Of a DNA stretch of 64,000 bases, positions 1 to 64,000 are shown one piece after another. Position numbers and translations under genes: made by a program. The notes beneath the pieces are model-generated. The model did no database searches. It worked only from the letters and a program-made list of their open reading frames with translations, and was not told the origin of the DNA. The stretch covers positions 14,601,501 through 14,665,500 of the forward strand of contig OX439041.1 of the NCBI GenBank assembly GCA_949317995.1, given 5' to 3'. The stretch comes from Acholoe squamosa (Eukaryota > Annelida > Polychaeta > Phyllodocida > Polynoidae). Each line of letters begins with the position of its first letter. The first letter of the stretch is position 1.

Positions 1-448
1 GAAGCAATTTAAAAAGGATTTTAGAAACAGCCTTCTTACCTTTGTGTAAGGATTATGAAATAGTGGACAGATGAGGAGAAAGAGTCCTCTGAGGTAAAAT
101 GTAGCATTTAAAATTGAAGTTATCAGCTATAATATGAGGTATATCACTTGCAGATAGCCCTTCCGGCCGCGGAGATATGGCTTAATGAACATTGAATGAC
201 ATAACCATATCAATACAGCCAATAAGCTTTGTCATTCATGGTTTTGATTAAATCCTGCATCTAATTAGCATAATGATTTAAATAATCTATTGATAAATGG
301 CCAATGTTTTCCATACATTTGGCCATAACATTGGATGTAGAAATGGTATCTATGTGTGGTTTTCAGCATTAAAATCCCTGTGAATCGTTCTATGGACTAA
401 TGTCATTTTCTTTTTTCTATTTGGAATGTTGTCTTGTTGCCATGGCAA
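1..448 (-). repeat. Interspersed repeat copy A
   Basis: Read on the minus strand, this stretch matches 43450-43860 on the plus strand along most of its length. Shared landmarks are GTTGCCATGGCAAC (435-448 and 43471-43484), 'ccaaatgtatggaaa', 'aatcattatgctaattagatgc' and the 'agaagggctatctacaagtg'-like end. The similarity is roughly four in five bases by eye. No ORF spans it. It is probably an old non-autonomous transposon whose exact ends I could not set. The left edge may run off the window. Confidence 0.7.
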
Positions 449-479
449 CACATTTCTATGAGAACCCATGTTACCCTAT

Positions 480-690
480 TTGCTGTGAACCTTTATACAG
501 GGTCGTACATAGATCATTACAGGGTCGTACATAGATCATACAGGGTTGTACAGGATCATACAGAGGTTGTACAGGATTGTACACAGATTGCACAGGATCG
601 TACAGAAAAGAATGTGTCCCAAGTATATAACAAACTGTCCTGTGTATAGGGTAAACTGTCCCGTGTAGAGGGTAAACTGCCCCATGTGTC
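480..690. repeat. Short degenerate tandem repeats
   Basis: Units such as 'acagggtcgtacatagatc' and 'ggtaaactgtcccgtgtag' follow each other with small changes. The second unit type returns at 2190-2220 ('ggccaaactgtcccgtgta'), so the two arrays are related. The open frames on both strands here are translations of the repeat and are not genes. Confidence 0.75.
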
Positions 691-700
691 ATACTAGTTA

Positions 701-1309
701 TTGTGCATGATCAAGTTGTCATATGAGAAATATCATAAGACTAGTGGTATATAGTGTAAATACATTAAGCTCTCATAAAATAGTGTTACTTCCAGTTGTC
801 ACTGGTTTATTCAGCTATAGGCAACATGTAAGAAGTATCAATCATACAGTAGTTAGTATGTAGGTAATTTGTACATACAGTAAATATACAGTAAGTTATA
901 AAGTGTAATGTTCTGTTCCACTCCACCTGTGAGGTATTAATAATACAATGTCCAGCATAGTTCTAGGTGGGTTCCCACACCTAGCTCCTGGCCTGCTGCT
1001 TAGAGGAATAATGTAATAATGAATAACTTTACCCTCTGGTGGATGTCTTGAGGAAGATAGCCTCTGGCCACTATTGATGGAAAACCAATGCCTGTCTAGC
1101 ATAGTTTCACCATAGTGCAGTGGTATAGCAGGTAGCAGGAGATGACTGGAGATGTTACCTCTGGAGTGGTTCTTGGTGATCTGTGCTCCTGGAGGTGCAG
1201 ACAGGCTATTTGTAGCAAATCTTGGAAAAGCACCTCCAGACTGACTGGAGCCAGTAGCATCTGCCTAACTCTACAATTGTTTGAGGGGAGTCTTTCATGT
1301 GTCACAGGG
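701..1309. other. Intergenic host DNA, nothing recognised
   Basis: AT-rich non-coding DNA. I see no convincing exon, RNA gene or repeat structure. Confidence 0.6.
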
Positions 1310-1800
1310 GGACAAAGGACCCCCATGGACGCCGCTGTGTCCCCCTTTGTCTTGGTCGGTTCTGCATCTTCAGACCCTCATAACTCGGTCGTTTATGCGT
1401 TTATAACCGCCATTTTGCGCATGCGCGGAGTTGAATATGCCAAGTTTATAATGCCCGCTGGATAGGCGCGTAACTCCTGCCGGTTTGTCTGTAGGGAACT
1501 CGGAGCTCCATTCAGTCTCTATGGCATAACTTCCTTAATAATGGGAGTTCCGCCTTGATCTTGGGCTCATTTTGACCGTCTATTTATGGGCTTTCCATAA
1601 GTGCTTTGATATTTGACCTAGGTTGCTCAGGAGCGATGCTAGAGCGACCGGATGGTTATGGCGTCGTGCTTATGTAACCCATTGTTCAGTTATTAGAGTG
1701 CTCAGACACTCATGACGGCGTCAGCGGTGCTCAGGCACCCGTGACGGCCGGTTGCATTCACTTACAAGTTATTAATTTGTGCATTGGACCATGAGGTCGC
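1310..1800. promoter_or_regulatory. CpG-richer segment with NRF-1-like site
   Basis: This stretch is visibly richer in CG dinucleotides than its surroundings. It contains GCGCATGCGC (1417-1426), the palindromic NRF-1 consensus, directly after a YY1-like CCGCCATTTT. That combination is common in TATA-less animal promoters. I see no coding exon next to it, so it may be an upstream promoter, a transposon promoter or chance. The 107-codon frame at 1142-1465 shows no recognisable domain. Confidence 0.3.
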
Positions 1801-2073
1801 ACACTGAGACCCTTATTCTTATTATATTGTGCAGTGAACCATTAGGTCGGACCCTTTGATGTCATAAACTCTGTCTAACTGACTTGGTTTGGTGTGCAGT
1901 GGGGCATGAACGCTCTTATACAAAGTTTGAGCGCTCTTATAGCTCTTAGAACCAACCTATGTATTAATTTCATAGATATTCTTTGATTAATACAATAATA
2001 TGTTAGAATTTATGGAATAATAAAATGGTATATCATACATGTATAGAGTAAATTCGTTTGGAGAAAAAACACT
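1801..2073. other. Intergenic host DNA, nothing recognised
   Basis: No coding, RNA or repeat feature is supported here. Confidence 0.6.
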
Positions 2074-2148
2074 AGACTTGGGTGGGACTCGAACCTGCAA
2101 TAGTAGGATCTGCAGTCAGACACCTTTTCCATTACACTATGGAAGATG
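2074..2148 (-). tRNA. Degenerate tRNA-Cys-like sequence (tRNA pseudogene or SINE head)
   Basis: On the minus strand there is a perfect B box (GGTTCGAGTCC, complement at 2085-2095) and an A-box-like TAGTGTAATGG (complement at 2129-2139). Between them is GACTGCAGATC, the anticodon region of tRNA-Cys (GCA). The acceptor stem does not pair, only about three of five anticodon-stem pairs hold, and the T stem is weak. It is therefore more likely a decayed tRNA copy or the head of a tRNA-derived SINE than a working gene. Confidence 0.45.
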
Positions 2149-2184
2149 TGCTAGAAAAGGGGCCAGAACACAATTATCATCCTA

Positions 2185-2365
2185 GTATGTCCTGTGTATA
2201 GGCCAAACTGTCCCGTGTATGGGATAGTTGCATGTTGAGGATAGTCCCATGTATGCTCCTCAGGTGACGTCCTGTGTATGGGCCGAATCGGGGCATATCC
2301 CGTGTATGGGATAGAAGTCCCATGTATAAATAATATGTCCCATGTATGGAATAGTCCCGTGAATG
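2185..2365. repeat. Degenerate tandem repeat (CCCRTGTATGGGATAG type)
   Basis: Units around 'tcccgtgtatgggatag' recur at variable spacing (for example 2211-2226, 2295-2312, 2337-2352). Each unit is partly palindromic (CCCATGTATGGG). Related to the array at 480-690. Confidence 0.7.
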
Positions 2366-3283
2366 CTCCTTGGGCATATAAGGCGTGAGCGTTCCCCAAG
2401 TGCTATACACCCGAGCTGCTTGGGCATATAGTGCTTGGCGAACGCTCACGCTGCCACAGCAGCATTATTCAGTCTTTGTAATATAGGTACCTGGATGGCC
2501 AGGCTAACTGAAGTGGAATGAATAGCTGTCACGAGCTATGATTGGATAATAAATCTTGGTAACAGGCTTGAGGTGTTTTCAAAGCAATAAAGCTAAGAAA
2601 TAGCAAGCCAAATTGAAATTTAAAAAGGCACTCTTTTCACAAGCTATACATTCATATACCGTTCAGAATGCCCACTGTTTGACCCATGGCATTATCCCAA
2701 AATCCTTTACCATAATCCTAGATTTATATAGTAGTTTATGAGGGTTTACAACCATACTGACTGCCTTAAGGCATACTCTATCAATGTAGTTGTTCATTGG
2801 TGTGGAAGAAACCTATTTATCATGTGTCAAATAAACTGTTAACCCTTTTGTTTAATACAAAATACATTTATTTGATATAGGATGAATGGCAGTAACACAC
2901 ACATTTAAGAAAAAAATTACAGTTAATGTTGAATCGATCCATCATGCCCATCCTTTAGGTTGCAGTGATATTGAAGTGGATAGTTCCTCTATGTACCAGT
3001 CCAGATGCACCAAAAACTAGTAAAAAAATCCTTGAGGTATCATACTTCTTCCAAATGGTTAGCTGCAGAGGTTAATCCTGGACATGATGATATATTGTAT
3101 TATACAGTGACCATGGTCCAAGGAAATTTGTCACTTTCCCCATAGTTATCCAAGCAGACTAAATCCCTGATATATGGTATAATGTGGGAAACTGCCTCAG
3201 AAAAGGTGCTGTTTCTTATTATGGCTCACATGCTCCAGTTGCAGCCATAGCCTTTAGTTTTTAGGTCAGTTCTTTGATGACTC
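2366..3283. other. Intergenic host DNA, nothing recognised
   Basis: AT-rich sequence without a supported gene or repeat. Confidence 0.6.
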
Positions 3284-3397
3284 CAAATTTGTCCCTTATT
3301 TTAAAAACATCATTGCAACCATCCTTGTTTCTTATTTTCTAAATTTGTCCCTTTTTTTAAAAACATCATTGCAGCCATCCTTGTTTCTTATTTTAGA
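3284..3397. repeat. 57 bp direct tandem duplication
   Basis: Positions 3284-3340 and 3341-3397 are near-identical copies of a 57 bp unit starting 'aaatttgtccc' and ending 'cttgtttcttatttt'. The few differences suggest a fairly recent duplication. Confidence 0.85.
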
Positions 3398-4588
3398 TAG
3401 TTTCTTAATTCAAACGATCTGGCAGGAGGGGCAAAATTGCTAGGAAAGAATTGATAGAGGTTTGTTAAGGTTTCTGTGGGTTTAATGTTCCGTAAGAAAA
3501 TACATCAAGATGATGGCAGTGCTGATGCGATCTAAAATACATGATTAGAAAGATAATAATATTGCCTTTCCCTATATGAAAAAGCATTCTCCTGAAACAA
3601 ACATAATATTTAACATTTTGGGGGAATCATTCCCTCTTACTGCCATTTTCTTTAGCCCCTATGTGCCCATTTCCAAGTTCCCTTCTAGGTTGGATTTCAT
3701 CTTCATTCTTCCTTTCATCTTCATCCACCCAATCTTTGCCTTCGACACATACCACCTTGTGTGGGTCCCAGAGAATGAGTGCAGAAGCTTTCTCTGTGTG
3801 AGGGACCCAACAGCATGAGATTGTAATACCATCTGTACTTAGTGACATGGTAGTATGAGGGACCTGGCAGCAGCTTTCCTCATGCACTCTCTTTGCACAG
3901 ATTTCTGCGCCATCAACCCAGTTCATGTATAAAGAAACCCAGATTATTTCTAAACACACTATGACTGCTCCCTTCAAGTCGTACCAACAATGGCCAAGGA
4001 ACAGCACTTGTATTAGTAGTCATAGTGTGATCATAGTACCTTAAAAAACGACATCCTGATGCATATTTTCCTTACAACTCAAGGTTCTTTAATGATCCTT
4101 TTTCTCATAGGATGATCCTTTTTCTCATGTTCACTGCTCACAGAGTCAATTTATAGGCCCAATACAGTTAATGACCTAGCATTCATTGGGTGATCGTTCA
4201 ATTTCTTTTTATATGCGTTTCTTTTTAAAAAAGTTTTTACATAAGCTAGTGTTCCTGCCTAACCTATACTCATAATTATGCATCACATTGTCCAGCAAAA
4301 GTAGTTCCAACGTCTAGCAGCAAGTGACACATTTCACTGTTTATAGGCAGAGTACGAGGCCATTAACTGTCGCTTTGTAAATTCTGAGATAGGAACTGTC
4401 ATGGCTATACACACGCAATGTCTGGAGGCTATTAGCTGCTATTAAGCACTATGCAAGCTAAAAGGGAACTGTGCAAGACCCCTAGTGGGATTCCCTTTTA
4501 GCTTGTTGATGAGCATAATCTCACTGTATGAATGCTGGGATTTAATCACATTACCGATTGCTTAAAGTGGCTATTTAAGCAAGTTCAA
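3398..4588. other. Intergenic host DNA, nothing recognised
   Basis: The longest open frame (3627-4007, minus, 126 codons) has no recognisable domain and is low in expected coding features. I treat the stretch as non-coding. Confidence 0.5.
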
Positions 4589-5015
4589 TTAATGCCACCT
4601 AAATTCGCTTTATGACATTTAAGCAACTTTTTGTTACTTATAAGTAACTCAAAACTGCTTAAATAACCACTCGGAAACGTGTCTTAATCCCAACATTAAT
4701 GCAAACTAAACTAGCCTGAAGCAGATTCGTATAGGCTCATAGCACCATCTGAAGATTGTGAATCTTCTTTTGTGGATGTCTTTGATCATGAGGAATGTGT
4801 TCTGATACCTACAGATCAGGTCTGCCATGGTGCAGGCAATGCACTGCAGAGACATCAAACAACGAATACCAGCCATCGGAACACAGCAACTGGGGCTTTA
4901 GCAGCTCACAGGGCTCACTGGACATGTTTCCGAGTGGTTATTTTAGCAGTTCTGAGTTACTTATAAGTAACCAAAAGTTGCTTAAATGTCATAAAGCAAA
5001 TTTAGGTGGCATTAA
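4589..5015. mobile_element. MITE-like element with ~93 bp terminal inverted repeats
   Basis: Arms 4589-4682 and 4923-5015 are inverted copies differing at only a handful of positions. Both contain the palindrome TTACTTATAAGTAA. They enclose about 240 bp with no transposase. The structure fits a non-autonomous DNA transposon. No clear target-site duplication was identified. Confidence 0.7.
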
Positions 5016-5581
5016 CGGAACTTATAACAATCTTACAGACTATATATTCATAGTGAATGGACAATATCAGTTACAGTAGCAGATTTATTAAATTAAAAGT
5101 CACAAAGAAGCAGTTGTCAGTTTAGGCTGACCTCTTTTTTCTTAGATTTGGACTGCTGCACCTGAGGGGCTAACACTGTTGGGGCCTTTGGCATGACTTA
5201 AAGGGGCACACTCATAGCAACATGAGAAAGCCTTCATGTCATGAAAGAAGATCCTTGATGGGTTGAAAATTTATTTCTGCTCCATTTTTGAATGATAAAA
5301 AACTCTGCCTCTGTCTTCCTGTCTGCACAGATTCTACTAACATGCTGTCTGTCATTCCTGATGAATCGTAATCTCCGACGGCTGAGAGGTAAGCCAGAAC
5401 CTTCAAGTAGCTTATAAAATCACCCCAAAGAAGGGAGTGGGGTTTAGCCAGGTACTTAACACTATAGATCAGTATTAAATCTTCCCCAGATTTGGATCAC
5501 AGCTCCTTCCAAAGTGAGGGTGCGGCTCAGATATGAGTAACAAGCACCATCAGCAGAAAAGGAGATCAATACCAATAAGTG
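5016..5581. other. Host left flank of the Polinton insertion
   Basis: Non-coding host DNA leading to the insertion site. The host sequence reads ...AATAAGTG before the duplicated GTTGTC. No gene was recognised. Confidence 0.6.
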
Positions 5582-5587
5582 GTTGTC
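5582..5587. repeat. Left target-site duplication GTTGTC
   Basis: GTTGTC directly precedes the first terminal ACT triplet of the element and recurs directly after the last AGT at 27765-27770. A 6 bp duplication is what Polinton/Maverick integrases usually leave. The next three bases (ACT) also match on both sides, so the boundary could be shifted by up to 3 bp. Confidence 0.8.
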
Positions 5588-5593
5588 ACTACT
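5588..5593. repeat. Terminal triplets (ACT)2
   Basis: The element starts ACTACT here, and the distal right end (27753-27764) reads AGT four times. Short tandem repeats at the tips are expected where protein-primed replication starts by sliding back on a repeated template, as in adenovirus and phi29-like phages. Variation in copy number between ends fits that mechanism. Confidence 0.6.
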
Positions 5594-5620
5594 AATGTTC
5601 TCCGATACCACCCCAACAAA

Positions 5621-5657
5621 TGACGTCAGTGACGTCATCATGACGTCAGTGACGTCA
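5621..5657. promoter_or_regulatory. Cluster of four TGACGTCA (CRE/ATF) sites
   Basis: Perfect TGACGTCA octamers lie at 5621-5628, 5630-5637, 5641-5648 and 5650-5657, 33 bp from the tip of the element. This is the consensus for CREB/ATF bZIP factors. Adenovirus early promoters near the genome ends also use ATF sites, so a role in host-factor-driven early transcription is a reasonable inference. Mirror copies lie at 18891-18927 and 27689-27725. Confidence 0.65.
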
Positions 5658-5694
5658 TGACACTGACATACCTTGGTGGGTGGTACAGATAAGG

Positions 5695-5884
5695 ACTGTT
5701 ATCATATCTGGTAGTGGAGATTAAGGGTATTACCAAGGATAACAAGGGGATTAGTACGCTAATCTGAGGTTAACAATGTTATGAACTGTTATCATATCTG
5801 GTAGTGGAGATTAGGTATAGATTAAGGGTATTACCCAGGATAACAATGGGATTAGTATGTTAACCTGAGATTAACAATGTTATG
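5695..5884. repeat. Two ~95 bp direct repeats in the terminal region
   Basis: Unit 1 is 5695-5783 and unit 2 is 5785-5884. Both start ACTGTTATCATATCTGGTAG and end TTAACAATGTTATG; unit 2 has an extra ~11 bp that duplicates part of itself. Each holds several GTTATC/GGATAAC (GATA-type) motifs. They may be enhancer, packaging or replication elements. Mirrored at 18664-18853 and 27462-27651. Confidence 0.8.
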
Positions 5885-5969
5885 TCTATGTAATATACTC
5901 TGTAAGGTGATATAGATAATTGCATAAAAGATTTAGCTACATCATACTCCAAAAAAGAAAAAAAAGAAG

Positions 5970-5988
5970 GGGGGCGGGGGTATAAATG
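5970..5988 (+). promoter_or_regulatory. GC box plus TATA box (distal promoter)
   Basis: GGGGGCGGGGG is followed directly by TATAAATG (TATA at 5981), about 95 bp upstream of the ATPase start codon. A purine tract (5951-5970) precedes it. This is an Sp1-plus-TATA layout typical of animal and viral Pol II promoters. Confidence 0.55.
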
Positions 5989-6028
5989 AAAAATAGACAA
6001 TGTAATTATATAAGATCACACAGTAGCT

Positions 6029-6036
6029 TATAAAAG
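6029..6036 (+). promoter_or_regulatory. TATA box TATAAAAG (proximal promoter)
   Basis: A consensus TATAAAAG lies 48 bp before the ATPase ATG. Transcription starting about 30 bp downstream would give a very short leader. With the distal TATA at 5981 it makes a tandem promoter. Since no other clear promoter separates the genes, it may drive the whole seven-gene array. Confidence 0.6.
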
Positions 6037-6076
6037 TAGTGAATTAGGTTGTTGAAATTTAGTTTATTACTCCAAC

Positions 6077-6811
6077 ATGTCAACGACAGGAGTATTGTCA
6101 GCTGTTGAATGGAGAGGTGATGCTGAAGGCCATGATTATATTCCATGGTGGGAAACTCAGAGCTTGCTTCCATTTAAGCCATGTAGTAGTATATGTGTAA
6201 GTGGTACTACAGGTAGTGGAAAAACCTTTTGGGTTTATAAACTGTTGAGAAATATCAAAGGTATGTTTGTTGAAGATCCACCACATACTATATTGTATTG
6301 TTATGGTGTGTATCAGGATACCTTTGACGAGATGGAAAGAGAGATTCCAAACATAACCTTTCACAAGGGACTACCTGATGCAGAACTGTTGGACGAGATA
6401 TCAGCAAATGGAAAACATAATTTGATTATTCTTGATGACCTGGCACGTAAAGTGGTAAAGAATGATGACATGGAAGAATTGTTTACTCAAGGATGCCACC
6501 ATAAAGACTTTTCAGTTATTTACATACTGCAGAACTTGTATCAGAAAGGTCCGAATGCAAGGACAATTGCACTGAATACATGGTACCAAGTTTTGTTTAG
6601 AAATCTTAGAGACGTTTCTCAAATTAGTACAATGGGTAGACAGATGTTTCCACGGAATGCAGAAGTACTAAGAGAGGCATATGAGGATGCCACAGGAAAA
6701 CCCTATGGTTATTTGGTCATAGATAATACACCTCATAGTAATGTGAAGTACAGGCTACGAACTAGGATATTTCCTAATGAGGACCCTATTGTGTATGTTC
6801 CAAAAGTATAA
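6077..6811 (+). CDS. FtsK/HerA-type genome-packaging ATPase (A32-like), left arm
   Basis: A 244-residue protein with Walker A GTTGSGKT (residues 43-50), Walker B LIILDD (116-121) and a polar sensor strand VIYILQN (147-153). A following block, ARTIALNTWYQVLFRNLRD (161-179), carries Arg and Asn residues typical of this family. This is the FtsK/HerA-superfamily ATPase of Polintons, adintoviruses and virophages, which pumps DNA into preformed capsids. The length fits the family (about 220-260). It is the first gene of the array, 40 bp after the proximal TATA box, and its ATG has A at -3. The frame is intact and all key residues are present. The Polinton-type assignment follows from the motifs and neighbours; activity is inferred. 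Confidence 0.93.
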   Translation: MSTTGVLSAVEWRGDAEGHDYIPWWETQSLLPFKPCSSICVSGTTGSGKTFWVYKLLRNIKGMFVEDPPHTILYCYGVYQDTFDEMEREIPNITFHKGLPDAELLDEISANGKHNLIILDDLARKVVKNDDMEELFTQGCHHKDFSVIYILQNLYQKGPNARTIALNTWYQVLFRNLRDVSQISTMGRQMFPRNAEVLREAYEDATGKPYGYLVIDNTPHSNVKYRLRTRIFPNEDPIVYVPKV

Positions 6812-6861
6812 ATACTGTATACAGGAGTATTTTACATTTCATTGATGAAGTAGGAGTCGCT

Positions 6862-7188
6862 ATGAGTAAACGTCTCAAGACCAACTCAGCACTGATTAGT
6901 TTTTTGTTGAGTAAGATACCTTACACGCAATTTCTTCAGGTGTTGAATACACTGAATGGCGAGCAAGTCAACACGATAAGTGAAATAGCAGCAAACGTTT
7001 TATATGGGAATATACCTGTGTCTGATCATTTCAAGAGGAAACTTAGTAGGTACAGATCCAAAATTGACTACATTGGTGACTCTAAAACAAGTTTAAAGAA
7101 AAGGAAAGACTTTATACTAAAGGAGGCAAAACTTGTTAAATTGATACTACAAGCAGCTGAAGCAATACTGAAAACTCTTTTACAATGA
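6862..7188 (+). CDS. Small helical basic protein conserved in Polinton-like elements, left arm
   Basis: 108 residues, mostly helical by composition. An Ile/Leu/Asn-rich centre (about 38-55) is followed by a strongly basic segment (58-90) and a hydrophobic amphipathic tail ending ILKTLLQ. I recognise the pattern as a small ORF that recurs beside capsid and integrase genes in invertebrate Polinton-like elements. I know of no established function. Basic charge plus an amphipathic end could suit a DNA- or membrane-associated virion protein, but that is inference. It starts 50 bp after the ATPase, and its stop overlaps the next start by 4 bp (ATGA at 7185-7188). Confidence 0.75.
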   Translation: MSKRLKTNSALISFLLSKIPYTQFLQVLNTLNGEQVNTISEIAANVLYGNIPVSDHFKRKLSRYRSKIDYIGDSKTSLKKRKDFILKEAKLVKLILQAAEAILKTLLQ

Positions 7189-7706
7189 GCACACAAAAGA
7201 TGGTTCTTGTTCCAGTAGACAAGTATGAGAGAATGAAACGTGCCAGTGGAGTAACAAAAACAACAACAACAACAGCAATATCAACAGCCCCTGCAGATAC
7301 ACTACCAGGACAGGTAAATGAGGTAATAGAAGATGAAGAGGAAACACACATGGGGCTAGACAAGGATAAAATTATTGACTCTCTACCAAAAATGTACAAG
7401 TCCAAAGGTCGAGCTTTATTAAACTACATAGAGAATGGTAACGTGTTGACCTGGAATGAAAAGGGAGAGATTTTGTATAATGGTAGAAGGATAGCAAATA
7501 GTCACATTGTAGACCTGCTGAAGGATGCTATGAGGGAATACAAAGGCTTCGATCCTATTGGACAAACAGAATTTTACCAAGGTTTATCAGAGTCTAACGT
7601 ACCTTTACTGCTTTTGGACAACAAAAAAAATAGGACAAAGGTGTTAGAAGGCAAGTCTCGTTCACCCGTTAAATCAAATTTAAAAAGGGAGTGGATACAC
7701 ATATAA
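7185..7706 (+). CDS. Conserved Polinton protein of unknown function (LPK...W motif), left arm
   Basis: 173 residues. A short N-terminal strand motif (VLVPVDKYERM, 7-17) is followed by a Thr-rich acidic linker (about 24-53). A folded part (60-145) contains SLPKMY, LLNYI, a conserved-looking LTWNEKGEI and IANSHIVDLL. The same motif order occurs in a protein often found next to the integrase in invertebrate Polinton-like elements; its role is unknown to me. The C terminus is basic. The start overlaps the upstream stop (ATGA), and 37 bp separate it from the integrase. Possible roles include virion component or integrase cofactor, both untested. Confidence 0.75.
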   Translation: MSTQKMVLVPVDKYERMKRASGVTKTTTTTAISTAPADTLPGQVNEVIEDEEETHMGLDKDKIIDSLPKMYKSKGRALLNYIENGNVLTWNEKGEILYNGRRIANSHIVDLLKDAMREYKGFDPIGQTEFYQGLSESNVPLLLLDNKKNRTKVLEGKSRSPVKSNLKREWIHI

Positions 7707-7743
7707 ATACAAAGAATGAGACTGTAGTCTTTACCAGACAGCA

Positions 7744-8826
7744 ATGGAGGACCAGTTGAGACAGAGGTATAACACACCATCAACTCCTGGAAGTTTTCAA
7801 GGACCCAGTAAAGTGTATCAGAGTGCCAAAGCAGATGGATTTAATGTAAAGAAACAAGAAGTAGACGAAGCCCTGCAAAAAGAACTATCATATACTTTAA
7901 ACAGATCTGTGGTTAGAAAATTTCCAAGGAATCGAGTTGTGGTCGAGGGCTTAGATTCGCAGTGGGACATGGATCTGGCAGATCTTGCTTTGTTGAACAA
8001 GGAAAATGATGGCTACAAGTATTTTCTTCTTATGATTGACATTTTTAGTCGCTATGTTTGGGTACGGCCTTTAAAAACCAAGAAGCCAGAAGAGGTGATT
8101 GCTGCAATGAAAGAAATATTTGAAGAGGGGCGTCAACCAAAGGTGATAAGAAGTGACAAGGGTGGCGAGTTTACCAGTAAGAAAACAAGAGACTTTTTGA
8201 AGAAAAATGGGGTTCACTTTTTCACGACTATGAGTGAAACCAAAGGGAACTATGCAGAACGAGCCATTAAAACTGTGAAATCGAAGCTATATCGATACGT
8301 AGTGGCAAACAACAGGTTGAGATACATCGATGTCCTACAAGATATAGTTAAGAGTTACAACAATACAACTCACAGCAGTCTTGGAATACCACCATCAGCT
8401 GTAAACAAAGATAATGAAAATGAGGTTAGATATGAACAATACTTGAGGCGTCCAAAGAAGAAACCTAAATTTCAGCCTTACAAGTTTAAAGTAGGTGACC
8501 AAGTACGTATATCCTCCACGAGAGAAAAGTTTGACAGAGAATATGACCAGAAATGGAGTGGAGAAGTGTTCATTGTCAACAGTAGGAGGAGGAGAGAGGA
8601 AATACCCATTTATACCCTGGAAGACTGGAATTCTGAACCTATAAAAGGTACATTCTACCAACAGGAGCTTCAGAAAGTGTCTGTTTCTGACGACGACCTG
8701 TTCAGAATAGAAAAATTCCTGAAAAGAAGAAGACGTAACAAGAAATCAGAAGTGTACGTGAAGTTTAAGCACTGGCCAAACAAGTTCAACAGGTGGATTC
8801 CCGAAGAAGAAACTGTGGACATATGA
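7744..8826 (+). CDS. Retroviral-type integrase with C-terminal chromodomain, left arm
   Basis: 360 residues. The rve catalytic core carries the DDE triad D77 (in WDMDLADL), D138 (RSDKGGEF) and E172 (NYAERA), with 33 residues between the last two. A basic SH3-like region (about 245-310, FKVGDQVRIS...WSGEVFIV) follows. A chromodomain closes the protein (about 319-357, RIEKFLKRRR...VKF.HW....N.W.PEE). No N-terminal HHCC zinc motif is seen. It resembles the C. elegans 'transposon-derived protein F54H12.3' family. It would join the element ends to host DNA with a short target duplication, in agreement with the 6 bp repeat flanking the element; the chromodomain could guide it to methylated-histone chromatin. 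Its stop overlaps the next start (ATGA, 8823-8826). Confidence 0.93.
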   Translation: MEDQLRQRYNTPSTPGSFQGPSKVYQSAKADGFNVKKQEVDEALQKELSYTLNRSVVRKFPRNRVVVEGLDSQWDMDLADLALLNKENDGYKYFLLMIDIFSRYVWVRPLKTKKPEEVIAAMKEIFEEGRQPKVIRSDKGGEFTSKKTRDFLKKNGVHFFTTMSETKGNYAERAIKTVKSKLYRYVVANNRLRYIDVLQDIVKSYNNTTHSSLGIPPSAVNKDNENEVRYEQYLRRPKKKPKFQPYKFKVGDQVRISSTREKFDREYDQKWSGEVFIVNSRRRREEIPIYTLEDWNSEPIKGTFYQQELQKVSVSDDDLFRIEKFLKRRRRNKKSEVYVKFKHWPNKFNRWIPEEETVDI

Positions 8827-9242
8827 ATGACATATACTTGTTTATATCGAGTACAGACTCGAGGGAATATCATCCTGAAAATACTGTAAATGATTTTACG
8901 GTGAGGTTACCTAAAACCATTTATTTACTGGGTGACACTTGGACATGTGCTTTAAGAGATATTAAATGTCAAAATCCAAATAACCGAGACATTTATGTAT
9001 TTTGCGACATCGTAGAAGACTCGTGTGTGCTTGATGGACAAAGGCCTATACTACAATACATTCCAGCGGATGAAAGTAGTCCAAAGGTAACCACGATACA
9101 AAGCTTTGATTCATCCATTTGTGTTAAGGTATCAAGACATCGATTGGATACTTTGCGAGTGTATATAAGAAATGAGGAAATGAAGGAGATACCATTAACT
9201 GGAGAACGGACGACCTGTACACTACACTTACAGAAAACATGA
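8823..9242 (+). CDS. Penton-like minor capsid protein (single jelly-roll), left arm
   Basis: 139 residues from the ATG at 8823, which overlaps the integrase stop by 4 bp. An in-frame ATG at 8793 would add ten residues but lies well inside the integrase, so I prefer 8823. The N-terminal block (LFISSTDSREYHPENTVNDF, 6-25, then RLP and a strand-rich WTCALRDI) and the end (VYIRNEEM...TLHLQK) match the pattern of short capsid-vertex proteins in Polintons and adintoviruses. It is short for the family. The assignment rests on motif recognition and on its position between integrase and major capsid genes. Confidence 0.75.
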   Translation: MNDIYLFISSTDSREYHPENTVNDFTVRLPKTIYLLGDTWTCALRDIKCQNPNNRDIYVFCDIVEDSCVLDGQRPILQYIPADESSPKVTTIQSFDSSICVKVSRHRLDTLRVYIRNEEMKEIPLTGERTTCTLHLQKT

Positions 9243-9640
9243 GTGAAAGTGACTGGGACAAACATTTTAAGGACATGCAAAATGGAAAGTTATACCCTGA
9301 TAAAAATGGGGTATGGCGCCTGTTGTCTAACACAAGTTCAGATCCAAAAAGAGTCAGGGTAAATATCATAAGTCCTACTCAACAGGCTGTTAACCGTGCA
9401 AGATCACGAGTTAGTTCAAAGAGAGGCACTAAACAGGAGAGATCAACTTCCAGTTATCAAGCACGTAAACCTATAAAAAGGTTATCACCAAAGAAATCTG
9501 CCCAGAACACAAAGGATAGTCGTCAAACTAAGAAGACTAGTACAAAGACACCAAAGACAACAGTGACCATTAGAAAGAAGAGAAAGTCTGCAGTTAACAC
9601 CACTACATCACTGAGAGGAAAGCGTAAGACTGCATTTTGA
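9239..9640 (+). CDS. Small basic DNA-core-like protein, left arm
   Basis: 133 residues. About 40 N-terminal residues could fold (SDWDKHFKDM...GVWRLL). The rest is a disordered tail very rich in Lys, Arg, Ser and Thr, with repeated SP/TP and KK/RK motifs, ending RGKRKTAF. This resembles adenovirus core proteins (VII, X/mu) or histone tails in composition, so DNA condensation inside the capsid is a reasonable guess. There is no homology that I can confirm. The start overlaps the penton-gene stop (ATGA, 9239-9242), and only 4 bp separate its stop from the major capsid ATG. Confidence 0.7.
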   Translation: MSESDWDKHFKDMQNGKLYPDKNGVWRLLSNTSSDPKRVRVNIISPTQQAVNRARSRVSSKRGTKQERSTSSYQARKPIKRLSPKKSAQNTKDSRQTKKTSTKTPKTTVTIRKKRKSAVNTTTSLRGKRKTAF

Positions 9641-9644
9641 GGAA

Positions 9645-10955
9645 ATGTCTGGCCATAATAATGGGCTTGCATTGTTTTACAAACCTATGGAAGAAAAGGG
9701 AGTGGAAAGTGTAGAATGGCTTGAACACCGACCTGTGGGCCAATTGACTACAGATGGACCGCTGGAATTTAACATTCCTGGAAACAGTACTAAGTATATT
9801 GACATGAGCAAGACTCGAATCAAAGTGAAATGCAAGATAACTCAGGCTGATGGAAGTGACATACCTGACTGGAGACCGGTGGGAGAAAAAGGGACAACAC
9901 CTGCAGCTGCAAAAGTTGGACCAACAAACTTAACTCTTCAGAGTTTATGGAGACAGGTTGACGTTAGTGTTCAGCAGCAAATTATTTCACCTGAAATAGC
10001 TTCTCGTTATATTTTTAAGGCATACATAGAGACCCTTTTGATGTATTGTGTTGGCGCTAAAAATACACAACTTCGAACTCAACTGTACATTAAGGACACT
10101 GGCAATGTAGATGACGCAGACCCTGTTGGGGGTACCAACAGTGGTCTAATTATGAGGTCCATGTTATTCGAAAAGAGTAAAATTGTAGAGTTAGAAGGCC
10201 CTGTTTATAATGATATCTGTCAACAAGATCGTTATATATTAAACTCTGTACATGTAAATTTTAAGTTTTGGCAAAATGATAATAGGTTTCGAATAATGAG
10301 TTCAAACCCAGGAGCAGATTACAAAATTAAAATTGTTGATGCCACTCTGAAAATTTGTATGATTGATGTTGCACCGAAAGCTCTCATGAAAATTGAAAAA
10401 ACATTACTTGATGGGCCAGCAGAATATTTCTATGACCGTACTGATGTAAAAGCTTATGGAATACCCGCCGGTCAGTTTGGTACAACTATAGATGATATGT
10501 ATCAGGGGGATATTCCCAATCGTCTTGTAGTAGGCCTTGTCTCCTCAAAGGGATATACTGGCGACTATGCTACAAACGGTCTAAGTTTTAAGCACTACAA
10601 TGCAAACTTTGTAAGTTTTTATGTAGATGGAAAATCTGTACCGGCAGAACCGTTGACTCCAAATTACAGTACTTCAAGCTACACCTCGGCTTACATGACG
10701 TTGTTTGCTGACAGATATATGGAAAATTATGGCAATGACATTAGTCTCAGTGAATATCCCAATGGATATTGTCTTTATGTGTTTGATGTGTGTCAAGGTC
10801 AATGTGAAAAGTATAGGAAAAAAAGATTAAAAGGTCATTCAAGGTTCGAGATTAAGTTTAAAGAAGCATTGCCTGAGGCTGTTACCATGATTGTTTATGC
10901 AATCTTTCCAGGACTTCTACATATAGACGAAGTCAGGAACATTAAGATACATTAA
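9645..10955 (+). CDS. Major capsid protein, double jelly-roll type (F54H12.2-like), left arm
   Basis: 436 residues. Landmarks are GPLEFNIPGN....YIDMSKT (38-57), the SLWRQVDV..QQ.ISPE.ASRYIFKAYIETLL block (100-132), PNRLVVGLV (291-299), FKHYNANFVSFYVDG (315-329) and YPNGYCLYVFD (371-381). These match the invertebrate family annotated as F54H12.2-like, which accompanies the integrase and ATPase in Polinton-like elements. I take it as the double-jelly-roll major capsid protein that would form trimeric capsomers. Length is typical or slightly short. It is the last gene of the array; a poly(A) signal follows 22 bp after the stop. Confidence 0.82.
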   Translation: MSGHNNGLALFYKPMEEKGVESVEWLEHRPVGQLTTDGPLEFNIPGNSTKYIDMSKTRIKVKCKITQADGSDIPDWRPVGEKGTTPAAAKVGPTNLTLQSLWRQVDVSVQQQIISPEIASRYIFKAYIETLLMYCVGAKNTQLRTQLYIKDTGNVDDADPVGGTNSGLIMRSMLFEKSKIVELEGPVYNDICQQDRYILNSVHVNFKFWQNDNRFRIMSSNPGADYKIKIVDATLKICMIDVAPKALMKIEKTLLDGPAEYFYDRTDVKAYGIPAGQFGTTIDDMYQGDIPNRLVVGLVSSKGYTGDYATNGLSFKHYNANFVSFYVDGKSVPAEPLTPNYSTSSYTSAYMTLFADRYMENYGNDISLSEYPNGYCLYVFDVCQGQCEKYRKKRLKGHSRFEIKFKEALPEAVTMIVYAIFPGLLHIDEVRNIKIH

Positions 10956-12266
10956 GTCACAATGTGTTAATTGTCATAATAAAATTATGGTTGTATATTG
11001 ATAATTTTACTGGTAAGGTCAAGGTTGAAACACAGGGTGGTCTGCCATTACTTTGGGTCATTATGACAAAGGTTCCCAATCTAATCACCTAACATCAAAA
11101 TGAACAAGGCATACAGACATGGTAAGACCACTTATTTTAGAGTTTTTTCAGCCAAATGTCTAAGTAAAAGGAGAAAAAGACCGTTCTGATTGACAAAATA
11201 TATATTTACTTTTTATTTCCTTGGATACATATAATCTGCCAACAATGTCTACTGGTAAGATGAAAATATGAATACAAAAATAATCTACAAAACTGTTTTC
11301 TTTGAATGAATAAAAATGGAGTATCAAAAACACATGTCTCTGTTTTCTATAACATTAGAGTAACATGGCATCATATAGTAATATACATGATATGAAATAT
11401 CTAACTATCTATGGCTATAAATACATAATTTACCCTACCTCTGGACTACAAAAAAAAAAGGCAAAGCAATGTACCGTTTTATTACATTACAGTAACTTGG
11501 CATCATAAGGTAACAAACAATATACCGTTTTATAACATTACAGTAATGTGGCATCAAACAGTAATATACATAATATAAAATATCTTGCTATCTATGGCTA
11601 CAAATATATGATTTACCATACGTCTTGACTACAAAAAGAGAAAATAGCTGCTTCCTGTAATACAAGTGAATCATTTACAAACAACTTTTTTTACCACTAT
11701 TCAATATATTATCTACCATGAAACAATAATCTTTACTTCCTAAAGTCAGAACAACTAAGACATAATCTCTAGTATTAAAATAACTGGGGGGCTAACCAGT
11801 CATAAAGATTTGTGTATCATATCATGGCTTCACAAAATATACTTCTGATGGAATGATCATGAAAAAAAAAAAGAGATCCATTTAGCAAAACAATATACTT
11901 CTAATGGAATAATCAAGCTGTCATAGCTGTTTGAGATTCAAGAGTCAAAAACACTGGTTAATCAGTATTCAACGGTCAAAGTGTCACACATCCTGGACTA
12001 ATCAGCACCAAAAAGTTTCTAATTAATACTGCCTCTGGAATGTCAGGAGTGTCATGAAACCTGCATCAAATCAGCACCAAAAAGTGTCTCACCACTACTA
12101 CCTCATACTGTTTGCAACTTTGACTTACTGAGTGAAACCTTAATAATACTGATCAGAACATTTTATCGATGTCACCTATTTGTCTTTTTGGAAGACAGAC
12201 AAATAACTGCTCAGCATCTGTTGGAATGTCAGGTTTTTCCTTTTTTGTTGGGGGTGGTGGTAAAGG
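10956..12266. other. Non-coding inner part of the left arm
   Basis: About 1.3 kb without a significant ORF. It holds degenerate direct repeats: 11351-11455 and 11534-11637 share 'cattacagtaa.atggcatca..tagtaatatac' and 'ctatctatggctac'. A partial copy lies between them at about 11480-11520. Smaller repeats are 'aatatacttctgatgg' (11837, 11893) and 'cagcaccaaaaag' (12004, 12075). There is no trace of polymerase or protease frames. A 29-codon basic ORF (11100-11189) is the only small candidate. Confidence 0.75.
10978..10983 (+). terminator. Poly(A) signal AATAAA after the capsid gene
   Basis: AATAAA lies 22 bp after the MCP stop codon, with a GT/T-rich stretch downstream ('ggttgtatattg'). No other clear signal was noticed between the genes, which supports one long transcript ending here. 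Mirror and repeat copies lie at 13565-13570, 19776-19781 and 22363-22368. Confidence 0.6.
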
Positions 12267-12281
12267 CCACAGAATCCGCCT
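12267..12281. other. 15 bp non-palindromic spacer at the centre of symmetry
   Basis: CCACAGAATCCGCCT is the only stretch not mirrored in the 13.4 kb palindrome. It is flanked by GGTGGTGGTAAAGG and CCTTTACCACCACC. It could be the loop of a former hairpin end or the site of a snap-back priming event. The same spacer occurs at 21065-21079. Confidence 0.9.
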
Positions 12282-13592
12282 CCTTTACCACCACCCCCAA
12301 CAAAAAAGGAAAAACCTGACATTCCAACAGATGCTGAGCAGTTATTTGTCTGTCTTCCAAAAAGACAAATAGGTGACATCGATAAAATGTTCTGATCAGT
12401 ATTATTAAGGTTTCACTCAGTAAGTCAAAGTTGCAAACAGTATGAGGTAGTAGTGGTGAGACACTTTTTGGTGCTGATTTGATGCAGGTTTCATGACACT
12501 CCTGACATTCCAGAGGCAGTATTAATTAGAAACTTTTTGGTGCTGATTAGTCCAGGATGTGTGACACTTTGACCGTTGAATACTGATTAACCAGTGTTTT
12601 TGACTCTTGAATCTCAAACAGCTATGACAGCTTGATTATTCCATTAGAAGTATATTGTTTTGCTAAATGGATCTCTTTTTTTTTTTCATGATCATTCCAT
12701 CAGAAGTATATTTTGTGAAGCCATGATATGATACACAAATCTTTATGACTGGTTAGCCCCCCAGTTATTTTAATACTAGAGATTATGTCTTAGTTGTTCT
12801 GACTTTAGGAAGTAAAGATTATTGTTTCATGGTAGATAATATATTGAATAGTGGTAAAAAAAGTTGTTTGTAAATGATTCACTTGTATTACAGGAAGCAG
12901 CTATTTTCTCTTTTTGTAGTCAAGACGTATGGTAAATCATATATTTGTAGCCATAGATAGCAAGATATTTTATATTATGTATATTACTGTTTGATGCCAC
13001 ATTACTGTAATGTTATAAAACGGTATATTGTTTGTTACCTTATGATGCCAAGTTACTGTAATGTAATAAAACGGTACATTGCTTTGCCTTTTTTTTTTGT
13101 AGTCCAGAGGTAGGGTAAATTATGTATTTATAGCCATAGATAGTTAGATATTTCATATCATGTATATTACTATATGATGCCATGTTACTCTAATGTTATA
13201 GAAAACAGAGACATGTGTTTTTGATACTCCATTTTTATTCATTCAAAGAAAACAGTTTTGTAGATTATTTTTGTATTCATATTTTCATCTTACCAGTAGA
13301 CATTGTTGGCAGATTATATGTATCCAAGGAAATAAAAAGTAAATATATATTTTGTCAATCAGAACGGTCTTTTTCTCCTTTTACTTAGACATTTGGCTGA
13401 AAAAACTCTAAAATAAGTGGTCTTACCATGTCTGTATGCCTTGTTCATTTTGATGTTAGGTGATTAGATTGGGAACCTTTGTCATAATGACCCAAAGTAA
13501 TGGCAGACCACCCTGTGTTTCAACCTTGACCTTACCAGTAAAATTATCAATATACAACCATAATTTTATTATGACAATTAACACATTGTGAC

Positions 13593-14903
13593 TTAATGTA
13601 TCTTAATGTTCCTGACTTCGTCTATATGTAGAAGTCCTGGAAAGATTGCATAAACAATCATGGTAACAGCCTCAGGCAATGCTTCTTTAAACTTAATCTC
13701 GAACCTTGAATGACCTTTTAATCTTTTTTTCCTATACTTTTCACATTGACCTTGACACACATCAAACACATAAAGACAATATCCATTGGGATATTCACTG
13801 AGACTAATGTCATTGCCATAATTTTCCATATATCTGTCAGCAAACAACGTCATGTAAGCCGAGGTGTAGCTTGAAGTACTGTAATTTGGAGTCAACGGTT
13901 CTGCCGGTACAGATTTTCCATCTACATAAAAACTTACAAAGTTTGCATTGTAGTGCTTAAAACTTAGACCGTTTGTAGCATAGTCGCCAGTATATCCCTT
14001 TGAGGAGACAAGGCCTACTACAAGACGATTGGGAATATCCCCCTGATACATATCATCTATAGTTGTACCAAACTGACCGGCGGGTATTCCATAAGCTTTT
14101 ACATCAGTACGGTCATAGAAATATTCTGCTGGCCCATCAAGTAATGTTTTTTCAATTTTCATGAGAGCTTTCGGTGCAACATCAATCATACAAATTTTCA
14201 GAGTGGCATCAACAATTTTAATTTTGTAATCTGCTCCTGGGTTTGAACTCATTATTCGAAACCTATTATCATTTTGCCAAAACTTAAAATTTACATGTAC
14301 AGAGTTTAATATATAACGATCTTGTTGACAGATATCATTATAAACAGGGCCTTCTAACTCTACAATTTTACTCTTTTCGAATAACATGGACCTCATAATT
14401 AGACCACTGTTGGTACCCCCAACAGGGTCTGCGTCATCTACATTGCCAGTGTCCTTAATGTACAGTTGAGTTCGAAGTTGTGTATTTTTAGCGCCAACAC
14501 AATACATCAAAAGGGTCTCTATGTATGCCTTAAAAATATAACGAGAAGCTATTTCAGGTGAAATAATTTGCTGCTGAACACTAACGTCAACCTGTCTCCA
14601 TAAACTCTGAAGAGTTAAGTTTGTTGGTCCAACTTTTGCAGCTGCAGGTGTTGTCCCTTTTTCTCCCACCGGTCTCCAGTCAGGTATGTCACTTCCATCA
14701 GCCTGAGTTATCTTGCATTTCACTTTGATTCGAGTCTTGCTCATGTCAATATACTTAGTACTGTTTCCAGGAATGTTAAATTCCAGCGGTCCATCTGTAG
14801 TCAATTGGCCCACAGGTCGGTGTTCAAGCCATTCTACACTTTCCACTCCCTTTTCTTCCATAGGTTTGTAAAACAATGCAAGCCCATTATTATGGCCAGA
14901 CAT
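13593..14903 (-). CDS. Major capsid protein, right arm copy
   Basis: Protein identical to the product of 9645-10955 (436 residues). Its 3' end faces that of the left-arm copy across the 2.6 kb central non-coding region, so the two transcription units converge. Exact identity means the arms were made recently or are kept identical. Confidence 0.82.
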   Translation of the reverse strand: MSGHNNGLALFYKPMEEKGVESVEWLEHRPVGQLTTDGPLEFNIPGNSTKYIDMSKTRIKVKCKITQADGSDIPDWRPVGEKGTTPAAAKVGPTNLTLQSLWRQVDVSVQQQIISPEIASRYIFKAYIETLLMYCVGAKNTQLRTQLYIKDTGNVDDADPVGGTNSGLIMRSMLFEKSKIVELEGPVYNDICQQDRYILNSVHVNFKFWQNDNRFRIMSSNPGADYKIKIVDATLKICMIDVAPKALMKIEKTLLDGPAEYFYDRTDVKAYGIPAGQFGTTIDDMYQGDIPNRLVVGLVSSKGYTGDYATNGLSFKHYNANFVSFYVDGKSVPAEPLTPNYSTSSYTSAYMTLFADRYMENYGNDISLSEYPNGYCLYVFDVCQGQCEKYRKKRLKGHSRFEIKFKEALPEAVTMIVYAIFPGLLHIDEVRNIKIH

Positions 14904-14907
14904 TTCC

Positions 14908-15309
14908 TCAAAATGCAGTCTTACGCTTTCCTCTCAGTGATGTAGTGGTGTTAACTGCAGACTTTCTCTTCTTTCTAATGGTCACTGTTGTCTTTGGTGT
15001 CTTTGTACTAGTCTTCTTAGTTTGACGACTATCCTTTGTGTTCTGGGCAGATTTCTTTGGTGATAACCTTTTTATAGGTTTACGTGCTTGATAACTGGAA
15101 GTTGATCTCTCCTGTTTAGTGCCTCTCTTTGAACTAACTCGTGATCTTGCACGGTTAACAGCCTGTTGAGTAGGACTTATGATATTTACCCTGACTCTTT
15201 TTGGATCTGAACTTGTGTTAGACAACAGGCGCCATACCCCATTTTTATCAGGGTATAACTTTCCATTTTGCATGTCCTTAAAATGTTTGTCCCAGTCACT
15301 TTCACTCAT
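14908..15309 (-). CDS. Basic core-like protein, right arm copy
   Basis: Identical to the 133-residue Lys/Arg-rich product of 9239-9640, with the same ATGA overlap (15306-15309) with the penton-like gene and the 4 bp gap to the capsid gene. Confidence 0.7.
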   Translation of the reverse strand: MSESDWDKHFKDMQNGKLYPDKNGVWRLLSNTSSDPKRVRVNIISPTQQAVNRARSRVSSKRGTKQERSTSSYQARKPIKRLSPKKSAQNTKDSRQTKKTSTKTPKTTVTIRKKRKSAVNTTTSLRGKRKTAF

Positions 15310-15725
15310 GTTTTCTGTAAGTGTAGTGTACAGGTCGTCCGTTCTCCAGTTAATGGTATCTCCTTCATTTCCTCATTTCTTATATACACTCGCAAAGTAT
15401 CCAATCGATGTCTTGATACCTTAACACAAATGGATGAATCAAAGCTTTGTATCGTGGTTACCTTTGGACTACTTTCATCCGCTGGAATGTATTGTAGTAT
15501 AGGCCTTTGTCCATCAAGCACACACGAGTCTTCTACGATGTCGCAAAATACATAAATGTCTCGGTTATTTGGATTTTGACATTTAATATCTCTTAAAGCA
15601 CATGTCCAAGTGTCACCCAGTAAATAAATGGTTTTAGGTAACCTCACCGTAAAATCATTTACAGTATTTTCAGGATGATATTCCCTCGAGTCTGTACTCG
15701 ATATAAACAAGTATATGTCATTCAT
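15306..15725 (-). CDS. Penton-like minor capsid protein, right arm copy
   Basis: Identical to 8823-9242. The start at 15725 overlaps the integrase stop, as in the left arm. A longer frame from 15755 would begin inside the integrase gene. Confidence 0.75.
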   Translation of the reverse strand: MNDIYLFISSTDSREYHPENTVNDFTVRLPKTIYLLGDTWTCALRDIKCQNPNNRDIYVFCDIVEDSCVLDGQRPILQYIPADESSPKVTTIQSFDSSICVKVSRHRLDTLRVYIRNEEMKEIPLTGERTTCTLHLQKT

Positions 15726-16804
15726 ATGTCCACAGTTTCTTCTTCGGGAATCCACCTGTTGAACTTGTTTGGCCAGTGCTTAAACTTCACGTACACTTCT
15801 GATTTCTTGTTACGTCTTCTTCTTTTCAGGAATTTTTCTATTCTGAACAGGTCGTCGTCAGAAACAGACACTTTCTGAAGCTCCTGTTGGTAGAATGTAC
15901 CTTTTATAGGTTCAGAATTCCAGTCTTCCAGGGTATAAATGGGTATTTCCTCTCTCCTCCTCCTACTGTTGACAATGAACACTTCTCCACTCCATTTCTG
16001 GTCATATTCTCTGTCAAACTTTTCTCTCGTGGAGGATATACGTACTTGGTCACCTACTTTAAACTTGTAAGGCTGAAATTTAGGTTTCTTCTTTGGACGC
16101 CTCAAGTATTGTTCATATCTAACCTCATTTTCATTATCTTTGTTTACAGCTGATGGTGGTATTCCAAGACTGCTGTGAGTTGTATTGTTGTAACTCTTAA
16201 CTATATCTTGTAGGACATCGATGTATCTCAACCTGTTGTTTGCCACTACGTATCGATATAGCTTCGATTTCACAGTTTTAATGGCTCGTTCTGCATAGTT
16301 CCCTTTGGTTTCACTCATAGTCGTGAAAAAGTGAACCCCATTTTTCTTCAAAAAGTCTCTTGTTTTCTTACTGGTAAACTCGCCACCCTTGTCACTTCTT
16401 ATCACCTTTGGTTGACGCCCCTCTTCAAATATTTCTTTCATTGCAGCAATCACCTCTTCTGGCTTCTTGGTTTTTAAAGGCCGTACCCAAACATAGCGAC
16501 TAAAAATGTCAATCATAAGAAGAAAATACTTGTAGCCATCATTTTCCTTGTTCAACAAAGCAAGATCTGCCAGATCCATGTCCCACTGCGAATCTAAGCC
16601 CTCGACCACAACTCGATTCCTTGGAAATTTTCTAACCACAGATCTGTTTAAAGTATATGATAGTTCTTTTTGCAGGGCTTCGTCTACTTCTTGTTTCTTT
16701 ACATTAAATCCATCTGCTTTGGCACTCTGATACACTTTACTGGGTCCTTGAAAACTTCCAGGAGTTGATGGTGTGTTATACCTCTGTCTCAACTGGTCCT
16801 CCAT
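15722..16804 (-). CDS. Integrase with chromodomain, right arm copy
   Basis: Identical to 7744-8826, including the D77/D138/E172 triad and the C-terminal chromodomain. The frame is intact. Confidence 0.93.
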   Translation of the reverse strand: MEDQLRQRYNTPSTPGSFQGPSKVYQSAKADGFNVKKQEVDEALQKELSYTLNRSVVRKFPRNRVVVEGLDSQWDMDLADLALLNKENDGYKYFLLMIDIFSRYVWVRPLKTKKPEEVIAAMKEIFEEGRQPKVIRSDKGGEFTSKKTRDFLKKNGVHFFTTMSETKGNYAERAIKTVKSKLYRYVVANNRLRYIDVLQDIVKSYNNTTHSSLGIPPSAVNKDNENEVRYEQYLRRPKKKPKFQPYKFKVGDQVRISSTREKFDREYDQKWSGEVFIVNSRRRREEIPIYTLEDWNSEPIKGTFYQQELQKVSVSDDDLFRIEKFLKRRRRNKKSEVYVKFKHWPNKFNRWIPEEETVDI

Positions 16805-16841
16805 TGCTGTCTGGTAAAGACTACAGTCTCATTCTTTGTAT

Positions 16842-17363
16842 TTATATGTGTATCCACTCCCTTTTTAAATTTGATTTAACGGGTGAACGAGACTTGCCTT
16901 CTAACACCTTTGTCCTATTTTTTTTGTTGTCCAAAAGCAGTAAAGGTACGTTAGACTCTGATAAACCTTGGTAAAATTCTGTTTGTCCAATAGGATCGAA
17001 GCCTTTGTATTCCCTCATAGCATCCTTCAGCAGGTCTACAATGTGACTATTTGCTATCCTTCTACCATTATACAAAATCTCTCCCTTTTCATTCCAGGTC
17101 AACACGTTACCATTCTCTATGTAGTTTAATAAAGCTCGACCTTTGGACTTGTACATTTTTGGTAGAGAGTCAATAATTTTATCCTTGTCTAGCCCCATGT
17201 GTGTTTCCTCTTCATCTTCTATTACCTCATTTACCTGTCCTGGTAGTGTATCTGCAGGGGCTGTTGATATTGCTGTTGTTGTTGTTGTTTTTGTTACTCC
17301 ACTGGCACGTTTCATTCTCTCATACTTGTCTACTGGAACAAGAACCATCTTTTGTGTGCTCAT
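16842..17363 (-). CDS. Conserved Polinton protein of unknown function, right arm copy
   Basis: Identical to the 173-residue product of 7185-7706, with the same 4 bp overlap with its upstream neighbour. Confidence 0.75.
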   Translation of the reverse strand: MSTQKMVLVPVDKYERMKRASGVTKTTTTTAISTAPADTLPGQVNEVIEDEEETHMGLDKDKIIDSLPKMYKSKGRALLNYIENGNVLTWNEKGEILYNGRRIANSHIVDLLKDAMREYKGFDPIGQTEFYQGLSESNVPLLLLDNKKNRTKVLEGKSRSPVKSNLKREWIHI

Positions 17364-17686
17364 TGTAAAAGAGTTTTCAGTATTGCTTCAGCTGCTTGTA
17401 GTATCAATTTAACAAGTTTTGCCTCCTTTAGTATAAAGTCTTTCCTTTTCTTTAAACTTGTTTTAGAGTCACCAATGTAGTCAATTTTGGATCTGTACCT
17501 ACTAAGTTTCCTCTTGAAATGATCAGACACAGGTATATTCCCATATAAAACGTTTGCTGCTATTTCACTTATCGTGTTGACTTGCTCGCCATTCAGTGTA
17601 TTCAACACCTGAAGAAATTGCGTGTAAGGTATCTTACTCAACAAAAAACTAATCAGTGCTGAGTTGGTCTTGAGACGTTTACTCAT
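17360..17686 (-). CDS. Small helical basic protein, right arm copy
   Basis: Identical to the 108-residue product of 6862-7188. Confidence 0.75.
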   Translation of the reverse strand: MSKRLKTNSALISFLLSKIPYTQFLQVLNTLNGEQVNTISEIAANVLYGNIPVSDHFKRKLSRYRSKIDYIGDSKTSLKKRKDFILKEAKLVKLILQAAEAILKTLLQ

Positions 17687-17736
17687 AGCGACTCCTACTT
17701 CATCAATGAAATGTAAAATACTCCTGTATACAGTAT

Positions 17737-18471
17737 TTATACTTTTGGAACATACACAATAGGGTCCTCATTAGGAAATATCCTAGTTCGTAGCCTGTAC
17801 TTCACATTACTATGAGGTGTATTATCTATGACCAAATAACCATAGGGTTTTCCTGTGGCATCCTCATATGCCTCTCTTAGTACTTCTGCATTCCGTGGAA
17901 ACATCTGTCTACCCATTGTACTAATTTGAGAAACGTCTCTAAGATTTCTAAACAAAACTTGGTACCATGTATTCAGTGCAATTGTCCTTGCATTCGGACC
18001 TTTCTGATACAAGTTCTGCAGTATGTAAATAACTGAAAAGTCTTTATGGTGGCATCCTTGAGTAAACAATTCTTCCATGTCATCATTCTTTACCACTTTA
18101 CGTGCCAGGTCATCAAGAATAATCAAATTATGTTTTCCATTTGCTGATATCTCGTCCAACAGTTCTGCATCAGGTAGTCCCTTGTGAAAGGTTATGTTTG
18201 GAATCTCTCTTTCCATCTCGTCAAAGGTATCCTGATACACACCATAACAATACAATATAGTATGTGGTGGATCTTCAACAAACATACCTTTGATATTTCT
18301 CAACAGTTTATAAACCCAAAAGGTTTTTCCACTACCTGTAGTACCACTTACACATATACTACTACATGGCTTAAATGGAAGCAAGCTCTGAGTTTCCCAC
18401 CATGGAATATAATCATGGCCTTCAGCATCACCTCTCCATTCAACAGCTGACAATACTCCTGTCGTTGACAT
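17737..18471 (-). CDS. Packaging ATPase, right arm copy
   Basis: Identical to 6077-6811 with intact Walker A and B motifs. Its promoter region (TATA boxes, GC box, repeats, CRE cluster) is mirrored at 18472-18930. Confidence 0.93.
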   Translation of the reverse strand: MSTTGVLSAVEWRGDAEGHDYIPWWETQSLLPFKPCSSICVSGTTGSGKTFWVYKLLRNIKGMFVEDPPHTILYCYGVYQDTFDEMEREIPNITFHKGLPDAELLDEISANGKHNLIILDDLARKVVKNDDMEELFTQGCHHKDFSVIYILQNLYQKGPNARTIALNTWYQVLFRNLRDVSQISTMGRQMFPRNAEVLREAYEDATGKPYGYLVIDNTPHSNVKYRLRTRIFPNEDPIVYVPKV

Positions 18472-18890
18472 GTTGGAGTAATAAACTAAATTTCAACAAC
18501 CTAATTCACTACTTTTATAAGCTACTGTGTGATCTTATATAATTACATTGTCTATTTTTCATTTATACCCCCGCCCCCCTTCTTTTTTTTCTTTTTTGGA
18601 GTATGATGTAGCTAAATCTTTTATGCAATTATCTATATCACCTTACAGAGTATATTACATAGACATAACATTGTTAATCTCAGGTTAACATACTAATCCC
18701 ATTGTTATCCTGGGTAATACCCTTAATCTATACCTAATCTCCACTACCAGATATGATAACAGTTCATAACATTGTTAACCTCAGATTAGCGTACTAATCC
18801 CCTTGTTATCCTTGGTAATACCCTTAATCTCCACTACCAGATATGATAACAGTCCTTATCTGTACCACCCACCAAGGTATGTCAGTGTCA

Positions 18891-18927
18891 TGACGTCACT
18901 GACGTCATGATGACGTCACTGACGTCA
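18891..18927. promoter_or_regulatory. CRE/ATF cluster, right arm
   Basis: Four TGACGTCA octamers, the mirror of 5621-5657. The octamer is its own reverse complement, so the sites read the same on both strands. Confidence 0.65.
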
Positions 18928-18960
18928 TTTGTTGGGGTGGTATCGGAGAACATTAGTAGT

Positions 18961-18976
18961 TCCGATTGCATATTGT
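18961..18976. other. 16 bp of unexplained sequence before the gap
   Basis: TCCGATTGCATATTGT follows the terminal AGTAGT. It matches neither the right host flank at 27765 (GTTGTCACTGC...), nor the complement of the left flank, nor element sequence. It may come from another insertion site, a true junction, or a contig-end error. Confidence 0.6.
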
Positions 18977-19176
18977 NNNNNNNNNNNNNNNNNNNNNNNN
19001 NNNNNNNNNNNNNNNNNNNNNNNNNNNNNNNNNNNNNNNNNNNNNNNNNNNNNNNNNNNNNNNNNNNNNNNNNNNNNNNNNNNNNNNNNNNNNNNNNNNN
19101 NNNNNNNNNNNNNNNNNNNNNNNNNNNNNNNNNNNNNNNNNNNNNNNNNNNNNNNNNNNNNNNNNNNNNNNNNNNN
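18977..19176. other. Assembly gap (200 N)
   Basis: Exactly 200 N, a common default for a gap of unknown size. Frames crossing it are artefacts. Confidence 0.97.
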
Positions 19177-19753
19177 AGCTCTCATGAAAATTGAAAAAAC
19201 ATTACTTGATGGGCCAGCAGAATATTTCTATGACCGTACTGATGTAAAAGCTTATGGAATACCCGCCGGTCAGTTTGGTACAACTATAGATGATATGTAT
19301 CAGGGGGATATTCCCAATCGTCTTGTAGTAGGCCTTGTCTCCTCAAAGGGATATACTGGCGACTATGCTACAAACGGTCTAAGTTTTAAGCACTACAATG
19401 CAAACTTTGTAAGTTTTTATGTAGATGGAAAATCTGTACCGGCAGAACCGTTGACTCCAAATTACAGTACTTCAAGCTACACCTCGGCTTACATGACGTT
19501 GTTTGCTGACAGATATATGGAAAATTATGGCAATGACATTAGTCTCAGTGAATATCCCAATGGATATTGTCTTTATGTGTTTGATGTGTGTCAAGGTCAA
19601 TGTGAAAAGTATAGGAAAAAAAGATTAAAAGGTCATTCAAGGTTCGAGATTAAGTTTAAAGAAGCATTGCCTGAGGCTGTTACCATGATTGTTTATGCAA
19701 TCTTTCCAGGACTTCTACATATAGACGAAGTCAGGAACATTAAGATACATTAA
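19177..19753 (+). pseudogene. Major capsid protein, 3' part cut by the gap
   Basis: Encodes residues 246-436 of the capsid protein, identical to the end of 9645-10955 (offset 8798). It is truncated by the assembly gap, not by a mutation. It is probably the same locus as 10379-10955 assembled twice. Confidence 0.85.
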
Positions 19754-22390
19754 GTCACAATGTGTTAATTGTCATAATAAAATTATGGTTGTATATTGAT
19801 AATTTTACTGGTAAGGTCAAGGTTGAAACACAGGGTGGTCTGCCATTACTTTGGGTCATTATGACAAAGGTTCCCAATCTAATCACCTAACATCAAAATG
19901 AACAAGGCATACAGACATGGTAAGACCACTTATTTTAGAGTTTTTTCAGCCAAATGTCTAAGTAAAAGGAGAAAAAGACCGTTCTGATTGACAAAATATA
20001 TATTTACTTTTTATTTCCTTGGATACATATAATCTGCCAACAATGTCTACTGGTAAGATGAAAATATGAATACAAAAATAATCTACAAAACTGTTTTCTT
20101 TGAATGAATAAAAATGGAGTATCAAAAACACATGTCTCTGTTTTCTATAACATTAGAGTAACATGGCATCATATAGTAATATACATGATATGAAATATCT
20201 AACTATCTATGGCTATAAATACATAATTTACCCTACCTCTGGACTACAAAAAAAAAAGGCAAAGCAATGTACCGTTTTATTACATTACAGTAACTTGGCA
20301 TCATAAGGTAACAAACAATATACCGTTTTATAACATTACAGTAATGTGGCATCAAACAGTAATATACATAATATAAAATATCTTGCTATCTATGGCTACA
20401 AATATATGATTTACCATACGTCTTGACTACAAAAAGAGAAAATAGCTGCTTCCTGTAATACAAGTGAATCATTTACAAACAACTTTTTTTACCACTATTC
20501 AATATATTATCTACCATGAAACAATAATCTTTACTTCCTAAAGTCAGAACAACTAAGACATAATCTCTAGTATTAAAATAACTGGGGGGCTAACCAGTCA
20601 TAAAGATTTGTGTATCATATCATGGCTTCACAAAATATACTTCTGATGGAATGATCATGAAAAAAAAAAAGAGATCCATTTAGCAAAACAATATACTTCT
20701 AATGGAATAATCAAGCTGTCATAGCTGTTTGAGATTCAAGAGTCAAAAACACTGGTTAATCAGTATTCAACGGTCAAAGTGTCACACATCCTGGACTAAT
20801 CAGCACCAAAAAGTTTCTAATTAATACTGCCTCTGGAATGTCAGGAGTGTCATGAAACCTGCATCAAATCAGCACCAAAAAGTGTCTCACCACTACTACC
20901 TCATACTGTTTGCAACTTTGACTTACTGAGTGAAACCTTAATAATACTGATCAGAACATTTTATCGATGTCACCTATTTGTCTTTTTGGAAGACAGACAA
21001 ATAACTGCTCAGCATCTGTTGGAATGTCAGGTTTTTCCTTTTTTGTTGGGGGTGGTGGTAAAGGCCACAGAATCCGCCTCCTTTACCACCACCCCCAACA
21101 AAAAAGGAAAAACCTGACATTCCAACAGATGCTGAGCAGTTATTTGTCTGTCTTCCAAAAAGACAAATAGGTGACATCGATAAAATGTTCTGATCAGTAT
21201 TATTAAGGTTTCACTCAGTAAGTCAAAGTTGCAAACAGTATGAGGTAGTAGTGGTGAGACACTTTTTGGTGCTGATTTGATGCAGGTTTCATGACACTCC
21301 TGACATTCCAGAGGCAGTATTAATTAGAAACTTTTTGGTGCTGATTAGTCCAGGATGTGTGACACTTTGACCGTTGAATACTGATTAACCAGTGTTTTTG
21401 ACTCTTGAATCTCAAACAGCTATGACAGCTTGATTATTCCATTAGAAGTATATTGTTTTGCTAAATGGATCTCTTTTTTTTTTTCATGATCATTCCATCA
21501 GAAGTATATTTTGTGAAGCCATGATATGATACACAAATCTTTATGACTGGTTAGCCCCCCAGTTATTTTAATACTAGAGATTATGTCTTAGTTGTTCTGA
21601 CTTTAGGAAGTAAAGATTATTGTTTCATGGTAGATAATATATTGAATAGTGGTAAAAAAAGTTGTTTGTAAATGATTCACTTGTATTACAGGAAGCAGCT
21701 ATTTTCTCTTTTTGTAGTCAAGACGTATGGTAAATCATATATTTGTAGCCATAGATAGCAAGATATTTTATATTATGTATATTACTGTTTGATGCCACAT
21801 TACTGTAATGTTATAAAACGGTATATTGTTTGTTACCTTATGATGCCAAGTTACTGTAATGTAATAAAACGGTACATTGCTTTGCCTTTTTTTTTTGTAG
21901 TCCAGAGGTAGGGTAAATTATGTATTTATAGCCATAGATAGTTAGATATTTCATATCATGTATATTACTATATGATGCCATGTTACTCTAATGTTATAGA
22001 AAACAGAGACATGTGTTTTTGATACTCCATTTTTATTCATTCAAAGAAAACAGTTTTGTAGATTATTTTTGTATTCATATTTTCATCTTACCAGTAGACA
22101 TTGTTGGCAGATTATATGTATCCAAGGAAATAAAAAGTAAATATATATTTTGTCAATCAGAACGGTCTTTTTCTCCTTTTACTTAGACATTTGGCTGAAA
22201 AAACTCTAAAATAAGTGGTCTTACCATGTCTGTATGCCTTGTTCATTTTGATGTTAGGTGATTAGATTGGGAACCTTTGTCATAATGACCCAAAGTAATG
22301 GCAGACCACCCTGTGTTTCAACCTTGACCTTACCAGTAAAATTATCAATATACAACCATAATTTTATTATGACAATTAACACATTGTGAC
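19754..22390. other. Central non-coding region, second representation
   Basis: Repeats 10956-13592 at offset 8798, including both poly(A) signals, the internal direct repeats and the 15 bp spacer (21065-21079). No gene is present. Confidence 0.85.
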
Positions 22391-23701
22391 TTAATGTATC
22401 TTAATGTTCCTGACTTCGTCTATATGTAGAAGTCCTGGAAAGATTGCATAAACAATCATGGTAACAGCCTCAGGCAATGCTTCTTTAAACTTAATCTCGA
22501 ACCTTGAATGACCTTTTAATCTTTTTTTCCTATACTTTTCACATTGACCTTGACACACATCAAACACATAAAGACAATATCCATTGGGATATTCACTGAG
22601 ACTAATGTCATTGCCATAATTTTCCATATATCTGTCAGCAAACAACGTCATGTAAGCCGAGGTGTAGCTTGAAGTACTGTAATTTGGAGTCAACGGTTCT
22701 GCCGGTACAGATTTTCCATCTACATAAAAACTTACAAAGTTTGCATTGTAGTGCTTAAAACTTAGACCGTTTGTAGCATAGTCGCCAGTATATCCCTTTG
22801 AGGAGACAAGGCCTACTACAAGACGATTGGGAATATCCCCCTGATACATATCATCTATAGTTGTACCAAACTGACCGGCGGGTATTCCATAAGCTTTTAC
22901 ATCAGTACGGTCATAGAAATATTCTGCTGGCCCATCAAGTAATGTTTTTTCAATTTTCATGAGAGCTTTCGGTGCAACATCAATCATACAAATTTTCAGA
23001 GTGGCATCAACAATTTTAATTTTGTAATCTGCTCCTGGGTTTGAACTCATTATTCGAAACCTATTATCATTTTGCCAAAACTTAAAATTTACATGTACAG
23101 AGTTTAATATATAACGATCTTGTTGACAGATATCATTATAAACAGGGCCTTCTAACTCTACAATTTTACTCTTTTCGAATAACATGGACCTCATAATTAG
23201 ACCACTGTTGGTACCCCCAACAGGGTCTGCGTCATCTACATTGCCAGTGTCCTTAATGTACAGTTGAGTTCGAAGTTGTGTATTTTTAGCGCCAACACAA
23301 TACATCAAAAGGGTCTCTATGTATGCCTTAAAAATATAACGAGAAGCTATTTCAGGTGAAATAATTTGCTGCTGAACACTAACGTCAACCTGTCTCCATA
23401 AACTCTGAAGAGTTAAGTTTGTTGGTCCAACTTTTGCAGCTGCAGGTGTTGTCCCTTTTTCTCCCACCGGTCTCCAGTCAGGTATGTCACTTCCATCAGC
23501 CTGAGTTATCTTGCATTTCACTTTGATTCGAGTCTTGCTCATGTCAATATACTTAGTACTGTTTCCAGGAATGTTAAATTCCAGCGGTCCATCTGTAGTC
23601 AATTGGCCCACAGGTCGGTGTTCAAGCCATTCTACACTTTCCACTCCCTTTTCTTCCATAGGTTTGTAAAACAATGCAAGCCCATTATTATGGCCAGACA
23701 T
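22391..23701 (-). CDS. Major capsid protein, distal copy
   Basis: Identical to 13593-14903. If the two contigs overlap, this is the same gene and not an extra copy. Confidence 0.82.
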   Translation of the reverse strand: MSGHNNGLALFYKPMEEKGVESVEWLEHRPVGQLTTDGPLEFNIPGNSTKYIDMSKTRIKVKCKITQADGSDIPDWRPVGEKGTTPAAAKVGPTNLTLQSLWRQVDVSVQQQIISPEIASRYIFKAYIETLLMYCVGAKNTQLRTQLYIKDTGNVDDADPVGGTNSGLIMRSMLFEKSKIVELEGPVYNDICQQDRYILNSVHVNFKFWQNDNRFRIMSSNPGADYKIKIVDATLKICMIDVAPKALMKIEKTLLDGPAEYFYDRTDVKAYGIPAGQFGTTIDDMYQGDIPNRLVVGLVSSKGYTGDYATNGLSFKHYNANFVSFYVDGKSVPAEPLTPNYSTSSYTSAYMTLFADRYMENYGNDISLSEYPNGYCLYVFDVCQGQCEKYRKKRLKGHSRFEIKFKEALPEAVTMIVYAIFPGLLHIDEVRNIKIH

Positions 23702-23705
23702 TTCC

Positions 23706-24107
23706 TCAAAATGCAGTCTTACGCTTTCCTCTCAGTGATGTAGTGGTGTTAACTGCAGACTTTCTCTTCTTTCTAATGGTCACTGTTGTCTTTGGTGTCT
23801 TTGTACTAGTCTTCTTAGTTTGACGACTATCCTTTGTGTTCTGGGCAGATTTCTTTGGTGATAACCTTTTTATAGGTTTACGTGCTTGATAACTGGAAGT
23901 TGATCTCTCCTGTTTAGTGCCTCTCTTTGAACTAACTCGTGATCTTGCACGGTTAACAGCCTGTTGAGTAGGACTTATGATATTTACCCTGACTCTTTTT
24001 GGATCTGAACTTGTGTTAGACAACAGGCGCCATACCCCATTTTTATCAGGGTATAACTTTCCATTTTGCATGTCCTTAAAATGTTTGTCCCAGTCACTTT
24101 CACTCAT
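23706..24107 (-). CDS. Basic core-like protein, distal copy
   Basis: Identical to 14908-15309; the same caution about double assembly applies. Confidence 0.7.
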   Translation of the reverse strand: MSESDWDKHFKDMQNGKLYPDKNGVWRLLSNTSSDPKRVRVNIISPTQQAVNRARSRVSSKRGTKQERSTSSYQARKPIKRLSPKKSAQNTKDSRQTKKTSTKTPKTTVTIRKKRKSAVNTTTSLRGKRKTAF

Positions 24108-24523
24108 GTTTTCTGTAAGTGTAGTGTACAGGTCGTCCGTTCTCCAGTTAATGGTATCTCCTTCATTTCCTCATTTCTTATATACACTCGCAAAGTATCC
24201 AATCGATGTCTTGATACCTTAACACAAATGGATGAATCAAAGCTTTGTATCGTGGTTACCTTTGGACTACTTTCATCCGCTGGAATGTATTGTAGTATAG
24301 GCCTTTGTCCATCAAGCACACACGAGTCTTCTACGATGTCGCAAAATACATAAATGTCTCGGTTATTTGGATTTTGACATTTAATATCTCTTAAAGCACA
24401 TGTCCAAGTGTCACCCAGTAAATAAATGGTTTTAGGTAACCTCACCGTAAAATCATTTACAGTATTTTCAGGATGATATTCCCTCGAGTCTGTACTCGAT
24501 ATAAACAAGTATATGTCATTCAT
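24104..24523 (-). CDS. Penton-like minor capsid protein, distal copy
   Basis: Identical to 15306-15725, start chosen at the ATGA overlap with the integrase stop. Confidence 0.75.
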   Translation of the reverse strand: MNDIYLFISSTDSREYHPENTVNDFTVRLPKTIYLLGDTWTCALRDIKCQNPNNRDIYVFCDIVEDSCVLDGQRPILQYIPADESSPKVTTIQSFDSSICVKVSRHRLDTLRVYIRNEEMKEIPLTGERTTCTLHLQKT

Positions 24524-25602
24524 ATGTCCACAGTTTCTTCTTCGGGAATCCACCTGTTGAACTTGTTTGGCCAGTGCTTAAACTTCACGTACACTTCTGA
24601 TTTCTTGTTACGTCTTCTTCTTTTCAGGAATTTTTCTATTCTGAACAGGTCGTCGTCAGAAACAGACACTTTCTGAAGCTCCTGTTGGTAGAATGTACCT
24701 TTTATAGGTTCAGAATTCCAGTCTTCCAGGGTATAAATGGGTATTTCCTCTCTCCTCCTCCTACTGTTGACAATGAACACTTCTCCACTCCATTTCTGGT
24801 CATATTCTCTGTCAAACTTTTCTCTCGTGGAGGATATACGTACTTGGTCACCTACTTTAAACTTGTAAGGCTGAAATTTAGGTTTCTTCTTTGGACGCCT
24901 CAAGTATTGTTCATATCTAACCTCATTTTCATTATCTTTGTTTACAGCTGATGGTGGTATTCCAAGACTGCTGTGAGTTGTATTGTTGTAACTCTTAACT
25001 ATATCTTGTAGGACATCGATGTATCTCAACCTGTTGTTTGCCACTACGTATCGATATAGCTTCGATTTCACAGTTTTAATGGCTCGTTCTGCATAGTTCC
25101 CTTTGGTTTCACTCATAGTCGTGAAAAAGTGAACCCCATTTTTCTTCAAAAAGTCTCTTGTTTTCTTACTGGTAAACTCGCCACCCTTGTCACTTCTTAT
25201 CACCTTTGGTTGACGCCCCTCTTCAAATATTTCTTTCATTGCAGCAATCACCTCTTCTGGCTTCTTGGTTTTTAAAGGCCGTACCCAAACATAGCGACTA
25301 AAAATGTCAATCATAAGAAGAAAATACTTGTAGCCATCATTTTCCTTGTTCAACAAAGCAAGATCTGCCAGATCCATGTCCCACTGCGAATCTAAGCCCT
25401 CGACCACAACTCGATTCCTTGGAAATTTTCTAACCACAGATCTGTTTAAAGTATATGATAGTTCTTTTTGCAGGGCTTCGTCTACTTCTTGTTTCTTTAC
25501 ATTAAATCCATCTGCTTTGGCACTCTGATACACTTTACTGGGTCCTTGAAAACTTCCAGGAGTTGATGGTGTGTTATACCTCTGTCTCAACTGGTCCTCC
25601 AT
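24520..25602 (-). CDS. Integrase with chromodomain, distal copy
   Basis: Identical to 15722-16804. This arm is joined to the host flank with the target-site duplication, so it is the copy physically placed at the right end of the insertion. Confidence 0.93.
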   Translation of the reverse strand: MEDQLRQRYNTPSTPGSFQGPSKVYQSAKADGFNVKKQEVDEALQKELSYTLNRSVVRKFPRNRVVVEGLDSQWDMDLADLALLNKENDGYKYFLLMIDIFSRYVWVRPLKTKKPEEVIAAMKEIFEEGRQPKVIRSDKGGEFTSKKTRDFLKKNGVHFFTTMSETKGNYAERAIKTVKSKLYRYVVANNRLRYIDVLQDIVKSYNNTTHSSLGIPPSAVNKDNENEVRYEQYLRRPKKKPKFQPYKFKVGDQVRISSTREKFDREYDQKWSGEVFIVNSRRRREEIPIYTLEDWNSEPIKGTFYQQELQKVSVSDDDLFRIEKFLKRRRRNKKSEVYVKFKHWPNKFNRWIPEEETVDI

Positions 25603-25639
25603 TGCTGTCTGGTAAAGACTACAGTCTCATTCTTTGTAT

Positions 25640-26161
25640 TTATATGTGTATCCACTCCCTTTTTAAATTTGATTTAACGGGTGAACGAGACTTGCCTTCT
25701 AACACCTTTGTCCTATTTTTTTTGTTGTCCAAAAGCAGTAAAGGTACGTTAGACTCTGATAAACCTTGGTAAAATTCTGTTTGTCCAATAGGATCGAAGC
25801 CTTTGTATTCCCTCATAGCATCCTTCAGCAGGTCTACAATGTGACTATTTGCTATCCTTCTACCATTATACAAAATCTCTCCCTTTTCATTCCAGGTCAA
25901 CACGTTACCATTCTCTATGTAGTTTAATAAAGCTCGACCTTTGGACTTGTACATTTTTGGTAGAGAGTCAATAATTTTATCCTTGTCTAGCCCCATGTGT
26001 GTTTCCTCTTCATCTTCTATTACCTCATTTACCTGTCCTGGTAGTGTATCTGCAGGGGCTGTTGATATTGCTGTTGTTGTTGTTGTTTTTGTTACTCCAC
26101 TGGCACGTTTCATTCTCTCATACTTGTCTACTGGAACAAGAACCATCTTTTGTGTGCTCAT
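25640..26161 (-). CDS. Conserved Polinton protein of unknown function, distal copy
   Basis: Identical to 16842-17363. Confidence 0.75.
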   Translation of the reverse strand: MSTQKMVLVPVDKYERMKRASGVTKTTTTTAISTAPADTLPGQVNEVIEDEEETHMGLDKDKIIDSLPKMYKSKGRALLNYIENGNVLTWNEKGEILYNGRRIANSHIVDLLKDAMREYKGFDPIGQTEFYQGLSESNVPLLLLDNKKNRTKVLEGKSRSPVKSNLKREWIHI

Positions 26162-26484
26162 TGTAAAAGAGTTTTCAGTATTGCTTCAGCTGCTTGTAGT
26201 ATCAATTTAACAAGTTTTGCCTCCTTTAGTATAAAGTCTTTCCTTTTCTTTAAACTTGTTTTAGAGTCACCAATGTAGTCAATTTTGGATCTGTACCTAC
26301 TAAGTTTCCTCTTGAAATGATCAGACACAGGTATATTCCCATATAAAACGTTTGCTGCTATTTCACTTATCGTGTTGACTTGCTCGCCATTCAGTGTATT
26401 CAACACCTGAAGAAATTGCGTGTAAGGTATCTTACTCAACAAAAAACTAATCAGTGCTGAGTTGGTCTTGAGACGTTTACTCAT
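26158..26484 (-). CDS. Small helical basic protein, distal copy
   Basis: Identical to 17360-17686. Confidence 0.75.
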   Translation of the reverse strand: MSKRLKTNSALISFLLSKIPYTQFLQVLNTLNGEQVNTISEIAANVLYGNIPVSDHFKRKLSRYRSKIDYIGDSKTSLKKRKDFILKEAKLVKLILQAAEAILKTLLQ

Positions 26485-26534
26485 AGCGACTCCTACTTCA
26501 TCAATGAAATGTAAAATACTCCTGTATACAGTAT

Positions 26535-27269
26535 TTATACTTTTGGAACATACACAATAGGGTCCTCATTAGGAAATATCCTAGTTCGTAGCCTGTACTT
26601 CACATTACTATGAGGTGTATTATCTATGACCAAATAACCATAGGGTTTTCCTGTGGCATCCTCATATGCCTCTCTTAGTACTTCTGCATTCCGTGGAAAC
26701 ATCTGTCTACCCATTGTACTAATTTGAGAAACGTCTCTAAGATTTCTAAACAAAACTTGGTACCATGTATTCAGTGCAATTGTCCTTGCATTCGGACCTT
26801 TCTGATACAAGTTCTGCAGTATGTAAATAACTGAAAAGTCTTTATGGTGGCATCCTTGAGTAAACAATTCTTCCATGTCATCATTCTTTACCACTTTACG
26901 TGCCAGGTCATCAAGAATAATCAAATTATGTTTTCCATTTGCTGATATCTCGTCCAACAGTTCTGCATCAGGTAGTCCCTTGTGAAAGGTTATGTTTGGA
27001 ATCTCTCTTTCCATCTCGTCAAAGGTATCCTGATACACACCATAACAATACAATATAGTATGTGGTGGATCTTCAACAAACATACCTTTGATATTTCTCA
27101 ACAGTTTATAAACCCAAAAGGTTTTTCCACTACCTGTAGTACCACTTACACATATACTACTACATGGCTTAAATGGAAGCAAGCTCTGAGTTTCCCACCA
27201 TGGAATATAATCATGGCCTTCAGCATCACCTCTCCATTCAACAGCTGACAATACTCCTGTCGTTGACAT
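26535..27269 (-). CDS. Packaging ATPase, distal copy
   Basis: Identical to 17737-18471. The promoter region follows at 27270-27725. Confidence 0.93.
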   Translation of the reverse strand: MSTTGVLSAVEWRGDAEGHDYIPWWETQSLLPFKPCSSICVSGTTGSGKTFWVYKLLRNIKGMFVEDPPHTILYCYGVYQDTFDEMEREIPNITFHKGLPDAELLDEISANGKHNLIILDDLARKVVKNDDMEELFTQGCHHKDFSVIYILQNLYQKGPNARTIALNTWYQVLFRNLRDVSQISTMGRQMFPRNAEVLREAYEDATGKPYGYLVIDNTPHSNVKYRLRTRIFPNEDPIVYVPKV

Positions 27270-27688
27270 GTTGGAGTAATAAACTAAATTTCAACAACCT
27301 AATTCACTACTTTTATAAGCTACTGTGTGATCTTATATAATTACATTGTCTATTTTTCATTTATACCCCCGCCCCCCTTCTTTTTTTTCTTTTTTGGAGT
27401 ATGATGTAGCTAAATCTTTTATGCAATTATCTATATCACCTTACAGAGTATATTACATAGACATAACATTGTTAATCTCAGGTTAACATACTAATCCCAT
27501 TGTTATCCTGGGTAATACCCTTAATCTATACCTAATCTCCACTACCAGATATGATAACAGTTCATAACATTGTTAACCTCAGATTAGCGTACTAATCCCC
27601 TTGTTATCCTTGGTAATACCCTTAATCTCCACTACCAGATATGATAACAGTCCTTATCTGTACCACCCACCAAGGTATGTCAGTGTCA

Positions 27689-27725
27689 TGACGTCACTGA
27701 CGTCATGATGACGTCACTGACGTCA
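27689..27725. promoter_or_regulatory. CRE/ATF cluster, distal end
   Basis: Four TGACGTCA octamers near the right tip of the element, identical in arrangement to 18891-18927. Confidence 0.65.
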
Positions 27726-27752
27726 TTTGTTGGGGTGGTATCGGAGAACATT

Positions 27753-27764
27753 AGTAGTAGTAGT
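27753..27764. repeat. Terminal triplets (AGT)4
   Basis: Four AGT triplets end the element before the host duplication. The left tip and the end at 18960 have only two. The difference fits slippage at a protein-primed replication origin or microsatellite slippage. Confidence 0.65.
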
Positions 27765-27770
27765 GTTGTC
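27765..27770. repeat. Right target-site duplication GTTGTC
   Basis: Second copy of the hexamer at 5582-5587. Removing the element gives a continuous host site reading AATAAGTG-GTTGTC-ACTGCTCC. Confidence 0.8.
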
Positions 27771-27921
27771 ACTGCTCCAAAACATTGCCAGAATCCTATC
27801 AGCACGTCTTAATCACTCATTTTCCCACGCCTTTGCACACCAAGTGATATTGTAAGGCTTCATCATTCATGATTAGCAGTTCTTTTAATACAATAGTGCT
27901 CACTATATCAAGGAATTTGGA

Positions 27922-27923
<2 letters not shown>

Positions 27924-27962
<39 letters not shown>
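27924..27962. repeat. (TA)n microsatellite
   Basis: About 19 TA repeats in the right host flank, 150 bp from the element. Confidence 0.95.
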
Positions 27963-27965
<3 letters not shown>

Positions 27966-28002
27966 GACGCAATCCATCGCAAATTTTCATGTGCGGATAT
28001 TA

Positions 28003-28301
28003 CAGGAGGGTATCTCAAAAAGATTTGGAATTGATCCTGTCGGAGGTGATAATTCCAAAATTGAACTCACTGACCTTCTGGAGTGGATTCCCTCTTGTAT
28101 TGTAAAGAGGGAGTCAGTTATAGGAGTGGTATAGGAGGGGTCCAGTCTCTTATTTTGCAACTCAACCTATTTCCGTGCAGTTCACTTGTAGCAGAAGTCA
28201 AGCAGGGAAGTCTGTTCTTAGGGTGAGAAATGAAGGAGAACTGCAGGATCAAATAGTTACGGTGAGAACTGGTTTCCCAATCTTTTTGAGATACCCTCCA
28301 G
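28003..28301. mobile_element. MITE-like element with 22 bp terminal inverted repeats
   Basis: CAGGAGGGTATCTCAAAAAGAT (28003-28024) is repeated in inverse orientation at 28280-28301 with a change only at the outermost bases. About 300 bp in total with no transposase. The superfamily is not certain; the end sequence is reminiscent of mariner-type ends. Confidence 0.6.
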
Positions 28302-28555
28302 GCCTGCCAAAGTGTCTGTGTTGACATTGCAGGAATTAGCATTGCCTGTCATCTGGGCCGAGACTTTGGGACCCCTTTGGATGGGTACGGTAATTGGCAT
28401 GTACATTTTACGGCGAGGACGGTATTGACTTTCACACGCTACATGACCAAGTAGAGCCCTTTACAACCACTTCAAAAGCAAGCAAACCTTTTGTGGTTAT
28501 TTCAACCCAATATTGCAGACGATAATTATTCATACAGCCTGATGAGAAGATACAT
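28302..28555. other. Intergenic host DNA, nothing recognised
   Basis: No gene or repeat supported. Confidence 0.6.
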
Positions 28556-28625
28556 GTGGATCAACACGGTAAAAGGTACGGCCGTGCACCCCCTCACGGA
28601 TGTACCTTTTACCGTGTTGATCCAC
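28556..28625. repeat. Perfect 24 bp inverted repeat (hairpin)
   Basis: GTGGATCAACACGGTAAAAG GTAC (28556-28579) pairs perfectly with 28602-28625 over a 22 nt loop. It could be a remnant of a foldback element or a small-RNA precursor. Confidence 0.85.
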
Positions 28626-29470
28626 ACATGTTGCATTGATGGGCCATGACAAATTGCAGATTTAGTTTCTCCTTTCATGCTGCAAAGATATGTATTGTGG
28701 CCTCTGTGACTGGCTTCATTTTGAAACAGGTGATTCATTTGTTAAGTGTCTCTTAGATATGTTCTGATGTTGATGCCTATATTTTGGCCAAAGTCAAGAG
28801 AATTGCTCGCATAAGAACTCGCTTGGTATTTTCATATTGTGCATATTTCTGTACCAATCAAATTATGGATCTGTTTCAGTTCACATCCCCATTCCATGAT
28901 GTACTCGCAGATAGGTGTATCTGTAATCGATGTTACATAGATAGTATGTTGACCATCGATTTCCAACCTTTATTTCGTGTTGGAGGTGGTGGGATAAAAT
29001 TGGCCCACAAGTCTAACCTTAGAGCCCTGTACATATCTCGAACCCCCGTGAGATGACCCGGCCCCCTGTATCTCATGGCCAGTAAGAGCACCCTGAAAGA
29101 TCCTATATATAAAAATAAACAAATATCAAACAATTAGTAACTCTGACTACAAACAGTTAGTAACTTTCTGTCTACAGTCCATCAGAAAGTACAACAGACT
29201 TCTCTGACAATTCATTGCCTCATTGTCTTTCCTGTCCCGATCAATACCCGAAGCTTATAGCTGTCACCCTCAGTAGCCATTCACTAACAAGATATCTATT
29301 ATGTAATAGGCTAAAGCAGCAGTGACTAACTTATATCGACAACCTCCCCAGTCTTAATTATGATAACAGACCCCACGATATGCTCAGTCTGCAGTATGTA
29401 TCTTGTTGATGTGTTGGTAATTGGGACTTATTGATCTCTCATCTGAGGAATCGATGTACTACACAGTAAA
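28626..29470. other. Intergenic host DNA, nothing recognised
   Basis: No coding feature recognised; the 90-codon frame at 28784-29056 has no known domain. Confidence 0.55.
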
Positions 29471-29483
29471 AAAAAAATGAGTG

Positions 29484-29582
29484 TTGGCCCAATCAGCAAT
29501 GGAGTATTGGGCCATGCTTGTCCATGCTTGGCCCAATATAGGCTGACATTGGCCCAATATAAGCCGACATTGGCCCAATGTA
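29484..29582. repeat. Short tandem repeats of TTGGCCCAAT
   Basis: The partly palindromic box TTGGCCCAAT or its variants occurs about five times, the last three in a ~22 bp unit 'ggcccaatataagccgacat'. Confidence 0.75.
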
Positions 29583-31734
29583 TCCTTGCTACCTGGGGAA
29601 TCTACCATGGATCCCTATAATATTGAAAGGTGAACCACACATACTTGTACTGTGGTGAACCAGTGTAGTTTTTACAAGACGCCCCAGGTGGTAGTACGGT
29701 CTTTACACGGAATCTCTGTGAAATAACAATGAATCTCTGGCAACACTTGGAGGATGATTCCGTCATTATTTTGACAACATTATTTCACAGCGTAGTGCTG
29801 TGGTCGTGTCACAGGGTAGTTTTAATGGGTTATAAAATGCCAGATTGGAAGGCAATCACCCAGGCTGCCTTCTTCAGCAACTGCAGGAATGCCTTTTAGC
29901 CATATAAAGATCTTCATATAAAGTGTTTTGGAACTACTTTCTGCAACAATGTGCTCATTCTTGCATCCACTTCGCACAATTCGAGATCTGTAATTGTTAG
30001 TCCTTCTGAAAATACTGAAATGTCTTGTTTTTATATTCAATGAATGAGGAAATAGAAATGTAGATTTTAGAAAAGTCACGGTTTTAACAATGGAGTCAAG
30101 AACAATCAGATCTATAAAAGTGGTTTATTACCTGTGAACAAGTCCTCAATGTTTTCTCAAGCCAGTCCTTAAAACAAAAATCCTGTAATAATAACCGATA
30201 GCGGAGACAGACACAGGCCCTAGCCACAGACCATAGCTTTGCATGCTATGACAGGGACTACTGAAACAGCGGTTATTTCTCCGATCGACCCGTGCAAGTT
30301 ATGAGCGAGTGGTCTCGTGTTTTGGTGGCGTTATCCTGTTATCCTGGCCATAGCCTCAATCACCTCTCCAGGGGGTTGGGGAGGGGCTGCTGATGGTTTC
30401 TGATGGCTGGGGTGATGGGGATGCACTCATCCAGGTTTGGATACCCTGCTACATGCTGCACTATCTTGGTGAGTTTTTGATTGGTGCACAAAGTTGCTTC
30501 TTCTCAGGAGTGTAGGAAAAGGCGGGGGGGGGGCGAGCGGCTAAGGGGCCAACCCACCAATAATGGGGAGTCTCCTTATATAAGCCTTTATAAAAGTATA
30601 GCAAGCCCCCAACGGAGACCTCCAAATAAAAGTTTGCTTCCTATACACCTCTTGTCCTTGCCAACACTACACTCAATCTGACACCAGTATCAGTCTTAAA
30701 GGACACCATTGCACGCATATATCTTTTGGAAATGCGTCTAACCTGTGGTCATGATGAAGTATGGATACATTGCATGTAGTAGTTTATTTACTGGTGTCGC
30801 ATTCTTGGATGAAACTGACCAAAGGTCATTGTGCATTTAAGCACTAAGTAGCCCTCTGAGGGTTAAGAATGGATGTTGAAGAATGACATCATTCCTTTTG
30901 CAAATTCCCTTTAACAATAAGGTCATAAGCAGTAAGAGATCTTGGGTGCACTACTGCTTAACCATGGGACTTTTATTTGGGTCATTTATTGTGACGAATT
31001 CAACTCATTTATTATGACGAATTCAACAATGGTGCATGCAACAATCTAATGAGACTGAACAATATTAAACAAAGACACAATGAGATCAGTATTACTCTCA
31101 AAAAACTTTATTGACTAAATTACGTCACCATCGCAAAGAAAAAGACAAAACATCATCCTTACAGGATTAGGGACTCTAGGACTCTGTCATAGCAAAATGT
31201 TAAAAAATCTTGGTCGAATTCATGAAAGCCAATTATCGCTAACCGCATCTTGCAGCCAGACCCCCATGACCACCGCCACCACTATCCACCAGGATCATCA
31301 ACCCTCATGCACAAACCCCTCATCTACCACACACCACTCAGCCTACACTAACTAACAGAACCGCTCTGACATGCTCACCGCCACACGTAAACTGCTCGTG
31401 ACCCACATAATGAGCAGCTCAAAGAAAGAAATAGCCGCACCAAAGGTCACAACCAACTGGGGCCCATCATCAGTCTCCCCAGGGGCATCAGGGACAACAG
31501 CAGCAAGATAGAAGTGGCTCTTTTTCCCCAGAAAGTAACAACTATGAATCATTGTGGAGCTGAATTCCCCTCTTTTCAATGAATTGCTCAAAGGAATGCC
31601 TGGACCTCAATGGAGCTGCTCATGGGGTTTTCCGATTGCAGTAGGATACCATCAGCACGATTTGTTCATTATTTACAGGATCTAACAAAAGTAGGTACTG
31701 TGAGGCACTGTAAGCCTGCGTGAGCTACTCACCC
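29583..31734. other. Intergenic host DNA, nothing recognised
   Basis: No convincing exon, RNA gene or repeat; a G-run lies at about 30523-30533. Confidence 0.55.
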
Positions 31735-32285
31735 TTTTTATTGAGCTGATCACTGGATGCTCAGAATATGTATGATGATTGGCTTACCTATTTATGAGTT
31801 ATCCACCAAGGGTAAAGAATCCGGCTGAAGATTGAATGAGTTGCGCAGTGAAAGATTTTGATCTATTGATGATAAATCGGGCCCCTCAAGGATGTGAGCA
31901 CTAAGAATCAGGGAGGAGAATGAGTGGCCTGCCTAATAAAGGAATTGCATACTAAGACCCTGGCTGGTGATTGAATCGGCTTCTCAATTAGGACATTTTG
32001 TCAGAGCAACTCCGGATTGCCATGATTTAGTTCATTGTTACATTGGATTAACTCCTGGTGTTAGATTTTAGCACAAGTGATACATAATGCAAGTCAATAT
32101 AGTTAACTAACCAAGCCCCGGAATGTAGAGTGGATTATCAGGTTACAGTTAATTAACACGTGGATACTAAGCATCTGGTTGGAGCATGTCTGAGTAGCTC
32201 TTCAGCTGAGGAGTAAGGGGAAACTAAGACTCAGGACGGAGCTGTGAGAATCTGACTAAGTCACCATGGAGCTGGAAAAACCTAG
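31735..32285. repeat. Degenerate ~50 bp minisatellite
   Basis: Related units 'actaagaatcaggg.ggagaatgagt' recur at about 31811, 31898, 31950, 32165 and 32222 with strong divergence. They indicate an old tandem array. Confidence 0.5.
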
Positions 32286-34201
32286 ATTCACCACCTACTG
32301 TAAGTAGTAAATTTAGTTAAAAAAAAGAGATGAGATGAATTACAACATTTAATAGATGATTTGTTCAAAAGTTTAACTCTAGCCATATTTGACAATTACA
32401 TAATGATGTGAAAATACTATCATCACATTCAAGTACCAGAATCAATATAAGTACCAGTCTCACAATATAAATCAAGTGTCGAATGGTGACTGATGGAAGG
32501 GCTGATTGCAGTGGGTTCAACCTTTGAAGTGCTTACCTGCTTTGTACAAGCTGAATGCTCTACTGACCACTGTCAGGGTATGTACTACTGTGCACCTCAC
32601 ATTAACCCTCTCACAACAGTGGTATGCTTTAACCTCATGTATATGGAACACTTGCAGGTGACACTATACAGGACTACATTTATACATTTTGCTGACCCTA
32701 CTGAGTGAGCTGCACCATTGGCAAGAAACAATGACAATTATATTTAAAGCATCCAGCTGTCCTCATTGGATTGAATCTATTAAAATCAACTGCTGTTGGA
32801 ACCGGCAGTCAACCTGACCAGACCTATTGAATAGAAATGAATCATGAAAAGACCACCCTGTTCATGGGCCCGTTGGCTAGTCATTCCAGACAATAATGGG
32901 TCCAACACTATATGCCATCTACCTGTATTTCAAGGAATAATGTAAGGTGATTTAAATGTTGCTTCAACATTGCTTTCCTAACCCAGACGTTGTCTCTAGT
33001 TTGGCGCTTACAGGGCTGATTGTGCATCTAAGTTGCTGTTTCTGATACATTTGAAGGTAGACTAAGGAAGATGTACATGAAGGGAAAAAGAAGACACATG
33101 ATGTCTTCAGTGATTTCGACTAATCACAGAGTCTATGCCCGTAAGCCCTTATCATGTATTAATCATACAGCTCTTGTTAGGGGCGGTATGTGCACATCAT
33201 CCATGGACATGAAGCACTAATGAATTTACAGTGGTCCTTAAAGGGTTAAAGACCACCCCAGCCCTTATCCCTGCTCCCGACTATAGTACAACCACATACA
33301 ATATAGAATTTGATTGAGTAGTTGTGGCTGTCCCTGGTGTGTCAGTAAATGTATAGTGCCTGGCCCATACTCACCTGTTTGGGTAGAATTTATAAGCTCA
33401 ATTTGCCAGCTCAAGGAATGGATGTAAGCAAAAAACAGGACAAAGACAGCAGTGTTTTGCAGACAGCAGTTTCGTGCAGTATTCAGTAGCCAACTTTCCC
33501 TGGCAGTTGTTAATTGTTTGTAAACACAGGTAAACACACAAGGACACACCAAAAGAAATTACTAATTTCCCTTTCAAAATCTGGCCAAACTGGTGAGGAA
33601 CAGCCACTTAATAGTGGCCTTGTATACACCCATTCAAGGCTCTTTGATGATACATTTACAGTGTCTATTGGTCACTATAGCAGCAGGGGCAGGTAGTGGT
33701 GGTACCGAAATGGTGCCCATTTACTGCAATATTGGGAAGTACCGTAGAACCCTGTGTGTAAGCCGCGGCTGATAGAATATTTAAGGACCTTAGTGCTGCA
33801 TAGCACTTTTCCAAAGTCAGGGTGTGGATTATTCAAGGGGTTTTACATATATTAAAGACTATGGTAAGGAGTGGTAACGTTTTCAGGCCCCAACTGCACC
33901 TTATAGCATTTATTTCATGGTAAGAACATAGTCCACTATAGAATAGTACAGGACTCGCATTCCCGAGGTGAGTGTGAAGAAACCCTTTCGCATTCTTCAC
34001 GGTCCATCTTTTCCAACCACTCTGGGATTTGTGCATGTGCGGTGCACTACCTTCCACATCCAAAATGGCAACAATGAAATTGCCGGGCGAGCAAGGAGGC
34101 TAAATAAATGTGAGTTTTTCTGTAATTATTACAGTAAAACCATGAAATAAATACAGAGTTCCACGGTAAAATGTCTCAACTCTCATTTTCTGCACTTGTG
34201 G
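32286..34201. other. Intergenic host DNA, nothing recognised
   Basis: No gene recognised. The phrase 'cttaaagggttaa' at 33238 is shared with palindromic repeats at 57470 and 59910. Confidence 0.55.
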
Positions 34202-34254
34202 TTGTCAGTCGGTTCCAAACGAGCCCAGAGGGCTCGTTTGGAACCGACTGACAA
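34202..34254. repeat. Perfect 25 bp inverted repeat with 3 nt loop
   Basis: 34202-34226 and 34230-34254 are exact reverse complements around AGA. Such a tight hairpin is unlikely by chance and could be a cruciform, a short-hairpin RNA source or a transposon scar. Confidence 0.9.
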
Positions 34255-36363
34255 TAATTGATGTTACTGGACTCTTTCAGTCATATCTATTTGACTTTTT
34301 GGTTAAGCAAAACTGAGAGGGTCATCCTCATTTCCATAGGTTTGGAATTATTTTGTCCTTCTTCAACAGAATACAAAGAAAATTGATAAAACACTACTGC
34401 AGTGGCCAATTTATGCACACAGGATCTTACAGACATTAATAACCCAGTGCTTGTTCACCATCGGTGCTTATTTCAGACCTCGGCACTTAAATGAGCCACT
34501 ATACTGTATAACGATACTACACATTGAGATAATTTTCCTAGGGTGGTGGCTTTTCATGGTAGGCTACTGATACCCAGACAGTGTTCGTTATTTTGGGACA
34601 TGGGATTTAGCGAGATGTTTGCAGAACCACATGGGAATCTCCCCACCCCCTGCTCCCATTGACTGTCGGATGGCTGAAACTTGTCTATGCAGATTATAAG
34701 ATGATATTGCCCACCATCCCCCTGTAGTTAAATAATGACCACTTCCTAACTGACGTGATTAAGTGTATAAGAAGGCTATATAGATTGATAGTACAGATTG
34801 GCAAGTAGTTAAAATGGGTGAAGGACAGCTTGATATGGCAGTAAGTTGGTAAGAGGGGTACAATAGGAGTGATCATGGTGAGAGGAGTGTGAAGGCCACT
34901 AGTGCTGTTGGCAGGGTACAAAGGGAATCACTGATGTAGGAATCACTGTCACATTATATACATCCGCAGAGTTTGCCAATATATACTTATTGTTAGGAAA
35001 TGAAACAGAACAATGCATACAATAATACCCTGTGTATATAAGGTGCACCCAGCTTATTTGCCGCACCCTGAATACAGGCCAGACCAATAAGGCATGCCTG
35101 GGTTCAGTTTCTGGTGGCTTTCAGTTCTCTCTTATAGCGATAAATCCTGAAGGGTGCACCCTCGCTTTAAGCACATTTTATATGGTGCAGAAAAGGTCTG
35201 TCCTCATGTACTAGTATACAATATAAGTTACATATAATTTTATAGCACTATAGGCAAAGTTTCACGAGCTTTGGGTCTGACTAAGGGTTATCCCACGAGG
35301 CAAAGGGTTAACCCTCAGACAGAAACCTAACACTCGTGACCCTTTGCATTTATTTCATGTTTTATTAGTTAGAGATGTTCAAAACCATTTTGAAATGGCA
35401 TAGAAAGATAGGTATTTACATGTTTTATAATTATATTGGGTGGTTTTACTGGCTGAGAGTTACGGGGGTGAGTTATCTCACAGGGGGTGTGAGATACAAA
35501 GCCGCAAGTTTAAACCTATGGGACGTTTGCATTCCACTGTTCGAAACATGAAATATAACTATAGGTAAGAAATTACAGGTTGTCTAAGAGATCCAACTCT
35601 GATTTCTTGAAAGTGGCTAAATCTATTGGTATTTTTCTATATTTCTAAAGCATTAGAAGACTGAAGACTTAATGCTTTAGCTCTTGCCCTCTGTAGCAGT
35701 ACAACACATATGAATACTGTATGAGAAGGCATACAGAGCTATGACAAGAACATTTTATGTATATTGATGGATTTCTGTAAAAAGCGCTCCATGCCTCATT
35801 ACTGAAAAAGCCATTGTATCTGATTTAGCGGTCTGTGCCTTCTTCCCCGCGAGGGGGGGGGGTACTCTATATTGTATGAGTGAGTAAAACCAGGTCATAA
35901 ATGCAGTAGTGATAAAGTGGTGTGCCTGTATTCAGATACGTTGTGAAAGTTTGTCTTTGCCTCATAATCAAATACTCATATTCTCAGATAAAAGACTGAG
36001 TTGGTAATATGCTCACACACGCTGCCTGTTGGGGCTACATGTACTGGCATGAGACCCATGGTTCAAACTATTTGTGTCCTAAATTTTATTGAATTTACAA
36101 AGGCACACCACAAGGCAATGCACAATTTACATATTTAGTTCTCCATTTGCAGTGAGTGCATCGCCCTCAGTTGATGTTGTGGTAAAGCATTTCTGATTTT
36201 GGTGCAGTTCTAGCTTTCTTTTAGGGACCCTAAGGGCCAATCCTATATTACTTTCACCTCAGCACGGAAATTATTTTCATACTTGTTGGTAGCCATCACT
36301 TCTCCAACATTATTATACAAACGCAATTCATCCAAATTCTCCATAGACATACATGAATTGATT

Positions 36364-36369
<6 letters not shown>
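34255..36369. other. Intergenic host DNA, nothing recognised
   Basis: Only minor features: an imperfect palindrome at 35263-35330 (tcacgag...ctcgtga) and a G-run at 35853. Confidence 0.55.
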
Positions 36370-36423
<54 letters not shown>

Positions 36424-36437
36424 TATGATATATATAT

Positions 36438-36504
<67 letters not shown>
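36370..36504. repeat. Long (AT)n microsatellite
   Basis: About 135 bp of nearly pure AT dinucleotides with a few interruptions at 36416-36450; able to form cruciforms. Confidence 0.95.
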
Positions 36505-36505
<1 letters not shown>

Positions 36506-39500
36506 TAGGCAATAAGCACCTGCTCCCCTTTTATTGACTACCTTTATAAAGAAAACATTTCAGAATTCCTATATATATATAGTGGCCACAATGCGGGTTT
36601 GGTGAGCCCGCATTTGTCTGTCATTGATAGATGACCGTCCAATTATAAATCGGCTATGAGGCAGGTGCAGGTCGCTGACAGTACATTTAATATTGCATCA
36701 CTCAGCGAAATTAATTTCCACCATATCTCTTCTGTTGTTCTCTTCTTCCCCCTCAGATCGTGCATCAGCCTACCATTAACAGACTTGATGCTCTTTCTTA
36801 GATATAGTATTGTGTACAGTAGTTGTACGAGTGCAACCAAACAGTACTTATCACTAGTTTAAGACTGTAACAGCATCGCAGTGCATGCATAGTTACGGGT
36901 CACAGTACGATTAGAATTAATGCACACTGTGGACCCAAAGCTGCTACCGAGCGGAAAGCATACCTCTTGACTTTGAGGGAATCCCATAAGTGGCAAATTG
37001 GGCTCAATCGACTAGGATTGCGGAAAATGTGAATGCATTTATGTGATGTGAGAGTAGGCTGACCTATAAATCGAAAATATTTGTGTTTGTAGAATCACTA
37101 TGTATACTGTGTAGGTACTCACCACCCTCAAGCTCTGACCTGTAGCTAGAATAGAATAGACAAATAAACAAAGGAACGAGGAAAGTCACACAGCAAAAGG
37201 AGAGTACATGTCATAATTTATTGACCCATTTATGGACAGATTCTCAAATAATGGATGGTCTCAAATAAGAGGCGAATGTAGAATTCAGTCTAATGCATTG
37301 CAAACAGTATTTAAATAATTGCTATTCAAATGCCATTTGATCGAAATACCATCTCCCGACCAAATCTGCTCGGCAATATCGATGGGAAGTGATGACATGG
37401 ACACTTCAGATTTCTTGGACAAAGTCGAACACAAAATCTCTGTACAAGTTCAAAGCTTTTGTTACTGATTTCCAGCCCTGTATGTTTACACCATATCACA
37501 AATGTCCTTACTTCCAACATTTATTTAAAAGTCGCTGTTCATTAAATTGAATCTTGTACGTAACAGGGGAGAGAATTAGATGAGGGAATCGCGAGAAGGG
37601 CAGTTCAACAGATGAAATATATTACCCAAGAAAAACTATAGAATCTCACAAAAAAACAACATCCAAAATATACCTTTATAAAGTGTGGGCGTAGTCTCAA
37701 AGCACCCTGAGAATTCACTACCCTACAGTCACCTTTCCCATTGACTCACGTTTTTACATCCCACACCCACATGGGTGGGCACATTACCACGTGGTACACC
37801 CCACATGACGTGACGGACATGCGCACAAGTCACCCACAGCGGAAGTGCCGTCTTCACACCAGGTATCCTGGGTTATGCATCTTTGGCCAATCACAGGAGC
37901 CTAGAGGGGGCCCCTTATGATCCGAGAAATCCTATTTTCATTAACGTAAGAAACATCCGGTGTGGCCGGTGGTTCACTGGGTGTGGCAAAAGGTGAAGTG
38001 CGACCGGAACTTCAGTACCGTGATGGCATGTAATGATTTCTTCAGAATACACAGGAATCACTGGTGATTACAATTTCAGATGTTTTTTCTATCTTCATGG
38101 CGTTCTTCATAGACATTTATGTACCATATTTTGCACTTGACATGGCGCTATTTGATTTCCCCTATACAATAACCAGCAACATCTTATGTTGCTTTCGGGA
38201 GACAAGAACTTGAACATTTTAAATTCCTCTCTGCCTGATGGTTTGTTTCAATATCCGTGACAACAATTAACATAGGCATAATAGACCAACTATAGCCACT
38301 AATGCTGTCCGCATATTGGAATGAGCCACAGTAAGTTACCACACCCTAATGTAGCTTAGACCCCCTATGATTTGAAAGACCCCAAATCGTAGCACTTCTA
38401 GCCCTAAGAATGGCAAATATCAGTTTTACGGATGAGTTGAGCGCAAAATGTGTTCACCAGGGATACAGAAATAAGCCCCTTATTTTACTTACAAGCGCAA
38501 ATGGACACTATGTCAATTTAACCCTATAACCTGAAATCGTCGTTCTAAGTGATCTTGCAGTGTAAAAGACCCATAAATTTTCTCACTAGAATAAGTGTAA
38601 TTTGGAAACTGCATAAAGCAGTCCCTTCAAAAAGACTATAGAACCCTCCAGGCCTTACCCATTTCATAGTACCACCTGGTGCATAGATGACACAGCCTAG
38701 TCTTTGTCCATGACAAATGGGCCCCAGCTATTTCCGTATGTTGTGTCCGCACTTCATCTTTTCCTGTAACAGATCATTGCGGATGTGGCCTGCCCCCAGC
38801 AAAGACTGGTCATTACTCACCCTGCACCCACTAGGTGCAACCACTAGAGAGGTGAGAGATGTCTTTATTGGCCGAATTAAATGGAGGTGATTATTATGTA
38901 TGTATGCAGCAGGTAGGACTACAGAACTGGATAGAATACTATGTGTTAAAGAGAGTGGGAACTAGCAGAAGTGATGATATTAAATAATGGAGGTAGTTTT
39001 GTATCATTCTGATGCATGGCTTGAATTCAGTGACAATTGAAAAAAGAACACCAATTAGGGATCTGGCGGTCTAACCAGATTGACCAATGATTACAGACAG
39101 TCAGTGTCATCGCTGTTATGAAAGCCTGTGTAGGGTAACTTTATCTGAAGAATCTGATTATGTTATAGCCCAGACTCTATTTTCATTCTAAAATAACCTT
39201 ATTTAGAATAAAAAAAGAAAAATGTTTTCCCTAAATTTAGCACATTTGTTGATATTCGGTTTCCATGGAAACAGGGGCTATTCCATCTCTATGATGGAAA
39301 CCACCTTATTAACCTTTTCATAAGGTTTTCATAACTGAAAACTGAATTGAATTATCCCTTCTAGATCCAAATTTGTGGATGATTATAAATGTTTAAAACT
39401 TGTTATTTTTTCCAATAATGGCACTTTTTATGCATTATGTCACAATAATAATTTATTTCAAAACGCAATTGGGTTAACTTCCCCATGTTTCTAACATCTC

Positions 39501-40059
39501 ATATTTGAGATCTTATGTTTCTGTATCTATTTGGAGTATTCTATCATGCAAAGTACCAAAATGTAACTGAAGACATGAATTAGAAGAAAGAGAAGTTTTG
39601 TCACATTTGTGAATAAATATCTGTCAGTCAAACTTTACACGTGATTGATCAGGGTAACAGACAGATGCATCATTGCGATCAATTAATTCAATGAATGACC
39701 CAAAAGGTGTTCTGTCAAGGTGTACTCTATCAACATTTGACAGATAAGTAGAAAGGGACCAACATGATGTGGACAAATTGTAAGCAAATGAATACTTCCT
39801 TAGAAGTGCACCATTGCGGGTGGTATTATAAATGTATTCAGTTGACATCACTCAGCAGGAGCCAGTTTTGACATGTTAGTGTCAGAGAGCTACTGCAGCC
39901 CTGGCAAATAGACAGAGTGAGATCGATTCCCGTATATGGCGAGAGTGAGGAAGTAAGATGAGGTCATTAGGAGTACATGCCTGTGATAGATGAAAGTATT
40001 GATCTGTGTGTTCATGTGTGTGAAATAGGTGGATAGATAGCTAGATATATAGATAGACA
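36505..40059. other. Intergenic host DNA, nothing recognised
   Basis: 3.5 kb without a supported gene. A phrase at 39256-39275 ('tcggtttccatggaaacagg') is self-complementary around CCATGG. Confidence 0.5.
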
Positions 40060-40076
40060 CTCAGACAGGCAGGTAG

Positions 40077-40187
40077 GAATAGACAGAAAGAAAAGGTGGA
40101 AGAAGAAAGAAGGAAAGCAAGAAAAGAAAAGAAAGAAAGAAAGAAGTGACAGAGGGCAAGGTAGAGGTAAATTCAGAGAGAGAGGAG

Positions 40188-40232
<45 letters not shown>
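40077..40232. repeat. Purine tract ending in (GA)n
   Basis: An A/G-only stretch grading into about 20 GA repeats (40191-40232), capable of triplex formation. A related tract lies at 51029-51150. Confidence 0.9.
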
Positions 40233-40233
<1 letters not shown>

Positions 40234-42379
40234 GACTTATGTTGTGTATGTTATACCATTTCTACCATCATTATCGGCAATCTATCCTTTACTGCATCCT
40301 GTAAAGGACCTTATTCTGAGATTGATGTCCCTTGGGGGTCAATGGTGGAGATATCATCCAGTGACGTGACCACTATCTGTACAATCTCCTCCACTGGCAC
40401 AGACTGTAGATGTTTGTGACCTTTATGTAGAAGTGGAGTATAACAGTAATACGCTGGTCACCTGTTCTGTCAAACTGCTGGCTCCTAGTAAACCAGAACT
40501 TAATCAAAGTGGGTGTCAATCCCTCATAATAGCAATGGAAAAGCACTGTTTCACACAGTCTAACTCCTGGATTTTAAGAGATGTGTACCACAGATTTGGT
40601 GAAGTGGTCATGGCTCCCCATCTTGTCTTGTGTCTGAATCAATATCCATTTGTAGTTTACTGAAATAAATGCCGATCCTTACATTGGCAATGATAATCAT
40701 AACCATTGCTAACTAGATTGCAATTCTGCATTAGAATTTCTTCTCATGACACTTTGTAGACACTAGTGTGGTAGTTAAACAATCCTCTTTAAGTTTCAAA
40801 TTTATAATCGTCTCCCTAAGGATCTAGAGCAACAACAGTGAACAATACATTATTCAATACCTTGTCATGACAGCCCTTTCAAATGATATTTACCAGGGAA
40901 TCTATATTTTGTAAGCACTGCTGGTGAATCCTCTAGTGCATTAGATAGTATGGCTTAATTTTACCGCCCATTACTGGAGGGGTGCAATACTTTTAGCTAA
41001 GCCATGTGTGACACAAACTCAGAATAACTAATTATGGGCTCCCACCACTCACCAGAGCTGGTATGCAGTCATAACTTAAATACAATTCCCCTCTGCATCT
41101 ACTGGTGCATGCAGTACATCATGCTCTAAAGATTATTCTACAAGTGAGCTGGATTCCTACTAAAGTCCTTGTGAATCACATTGCCACAGTTTGCTGAATT
41201 TCCCAGATCAACCTTCCAGGGTGAGCTAGGGCATCAAGCATTGAGGTAATGACGACACAGCCATTAGTACATTACCAGTTTGCACAATAAACCATGTGAG
41301 AAAGGTATCATCCTATATAACCATTTTTTAGCATCATTTGTGTATCAGGCTGTTTTGCCTCAGGAGAGAGTCACACTGAATAATTATATCATGTCTCAAA
41401 TAGCTGGAGACCAACTGGTGAAGCCCTCAAACAGAGGGTGGTGATAATGTAATTAAAGTACAGCTCTAAGTGGTTATTAATAGAAGAATCCACTTTCTGA
41501 GGAACAAAAGTAAAAAAAAAAATAAAAAAAAAAGACATTAGTTTACTTAACAATAGTTTATGACCTGACTACGGATGCAGGACAGAATAATAAATGGCTT
41601 GCAAACTATGACCAATGTGGCATGTATATCCTTTCGTTTACATTGTACATTCTGCACCTTTATTTGATTCATTCTCACCAGACAGCCAACCTCCAATACA
41701 GAAAACTATGAAATATACAACAGCTCAATACTACACTAGGAAGGCTTTGGGAAATGGCTATATTTAGTAACACTCTTGGATAAAGCAATTGAAACAAAAA
41801 GGTTGCAGATAGAAGTGGTCCTAGCCTACATTTTTAGTAGCTTGTTGCATGTTAACTTGCCATCTGGTGGTTAGGGTTGGTAGAGATCAGTCCCTTGGGT
41901 GTGGCGCTGTATTGTATGGGATTACACCAGTGCAAATCCGGCACAGAGTAAACCTTGTGGGTTTGAACCTATTGGATAAGTTTTAAATAATGGTATTATA
42001 TGAGTAAATGGTCAATTCTCACTGAAAATGGAGCACAGGCTCACTATACCTTTCCCCATCCATGTACACTTAACAGGGGGTCTAACTGCTATATTGTTTA
42101 TACATTCACATAGCTGCTAACATTATCAAACTATGGGTACCCACTTTTGCCCATGTAGTGATCTAATCTATGCCAATAACAGGGTGAAATCTGGATATTT
42201 CAAAGGTTATCAACTAAAGAAATATAAGTAAAACACATTAGGTGATTTATTTGAGGTACAATAAGGTCCATAATAACACTTTTAATATGGACTATTGTAG
42301 AAAATTTTGACACCATCAGAGCTGATTTTCAATTATTTTCTTGTTATTTGTAAGGAAAAATATAGTTGTGTAACATTTG

Positions 42380-43140
42380 CATCACCGTATGTATGTACAC
42401 TAGAATGAGTATAATGTCAAGGAGAAAATCCTCTTGGGATATATAGATGTCTCAGTTTTTATGGCTCAATGGGGGGCAATATAATATTAATATAAAATAC
42501 TTCTAACATGCATATGTCAATGACCTATACGACTGACAAGCATGTGGTGTACCCTTTAGCATCACCGTACGTAGGTACATTGAATCATTGATTAAAGGAG
42601 AGTAATTAATATTTAGTAAATTATTTCATAACATGTTAATATATATGTGGTCCAGGGAATATCCATGCAAAATATTGTCATAACTGGATGAATACATTAC
42701 AACCTATTGGGAGAAATCATGGAAATATCACCATACGTAGGTACATCACCATGCATAGGTCCATGATTGAAACCTATGTCATAGAATGATAGAAATAGCT
42801 AATGCTATCTATAAACCTGTTGATATACTTCAATTGATCAAGGATGAATACTATGGACCAGTTACAATACCAGAAATCAATAAATTTGTGAAGATAATGA
42901 CTGCAATGCATAGACATTACCGTACATAGGTGCATCACCATACATAGGTTCAGCTCCATAAGTGGGTATAATTAATTGCAGCATAATCTATTCTTATTAT
43001 AGATATAAATGATAAAGATCCCTAGCCAACATGTTGTTATGACTGTATGAACAAAATATATCAGTTTTCTTGCAAATAATTCTGTTTTATAGCAACCCAT
43101 GTAATTTGTTCATATACAAGATTCATCACTGTACGTAGGT
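42380..43140. repeat. Tandem array with a CATCACCGTACGTAGGTACA box
   Basis: The box occurs at 42380, 42560, 42727 (with a second at 42744), 42915 (with a second at 42934) and 43124, spaced 170-210 bp apart. Spacers share weaker similarity ('aaaatattgtcataactg', 'aacatgttgttatgactg'). The box is better conserved than its surroundings and contains the palindrome GTACGTAC or its variants. Confidence 0.75.
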
Positions 43141-43440
43141 CCACCAGTTTTCTTCCTAAAACTGTCATAAAATCTTTAATTTTCATAGTTAGTGTTCCCA
43201 ATTTTGCGATTAATTACCATTATATGAGGGCAGATGAGGGAAAAAGGCCCTCCCTGCGGGATTTTAAGTACTGGATTTGGCCACTAGGGGAGCTACAGAG
43301 GCTAAAATTGTGAAAAATAGACCAAAAATAGCTCATATGTACTTTTTTACACTGAAAAAGGTGGTTTCCTCAGAAACGTTCTATTTCCTGGCACTTCCTG
43401 TATATTTGGAATGTAAATGAAATGTTTTGAATCCAAAATA

Positions 43441-43900
43441 AGGCCTAAATGAGGGTTTTCAGAGAAATGTGTTGCCATGGCAACCAAAATTATATTCCAA
43501 ATAGAAAAAAAATTCTCAACTGATAGAATGATTCATGGAGATTCATATGCTGAAAAAAGCATAAAGATACCATCTCTAGCTCCAAAGCTATGCCCAAATG
43601 TATGGAAAGGGATGGTCATTTTAAATTGATTATTTAAATCATTATGCTAATTAGATGCTTGATTTAATTAAAACAATGAATGATAGAGCTTATTGGCCGT
43701 ATTGATACAGTAATGTCATTCCATTTTCATGAAGCAATATCTCCAAGACTAGAAGGGCTATCTACAAGTGTTATATCTCATTTTAAAGCTGATAACATCA
43801 ATTTTGAATTTTATATTCAACCTCTGAGGACCCTTTCCTCTCATCTGTCCACAATTATGCTGCCTTTCAGCCCTCAAGAAATACAAAACATCTGAGCAGT
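43441..43900 (+). repeat. Interspersed repeat copy B
   Basis: Plus-strand relative of 1-448. The stretch around 43620-43690 ('gattatttaaatcattatgctaattagatgc') is almost unchanged between copies. It is nested in segmental unit 1 and I did not see it in units 2 or 3, so it inserted after the duplication or was lost there. Confidence 0.7.
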
Positions 43901-45695
43901 TCAGATTTTTTCTCCTCCTCGGCCATGTGCTCCATTTTCATGAGAATTGACCAAATATATCCAGACACTATTTGTCCTTTTCTTTTACACTTAAGCTGCT
44001 GTATGAAGTGATGCTTGTCAACATTCTTCTTACATTAAAGATAGGTAATGGACCTTTACATGACCTTTTCACGTGATACACCATACCTTTTCACAATAAC
44101 ATTTGTTGGAAATGTTGTCATCTGTTTGGTGATGTTAGACACAATCATTACCACAATAAGTTTGGCTGTCAATTTAAATAGCTTTAGTTGTATGGGTACT
44201 ATTTTGTTCACTTTTAGCCCCTTTGTATTGATAGTCATAGAAATAGATTCAAGGGTTGAGGCTGGGCACTATAATGAAGTAGGCATTACCAACAATAGAT
44301 CGATTTGTAGTTATTGGGTTGATGGATTGATTGATGGGAAATGACCCTTCATTATGGGCTGAAACATACATTGATGTATGGAGAGTATTGATTATGGAGC
44401 TCGGGCTGTGCTATATTGACTATCTGTAACCTATGACAATAGGTAAACACGACTAAAGCAACAATTTCATGAAGAAAAAAAAAGTTACATGGAGAATGGA
44501 ATAGGGAAATATAAAATAAGAGAAGGAAAACACAGATATTTAGCAGACAGATGAAGACAGCGCAGAGTGTTACCGGCTCTCATAAAAGGAGCTGCCAGAT
44601 TCTATCATTTGTCCCTTGTAAAGAATTGTAATTTCCCTCTCACAATGGACAAAAAGAGCAATTTCTACCAACTGTTGGCTGAATGTCAAAGCATGACATG
44701 ACTGATATGTTTTTCTGCAATATGTCCATGATAGATATGACCCTGTTATTTCCAGATTTTGTGTTCACTTTTTTTTTGTAACTGGTTATTGGAATGTGGC
44801 CTGTTCATAAATGTTACTGGCAGCACAAACTCAATGACCCAAGAGAGGGTTGCCCTGTACCCAGTACAGTGGTCTTTATAGCCCATTTACAACTGGGGCT
44901 GATAGTGTAAAAAAGCACTATTTTACACAGTCTAGTTCCCAAAGTTTAAAGGAGATATACCAGAGATTTGATAAAAGGTAAATATACCTACCGCATATGT
45001 GATATGCAATGTGACCCTGGTTCATCATCATATTTTGTATCTGCAACTATGAATCCAGAGGTAGTTCAGCGTATATATGACATCTATATATAGATGACAA
45101 GCCTTACAAGGATTATCATGGCCGCCACTCTACAAATCGGAAACCTGTATTAGAATTAGTCTGATGACATTTCATATAGTCACTATCCAATTCTGTTTCA
45201 AGTTCAAAATAAATGTCTCCCTAAGGATCTAGTGCAACAATACATTATTCAATGACTTGCCTTGTCATAAAAGCCCTCCCAGAGGCTATTTACCTGCTAA
45301 AAGGGTATCTATATTCTGGAAAGACTGTTTGTAATTCCTCCAGTGCATCAGATTGTATGGCTTAATTCTATCGCCCATTCTGAAGGGATGCAGACTTTTA
45401 ACTAAAGCAGGGATAAAACAACCTCAGAATAACTAACTGTGGGCACCCGCCATAGCTGCATAGTAAGCAGTCAAAAGGAGTAAAGTTGCCTTTATCAGAT
45501 TGAAAACAATTCCCCCTGCAGTTCTTGGTGCAGACAACACAACAAGCTCTAAAGTTGATTCTACATCTCAGCTGGATTTTAACTGAAATATTGGTGAATC
45601 ACTTTGGCGCAAACTGTAAACTTCCCAGATCAACGTTCCTGAGTAACAAGGGAAAAAGTATTCAAATAGTGTCAATGCAGCTCCTAGTTCATTAC

Positions 45696-45900
45696 CAGGA
45701 GGCTGTTTCACCGCGTTCACGGACATCTGTGTACCACATTTTATGTGCATATTCATACACCTACTGCCCCCTACCCCCCCGTGTTCCAACTACGGACCCT
45801 AAAACCGAAACACGGATGTCCGCCTCTGCAAAGACGGACGTCCGTGTTGCGGAGACGGACGTCCATGTTTGATTGATGAACGCGGTTAAACGGCCTCCTG
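45696..45900. mobile_element. 205 bp MITE with 24 bp terminal inverted repeats
   Basis: CAGGAGGCTGTTTCACCGCGTTCA (45696-45719) and its near-perfect complement (45877-45900) enclose repeats of ACGGACGTCCGT. The related unit 1 sequence at 41262-41290 reads straight through ('cattaccagtttgcacaataaacc'), an empty site. The insertion therefore postdates the duplication. Confidence 0.85.
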
Positions 45901-46949
45901 TTGCCACAATAAACCATGTAAGAATCAAATCGTCCTATTTCTAGCATCATTTATTTATCAAGATAATGTAATTAAAGCATAGATTCAGCTTTAAGGGGTT
46001 GCAAGTAGAATCCACTTTCTAATCGGCAAAACTTAAATGGAGACATTATTTGGTGATTAGGTTAACAATAACTCATGGTCGAACTACACAGTGATGTTAC
46101 AGCGAATCTGTGTAAAACACTACGGAAAAGTACCGTTATTTCTTTGATGGTGAATCTTTGTCTTTTTGGAAGTTTCATATCCCCTAGACCCTAAACAGAT
46201 CAAATTATAGCAAAATATAAAGAGTATTCACTTTGTTTTATAAACAATGTTGTCAAAATGTAAGTCTACATTGTACGTTCATAGATTTCAGATATTCAAA
46301 AGATAATTCATCTTTGTGTGGCAAAAGAGGTGATCATAAACACCCATTATGTGGGAATAGAAAAAAATATATATGCATACCACTGCAGTTTTCAAGTAAT
46401 CATAATTCTAAGGTAAGCTATGCTCTTTGATTCTTACTCAAAAGTTACGAAGGGCATGATGTGCCCCTCAAGGACTCATTTATAATCATATTGATTATAA
46501 TGTCCTCACACTAGGATGTCCTGATGAACTGCATGTATGCAACCAAACCATATATAAAGATAAGCTAGTTCTTTTTGGATTTACAGTGGAATTTCTAGAA
46601 TGGCAAGCCAGAGGCTAAATATTCATATGATAAGTTAATGGTCCGTAAAAATTACTGAGACTTTGAAAAGTTAAAAAAACGGTGAAAGATTGGCATCCAT
46701 TGTTGGCAATGATTATTCGTTCTTTCTACGGAAAATTTCTAACAGTGCAGTTTTAGGATAGGTAAATAGATAGCTTGCAATCTTATATAACTGTGGCTTG
46801 TTGAGATACAGGTTTTTATACAGGTGTAGGGGTTCGTTTCCCTGTAGGGTGCGCAGAGCCTTCAGAGGGACTGTTCACTTGATTGTGTCACTCCCCCTAT
46901 GTATACCATGACGATCCAGGGTAGTTGGAAGGTAGAGAATGTCAGGCCA

Positions 46950-47021
46950 GGGGAAGTAGCTCAGGGGTAGAGCTTCCGCTTCGAAGTTGGAGGGTCCCGG
47001 GTTCGAGTCCCGGTTTCTCCA
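46950..47021 (+). tRNA. tRNA-like gene, alanine-type acceptor with anticodon CGA (copy 1)
   Basis: 72 nt folding into a full cloverleaf. The acceptor stem GGGGAAG/TTTCTCC includes G3:U70, the main identity element for alanyl-tRNA synthetase. The D stem is GCTC/GAGC. The anticodon stem TCCGC/TTGGA has one mismatch and one wobble. The loop TTCGAAG gives anticodon CGA at 46982-46984, and the T stem CCGGG/CCCGG is perfect. The variable loop has 5 nt, unlike the long arm of tRNA-Ser. The B box GGTTCGAGTCC is perfect and TTTT follows at 47027-47030. It could be a functional Ala-type tRNA with a changed anticodon, or a SINE/tRNA pseudogene. Confidence 0.7.
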
Positions 47022-47418
47022 TGACATTTTCCGCTGACCACTACACTGGTGGAGAAACCGAATGGTCCTGCCTCGGATGGGGGACCTTTAGAGAGCTCGG
47101 TACCTGGGCCGGTATGGTATAGACAAGCGCTTCAACTTGCTAGTGCTGGGGAGACTTGGAAACAGGTGGCACCCACAGTTACTCCTTGGAACAGGGGGGT
47201 GAATCAAGCTGTGTGTGACTCAGTACTGGTACCGTTCAGACTGGACTGGAGGACCGGTTCTGGCGGGATACGGTTGAAGCTGGTTGGGAGGAGTGTAGGG
47301 GTTCGTTCCCCCGACGGGTGCGCAGAGCCTTCAGAGGGACTGTTCATTTGATTGTGTCACTCCCCCTATGTATACCATACCGATCCAGGGTAGTTGGAAG
47401 GTAGAGAATGTCAGGCCA

Positions 47419-47490
47419 GGGGAAGTAGCTCAGGGGTAGAGCTTCCGCTTCGAAGTTGGAGGATCCCGGGTTCGAGTCCCGGTTTCTCCA
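47419..47490 (+). tRNA. tRNA-like gene, alanine-type acceptor with anticodon CGA (copy 2)
   Basis: Identical to copy 1 except for one base in the variable loop (GGATC for GGGTC). The anticodon CGA and G3:U70 are kept, and TTTT again follows 6 nt after the end. Confidence 0.7.
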
Positions 47491-47515
47491 TGACATTTTC
47501 CGCTGACCACTACAC

Positions 47516-49619
47516 AGGCATTGAGCTAAGTTAGCGTAAAATAGGATGTTGTGTTCTGGTAACAGGGTTGAAAAAAATTAGAGTAGGTAGGTAAGGAAAT
47601 TTCCTTTTTTGGTGAATTTTTAAGGTACACTCTCAGCCCCAATTGTAAATGCACTAAACATACTGCAGTAGTAGGTACACCAGAACCCTCATCGGCTCAA
47701 TGGGTTAGTACTGACAGTAACTACCCTTATAGTCCTGAAAATAAGCAATCTGCTATAAAACTGCTATGCTGGGCTGACAGTGTAGGCTGTGCAGTATGAA
47801 TTAGGCCCTCCCCCATTAAGAAGTTAGGTAGGGTATATAGTTTGAGTATGTAGCGTTACCTGAAAACAACACATATTTTTAGGCCTCAAGTGAAAATGAA
47901 ATGTGTCAGAATGAAATTGGCCCTAGAATGAGCAGCACAAGTTTTGTGTATTGGAATGAAAACATTTGAGACATCATTGTAGCACCTTGAAATGTCTGCG
48001 ATACATATTTCTTCTATTTTCTTTCTTCTTTTTATTTGATGCATAACACATTCTTAACCCTCTGGTTGTTTATTGTCACCGATCACACTCCTTCAACACA
48101 AAAACAAACTGTGGTAAATACACAGCTGCAAATATATATTACACTAGGCAGGCTATGGACAATGGCTATATCAAATTTTAGTAACACCCCCTGGATAAGG
48201 CAATGAAAACGAAAAGGGGTGGAGATAAAAGTGGACCTAGCCAGCATTTTTAGTAGGTTGTTTCATGTTAACCTGGTGTTGGGAAACCCAAAGCTTCCCA
48301 GTGTACCTTCATATCACTGTCTTTTCAAGGTTATTTTCTTACTGATCAGGAAAACCATTTAGGATATATTGTAGGCCTACTCAGTCTTATCAAATTTTAG
48401 AGCAGGCAATGCTAAGATAAACCTATTCAAAATCAGTGAAAATTGGATAGGCTTTAGGGTGAAACATTTTAAAATAACATAAATATGACTCTTAGATACT
48501 GACCCATTAATTAATACATATGGCTATGTGTCAACACATATCAAACAAAAATAAGCATTAAATATCCTTAATGAGGCTGCAAATTTCCTGTTTGTGATCG
48601 AGTCAAACTATAGCTCAATAGAGCAGCGGGTCAGAAATGGTAAGAAACTGGTCAGAAACAGTCAGAAATGAATTTTATACATGCATCATTTAGACATATA
48701 GCCAATGCAGCATGTCCCACATTTCAAAATGTAACTTACCCCTTGCCGCACTCCAGCAATCATATCAACTATAATGTACAATAAGTTATATTTAGACCTT
48801 ATTCCAAAGCAGCACAGAGGTATAGCCCTATGCTTCATACAACTAGTGCTACAGTTAAGGCAAGTGGGTCGTAAAACATGGCATGGTAATGATATTATAA
48901 ATTAAATACACATAGGTGAAAGCAAGTGCAGACTTAATGATTGGTGCCCAACTTGGATGTGACGTCTGTGGAATTAGGAGCAATGCCACACAAATTCCTG
49001 CCCTCTGTTTCAACATTTATAATGTATACATACTAATTTAGAACTGTTCTATAAATACACTATGCACACTACTATAACTAGTATGCACAAATAACAGTCA
49101 ACCTTCAAGATACAATTCTTGAATAAAATGTATGCAGATGGGTCCCTACTTTTGAAGAAAAGTGCAAGCCATGAAATGCAGGTGGTACGACTGAGGTCCC
49201 TGGAACAATAATAAGTAAGGAGCAGCCTCTAGTCGCACCAGGCTAGGGTATGATTCTGGTATGACTGGCCTGGACAATTGGACACTATATTGGAGTGTAC
49301 CAAGGCAGTCGCAGGCAAATTCTGGTACAACTTGACCAGCTTTGAGTCATACTAGATATATCTAGTTGTACCTTCTTGAGAAATGCCTTCCATTGCCCTG
49401 GATGAAGACTTGTATGGCATGGGGTTAAGCCAATGTAAATTGGGCACAAAGTAAACCACATAAAGGTTGTAGCTCTCAGGCAGACACACTAGTCTGATTT
49501 GAACCTTTTGGATAAGTGCTGCTGTTTTGAATAACTGCATCATTTCAGTAAAGACATCCATACACAATTGAATATATTACATCACTTTCAAACTGCTGTA
49601 ATGCCTGTCCACATACTCC
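47516..49619. other. Segmental unit 2, no gene recognised
   Basis: Non-coding; related to 41680-42000 of unit 1 around 48110-48290 and 49390-49530. Confidence 0.5.
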
Positions 49620-52600
49620 TTAGCTTAAAGATAGGTAATTGAGCTTCCTTTGTTCACATTTGTTGGAAATGCTATCATCTGTTTGGCCATGTTCGACACA
49701 ATCATTCCCCCGATGATTTGGGCTGCCATTTTAGATATCTTTAGCGGTACCATTTTGTTCATTTATGACCCCTTGTTATTGATAGTCATAGAGACAAATT
49801 GGAACAAGGGTTGAGACCAATAATAGGACACAATAATGAAGTATACATTACCAACAATAGATCGATTTGTAGTTATTGTGTTGATGCATTGAATGATGGG
49901 AAATGACCCTTCATTATTCAATGAAACATACATTGCTGTATGGAGATTGTGGTGCTAGGGTTGTGCTGTATTGACTATCTGTAACCTATGATAATAGATG
50001 AACACGATTGAAGCAGCAATTTTGTAAAAAAAGAAAAAGGAAACAAGAGTAACATGGAGAATGGAATTGGGAAATGTAAAATAAGAGAAGGAAAACAAAG
50101 CTATTTAGCAGACAGATGGAGACAGCCAGTGTTTGTCATGGACTATCGCAAAAGGAGATTAATACAAGCATGTTGGTTATTGAATGTTATTGTATGGGCA
50201 GAGGCAGGAATATACAAAGACACAAAAACCCGTAGCAATCTGAAAGATTGTATCATTTAACTTTGAAAAAAAAGTGGAAGTAGGTTATTAGCAGAGGATG
50301 GTATATTTCCCTTTTCACAATGGCTGTAAATCCTCTATGGCTTAAGAGTTACTTTTCAATACCTTATGGCTAGATGTCATACCATAACGTGACAATAGCT
50401 GTGTTCTCTGCTGTTTATCCTTGACAAAGCGGCCATCCTATTTCAGGATGTTGTTTTTTCTCCTATCACTGATCATACCAGATGTGGCCATTTGCCAAGA
50501 CACCAGTGGACACTGGTCATTACTCCTCCTACCCCGACTATGTTCCGCCTTTATAAGCTGATTTAGAGTAAAGATTATAGAAGCACGTAACTAGCTGCAT
50601 CGTATCGCTACATGACTAAGTAGGATGCAGAGCTGCATGACCATGGGAATTTTCAGAAGTCACAATATTAGCAACACATGCAAAGAGAGTCTACGATTTA
50701 TTGATCATGATGACAGACCTTTATTATCAGCCATTAAATCATCTGCACCTCTGCTGAAAATTTCCCACAATGATAAAGATCCCTCCTCCATTGAAGTTTC
50801 CAATGCTACCTTTGACTGATGACAAAAGATGAATATCAGGTGTATGTCAATGGACCATCTGCTAAGAAGTGCTTCCTCGTGGATAGTACAAATTGATTCA
50901 GGAGGCTGTTGAACATGAGATAAACAGAGCACAAAGTAGGTACCCTCTCTTGTTAAAATATCATGCTTTGCTTCACCATCCAACTTGTACTCACCACATT
51001 ATCTTAAAAAACCACTTGCCTTGTTTAAAGGGAGAGAGACAGAGAGAGAGGGGGTGGGGGGGGGTTTAGCCAGACAGACAGGTAGAGCCAGAGAGAGAAA
51101 GACAGACAGAGAGAAGTGAGAAGTATAAAGAGACAGAGGCTGGGAACTAGGTCTGGCCGAAGGGGAAAAGGCCAATTAGACTCAGAGACGGGGAAATGGA
51201 ACTAAAAGGGAAATAGTGGGAGACGGGTTATTGATAGGGACAACGAGAATCAGTTAGCAACAACATATACACTGTATATACTGCAAAGAACCGCTTACAG
51301 ATTGCAGCCCATTGGGAGTGATTGTACAGTCAGTCTCCAACAGTCAATGGTGGAGATATCATCTAGTCACGTGACTACTATCTGTACAATCTCTAGCCAA
51401 TGTCACAGACTGTAGATGTCTGTGACCTTCGCCTAAAGCTGCGGTAGAACACCTCTCCACTGGTTCCCTTTTGTGTCATCAGTGTGGGCTCCTAGTAAGA
51501 GACTTAGGCTCAGAGGGCTTGTACCTTTTACCCTTGAATCAGTGAAGAGTTTCTCCATTCGTCTTACTTTTGTAAGGCCTATTCCGACCTAGCGGGAGAC
51601 AATATTGACCAATGAGAATATTCCTTTCATTCAGTGCAGATTTTTCAGGGTGCATTACGTAACACCTGGTACCCATCAGCTCGCTGTTATCAGTCCTTAC
51701 CTCGCAAGGTATCAGCTTCAGCAGGGGTCGGCCCACTAAGGAATCCGCTAACCGGGTATAGCACAGGTTCAATTATTCATCTCACAACTCTAAAACTTTG
51801 TTGTTACAATGATAGGTACATGCTTGATATATTGAGTTTTGGAACCAAACTCCTTACTTATAATTAGTCCTAATCTGAATGTTGTTATCAATTATCACTT
51901 AGCTGCTCATGTACGTGCTATGTACAACCTGTGCATCTCCCAGGGAGGCCATAAACAATGGTTGTTTTTAGTTACAGCTCATGGATAAAGCAATTGAAAC
52001 AAAAAGTGGCAGAGCATTGGTCGTGACCATTATACAACGCATAAAGAAAGCTGTAAGGCACACATTGTGACACATGGGGTTAAATCTTGGTCATTATATC
52101 ATTGTTCTGTGATAGGATACCCTGGCCTGTAAGATACCTAACATATAGGCCAGGATTGCTTCTGCTGAAAATATTGTTAAAAAAAGTGGAGGAGAGGTAA
52201 CAATCCAACGCCCACACTACAATAGAGACAGCTCGTCAGCTGTGGCTTTGGTTCGTGATTTGCAAACACAGCAGTCTTACTGGAGCTGTTTGATACACGA
52301 TCCACCTACTCTGATTCTGCTGAATCTACAACATTTAACAAAACTTAATGCTTTGAATCACAATGGCTACTAATTGAAGGTTTATATAGATAGTGGCAAT
52401 AGTAAAAAGGCAAAGGTCCACAAAACTGAGTTATATTATTATGAGGCGAATCTGAGTGGGATTAACCTAGTCAGACCAATTCTCGTGAAACTTTGCATTC
52501 ATCTTAAAGGTGAGGCTCGGTATACACCCTCAATCCAATCTAGATTCAGGCCTCCTAAAAATATTCACTGAGATCTAATTATACTATAGATTTAATTTGT

Positions 52601-53335
52601 TCGAAAAAAAAAGTAGAGGTACCCATGCTTTCTTTGCCCCTGGGACAGAAAATGCGAGGGGTACCATTTTTAATCATTTTTTCCACTCAGAAGATAAAGG
52701 TCTTATGCAGTCCACTGTTTCATAATGTCAGGACAGGACAACTATACATGTGTACCACAATGATACAGAAGAGGTACGTTAAATGCTTAAAGGGTTTTAT
52801 AAAGTCATTTATAGCTCTGTTTTAGACATTGTGACCAATTTATTTTATGAGTTAATTATTTTTCTTGCCAATTCATCAAAGTTTTATCACTATATGAAAT
52901 TGCTCTTCAGGTACCCCACAAAAAACTATAATATGTGACATGTACTGGGAGAAGGGGTCTTAGAACCCCCTGCACTAAGCCCCATTTTCGCAGATCGTGT
53001 CAAATATGTTACATGTTATGGTCAGGGCTAATGGGTGAGTGAACAAAATTGGAGAGAACCCATACCCATTTCTATACACACAATGCATATGGGCCTGGTA
53101 GATCGCACCATTGCCAAAGGTCCAGGTTAGTATTTAACCTGGTGAAATGCCAAATGACTGCATTTTCCATTTCATAAGCCACTGTTCTTGAGCATTCAAA
53201 CCTATATCATTCTAGAGAATTCATTCCAGCAGTCTCCCAGGATACTTATTTTTAATCTATGAACCCATCACAAATTATTACCGACCTATACTGCCTCACT
53301 GGACACTAAGTGGGTTAATGAGACTTTGGTCTCAG

Positions 53336-54357
53336 GGCCCTGTTTCTATACTTTTAAAAAATGAATGGCACCATCCATGCCCACTAATGCAAAGCTAAAA
53401 GTGCAGATGGAGCAAAAACTGCTTTCTGTTTCTAAACTTGAGTTCTACTCTCCTGCTCTATTGACGAGAGCTGGCTAGGACAACTTAAGAAACACTAATG
53501 CAATGGTGCCATCCACCTCCAGTGCACCTCTCACTGGTATATCCTTAGGGCCTTCCATCTATTCATTTGTGCCTTATATCTTATGTGTAATCAATTAAAA
53601 TACATGGATCCTGTTTCTATAGTAGGCTGTGGATGGCACCATTTGCATTAGTGTTTCTTAAGTTGCTCTCTCCAAAATAGAATAGTTCGAGTTCTATCTG
53701 AGCTCATTTTAGCCAACTGCCTAAACCCAAATAAATAGAGCAAGAAGTGCCACTGTTTCTAAACCTTAGGATGTAGCTCAAACTGAGTCCCATCTGCTCC
53801 ATTGATGAAGGCAAAATTGTTGCTTTTCAAACAATTCTTCCGCCAACCCTTATAGGTGGTCGGCACAACTTTAAATAAGTGAAATACACATGAAAACTTG
53901 GATGATTCATTTGATGATAGATGAGCTGAAATTCAAGGATTTTGATGGCACCATTGGATGAGTGTTTCTGAAGTTGTCCTATCCAGCTCTAGCCAATAGA
54001 GCATTAGAACAGAACTCAAGTTTAGAAACAGCAGCATGTTTTTACTGGGTCTGCACTATTAGCTTTGCAGTAGTAAACATGGATGTTGCCATTCAGGTAC
54101 ACAATCAGGGCCATGATGGCAGCAAAGTTGGTGAGAAAACAACAAATTTACTTCCACCAATAGAACAGATGGGACTCAGTTTGAGTTCTATCCAAAAGTT
54201 TAGAAACAGTGGCACTTCTGGCTCTATTCATTTGGATCTAGGCCCTTGGCTAACACAGGCTCAGATAGAACTCGAACTGAGCTATATTTGATAGAGCAAC
54301 TTAAGAAACACTAATGCAAATGGTGCCATCCAAACCAACTATTGAAACAGGGCCCAG
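53336..54357. mobile_element. Nested foldback element
   Basis: 53605-53830 and 54130-54357 are long imperfect inverted repeats, with ends reading CCTGTTTCTATAGT and ACTATTGAAACAGGGCCC. A second related inverted pair is 53336-53540 and 53935-54090. All arms share 'gatggcaccatttgcattagtgtttcttaagttg'. No transposase was found. The 109-codon frame at 53962-54291 is within these repeats and is not supported as a gene. Confidence 0.75.
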
Positions 54358-54510
54358 GTGTACTTACATTGTTCCGTAGGACTAAGTCTAGTACCACTAG
54401 GTGGCTCTCCGAATTCCTAGCCTAACCCTTAAGTTGTTTTAATGAGATGTGTTCAAAATTCCATCTTTTTGGCATAAAATAATGATTTAATCATAGTTAA
54501 CTGGCCATCT

Positions 54511-55415
54511 CTACACTGCACAAATGGTTTTTAGATCCTAAACACAATTCTAAACATATTCTTGCAACGTTTTTGTAATCACATTAATTTCCTAAACATG
54601 TTTAGCCAAACAATGTGCTTAGCTCAAGTGTTTAGAAATGTAGGTGTTTAGGTTAAAACTTTGTGTTTAGATATATGAATTTTTGTGTTAAGGTGTTTAT
54701 GAATTTTCATGTTTAGATGTTTAAATGATTTGATGGAGACTTAATGCAGACATGTATGCATTAAAAAACTATATATTTTGTTTGTTTTCTCATTTACTGG
54801 GGAGGGGGGGACATCAGCAGGTATTTACTTGTCAAAGTCTCCAAAGATGTCAGCCAAAGCTATATATACGTGTACATTTATTACACACTGCATCAGAATG
54901 AGAGACTTGAGAAAGTACAACAGCTTGGCAGGAAGGACATTGCCTTATGTATTCCAGAATAACATCAAATAGGTGTCAGTCATGGAGTTTATTGATTATT
55001 TCATGGTAATGATGGTGGCATGAGGTGAATCTAGTCAATTTTTTATTGCCCTTTCTATTCACATGACATTCTATGAAATGAAACCATGATAAACATGGGA
55101 TTTGGGGACATTTGTCACAACAATTGATTATAACTGTGTGCAGATAGTCCAGTCAAAGGTAGTGCTGCTACCTGGTGTGGATTCAACATCCAAGTATCTA
55201 AACATTTTGATGTTTAAATCTAAACACCTATTATTCAACTGTCTCAACTCTAAACATCTAAACATGTTTAGCATAAATGTTTATGTAGTTAGAATAAAAG
55301 TGTTCATTTCCTAAATGTGTAGTCGATGAGACACCTAACTGATCTATATGTTTAGGTTTTAAACGTGTTTAGACCTAAACATGTTTAAAATCTAAACACC
55401 ATTTTTGCAGTGTAG
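54511..55415. mobile_element. ~905 bp element rich in TGTTTAG repeats with CTACACTGCA ends
   Basis: Left end CTACACTGCACAAATGGTTTTTAGAT and right end ATCTAAACACCATTTTTGCAGTGTAG are inverted copies. The inner flanks (54530-54735 and 55195-55400) are full of TGTTTAG on one side and CTAAACA on the other, forming a large imperfect foldback. It is non-autonomous. Confidence 0.8.
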
Positions 55416-56251
55416 AGGATGCTGCAACTGACTGCAAAATAAGAGGAATGTTTTTTTTTTCTTTAAGGTGTACAACTCGGCACTTCTTGTTACTGCATTT
55501 AGCTTTGGATAAAGGCTTTAAACTTATATTTAGAGCACATATATTAGATACAAATCTCGAACATAATATTGAAATATCTACTACACTGCTGATTTGATAA
55601 CTCTTAGATTCATTATAAGTAATTTAGAATCCACTATAGTATGCTATGATTCCTTTACCTTTGGCTTATACTATCAACAATGGTTATAGTATGGAAAGCT
55701 GAGTTTGGAGCCACAGCAGGTAGGGAAAGATTGCCTGACTGACTCATTGAATTAGGACATTGAATTAGAGATCCTAACCCGAATGTTGTTATCACTGATC
55801 ACTTAGCTGTTCATACATGTGAAATGTACAACATGGGTATCAGCGCATCTCCCAGGCAGGCCATAAACAATGGCTATCTTTAGTTACAGCCATTTAATGA
55901 ATCAATTGAAACAAAAAAGGGGCAAAGATAGCATTGGCCATGGCCACAGCATTTTAGTAGGTTGTTGCATGATAGTGAGCAGTATTGGGGTTAGGGTGAT
56001 AGGGACTAGTACCTTGGATAAGGTCTTTTATTGTAGGGAATTGGTCACCTGTGGACACTTTGTAATGTAACTGAAGTACACAAGTGATGACGGCATCACA
56101 TGCTTTGAGGCAGCTGACAACGCACTGAAGACCTGCTTCAGGCCAGTAACGACAGTAGGGAGGTCACATGACCATTCCTCCTGTATATATTTGAAACAAA
56201 AAAAAAGTGGCAAGGACCATGGATAGAAGTTGCCATGGATGATGTCACGGA

Positions 56252-56290
56252 TGACGTCACGGTGGCTGCATGACGTCACCAGTGACGTCA
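56252..56290. promoter_or_regulatory. Three TGACGTCA sites in host DNA
   Basis: Perfect CRE/ATF octamers at 56252-56259, 56271-56278 and 56283-56290, with a near match just upstream. They resemble the cluster in the transposon ends but the surrounding sequence is different. No gene is recognised next to them. Confidence 0.45.
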
Positions 56291-57267
56291 TAGGCAAACC
56301 AAAAACATAATGGAGTTGCATGGTCGCTACGCTCCCGGCCACATACGCGGCATGCAACTCAAAAAAAATGAATTGCGAGCTGACTGACTGATGACTGATG
56401 GACGGCATAGGGACAGTATCCTTTGGATCCCAGGTCTCTAGTTCTATTAGATATTCAAGTTTTCTATCTTGGTTCCTGACTCAGCCCTAATCTTTAAGAT
56501 TCCACTATCCATGCTCACTGACGGCCAACAGGCAGATGATTGCCGGCCGTCATCACTAGGTGTGATATCATGCCCTCATGGCCTAATTGGACTCAAAACA
56601 AGGCTAGCCATCATCACTGGCCTGAAGCATGTCATCACTGCATCATCAGCTGCCTTGAAGCATGTGATGCCATCTTCACCGGCAAGCTTCAGGCACGTGA
56701 TGTCTGTCCACAGGGCTGAGAATTAAGCAAATGCAAATTGGGCACAAAAATTGGAACATGTTGAAGTTGCAGTCATCTGTCAGTACTGATAGATTTATTA
56801 TGGTGGAACTGAATTGCTATAATAGTGTAGGGGCACGGTTTACATATTGGTCGAATGTCTTGTAAGCTGACCGGCGTTCCGAGTGATTGTTGGCTCGAGT
56901 AGGTGATGGTTACGCTTGTCGAAAGGTGGCAGCACCTCTTTCCTAGCTTCCATACTACACCACTCCATGTCGCCACCCTGCTTGCGACCTATAAAGGTGC
57001 AAGCCGGACCATCGGTATGGGAATCTGATTGCGAGTGTATGGTATGCTCAGACCTCCCTCTAGTACCTTACTCTTGGTGACACACGTGTCTGAACCCACC
57101 CTTTGGAAACACCTTAGCTTTACTTGTGACAGGAAACTGAATAAACCTAACTATTTGTTGCCTCTGACCCATAGATACTGTGTTCGTCTTTATTTCTAGT
57201 CGAAACTAAAACCTTCGGGAATACGAACCATTACAATAGCATGAACAGACAAAAAGCCCCTGATGCA

Positions 57268-57487
57268 GGAGTTCATCATGCCCATTGGTCATCATGATGC
57301 ACAAATGAAGTGCTGGCGAGACTGCTCGCGAACACTTCATTGGAGCATCATACCGACCCTATGTGGTTGATGCATATAATCACAGAAGGTCGGCATAATG
57401 GTGCTGGCAAGCAGTCTCGCCAGAACTTCATTCATGCATCATGACAACCAGTTAGCATGATGGACTCCTGCGGCCCTTAAAGGGTTA
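57268..57487. mobile_element. Palindromic repeat with ~57 bp inverted arms
   Basis: 57268-57325 and 57411-57468 are inverted copies ('ggagttcatcatg.ccattggtcatcatgatgca'...). It ends in 'gcggcccttaaagggttaa'. The same tail and right arm occur at 59865-59928, so these are members of one family. Confidence 0.75.
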
Positions 57488-58150
57488 AGACACCCCTGCA
57501 ACACTTACCAGACTTCAGGGGCTATCACATTGGGTCACTTCACATTCTTGTACATACCCTTCCTTTCCATCGTATAATGGCCATGTTAAAAACATTATTA
57601 TTCAAACTTTTACTCTTTGCTGTAGAAGTCAAATGATAATCTAAACATAAAAATAATAATTTAAAGTAAAACTTGGTGAGTAGAAACCATCAGATGATCA
57701 ATTTTAGTCGCTTTCACCTTATGCTCGTTTTCAGTGCCAGGCCTGTGCACTTTAAATCCTATGGCACTGGTCCACACAGAGATAGTTTGCTACAAGGACT
57801 GAGGCTGATACTGGGGCATTATGATAAAGTGGACTGTACCAACAATAGATCGATTTGTAATTATTGGGTTGGACAGTGATTGATTGGTATTGGTCCTCCA
57901 TTATGGGCTGGATATACAATGCTAATATTGATGGTATATTGATTGTGATATTAGAGCTGTATTGATCAGTTGTAATTGAAGCTAGTTAATAGATATAGGT
58001 GAAATGGCAATTTGCTAAATATAACCTAAGCGGTCTATGATACCCATAAGTCTTAAAGGAAAAAGATGTGGATATTTGACTTGGTAAAATTGAACACAGA
58101 CGGTCAGTCTTAGGCTAGAGAATAAAAGAAAAAAAAAGGATCTGTAACAT

Positions 58151-59750
58151 GGATTTCATTTGATAGAGACATACAGATCAGAGGAAGTAGAAACACAGGA
58201 AAAAGTGGCAGGTGAGCCTGGGAGGAGACAAAAGGAGTGAGAGAATCAATGGAAAAAAAAGAAAAAAAAAGGATGTAGTCAGAGGTAGAGAAGATAGATA
58301 ATACAGACAGAATTAGCATTTCCTAACATAGCACAACTGTAGGCAGTCAGTACAGTATTAAATGTACTAAATGGCTTTTACTAAATGGCTTTTACTTTAC
58401 ATGATGATGGTGGGAAAACTGCACAGGTCCCCCAAATATGGGCATTGATAAAATACAAAACGCAGATTCCTGGGGCCATAGGCCCTGCCATTTTTTTCGA
58501 ATTTTTGCCCATAAATTGTTAAAGGGCATTTGAGCCTCTAATTGCTTTCTTTCACAAATGGTCAATTGCACTGAGATGGGGACAAACCCATTTTTCACCA
58601 TTGGAAGGGGGTAAATGTGACTAAAGACGTTTTGGATATTTTTCATTTCCATTAGGTGGGTAAGGTCAGGATCTTGCTTGGAAACTATAGGTTTTCCTTA
58701 TGTATCATTAATATTTAAAGCAGCAGACTACAAAATATAAGCTTTTTATGGGGTATTTTAAACGTTTTTTTTCATAGTGCTCCCACTGGTATGGGGCAAA
58801 GTAAAGAGAAAATGCATTGGAAATGTATAATTTCTTTATTATTTCCACTAGCCCCCAATCTTTAGCATTATATATAATCACTTCAAGAACTATTCCCCTT
58901 AACTGCATGGAGTTATTGCTAAAAACCTTGTGGTGAAGGTAAAGTGGAACCGTACGTGCTTCATTCTTTAATACATGATAGTGGGGAGAAATAAATCATA
59001 TTTATCAAATGCAAAAATACAATTAGAAAGCCTTAGGTGTCAACTATCAGTCATTAGGTAAATAATTTTAGATTCATTAACATTATACCTCAGTACTGCC
59101 ATATTTGAAATTGCAATGTGATTTTGTGTAGTTTTAGAGGAGCCAAACGTGCCACATAAAGTGATTCCTCCAGTGCATAGTTATGGGAATTCCTAGAGAT
59201 ACATTGTCATAAATATTAACCACTTATGCACCAATCTACATGTTAATATTACAGTCCAATTATACAACTCAATGGAAATCTATGGCAGTTTTTCCATGTC
59301 AGGAACCATATGTGCAATATGGAACTATATGTGCCACAATATGTATTATGCCTGAAATTTCATGAATTAAGAAGTTTTGTTGTTACGACAGATTACTATT
59401 ATAAAAGGACTATGCCCAGCATCGTGCAAAAAGGATATCATATGAATCTGTTCACTTGATGGTGGAAAAATTAACTCCCTAAAAAATGAGCCTATTTGGA
59501 CCAGAATCCCATATGATCTATTGCTAAATAATGGAATTGATTCTAAAATTTTTGATATTAGTGTTCCCAATTTTCAGGGTAGGTGCCTCAGCACATCAGT
59601 ATTTTGGACACAAAATTTCAAAACAACCCAAGCAGTTTAATTTTTACCCCTTAGTGAGCCCTGTGTGACCCTAACTCAGTGCAATTGACCAAATAGTTTG
59701 GGGGGGGGGCCCAAACATACTCAGTTGACACTACATCTGCTCTGTACATC
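58151..59750. other. Intergenic host DNA, nothing recognised
   Basis: AT-rich with A-runs (58128, 58252); no supported gene. Confidence 0.55.
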
Positions 59751-59815
59751 TAGGCTGTTATATAGTCATGCGGGTCTGCTTGCGGACCCTCTGGGAACAT
59801 ATCAGGCCCATAGGG

Positions 59816-59928
59816 TCGGTATGATGCATGAAAATAGCCCTGGTGAGTTACTCACCAGGGCTGCATTCATACATCATGACAACCAATGGGCATAATGCAA
59901 TGATGCATTAGCGGCCCTTAAAGGGTTA
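59816..59928. repeat. Second member of the 'cttaaagggtta' palindromic family
   Basis: Contains the hairpin AGCCCTGGTGAGT/ACTCACCAGGGCT (59837-59863) flanked by 'atgatgcatga' and 'tacatcatgac', and ends 'gcggcccttaaagggtta'. It is related to 57268-57487. Confidence 0.7.
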
Positions 59929-60652
59929 GGGAATGCCTCACTAAGCATGTCCATTGTTGAGCCATGTGTTTCAGACCATGACTTCAGTACATGACAGTCC
60001 AATCCACACTTCATGATCCATGACAGCGTCTGTGTGTTTTCATGTGACGCACCAGTACCTGCCAGGAAACAGATTCAACGTTTTCCATTCCCCGGACCTG
60101 ACATGAATGAATATTTCCACTGACTCTTTGAGGAGGCCACAATGCCTTGGAGCCAATCTTCATCAGATTCTCCAATACAGCCCTGGAGTACTAGTAAGGT
60201 GCCGATGCTGCATTGGTACATTATGCAGGCAGTTTGAGAGTGTATCAAAATTTACTGTTTCTGTGAGTTAATTATTAACATGGCATTCAATTGGCCGGAT
60301 GGCAAAGGCATGGTGTGTTCATCCCAGGGTTACACTTAAAGGTATACCCGGGCGCATGCAGCAGCGTTCGGGCTATAGACTTACTGAATGAAAGTTGCTG
60401 CAAGTTGGCTTTGGCTGAAAGCTACTTGTCATGTAGGACAACTTTGTCAATGTTCCAGGTCTGCCAAAATTGACTTGGACAGGGTCACATCCTTTGTTCT
60501 GATCAACAGTAGCTGTATTGATGACATGGCATTTATGCAGAATTGCCTTGATATTTATGTGGAAAAAAGAATAGAAGAAAGGATTTATGGTGTGGAAGGA
60601 AATGCATATGTGTGTGTACCACTGTTGGAGTATATAGGCAAAGGTTCTTGAG
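59929..60652. other. Intergenic host DNA, nothing recognised
   Basis: Overlapping frames on both strands at 60373-60733 have no recognisable domain. Confidence 0.5.
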
Positions 60653-60711
60653 TAGGGGAATCGGAAAGTGGTATTGCACACGCAAGTGCGATACCACTTT
60701 AGATTCCCCTA
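60653..60711. ncRNA. Possible small-RNA hairpin
   Basis: 60653-60679 pairs with 60686-60711 over a 6 nt loop, with one small asymmetric bulge and one wobble. Size and imperfection resemble an animal microRNA precursor, but the stem is short, the loop is tiny and no conserved seed is known to me. A MITE remnant is at least as likely. Confidence 0.25.
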
Positions 60712-63700
60712 TGAGAGTAGTGCTCCTTTGCATCTATCTCATGGTTTTTCATAGGAATACAATATAATCTACCCTTTTTCATTACGAAAATCGGCCATGA
60801 ATCGACCGTGTGCTTTGTTTACATCACCATTTTAAAGCTATGATGTCATCAAAAGATCACGTGATCAGGCTGTGTAATACGAACCCTATGTATTACACAT
60901 ATTTACCATGAGATAAGGGTATTGCACTGGCTAAGCTAGAGGGTGTGATGCTGAGAGCTGAACAAACGACCCAGGTAGCTGGGGTAGGTCTTGGTACCAC
61001 AAGCAGTCTATGCCGTGAGGAGCTCAGCTCACACAGAAGTAATTACTGATTAGAGTATTACCTGATGGACAGGGTAATTAACCACCTTAACCCTGCAAAG
61101 GTACCTTATTGCTTTAAAGCAGTCTGCAAATATGTCACTTATTGCTTTAAAGCAGAATTTCCATCGGTGAGTGACCAGTGGGCCCTACTTCCATGCATTA
61201 ATCCTTTCCCTACTAGGGCCGTACACTTACTAGGAGTTTGCATGGCACAAAAAAAAATATTTAAAACATCTGCTAGCATCAATTAAGTGACTGGGTTGGT
61301 TTTCACAATAACCCTCTCCAGAGAAACTTCCGAAAGTACTTAGCTACTTGGCTATACTTACCATTCTAAATGACAGTTATGGCATGTCCATATTAACAGA
61401 CATCTGGAGGGCATTTCTTAACATTCTAAGACTCCAGACTTCAAGTCATACCAAGATTGCCATTAAAATTAGCACTGGATTTGCAGTCAAAGTGCAGTGT
61501 GCGATTGTAGTACACTAAGAAATGACCTCCAGTAGTTAATTTCGAATTATAATGGAATTGAAACTAGCTACTTTACATGCACCATATGAGGGGTCCTTAT
61601 GTAGCCATCATACAGTTTGCTAGTCGTGTTTAAAGCATCCTCTAATGTGTACATCACAGTGGATGCTCCTGAAGGGAGTTGGTAGGGACAGTCTACAGTG
61701 TTTTAAAAAGATCCCTATAACTCAATATGGTTAACTGTAGTTGTTCTATGTCTGCAACAGGCCCCAGGCCTTTATTTCCACTACCAGCTCTTCTACAATA
61801 CTTTGGAAGTAGCAGAGACATGAAAGCAGCCATATAACGTGCTTTAAGGCTGGCTATGGCCCATACAGTAGGATATAAACCTCCCTGAGTGATGGCTATT
61901 GGCACCTAGATGGCTGCTCTTAACACTGTTTGTGACCTGTAAGGGCAGCATACCATAGACGCCCATTTATGCGCCGGGTTCTCTGAAAGTTCCAATCTCG
62001 GATAAGACCAGAGGTGCTGAAAATCAGTAGTTACTGAAAATCAATCGTAGGCTAATCACTGGAATGAGAATTCAAATTGTGGCTGATATCAAGATATAGT
62101 AGAGGGGATTTGAAATCTATGAGCGCCGAGGTGTTTTAAAGTCATTATGGTACTCTTTAAACAATATGGCCACAAATATTGTTGCAAATCATACATCATG
62201 CACCTGAGCAAGCCGATTCATCAGGCTGCACCCATGCGTCATATGGACCCTTAGGGTGTGTATCAGCAATGCAGGGTTGACCAAGTACATTACTACTGCC
62301 TGACCACTCACCAGGCCAACAAAGGGAATTCACACATTATACAACCCTGCTGCACCAAGGATTAACATAGCCTGTGCAAACACATAGAGAACTCATAGTT
62401 CATCCTACCATCAGCCCCCTCTGATTGGTTTCAGTGAGGAATGTCCAGCTCTAGAATTGATAAAGGTATAAAAAGTTTCTGTATTTGGTAAATACAGAGC
62501 TATAGATATAAATATGTCCGAAACAAGAATTTCGGTAATGGCTACCTTTATTGGGCCCTATTTCAGAGAAAAACGAATTTTGCGCATGGCATCCACCCGA
62601 AAGTTAATCAGTATGGATCATACTTCAAGTCTGGCATGGATACCACCCCCTAACATTCTGTCCCTCATATGGCAAAATTTCAATATTTTGCCTTCCTACT
62701 TATAGAGAAAACTTACCCTAAAACCGCCAGCTTATGACTGAGGTTGGCTTATGAGCAGGGATTTAAGGTACTATAAGATGCTGACAATGTTGCACAATGA
62801 AGCCACTAGCTCAAAATATGATAGGCAGACTGGTGCAGAGAGTCTATTTCTTGAGCAAGGTTCTTCTCTTTTCCCCTGTCAGGGAGTGAACAAGTACTCA
62901 GGAAGATGTGTTCAGGCTTGGGAAACATTGGCAAGCCTCCTCCATAGGGCTATCCTCCAACATTTCTGGTGGAATTTTATATACTGTCAGGTTAGGAATA
63001 GAAAAATCAATTTGTGCAATACAATAATGATTTGTGCAAAAATGTTGACCTACATAGGGGTAAACGCGGCCAGTGTCCAACGATGGGGAATTGTCCAACA
63101 ATGGCCTAGGCCCCCAGTGTCCAACCGTGGACAGTTGCCCAACAGTGGGCCAGGCATAGGGGCAGTATCACAAGGGTTTTATTTCAAGTTCTATTAGAGC
63201 TTGGAGAAAGTCATTTTGTTTCTTACTTTTCTTGGATGTATGAAAACTGATGGCCAACAGCCAAATGCCAACCCCTGTGTTCATGACCTCATGAGGTCTT
63301 TTGCCCATAATATAGACAGAGGTATGCTCATCTGACCAGTCAGTTAGTGGTTGCAGCCTATCATAATTATATATGGCTATTTGCCTAGTGGTTCATCAAG
63401 CCCCTGATGGAACCTAATGGATCTGTTAGTGGGTAATAAACGACTGTCCACTGAGCTGAAACCACAGTGTCCTATTCTGGTCTGTGCATGCTGAGGCTTT
63501 CTGGAGGTTAATTCAAAAGATCCTGGGATCGCAACCTCAGCGATCTTAGGAATTATTCTGCCTTATCCCATTAAGCGATCTTAAGATTAGATTGCGTTCA
63601 CATTTCCTAGCCAGCACTAAGATCACATCGATCTTAGCCTCAGCCCTCCTACACTATTCCAAGAATTACTGACTGGGCACAGGGGTAAGAGTCCCAAAAT

Positions 63701-63779
63701 AAAGGAATAGCTGTGGAGTCACTCTTCTTCACAACAGTGTTTCTACCATCTTTCCCCATCCCCATATGGGCTAACAAAA
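60712..63779. other. Intergenic host DNA, nothing recognised
   Basis: Three kilobases without a supported gene. Minor repeats are a 'tgtccaac' box at 63075-63150 and 'gatcttag' boxes at 63540-63640. Confidence 0.5.
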
Positions 63780-63979
63780 NNNNNNNNNNNNNNNNNNNNN
63801 NNNNNNNNNNNNNNNNNNNNNNNNNNNNNNNNNNNNNNNNNNNNNNNNNNNNNNNNNNNNNNNNNNNNNNNNNNNNNNNNNNNNNNNNNNNNNNNNNNNN
63901 NNNNNNNNNNNNNNNNNNNNNNNNNNNNNNNNNNNNNNNNNNNNNNNNNNNNNNNNNNNNNNNNNNNNNNNNNNNNNNN
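63780..63979. other. Assembly gap (200 N)
   Basis: Second run of exactly 200 N. It is followed by a CT-rich microsatellite (63980-64000), a likely reason for the contig break. Confidence 0.97.
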
Positions 63980-64000
63980 TCTCTCTTTCTCTTTCTCTTT

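What the first reader, a model, noticed from the sequence alone, without database searches (positions are those of the whole stretch)
5588..18960. A virus-like transposon built as a near-perfect 13.4 kb palindrome
Two 6679 bp arms, each with a complete seven-gene capsid/packaging/integration set, mirror each other around a 15 bp spacer. Ordinary Polintons are 15-20 kb, asymmetric and have short terminal inverted repeats. A symmetric genome resembles the palindromic (symmetric) defective genomes known from adenovirus, where one end is duplicated by snap-back of the displaced strand. Here the 'TIR' is the whole half-genome. If real, this is either a recurring architecture or a captured defective viral genome.
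Basis: partly seen in the sequence, partly recalled or inferred. Interest (0 to 1): 0.9.

Follow-up and report, generated by a model that had tools for sequence, protein, structure and literature searches.

The report
Mirror-image Polintons captured in a genome
A virus-like transposon in an animal-like genome is built as two mirror-image halves, the same odd design turns up at a dozen other sites in that genome, and it looks like defective "folded-back" viral DNA that then jumped into the chromosomes.

Summary
The palindrome is real: window 5588-18960 equals its own reverse complement except for 9 mismatches, all inside the central 15 bp. It is a Polinton/Maverick: A32-type ATPase, rve integrase, predicted double-jelly-roll capsid protein, (ACT)n ends, 6-bp target duplication. 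The window most simply holds one insertion: contigs on either side of a 200-N gap overlap by 8582 identical bases, and GTTGTC flanks both outer ends.

It is not unique. I compared sequence at 13 mirror-image copies in the same genome, though not the whole of each; no fetched stretch of the other 12 holds an N. Seven, the window included, carry a 6-bp target duplication at both outer ends, so the mirror existed before integration. Of 47 related integrase clusters, 14 are mirror-type; none has a listed polymerase nearby, against 27 of 33 single clusters. Two axes are each shared by three copies at different places.

Asymmetric relatives carry a convergent polymerase half in place of the second arm; two axes sit on 5- and 7-bp inverted repeats found in unfolded copies. 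Best reading: adenovirus-like symmetric genomes made by fold-back during linear-DNA replication, helped in trans, then integrated. End-joining is not excluded. No raw reads were available.

The parts
5582..5587 (.). left target-site duplication GTTGTC
   Evidence: same six letters at 27765-27770
5588..12266 (+). left arm of the palindrome (6,679 bp), beginning ACTACTAATG
12267..12281 (.). central 15-bp spacer (axis); AAAGG and CCTTT flank it
   Evidence: in the C16 copy the same place reads AAAGG-15 nt-CCTTT without folding back
12282..18960 (-). right arm, exact reverse complement of the left arm
18961..18976 (.). 16-bp tail at the end of contig 1, different from the right flank (unexplained)
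18977..19176 (.). 200-N gap
19177..27758 (.). start of contig 2: same letters as 10379-18960; most simply the unmerged overlap of the same insertion
27759..27764 (.). two extra AGT units at the right end (terminal repeat number varies between copies)
27765..27770 (.). right target-site duplication GTTGTC
6077..6811 (+). A32-type packaging ATPase, 244 aa (mirror 17737-18471 -)
   Evidence: Pox_A32 23.1 bits, cut-off 22.8
6862..7188 (+). 108-aa ORF, unknown (mirror 17360-17686 -)
7185..7706 (+). 173-aa ORF, unknown (mirror 16842-17363 -)
7744..8826 (+). integrase, rve core, chromo-like C-terminus below cut-off, 360 aa (mirror 15722-16804 -)
   Evidence: rve 58.2 bits; Chromo 22.1 bits, cut-off 25.1
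8793..9242 (+). 149-aa ORF (139 aa from ATG at 8823); weak single-jelly-roll/penton candidate (mirror 15306-15755 -)
   Evidence: pLDDT 73.6, best hit a PBCV-1 capsid chain, E 1.1e-3, no hit at E <= 0.001
9239..9640 (+). 133-aa Lys/Arg-rich ORF (mirror 14908-15309 -)
9645..10955 (+). major capsid protein, 436 aa, predicted double jelly roll (mirror 13593-14903 -)
10956..12266 (+). inner, mostly non-coding part of the arm; its last part reads as the 3' end of an LRR-transmembrane-protein gene that in the asymmetric relative at C2:103.3M lies beyond the polymerase

Best explanation
These are symmetric ('fold-back') Polinton genomes. Shown: elements with two copies of the capsid/integrase end mirrored about an axis, Polinton ends and 6-bp TSDs on both outer sides in the seven copies resolved, asymmetric relatives with a convergent polymerase half, and axes shared between copies at different sites. 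Inferred: while a linear Polinton is copied by its protein-primed polymerase, a single strand folds back at a short inverted repeat, primes on itself and copies the end it already holds, replacing the polymerase half by a second capsid/integrase half. Both ends are then good origins, so the molecule can be copied with polymerase supplied in trans by full elements, and integrase inserts it. Some mirror molecules were copied and inserted repeatedly, often with a one-sided deletion near the axis.
For: TSDs outside both mirror ends in 7 of 7 copies whose two outer ends I resolved: window GTTGTC, C10 ACATTG, C16 GTGAGG, C12:7.76 AGTGGT, C17 CATATG, C12:64.40 TGCAAG, C4:68.81 CCTCCT; window and C12:7.76 need a different number of terminal repeat units at the two ends. 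In the other 6 of 13 both ends were not resolved: C9 fetched without a clear end, C4:61.85 right end not reached, C35 cut by its contig start, C3, C2:2.79 and C15 not fetched. None of the 89 fetched loci holds an N; arms differ by 0 to 1.9% in the compared pieces. Mirror clusters: 5 of 6 at >=98%, 0 of 11 at 62-93%, 8 of 30 at 53-60%, 0 of 48 at <=46% integrase identity; every two-gene cluster faces inward. Listed polymerase within 9 kb: 0 of 14 mirror-type, 27 of 33 single clusters. Axes on short inverted repeats: C17 TGGATTA-35 nt-TAATCCA in the unfolded sibling; window AAAGG-15 nt-CCTTT in C16; CAG-CCT-CTG in C18 for the C35 axis, which itself reads CCC. Shared axes: window and C12:7.76 (same word), C10 the same minus 43 bp on one side; C3, C2:2.79 and C12:64.40 (same 33-letter word). 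Termini carry trinucleotide repeats of the kind linked to jumping-back priming (PMC8097293, passages).
Against: The C4:68.81 junction has no microhomology and the C3 axis only an imperfect 3-bp repeat. A deletion across the centre of a larger palindrome could make the window axis and most other short ones, so independent origins cannot be counted safely. C10's right arm shares three substitutions with C16 that its left arm lacks, so recombination or a mixed origin is involved. Free linear or protein-capped DNA was not observed. 'No listed polymerase' is weak: the PolB search scored only 33 of 1573 candidates, mirror copies outside the query family keep PolB pieces (C17, C12:64.40, C9, C4:61.85; C3 and C15 by alignment to a PolB-bearing sibling), and the piece in C9 covers about 1,000 residues.
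Confidence: 0.6

Rival explanations
1. Head-to-head joining: two broken linear Polinton molecules with the same end were ligated outside the chromosome, then replicated and integrated. The product is the same; no self-priming is needed.
For: C4:68.81 junction without microhomology; 3-bp microhomology at the first C17 junction (read by eye); the two arms of C10 carry different variants.
Against: Axes on 7-, 5- and 3-bp inverted repeats with short loops fit intramolecular folding better.
Confidence: 0.22
2. Assembly artefact: missed sequencing adapters or scaffolding of repeats made false palindromes.
For: The window copy abuts a 200-N gap with an 8.6-kb duplicated overlap and an unexplained 16-bp tail; its arms are suspiciously identical; the C35 copy starts at a contig end. 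Not every base of the other copies was fetched, and no reads were seen.
Against: No N in any of the 89 fetched loci; arms of the other copies differ by up to 1.9% in the compared pieces; seven have matching TSDs outside both ends; axes are shared across places; the 48 clusters of distant families in the same assembly show none.
Confidence: 0.05
3. Chromosomal event: an ordinary element was turned into an inverted duplication after insertion, or two elements inserted head to head.
For: Inverted duplications by fold-back are known in chromosomes (search listings only).
Against: One TSD pair brackets the whole mirror in 7 copies; the same axis recurs at different sites with different TSDs.
Confidence: 0.05
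4. Long terminal repeats by design: these lineages are normal Polintons whose terminal repeats grew to include the capsid block, with the single-copy centre lost.
For: C12:64.40, C15, C4:61.85 and C9 have single-copy centres of about 1-2.2 kb.
Against: The window, C3 and C17 are mirrored to within 15, 15 and 35 nt of the axis; C12:64.40 shares the C3 axis and reads as a one-sided deletion.
Confidence: 0.08

Closest known systems
Polintons/Mavericks (and adintovirus-like animal viruses)
   Same: A32 ATPase, rve integrase, double-jelly-roll MCP, 6-bp TSD, trinucleotide ends; asymmetric relatives here have two modules facing the centre, as reported for vertebrate Mavericks (PMC8097293, passages read).
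   Different: Intact vertebrate elements have TIRs of 46-1,447 bp (mean 402; same passages); here the 'TIR' is the whole 6.7-kb half, with no polymerase.
Symmetric (snap-back) defective genomes of adenovirus (recalled; in two paper searches, no listed title or abstract start named them)
   Same: One end duplicated in inverted orientation with origins at both ends; helper-dependent.
   Different: Here integrated in a host genome by an integrase, many copies, some mirror molecules copied repeatedly.
AAV 5' snapback defective genomes (PMC8235507, search listing and abstract start only)
   Same: Defective viral DNA in snapback configuration.
   Different: Different virus, different replication (recalled: rolling hairpin), not a transposon.
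Chromosomal palindromes and inverted duplications from template switching at short inverted repeats (ODIRA and similar; PMC4689423, PMC10766183, search listings only)
   Same: Template switching makes inverted duplications.
   Different: Here the mirror is bounded by transposon ends and a TSD.

Membership tests
Polinton/Maverick | retroviral-type (rve) integrase | tested here: met
   PF00665, 58.2 bits
Polinton/Maverick | A32/FtsK-type packaging ATPase | tested here: met
   PF04665, 23.1 bits, just above cut-off 22.8
Polinton/Maverick | double-jelly-roll major capsid protein | tested here: met
   pLDDT 90.7; Foldseek to PBCV-1, SGIV, mavirus MCPs
Polinton/Maverick | minor (single-jelly-roll) capsid protein | tested here: inconclusive
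   139-aa candidate, best E 1.1e-3
Polinton/Maverick | protein-primed PolB | tested here: not met
   No PolB match in the C10 left half, which is 99.9% identical to the window arm, and none of the seven window ORFs is PolB; present in asymmetric relatives. So I file it as a defective derivative, not as an autonomous member
Polinton/Maverick | adenovirus-type protease | tested here: inconclusive
   no Pfam or PHROGs protease hit among the seven ORFs; four ORFs remain without a firm assignment
Polinton/Maverick | 6-bp target-site duplication | tested here: met
   GTTGTC, after two extra AGT units on the right
Polinton/Maverick | repeat end motif | tested here: met
   (ACT)2//(AGT)2 here, (AGT)2//(ACT)2 in C17, C12:64.40, C4:68.81; compare PMC8097293, which reports the latter form
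Symmetric protein-primed defective genome | inverted duplication of one genome end with short non-duplicated centre | tested here: met
Symmetric protein-primed defective genome | axis at a short inverted repeat of the parent | tested here: inconclusive
   met for window (5 bp), C17 (7 bp), C35 (3 bp, read by eye); imperfect 3 bp for C3; none for C4:68.81; not determined for the rest
Symmetric protein-primed defective genome | free linear DNA with terminal protein, helper dependence | not testable with these tools
   needs DNA from tissue and experiments

The most novel reading that the evidence does not exclude
A standing population of mirror-image Polinton satellites: symmetric genomes that arise again and again from linear Polintons, perhaps from either end, are then copied as mirror molecules with polymerase borrowed from full elements, compete with them like defective interfering genomes, and are archived in the host's chromosomes as a record of protein-primed replication.
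Probability: 0.4. Interest if true: 0.9.

Novelty: new variant of a known kind. Interest (0 to 1): 0.78.

Why it matters
Polintons are called self-synthesising because of their polymerase, yet their replication has, to my knowledge, been inferred from genes rather than seen (recalled). Mirror genomes bounded by TSDs indicate that linear, replicated Polinton DNA exists outside the chromosome and makes fold-back errors like an adenovirus (inference). The arms start identical, so each copy carries its own clock, and the axes are natural records of where strands folded. It also shows a route to helper-dependent Polinton satellites.

Tried and rejected
Single misassembly: rejected for the architecture, kept open for details of the window copy (see rivals). 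'One and a half elements in tandem': set aside because one TSD pair brackets both contigs. Opposite-end palindromes: the LRR-gene search gave mirrored pairs at C12:39.09M, C14:64.60M and C1:122.14M. C12:39.09M ends without Polinton ends or TSD on its shorter side, C1:122.14M was not followed to its ends and C14:64.60M's outer ends were not fetched, so I count none of them as opposite-end Polintons. Nested double fold-back in C12:64.40: first thought so, replaced by a one-sided deletion once C3 showed the whole axis. IMG/VR scan with the MCP alignment: none of 19 pattern matches was a relative. Rfam on the window at gathering scores: only two tRNAs. Copy C10:6.33M (+ - - integrases) was not examined in sequence; it is the 14th mirror-type cluster. 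Seven paper searches showed no title or abstract start about palindromic Polintons among the papers listed (listings were cut to 6-20 papers each); most subscription papers are not held. I saw passages of PMC8097293 and PMC12721341; all other papers only as listings.

The genome-wide terminal-repeat search (window 5588-6076) did not complete, so copies without integrase or MCP were not sought.
Full report
Observation. Window 5588-18960 is its own reverse complement over 13,373 bp without gaps; the 9 mismatches all lie in the central 15 bp. Chance is not a consideration at this length. Each 6,679-bp arm has seven ORFs: an A32-type ATPase, an rve integrase and five others. The 436-aa ORF is the major capsid protein: a confident model (pLDDT 90.7) matches double-jelly-roll capsid proteins of PBCV-1, SGIV, Sputnik and mavirus, and with a weaker score adenovirus hexon. 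Among its 80 relatives the few with names include two oyster 'F54H12.2-like' proteins and Pinctada hypothetical proteins. No polymerase is among the ORFs and no protease was recognised.

The window copy. A 200-N gap at 18977-19176 splits the locus. The second contig begins with 8,582 bases identical to 10379-18960. GTTGTC precedes the left end and follows the right end of the second contig after two extra AGT units. The simplest reading is one 13.4-kb insertion whose contigs overlap. The last 16 bases of contig 1 are unexplained; the exact 28-mer of element end plus tail occurs nowhere else. Exact identity of the window's arms should be read with care because of this gap.

Recurrence. The integrase finds 113 matches in the 1.48-Gb genome (113 of 7953 first-look candidates were scored, so a lower bound). 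I grouped them into 110 genes and 95 clusters. Inward-facing pairs occur in 5 of 6 clusters at 98% identity or more, 0 of 11 at 62-93%, 8 of 30 at 53-60% and 0 of 48 at 46% or less. Eleven of the 13 have two integrases, all facing inward; two (the window and C10:6.33M) have a third. The MCP search (96 matches scored of 2319 candidates) added C2:2.79M. I read sequence at 13 mirror copies: the window, C10:10.80, C12:7.76, C16:13.43, C35, C17:9.61, C12:64.40, C4:68.81, C4:61.85, C9:69.01, C15:17.22, C3:18.85 and C2:2.79. For several (C12:64.40, C9, C4:61.85, C15, C3, C2:2.79) only parts were fetched. None of the 89 fetched loci holds an N. In the compared pieces the arms are 100% (window), 99.76% (C10), 99.94% (C17 main piece), 99.67% (C3, between the two MCPs) and as low as 98.4% (C4:61.85) and 98.1% (an outer piece of C9) identical.

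Bounded by TSDs. In 7 of the 13 both outer ends were resolved and all 7 carry the same six bases outside both ends: ACATTG, GTGAGG, AGTGGT, CATATG, TGCAAG, CCTCCT and the window's GTTGTC. Two of these (window and C12:7.76) need the number of terminal ACT/AGT units to differ between ends. CATATG is its own reverse complement, so it is weaker evidence alone. For C9 I fetched the outer parts and saw no clear end; the right end of C4:61.85 was not reached. C35 is cut by its contig start. The ends of C3, C2:2.79 and C15 were not fetched. A TSD outside a mirror means the integrase inserted a molecule that was already mirrored.

Asymmetric parents. At C2:103.33M, C6:69.18M and C13:0.86M the capsid/integrase block is followed, head-on, by a long PolB frame about 160-170 bp after the MCP. 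The arm DNA of the first two is 87-89% identical to the window arm, of the third 75%. In one search, 27 of 33 single clusters but 0 of 14 mirror-type clusters (13 examined plus C10:6.33M) have a listed PolB within 9 kb. Six single clusters have none listed, and the PolB search scored 33 of 1573 candidates, so an unlisted PolB is possible. Pieces of PolB persist in mirrors of the other lineages (C17, C12:64.40, C9 and C4:61.85; C3 and C15 by alignment to the sibling at C6:78.40M); in C9 the piece covers about 1,000 residues. In the query family none was seen in the C10, C16 and C35 stretches tested.

Where the mirrors fold. The C17 axis falls exactly on TGGATTA-35 nt-TAATCCA in its unfolded sibling at C6:78.40M. 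The window axis falls on AAAGG-15 nt-CCTTT, which the C16 copy carries unfolded because its own axis lies about 950 bp deeper; in the more distant C18:52.70M this repeat is not intact. The C35 axis falls on CAG-CCT-CTG of C18:52.70M (C35 itself reads CCC, my reading of the printed letters). The C3 axis shows only an imperfect 3-bp repeat and the C4:68.81 junction none. The deeper C16/C35 arms end inside a gene for an LRR-transmembrane protein, which in the relative at C2:103.3M lies beyond PolB. The window arm thus looks like the capsid block with PolB deleted, running into the 3' end of that gene (inference; about 1 kb of inner arm has no match in that relative).

Mirrors spread as mirrors. 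C10's centre is the window's centre minus 43 bp on one side, and C12:7.76 has the window's axis word with a 2.0-kb one-sided deletion. C3, C2:2.79 and C12:64.40 share another axis, the same 33-letter word with a 15-nt loop, the latter two with one-sided deletions. Private variants are often in both arms of one copy (a 13-bp deletion and one substitution in C12:7.76; four substitutions in C35), but C10's right arm shares three substitutions with C16 that its left arm lacks. So arms are partly homogenised and partly not.

Mechanism. Shown: mirrored elements, Polinton ends, TSDs, shared axes, polymerase-bearing relatives. Inferred: fold-back priming during protein-primed, strand-displacing replication; polymerase supplied in trans; integration by integrase. 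The terminal trinucleotide repeats, variable in number here (2 to 4 units), are the kind of end motif that Barreat and Katzourakis link to jumping-back priming (PMC8097293, passages seen; author names recalled). Joining of two broken molecules gives the same product and stays open. Because a deletion across the centre can turn a long mirror into a shorter one, I claim at least three origins (three diverged lineages: the query family; C17 and its kin; C9 with C4:61.85) and up to eight axes.

Novelty. TIRs of intact vertebrate Mavericks are reported as 46-1,447 bp (PMC8097293). The seven paper searches named in Tried and rejected listed no paper whose title or abstract start speaks of palindromic Polintons. 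Host identity is not given; an animal, perhaps a mollusc, is a guess from the oyster-named relatives.

Noticed in passing
window 46824-47049 and 47293-47518: Two copies of a 226-bp direct repeat (96% identical), each holding a tRNA-family match (46950-47021, 47419-47490).
   Followed up: no
window 36369-36504: A 136-bp stretch that is its own reverse complement at 95%, perhaps a small foldback element.
   Followed up: no
window 11345-11454 and 11528-11637 (mirrored in the other arm): Two 110-bp direct repeats, 85% identical, in the non-coding inner arm; most of this inner region had no match in the three PolB-bearing relatives compared.
   Followed up: partly
L045 (C16), L051 (C35), L072 (C2:103.3M): Elements of this family carry an LRR-transmembrane-protein gene beyond PolB, resembling a captured host receptor (my reading of the translation; no family search was run); the deeper mirror axes cut through it.
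   Followed up: partly
L073 (C12:39.09M), L074 (C14:64.60M), L075 with L081/L082 (C1:122.14M): Long palindromes of that LRR gene region; two share one axis, the third also holds a second gene next to the axis. Possible mirrors of the opposite element end, but Polinton ends were not found.
   Followed up: partly
G000 C14:45875847-45879209 (+) and C14:45895651-45898563 (-): Two inward-facing PolB matches with stops, 16 kb apart, without a listed integrase nearby; could be an opposite-end mirror or two insertions.
   Followed up: no
window 18961-18976: 16-bp tail after the palindrome at the end of contig 1; it differs from the right flank, and the exact 28-mer of element end plus tail is found only here.
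   Followed up: partly
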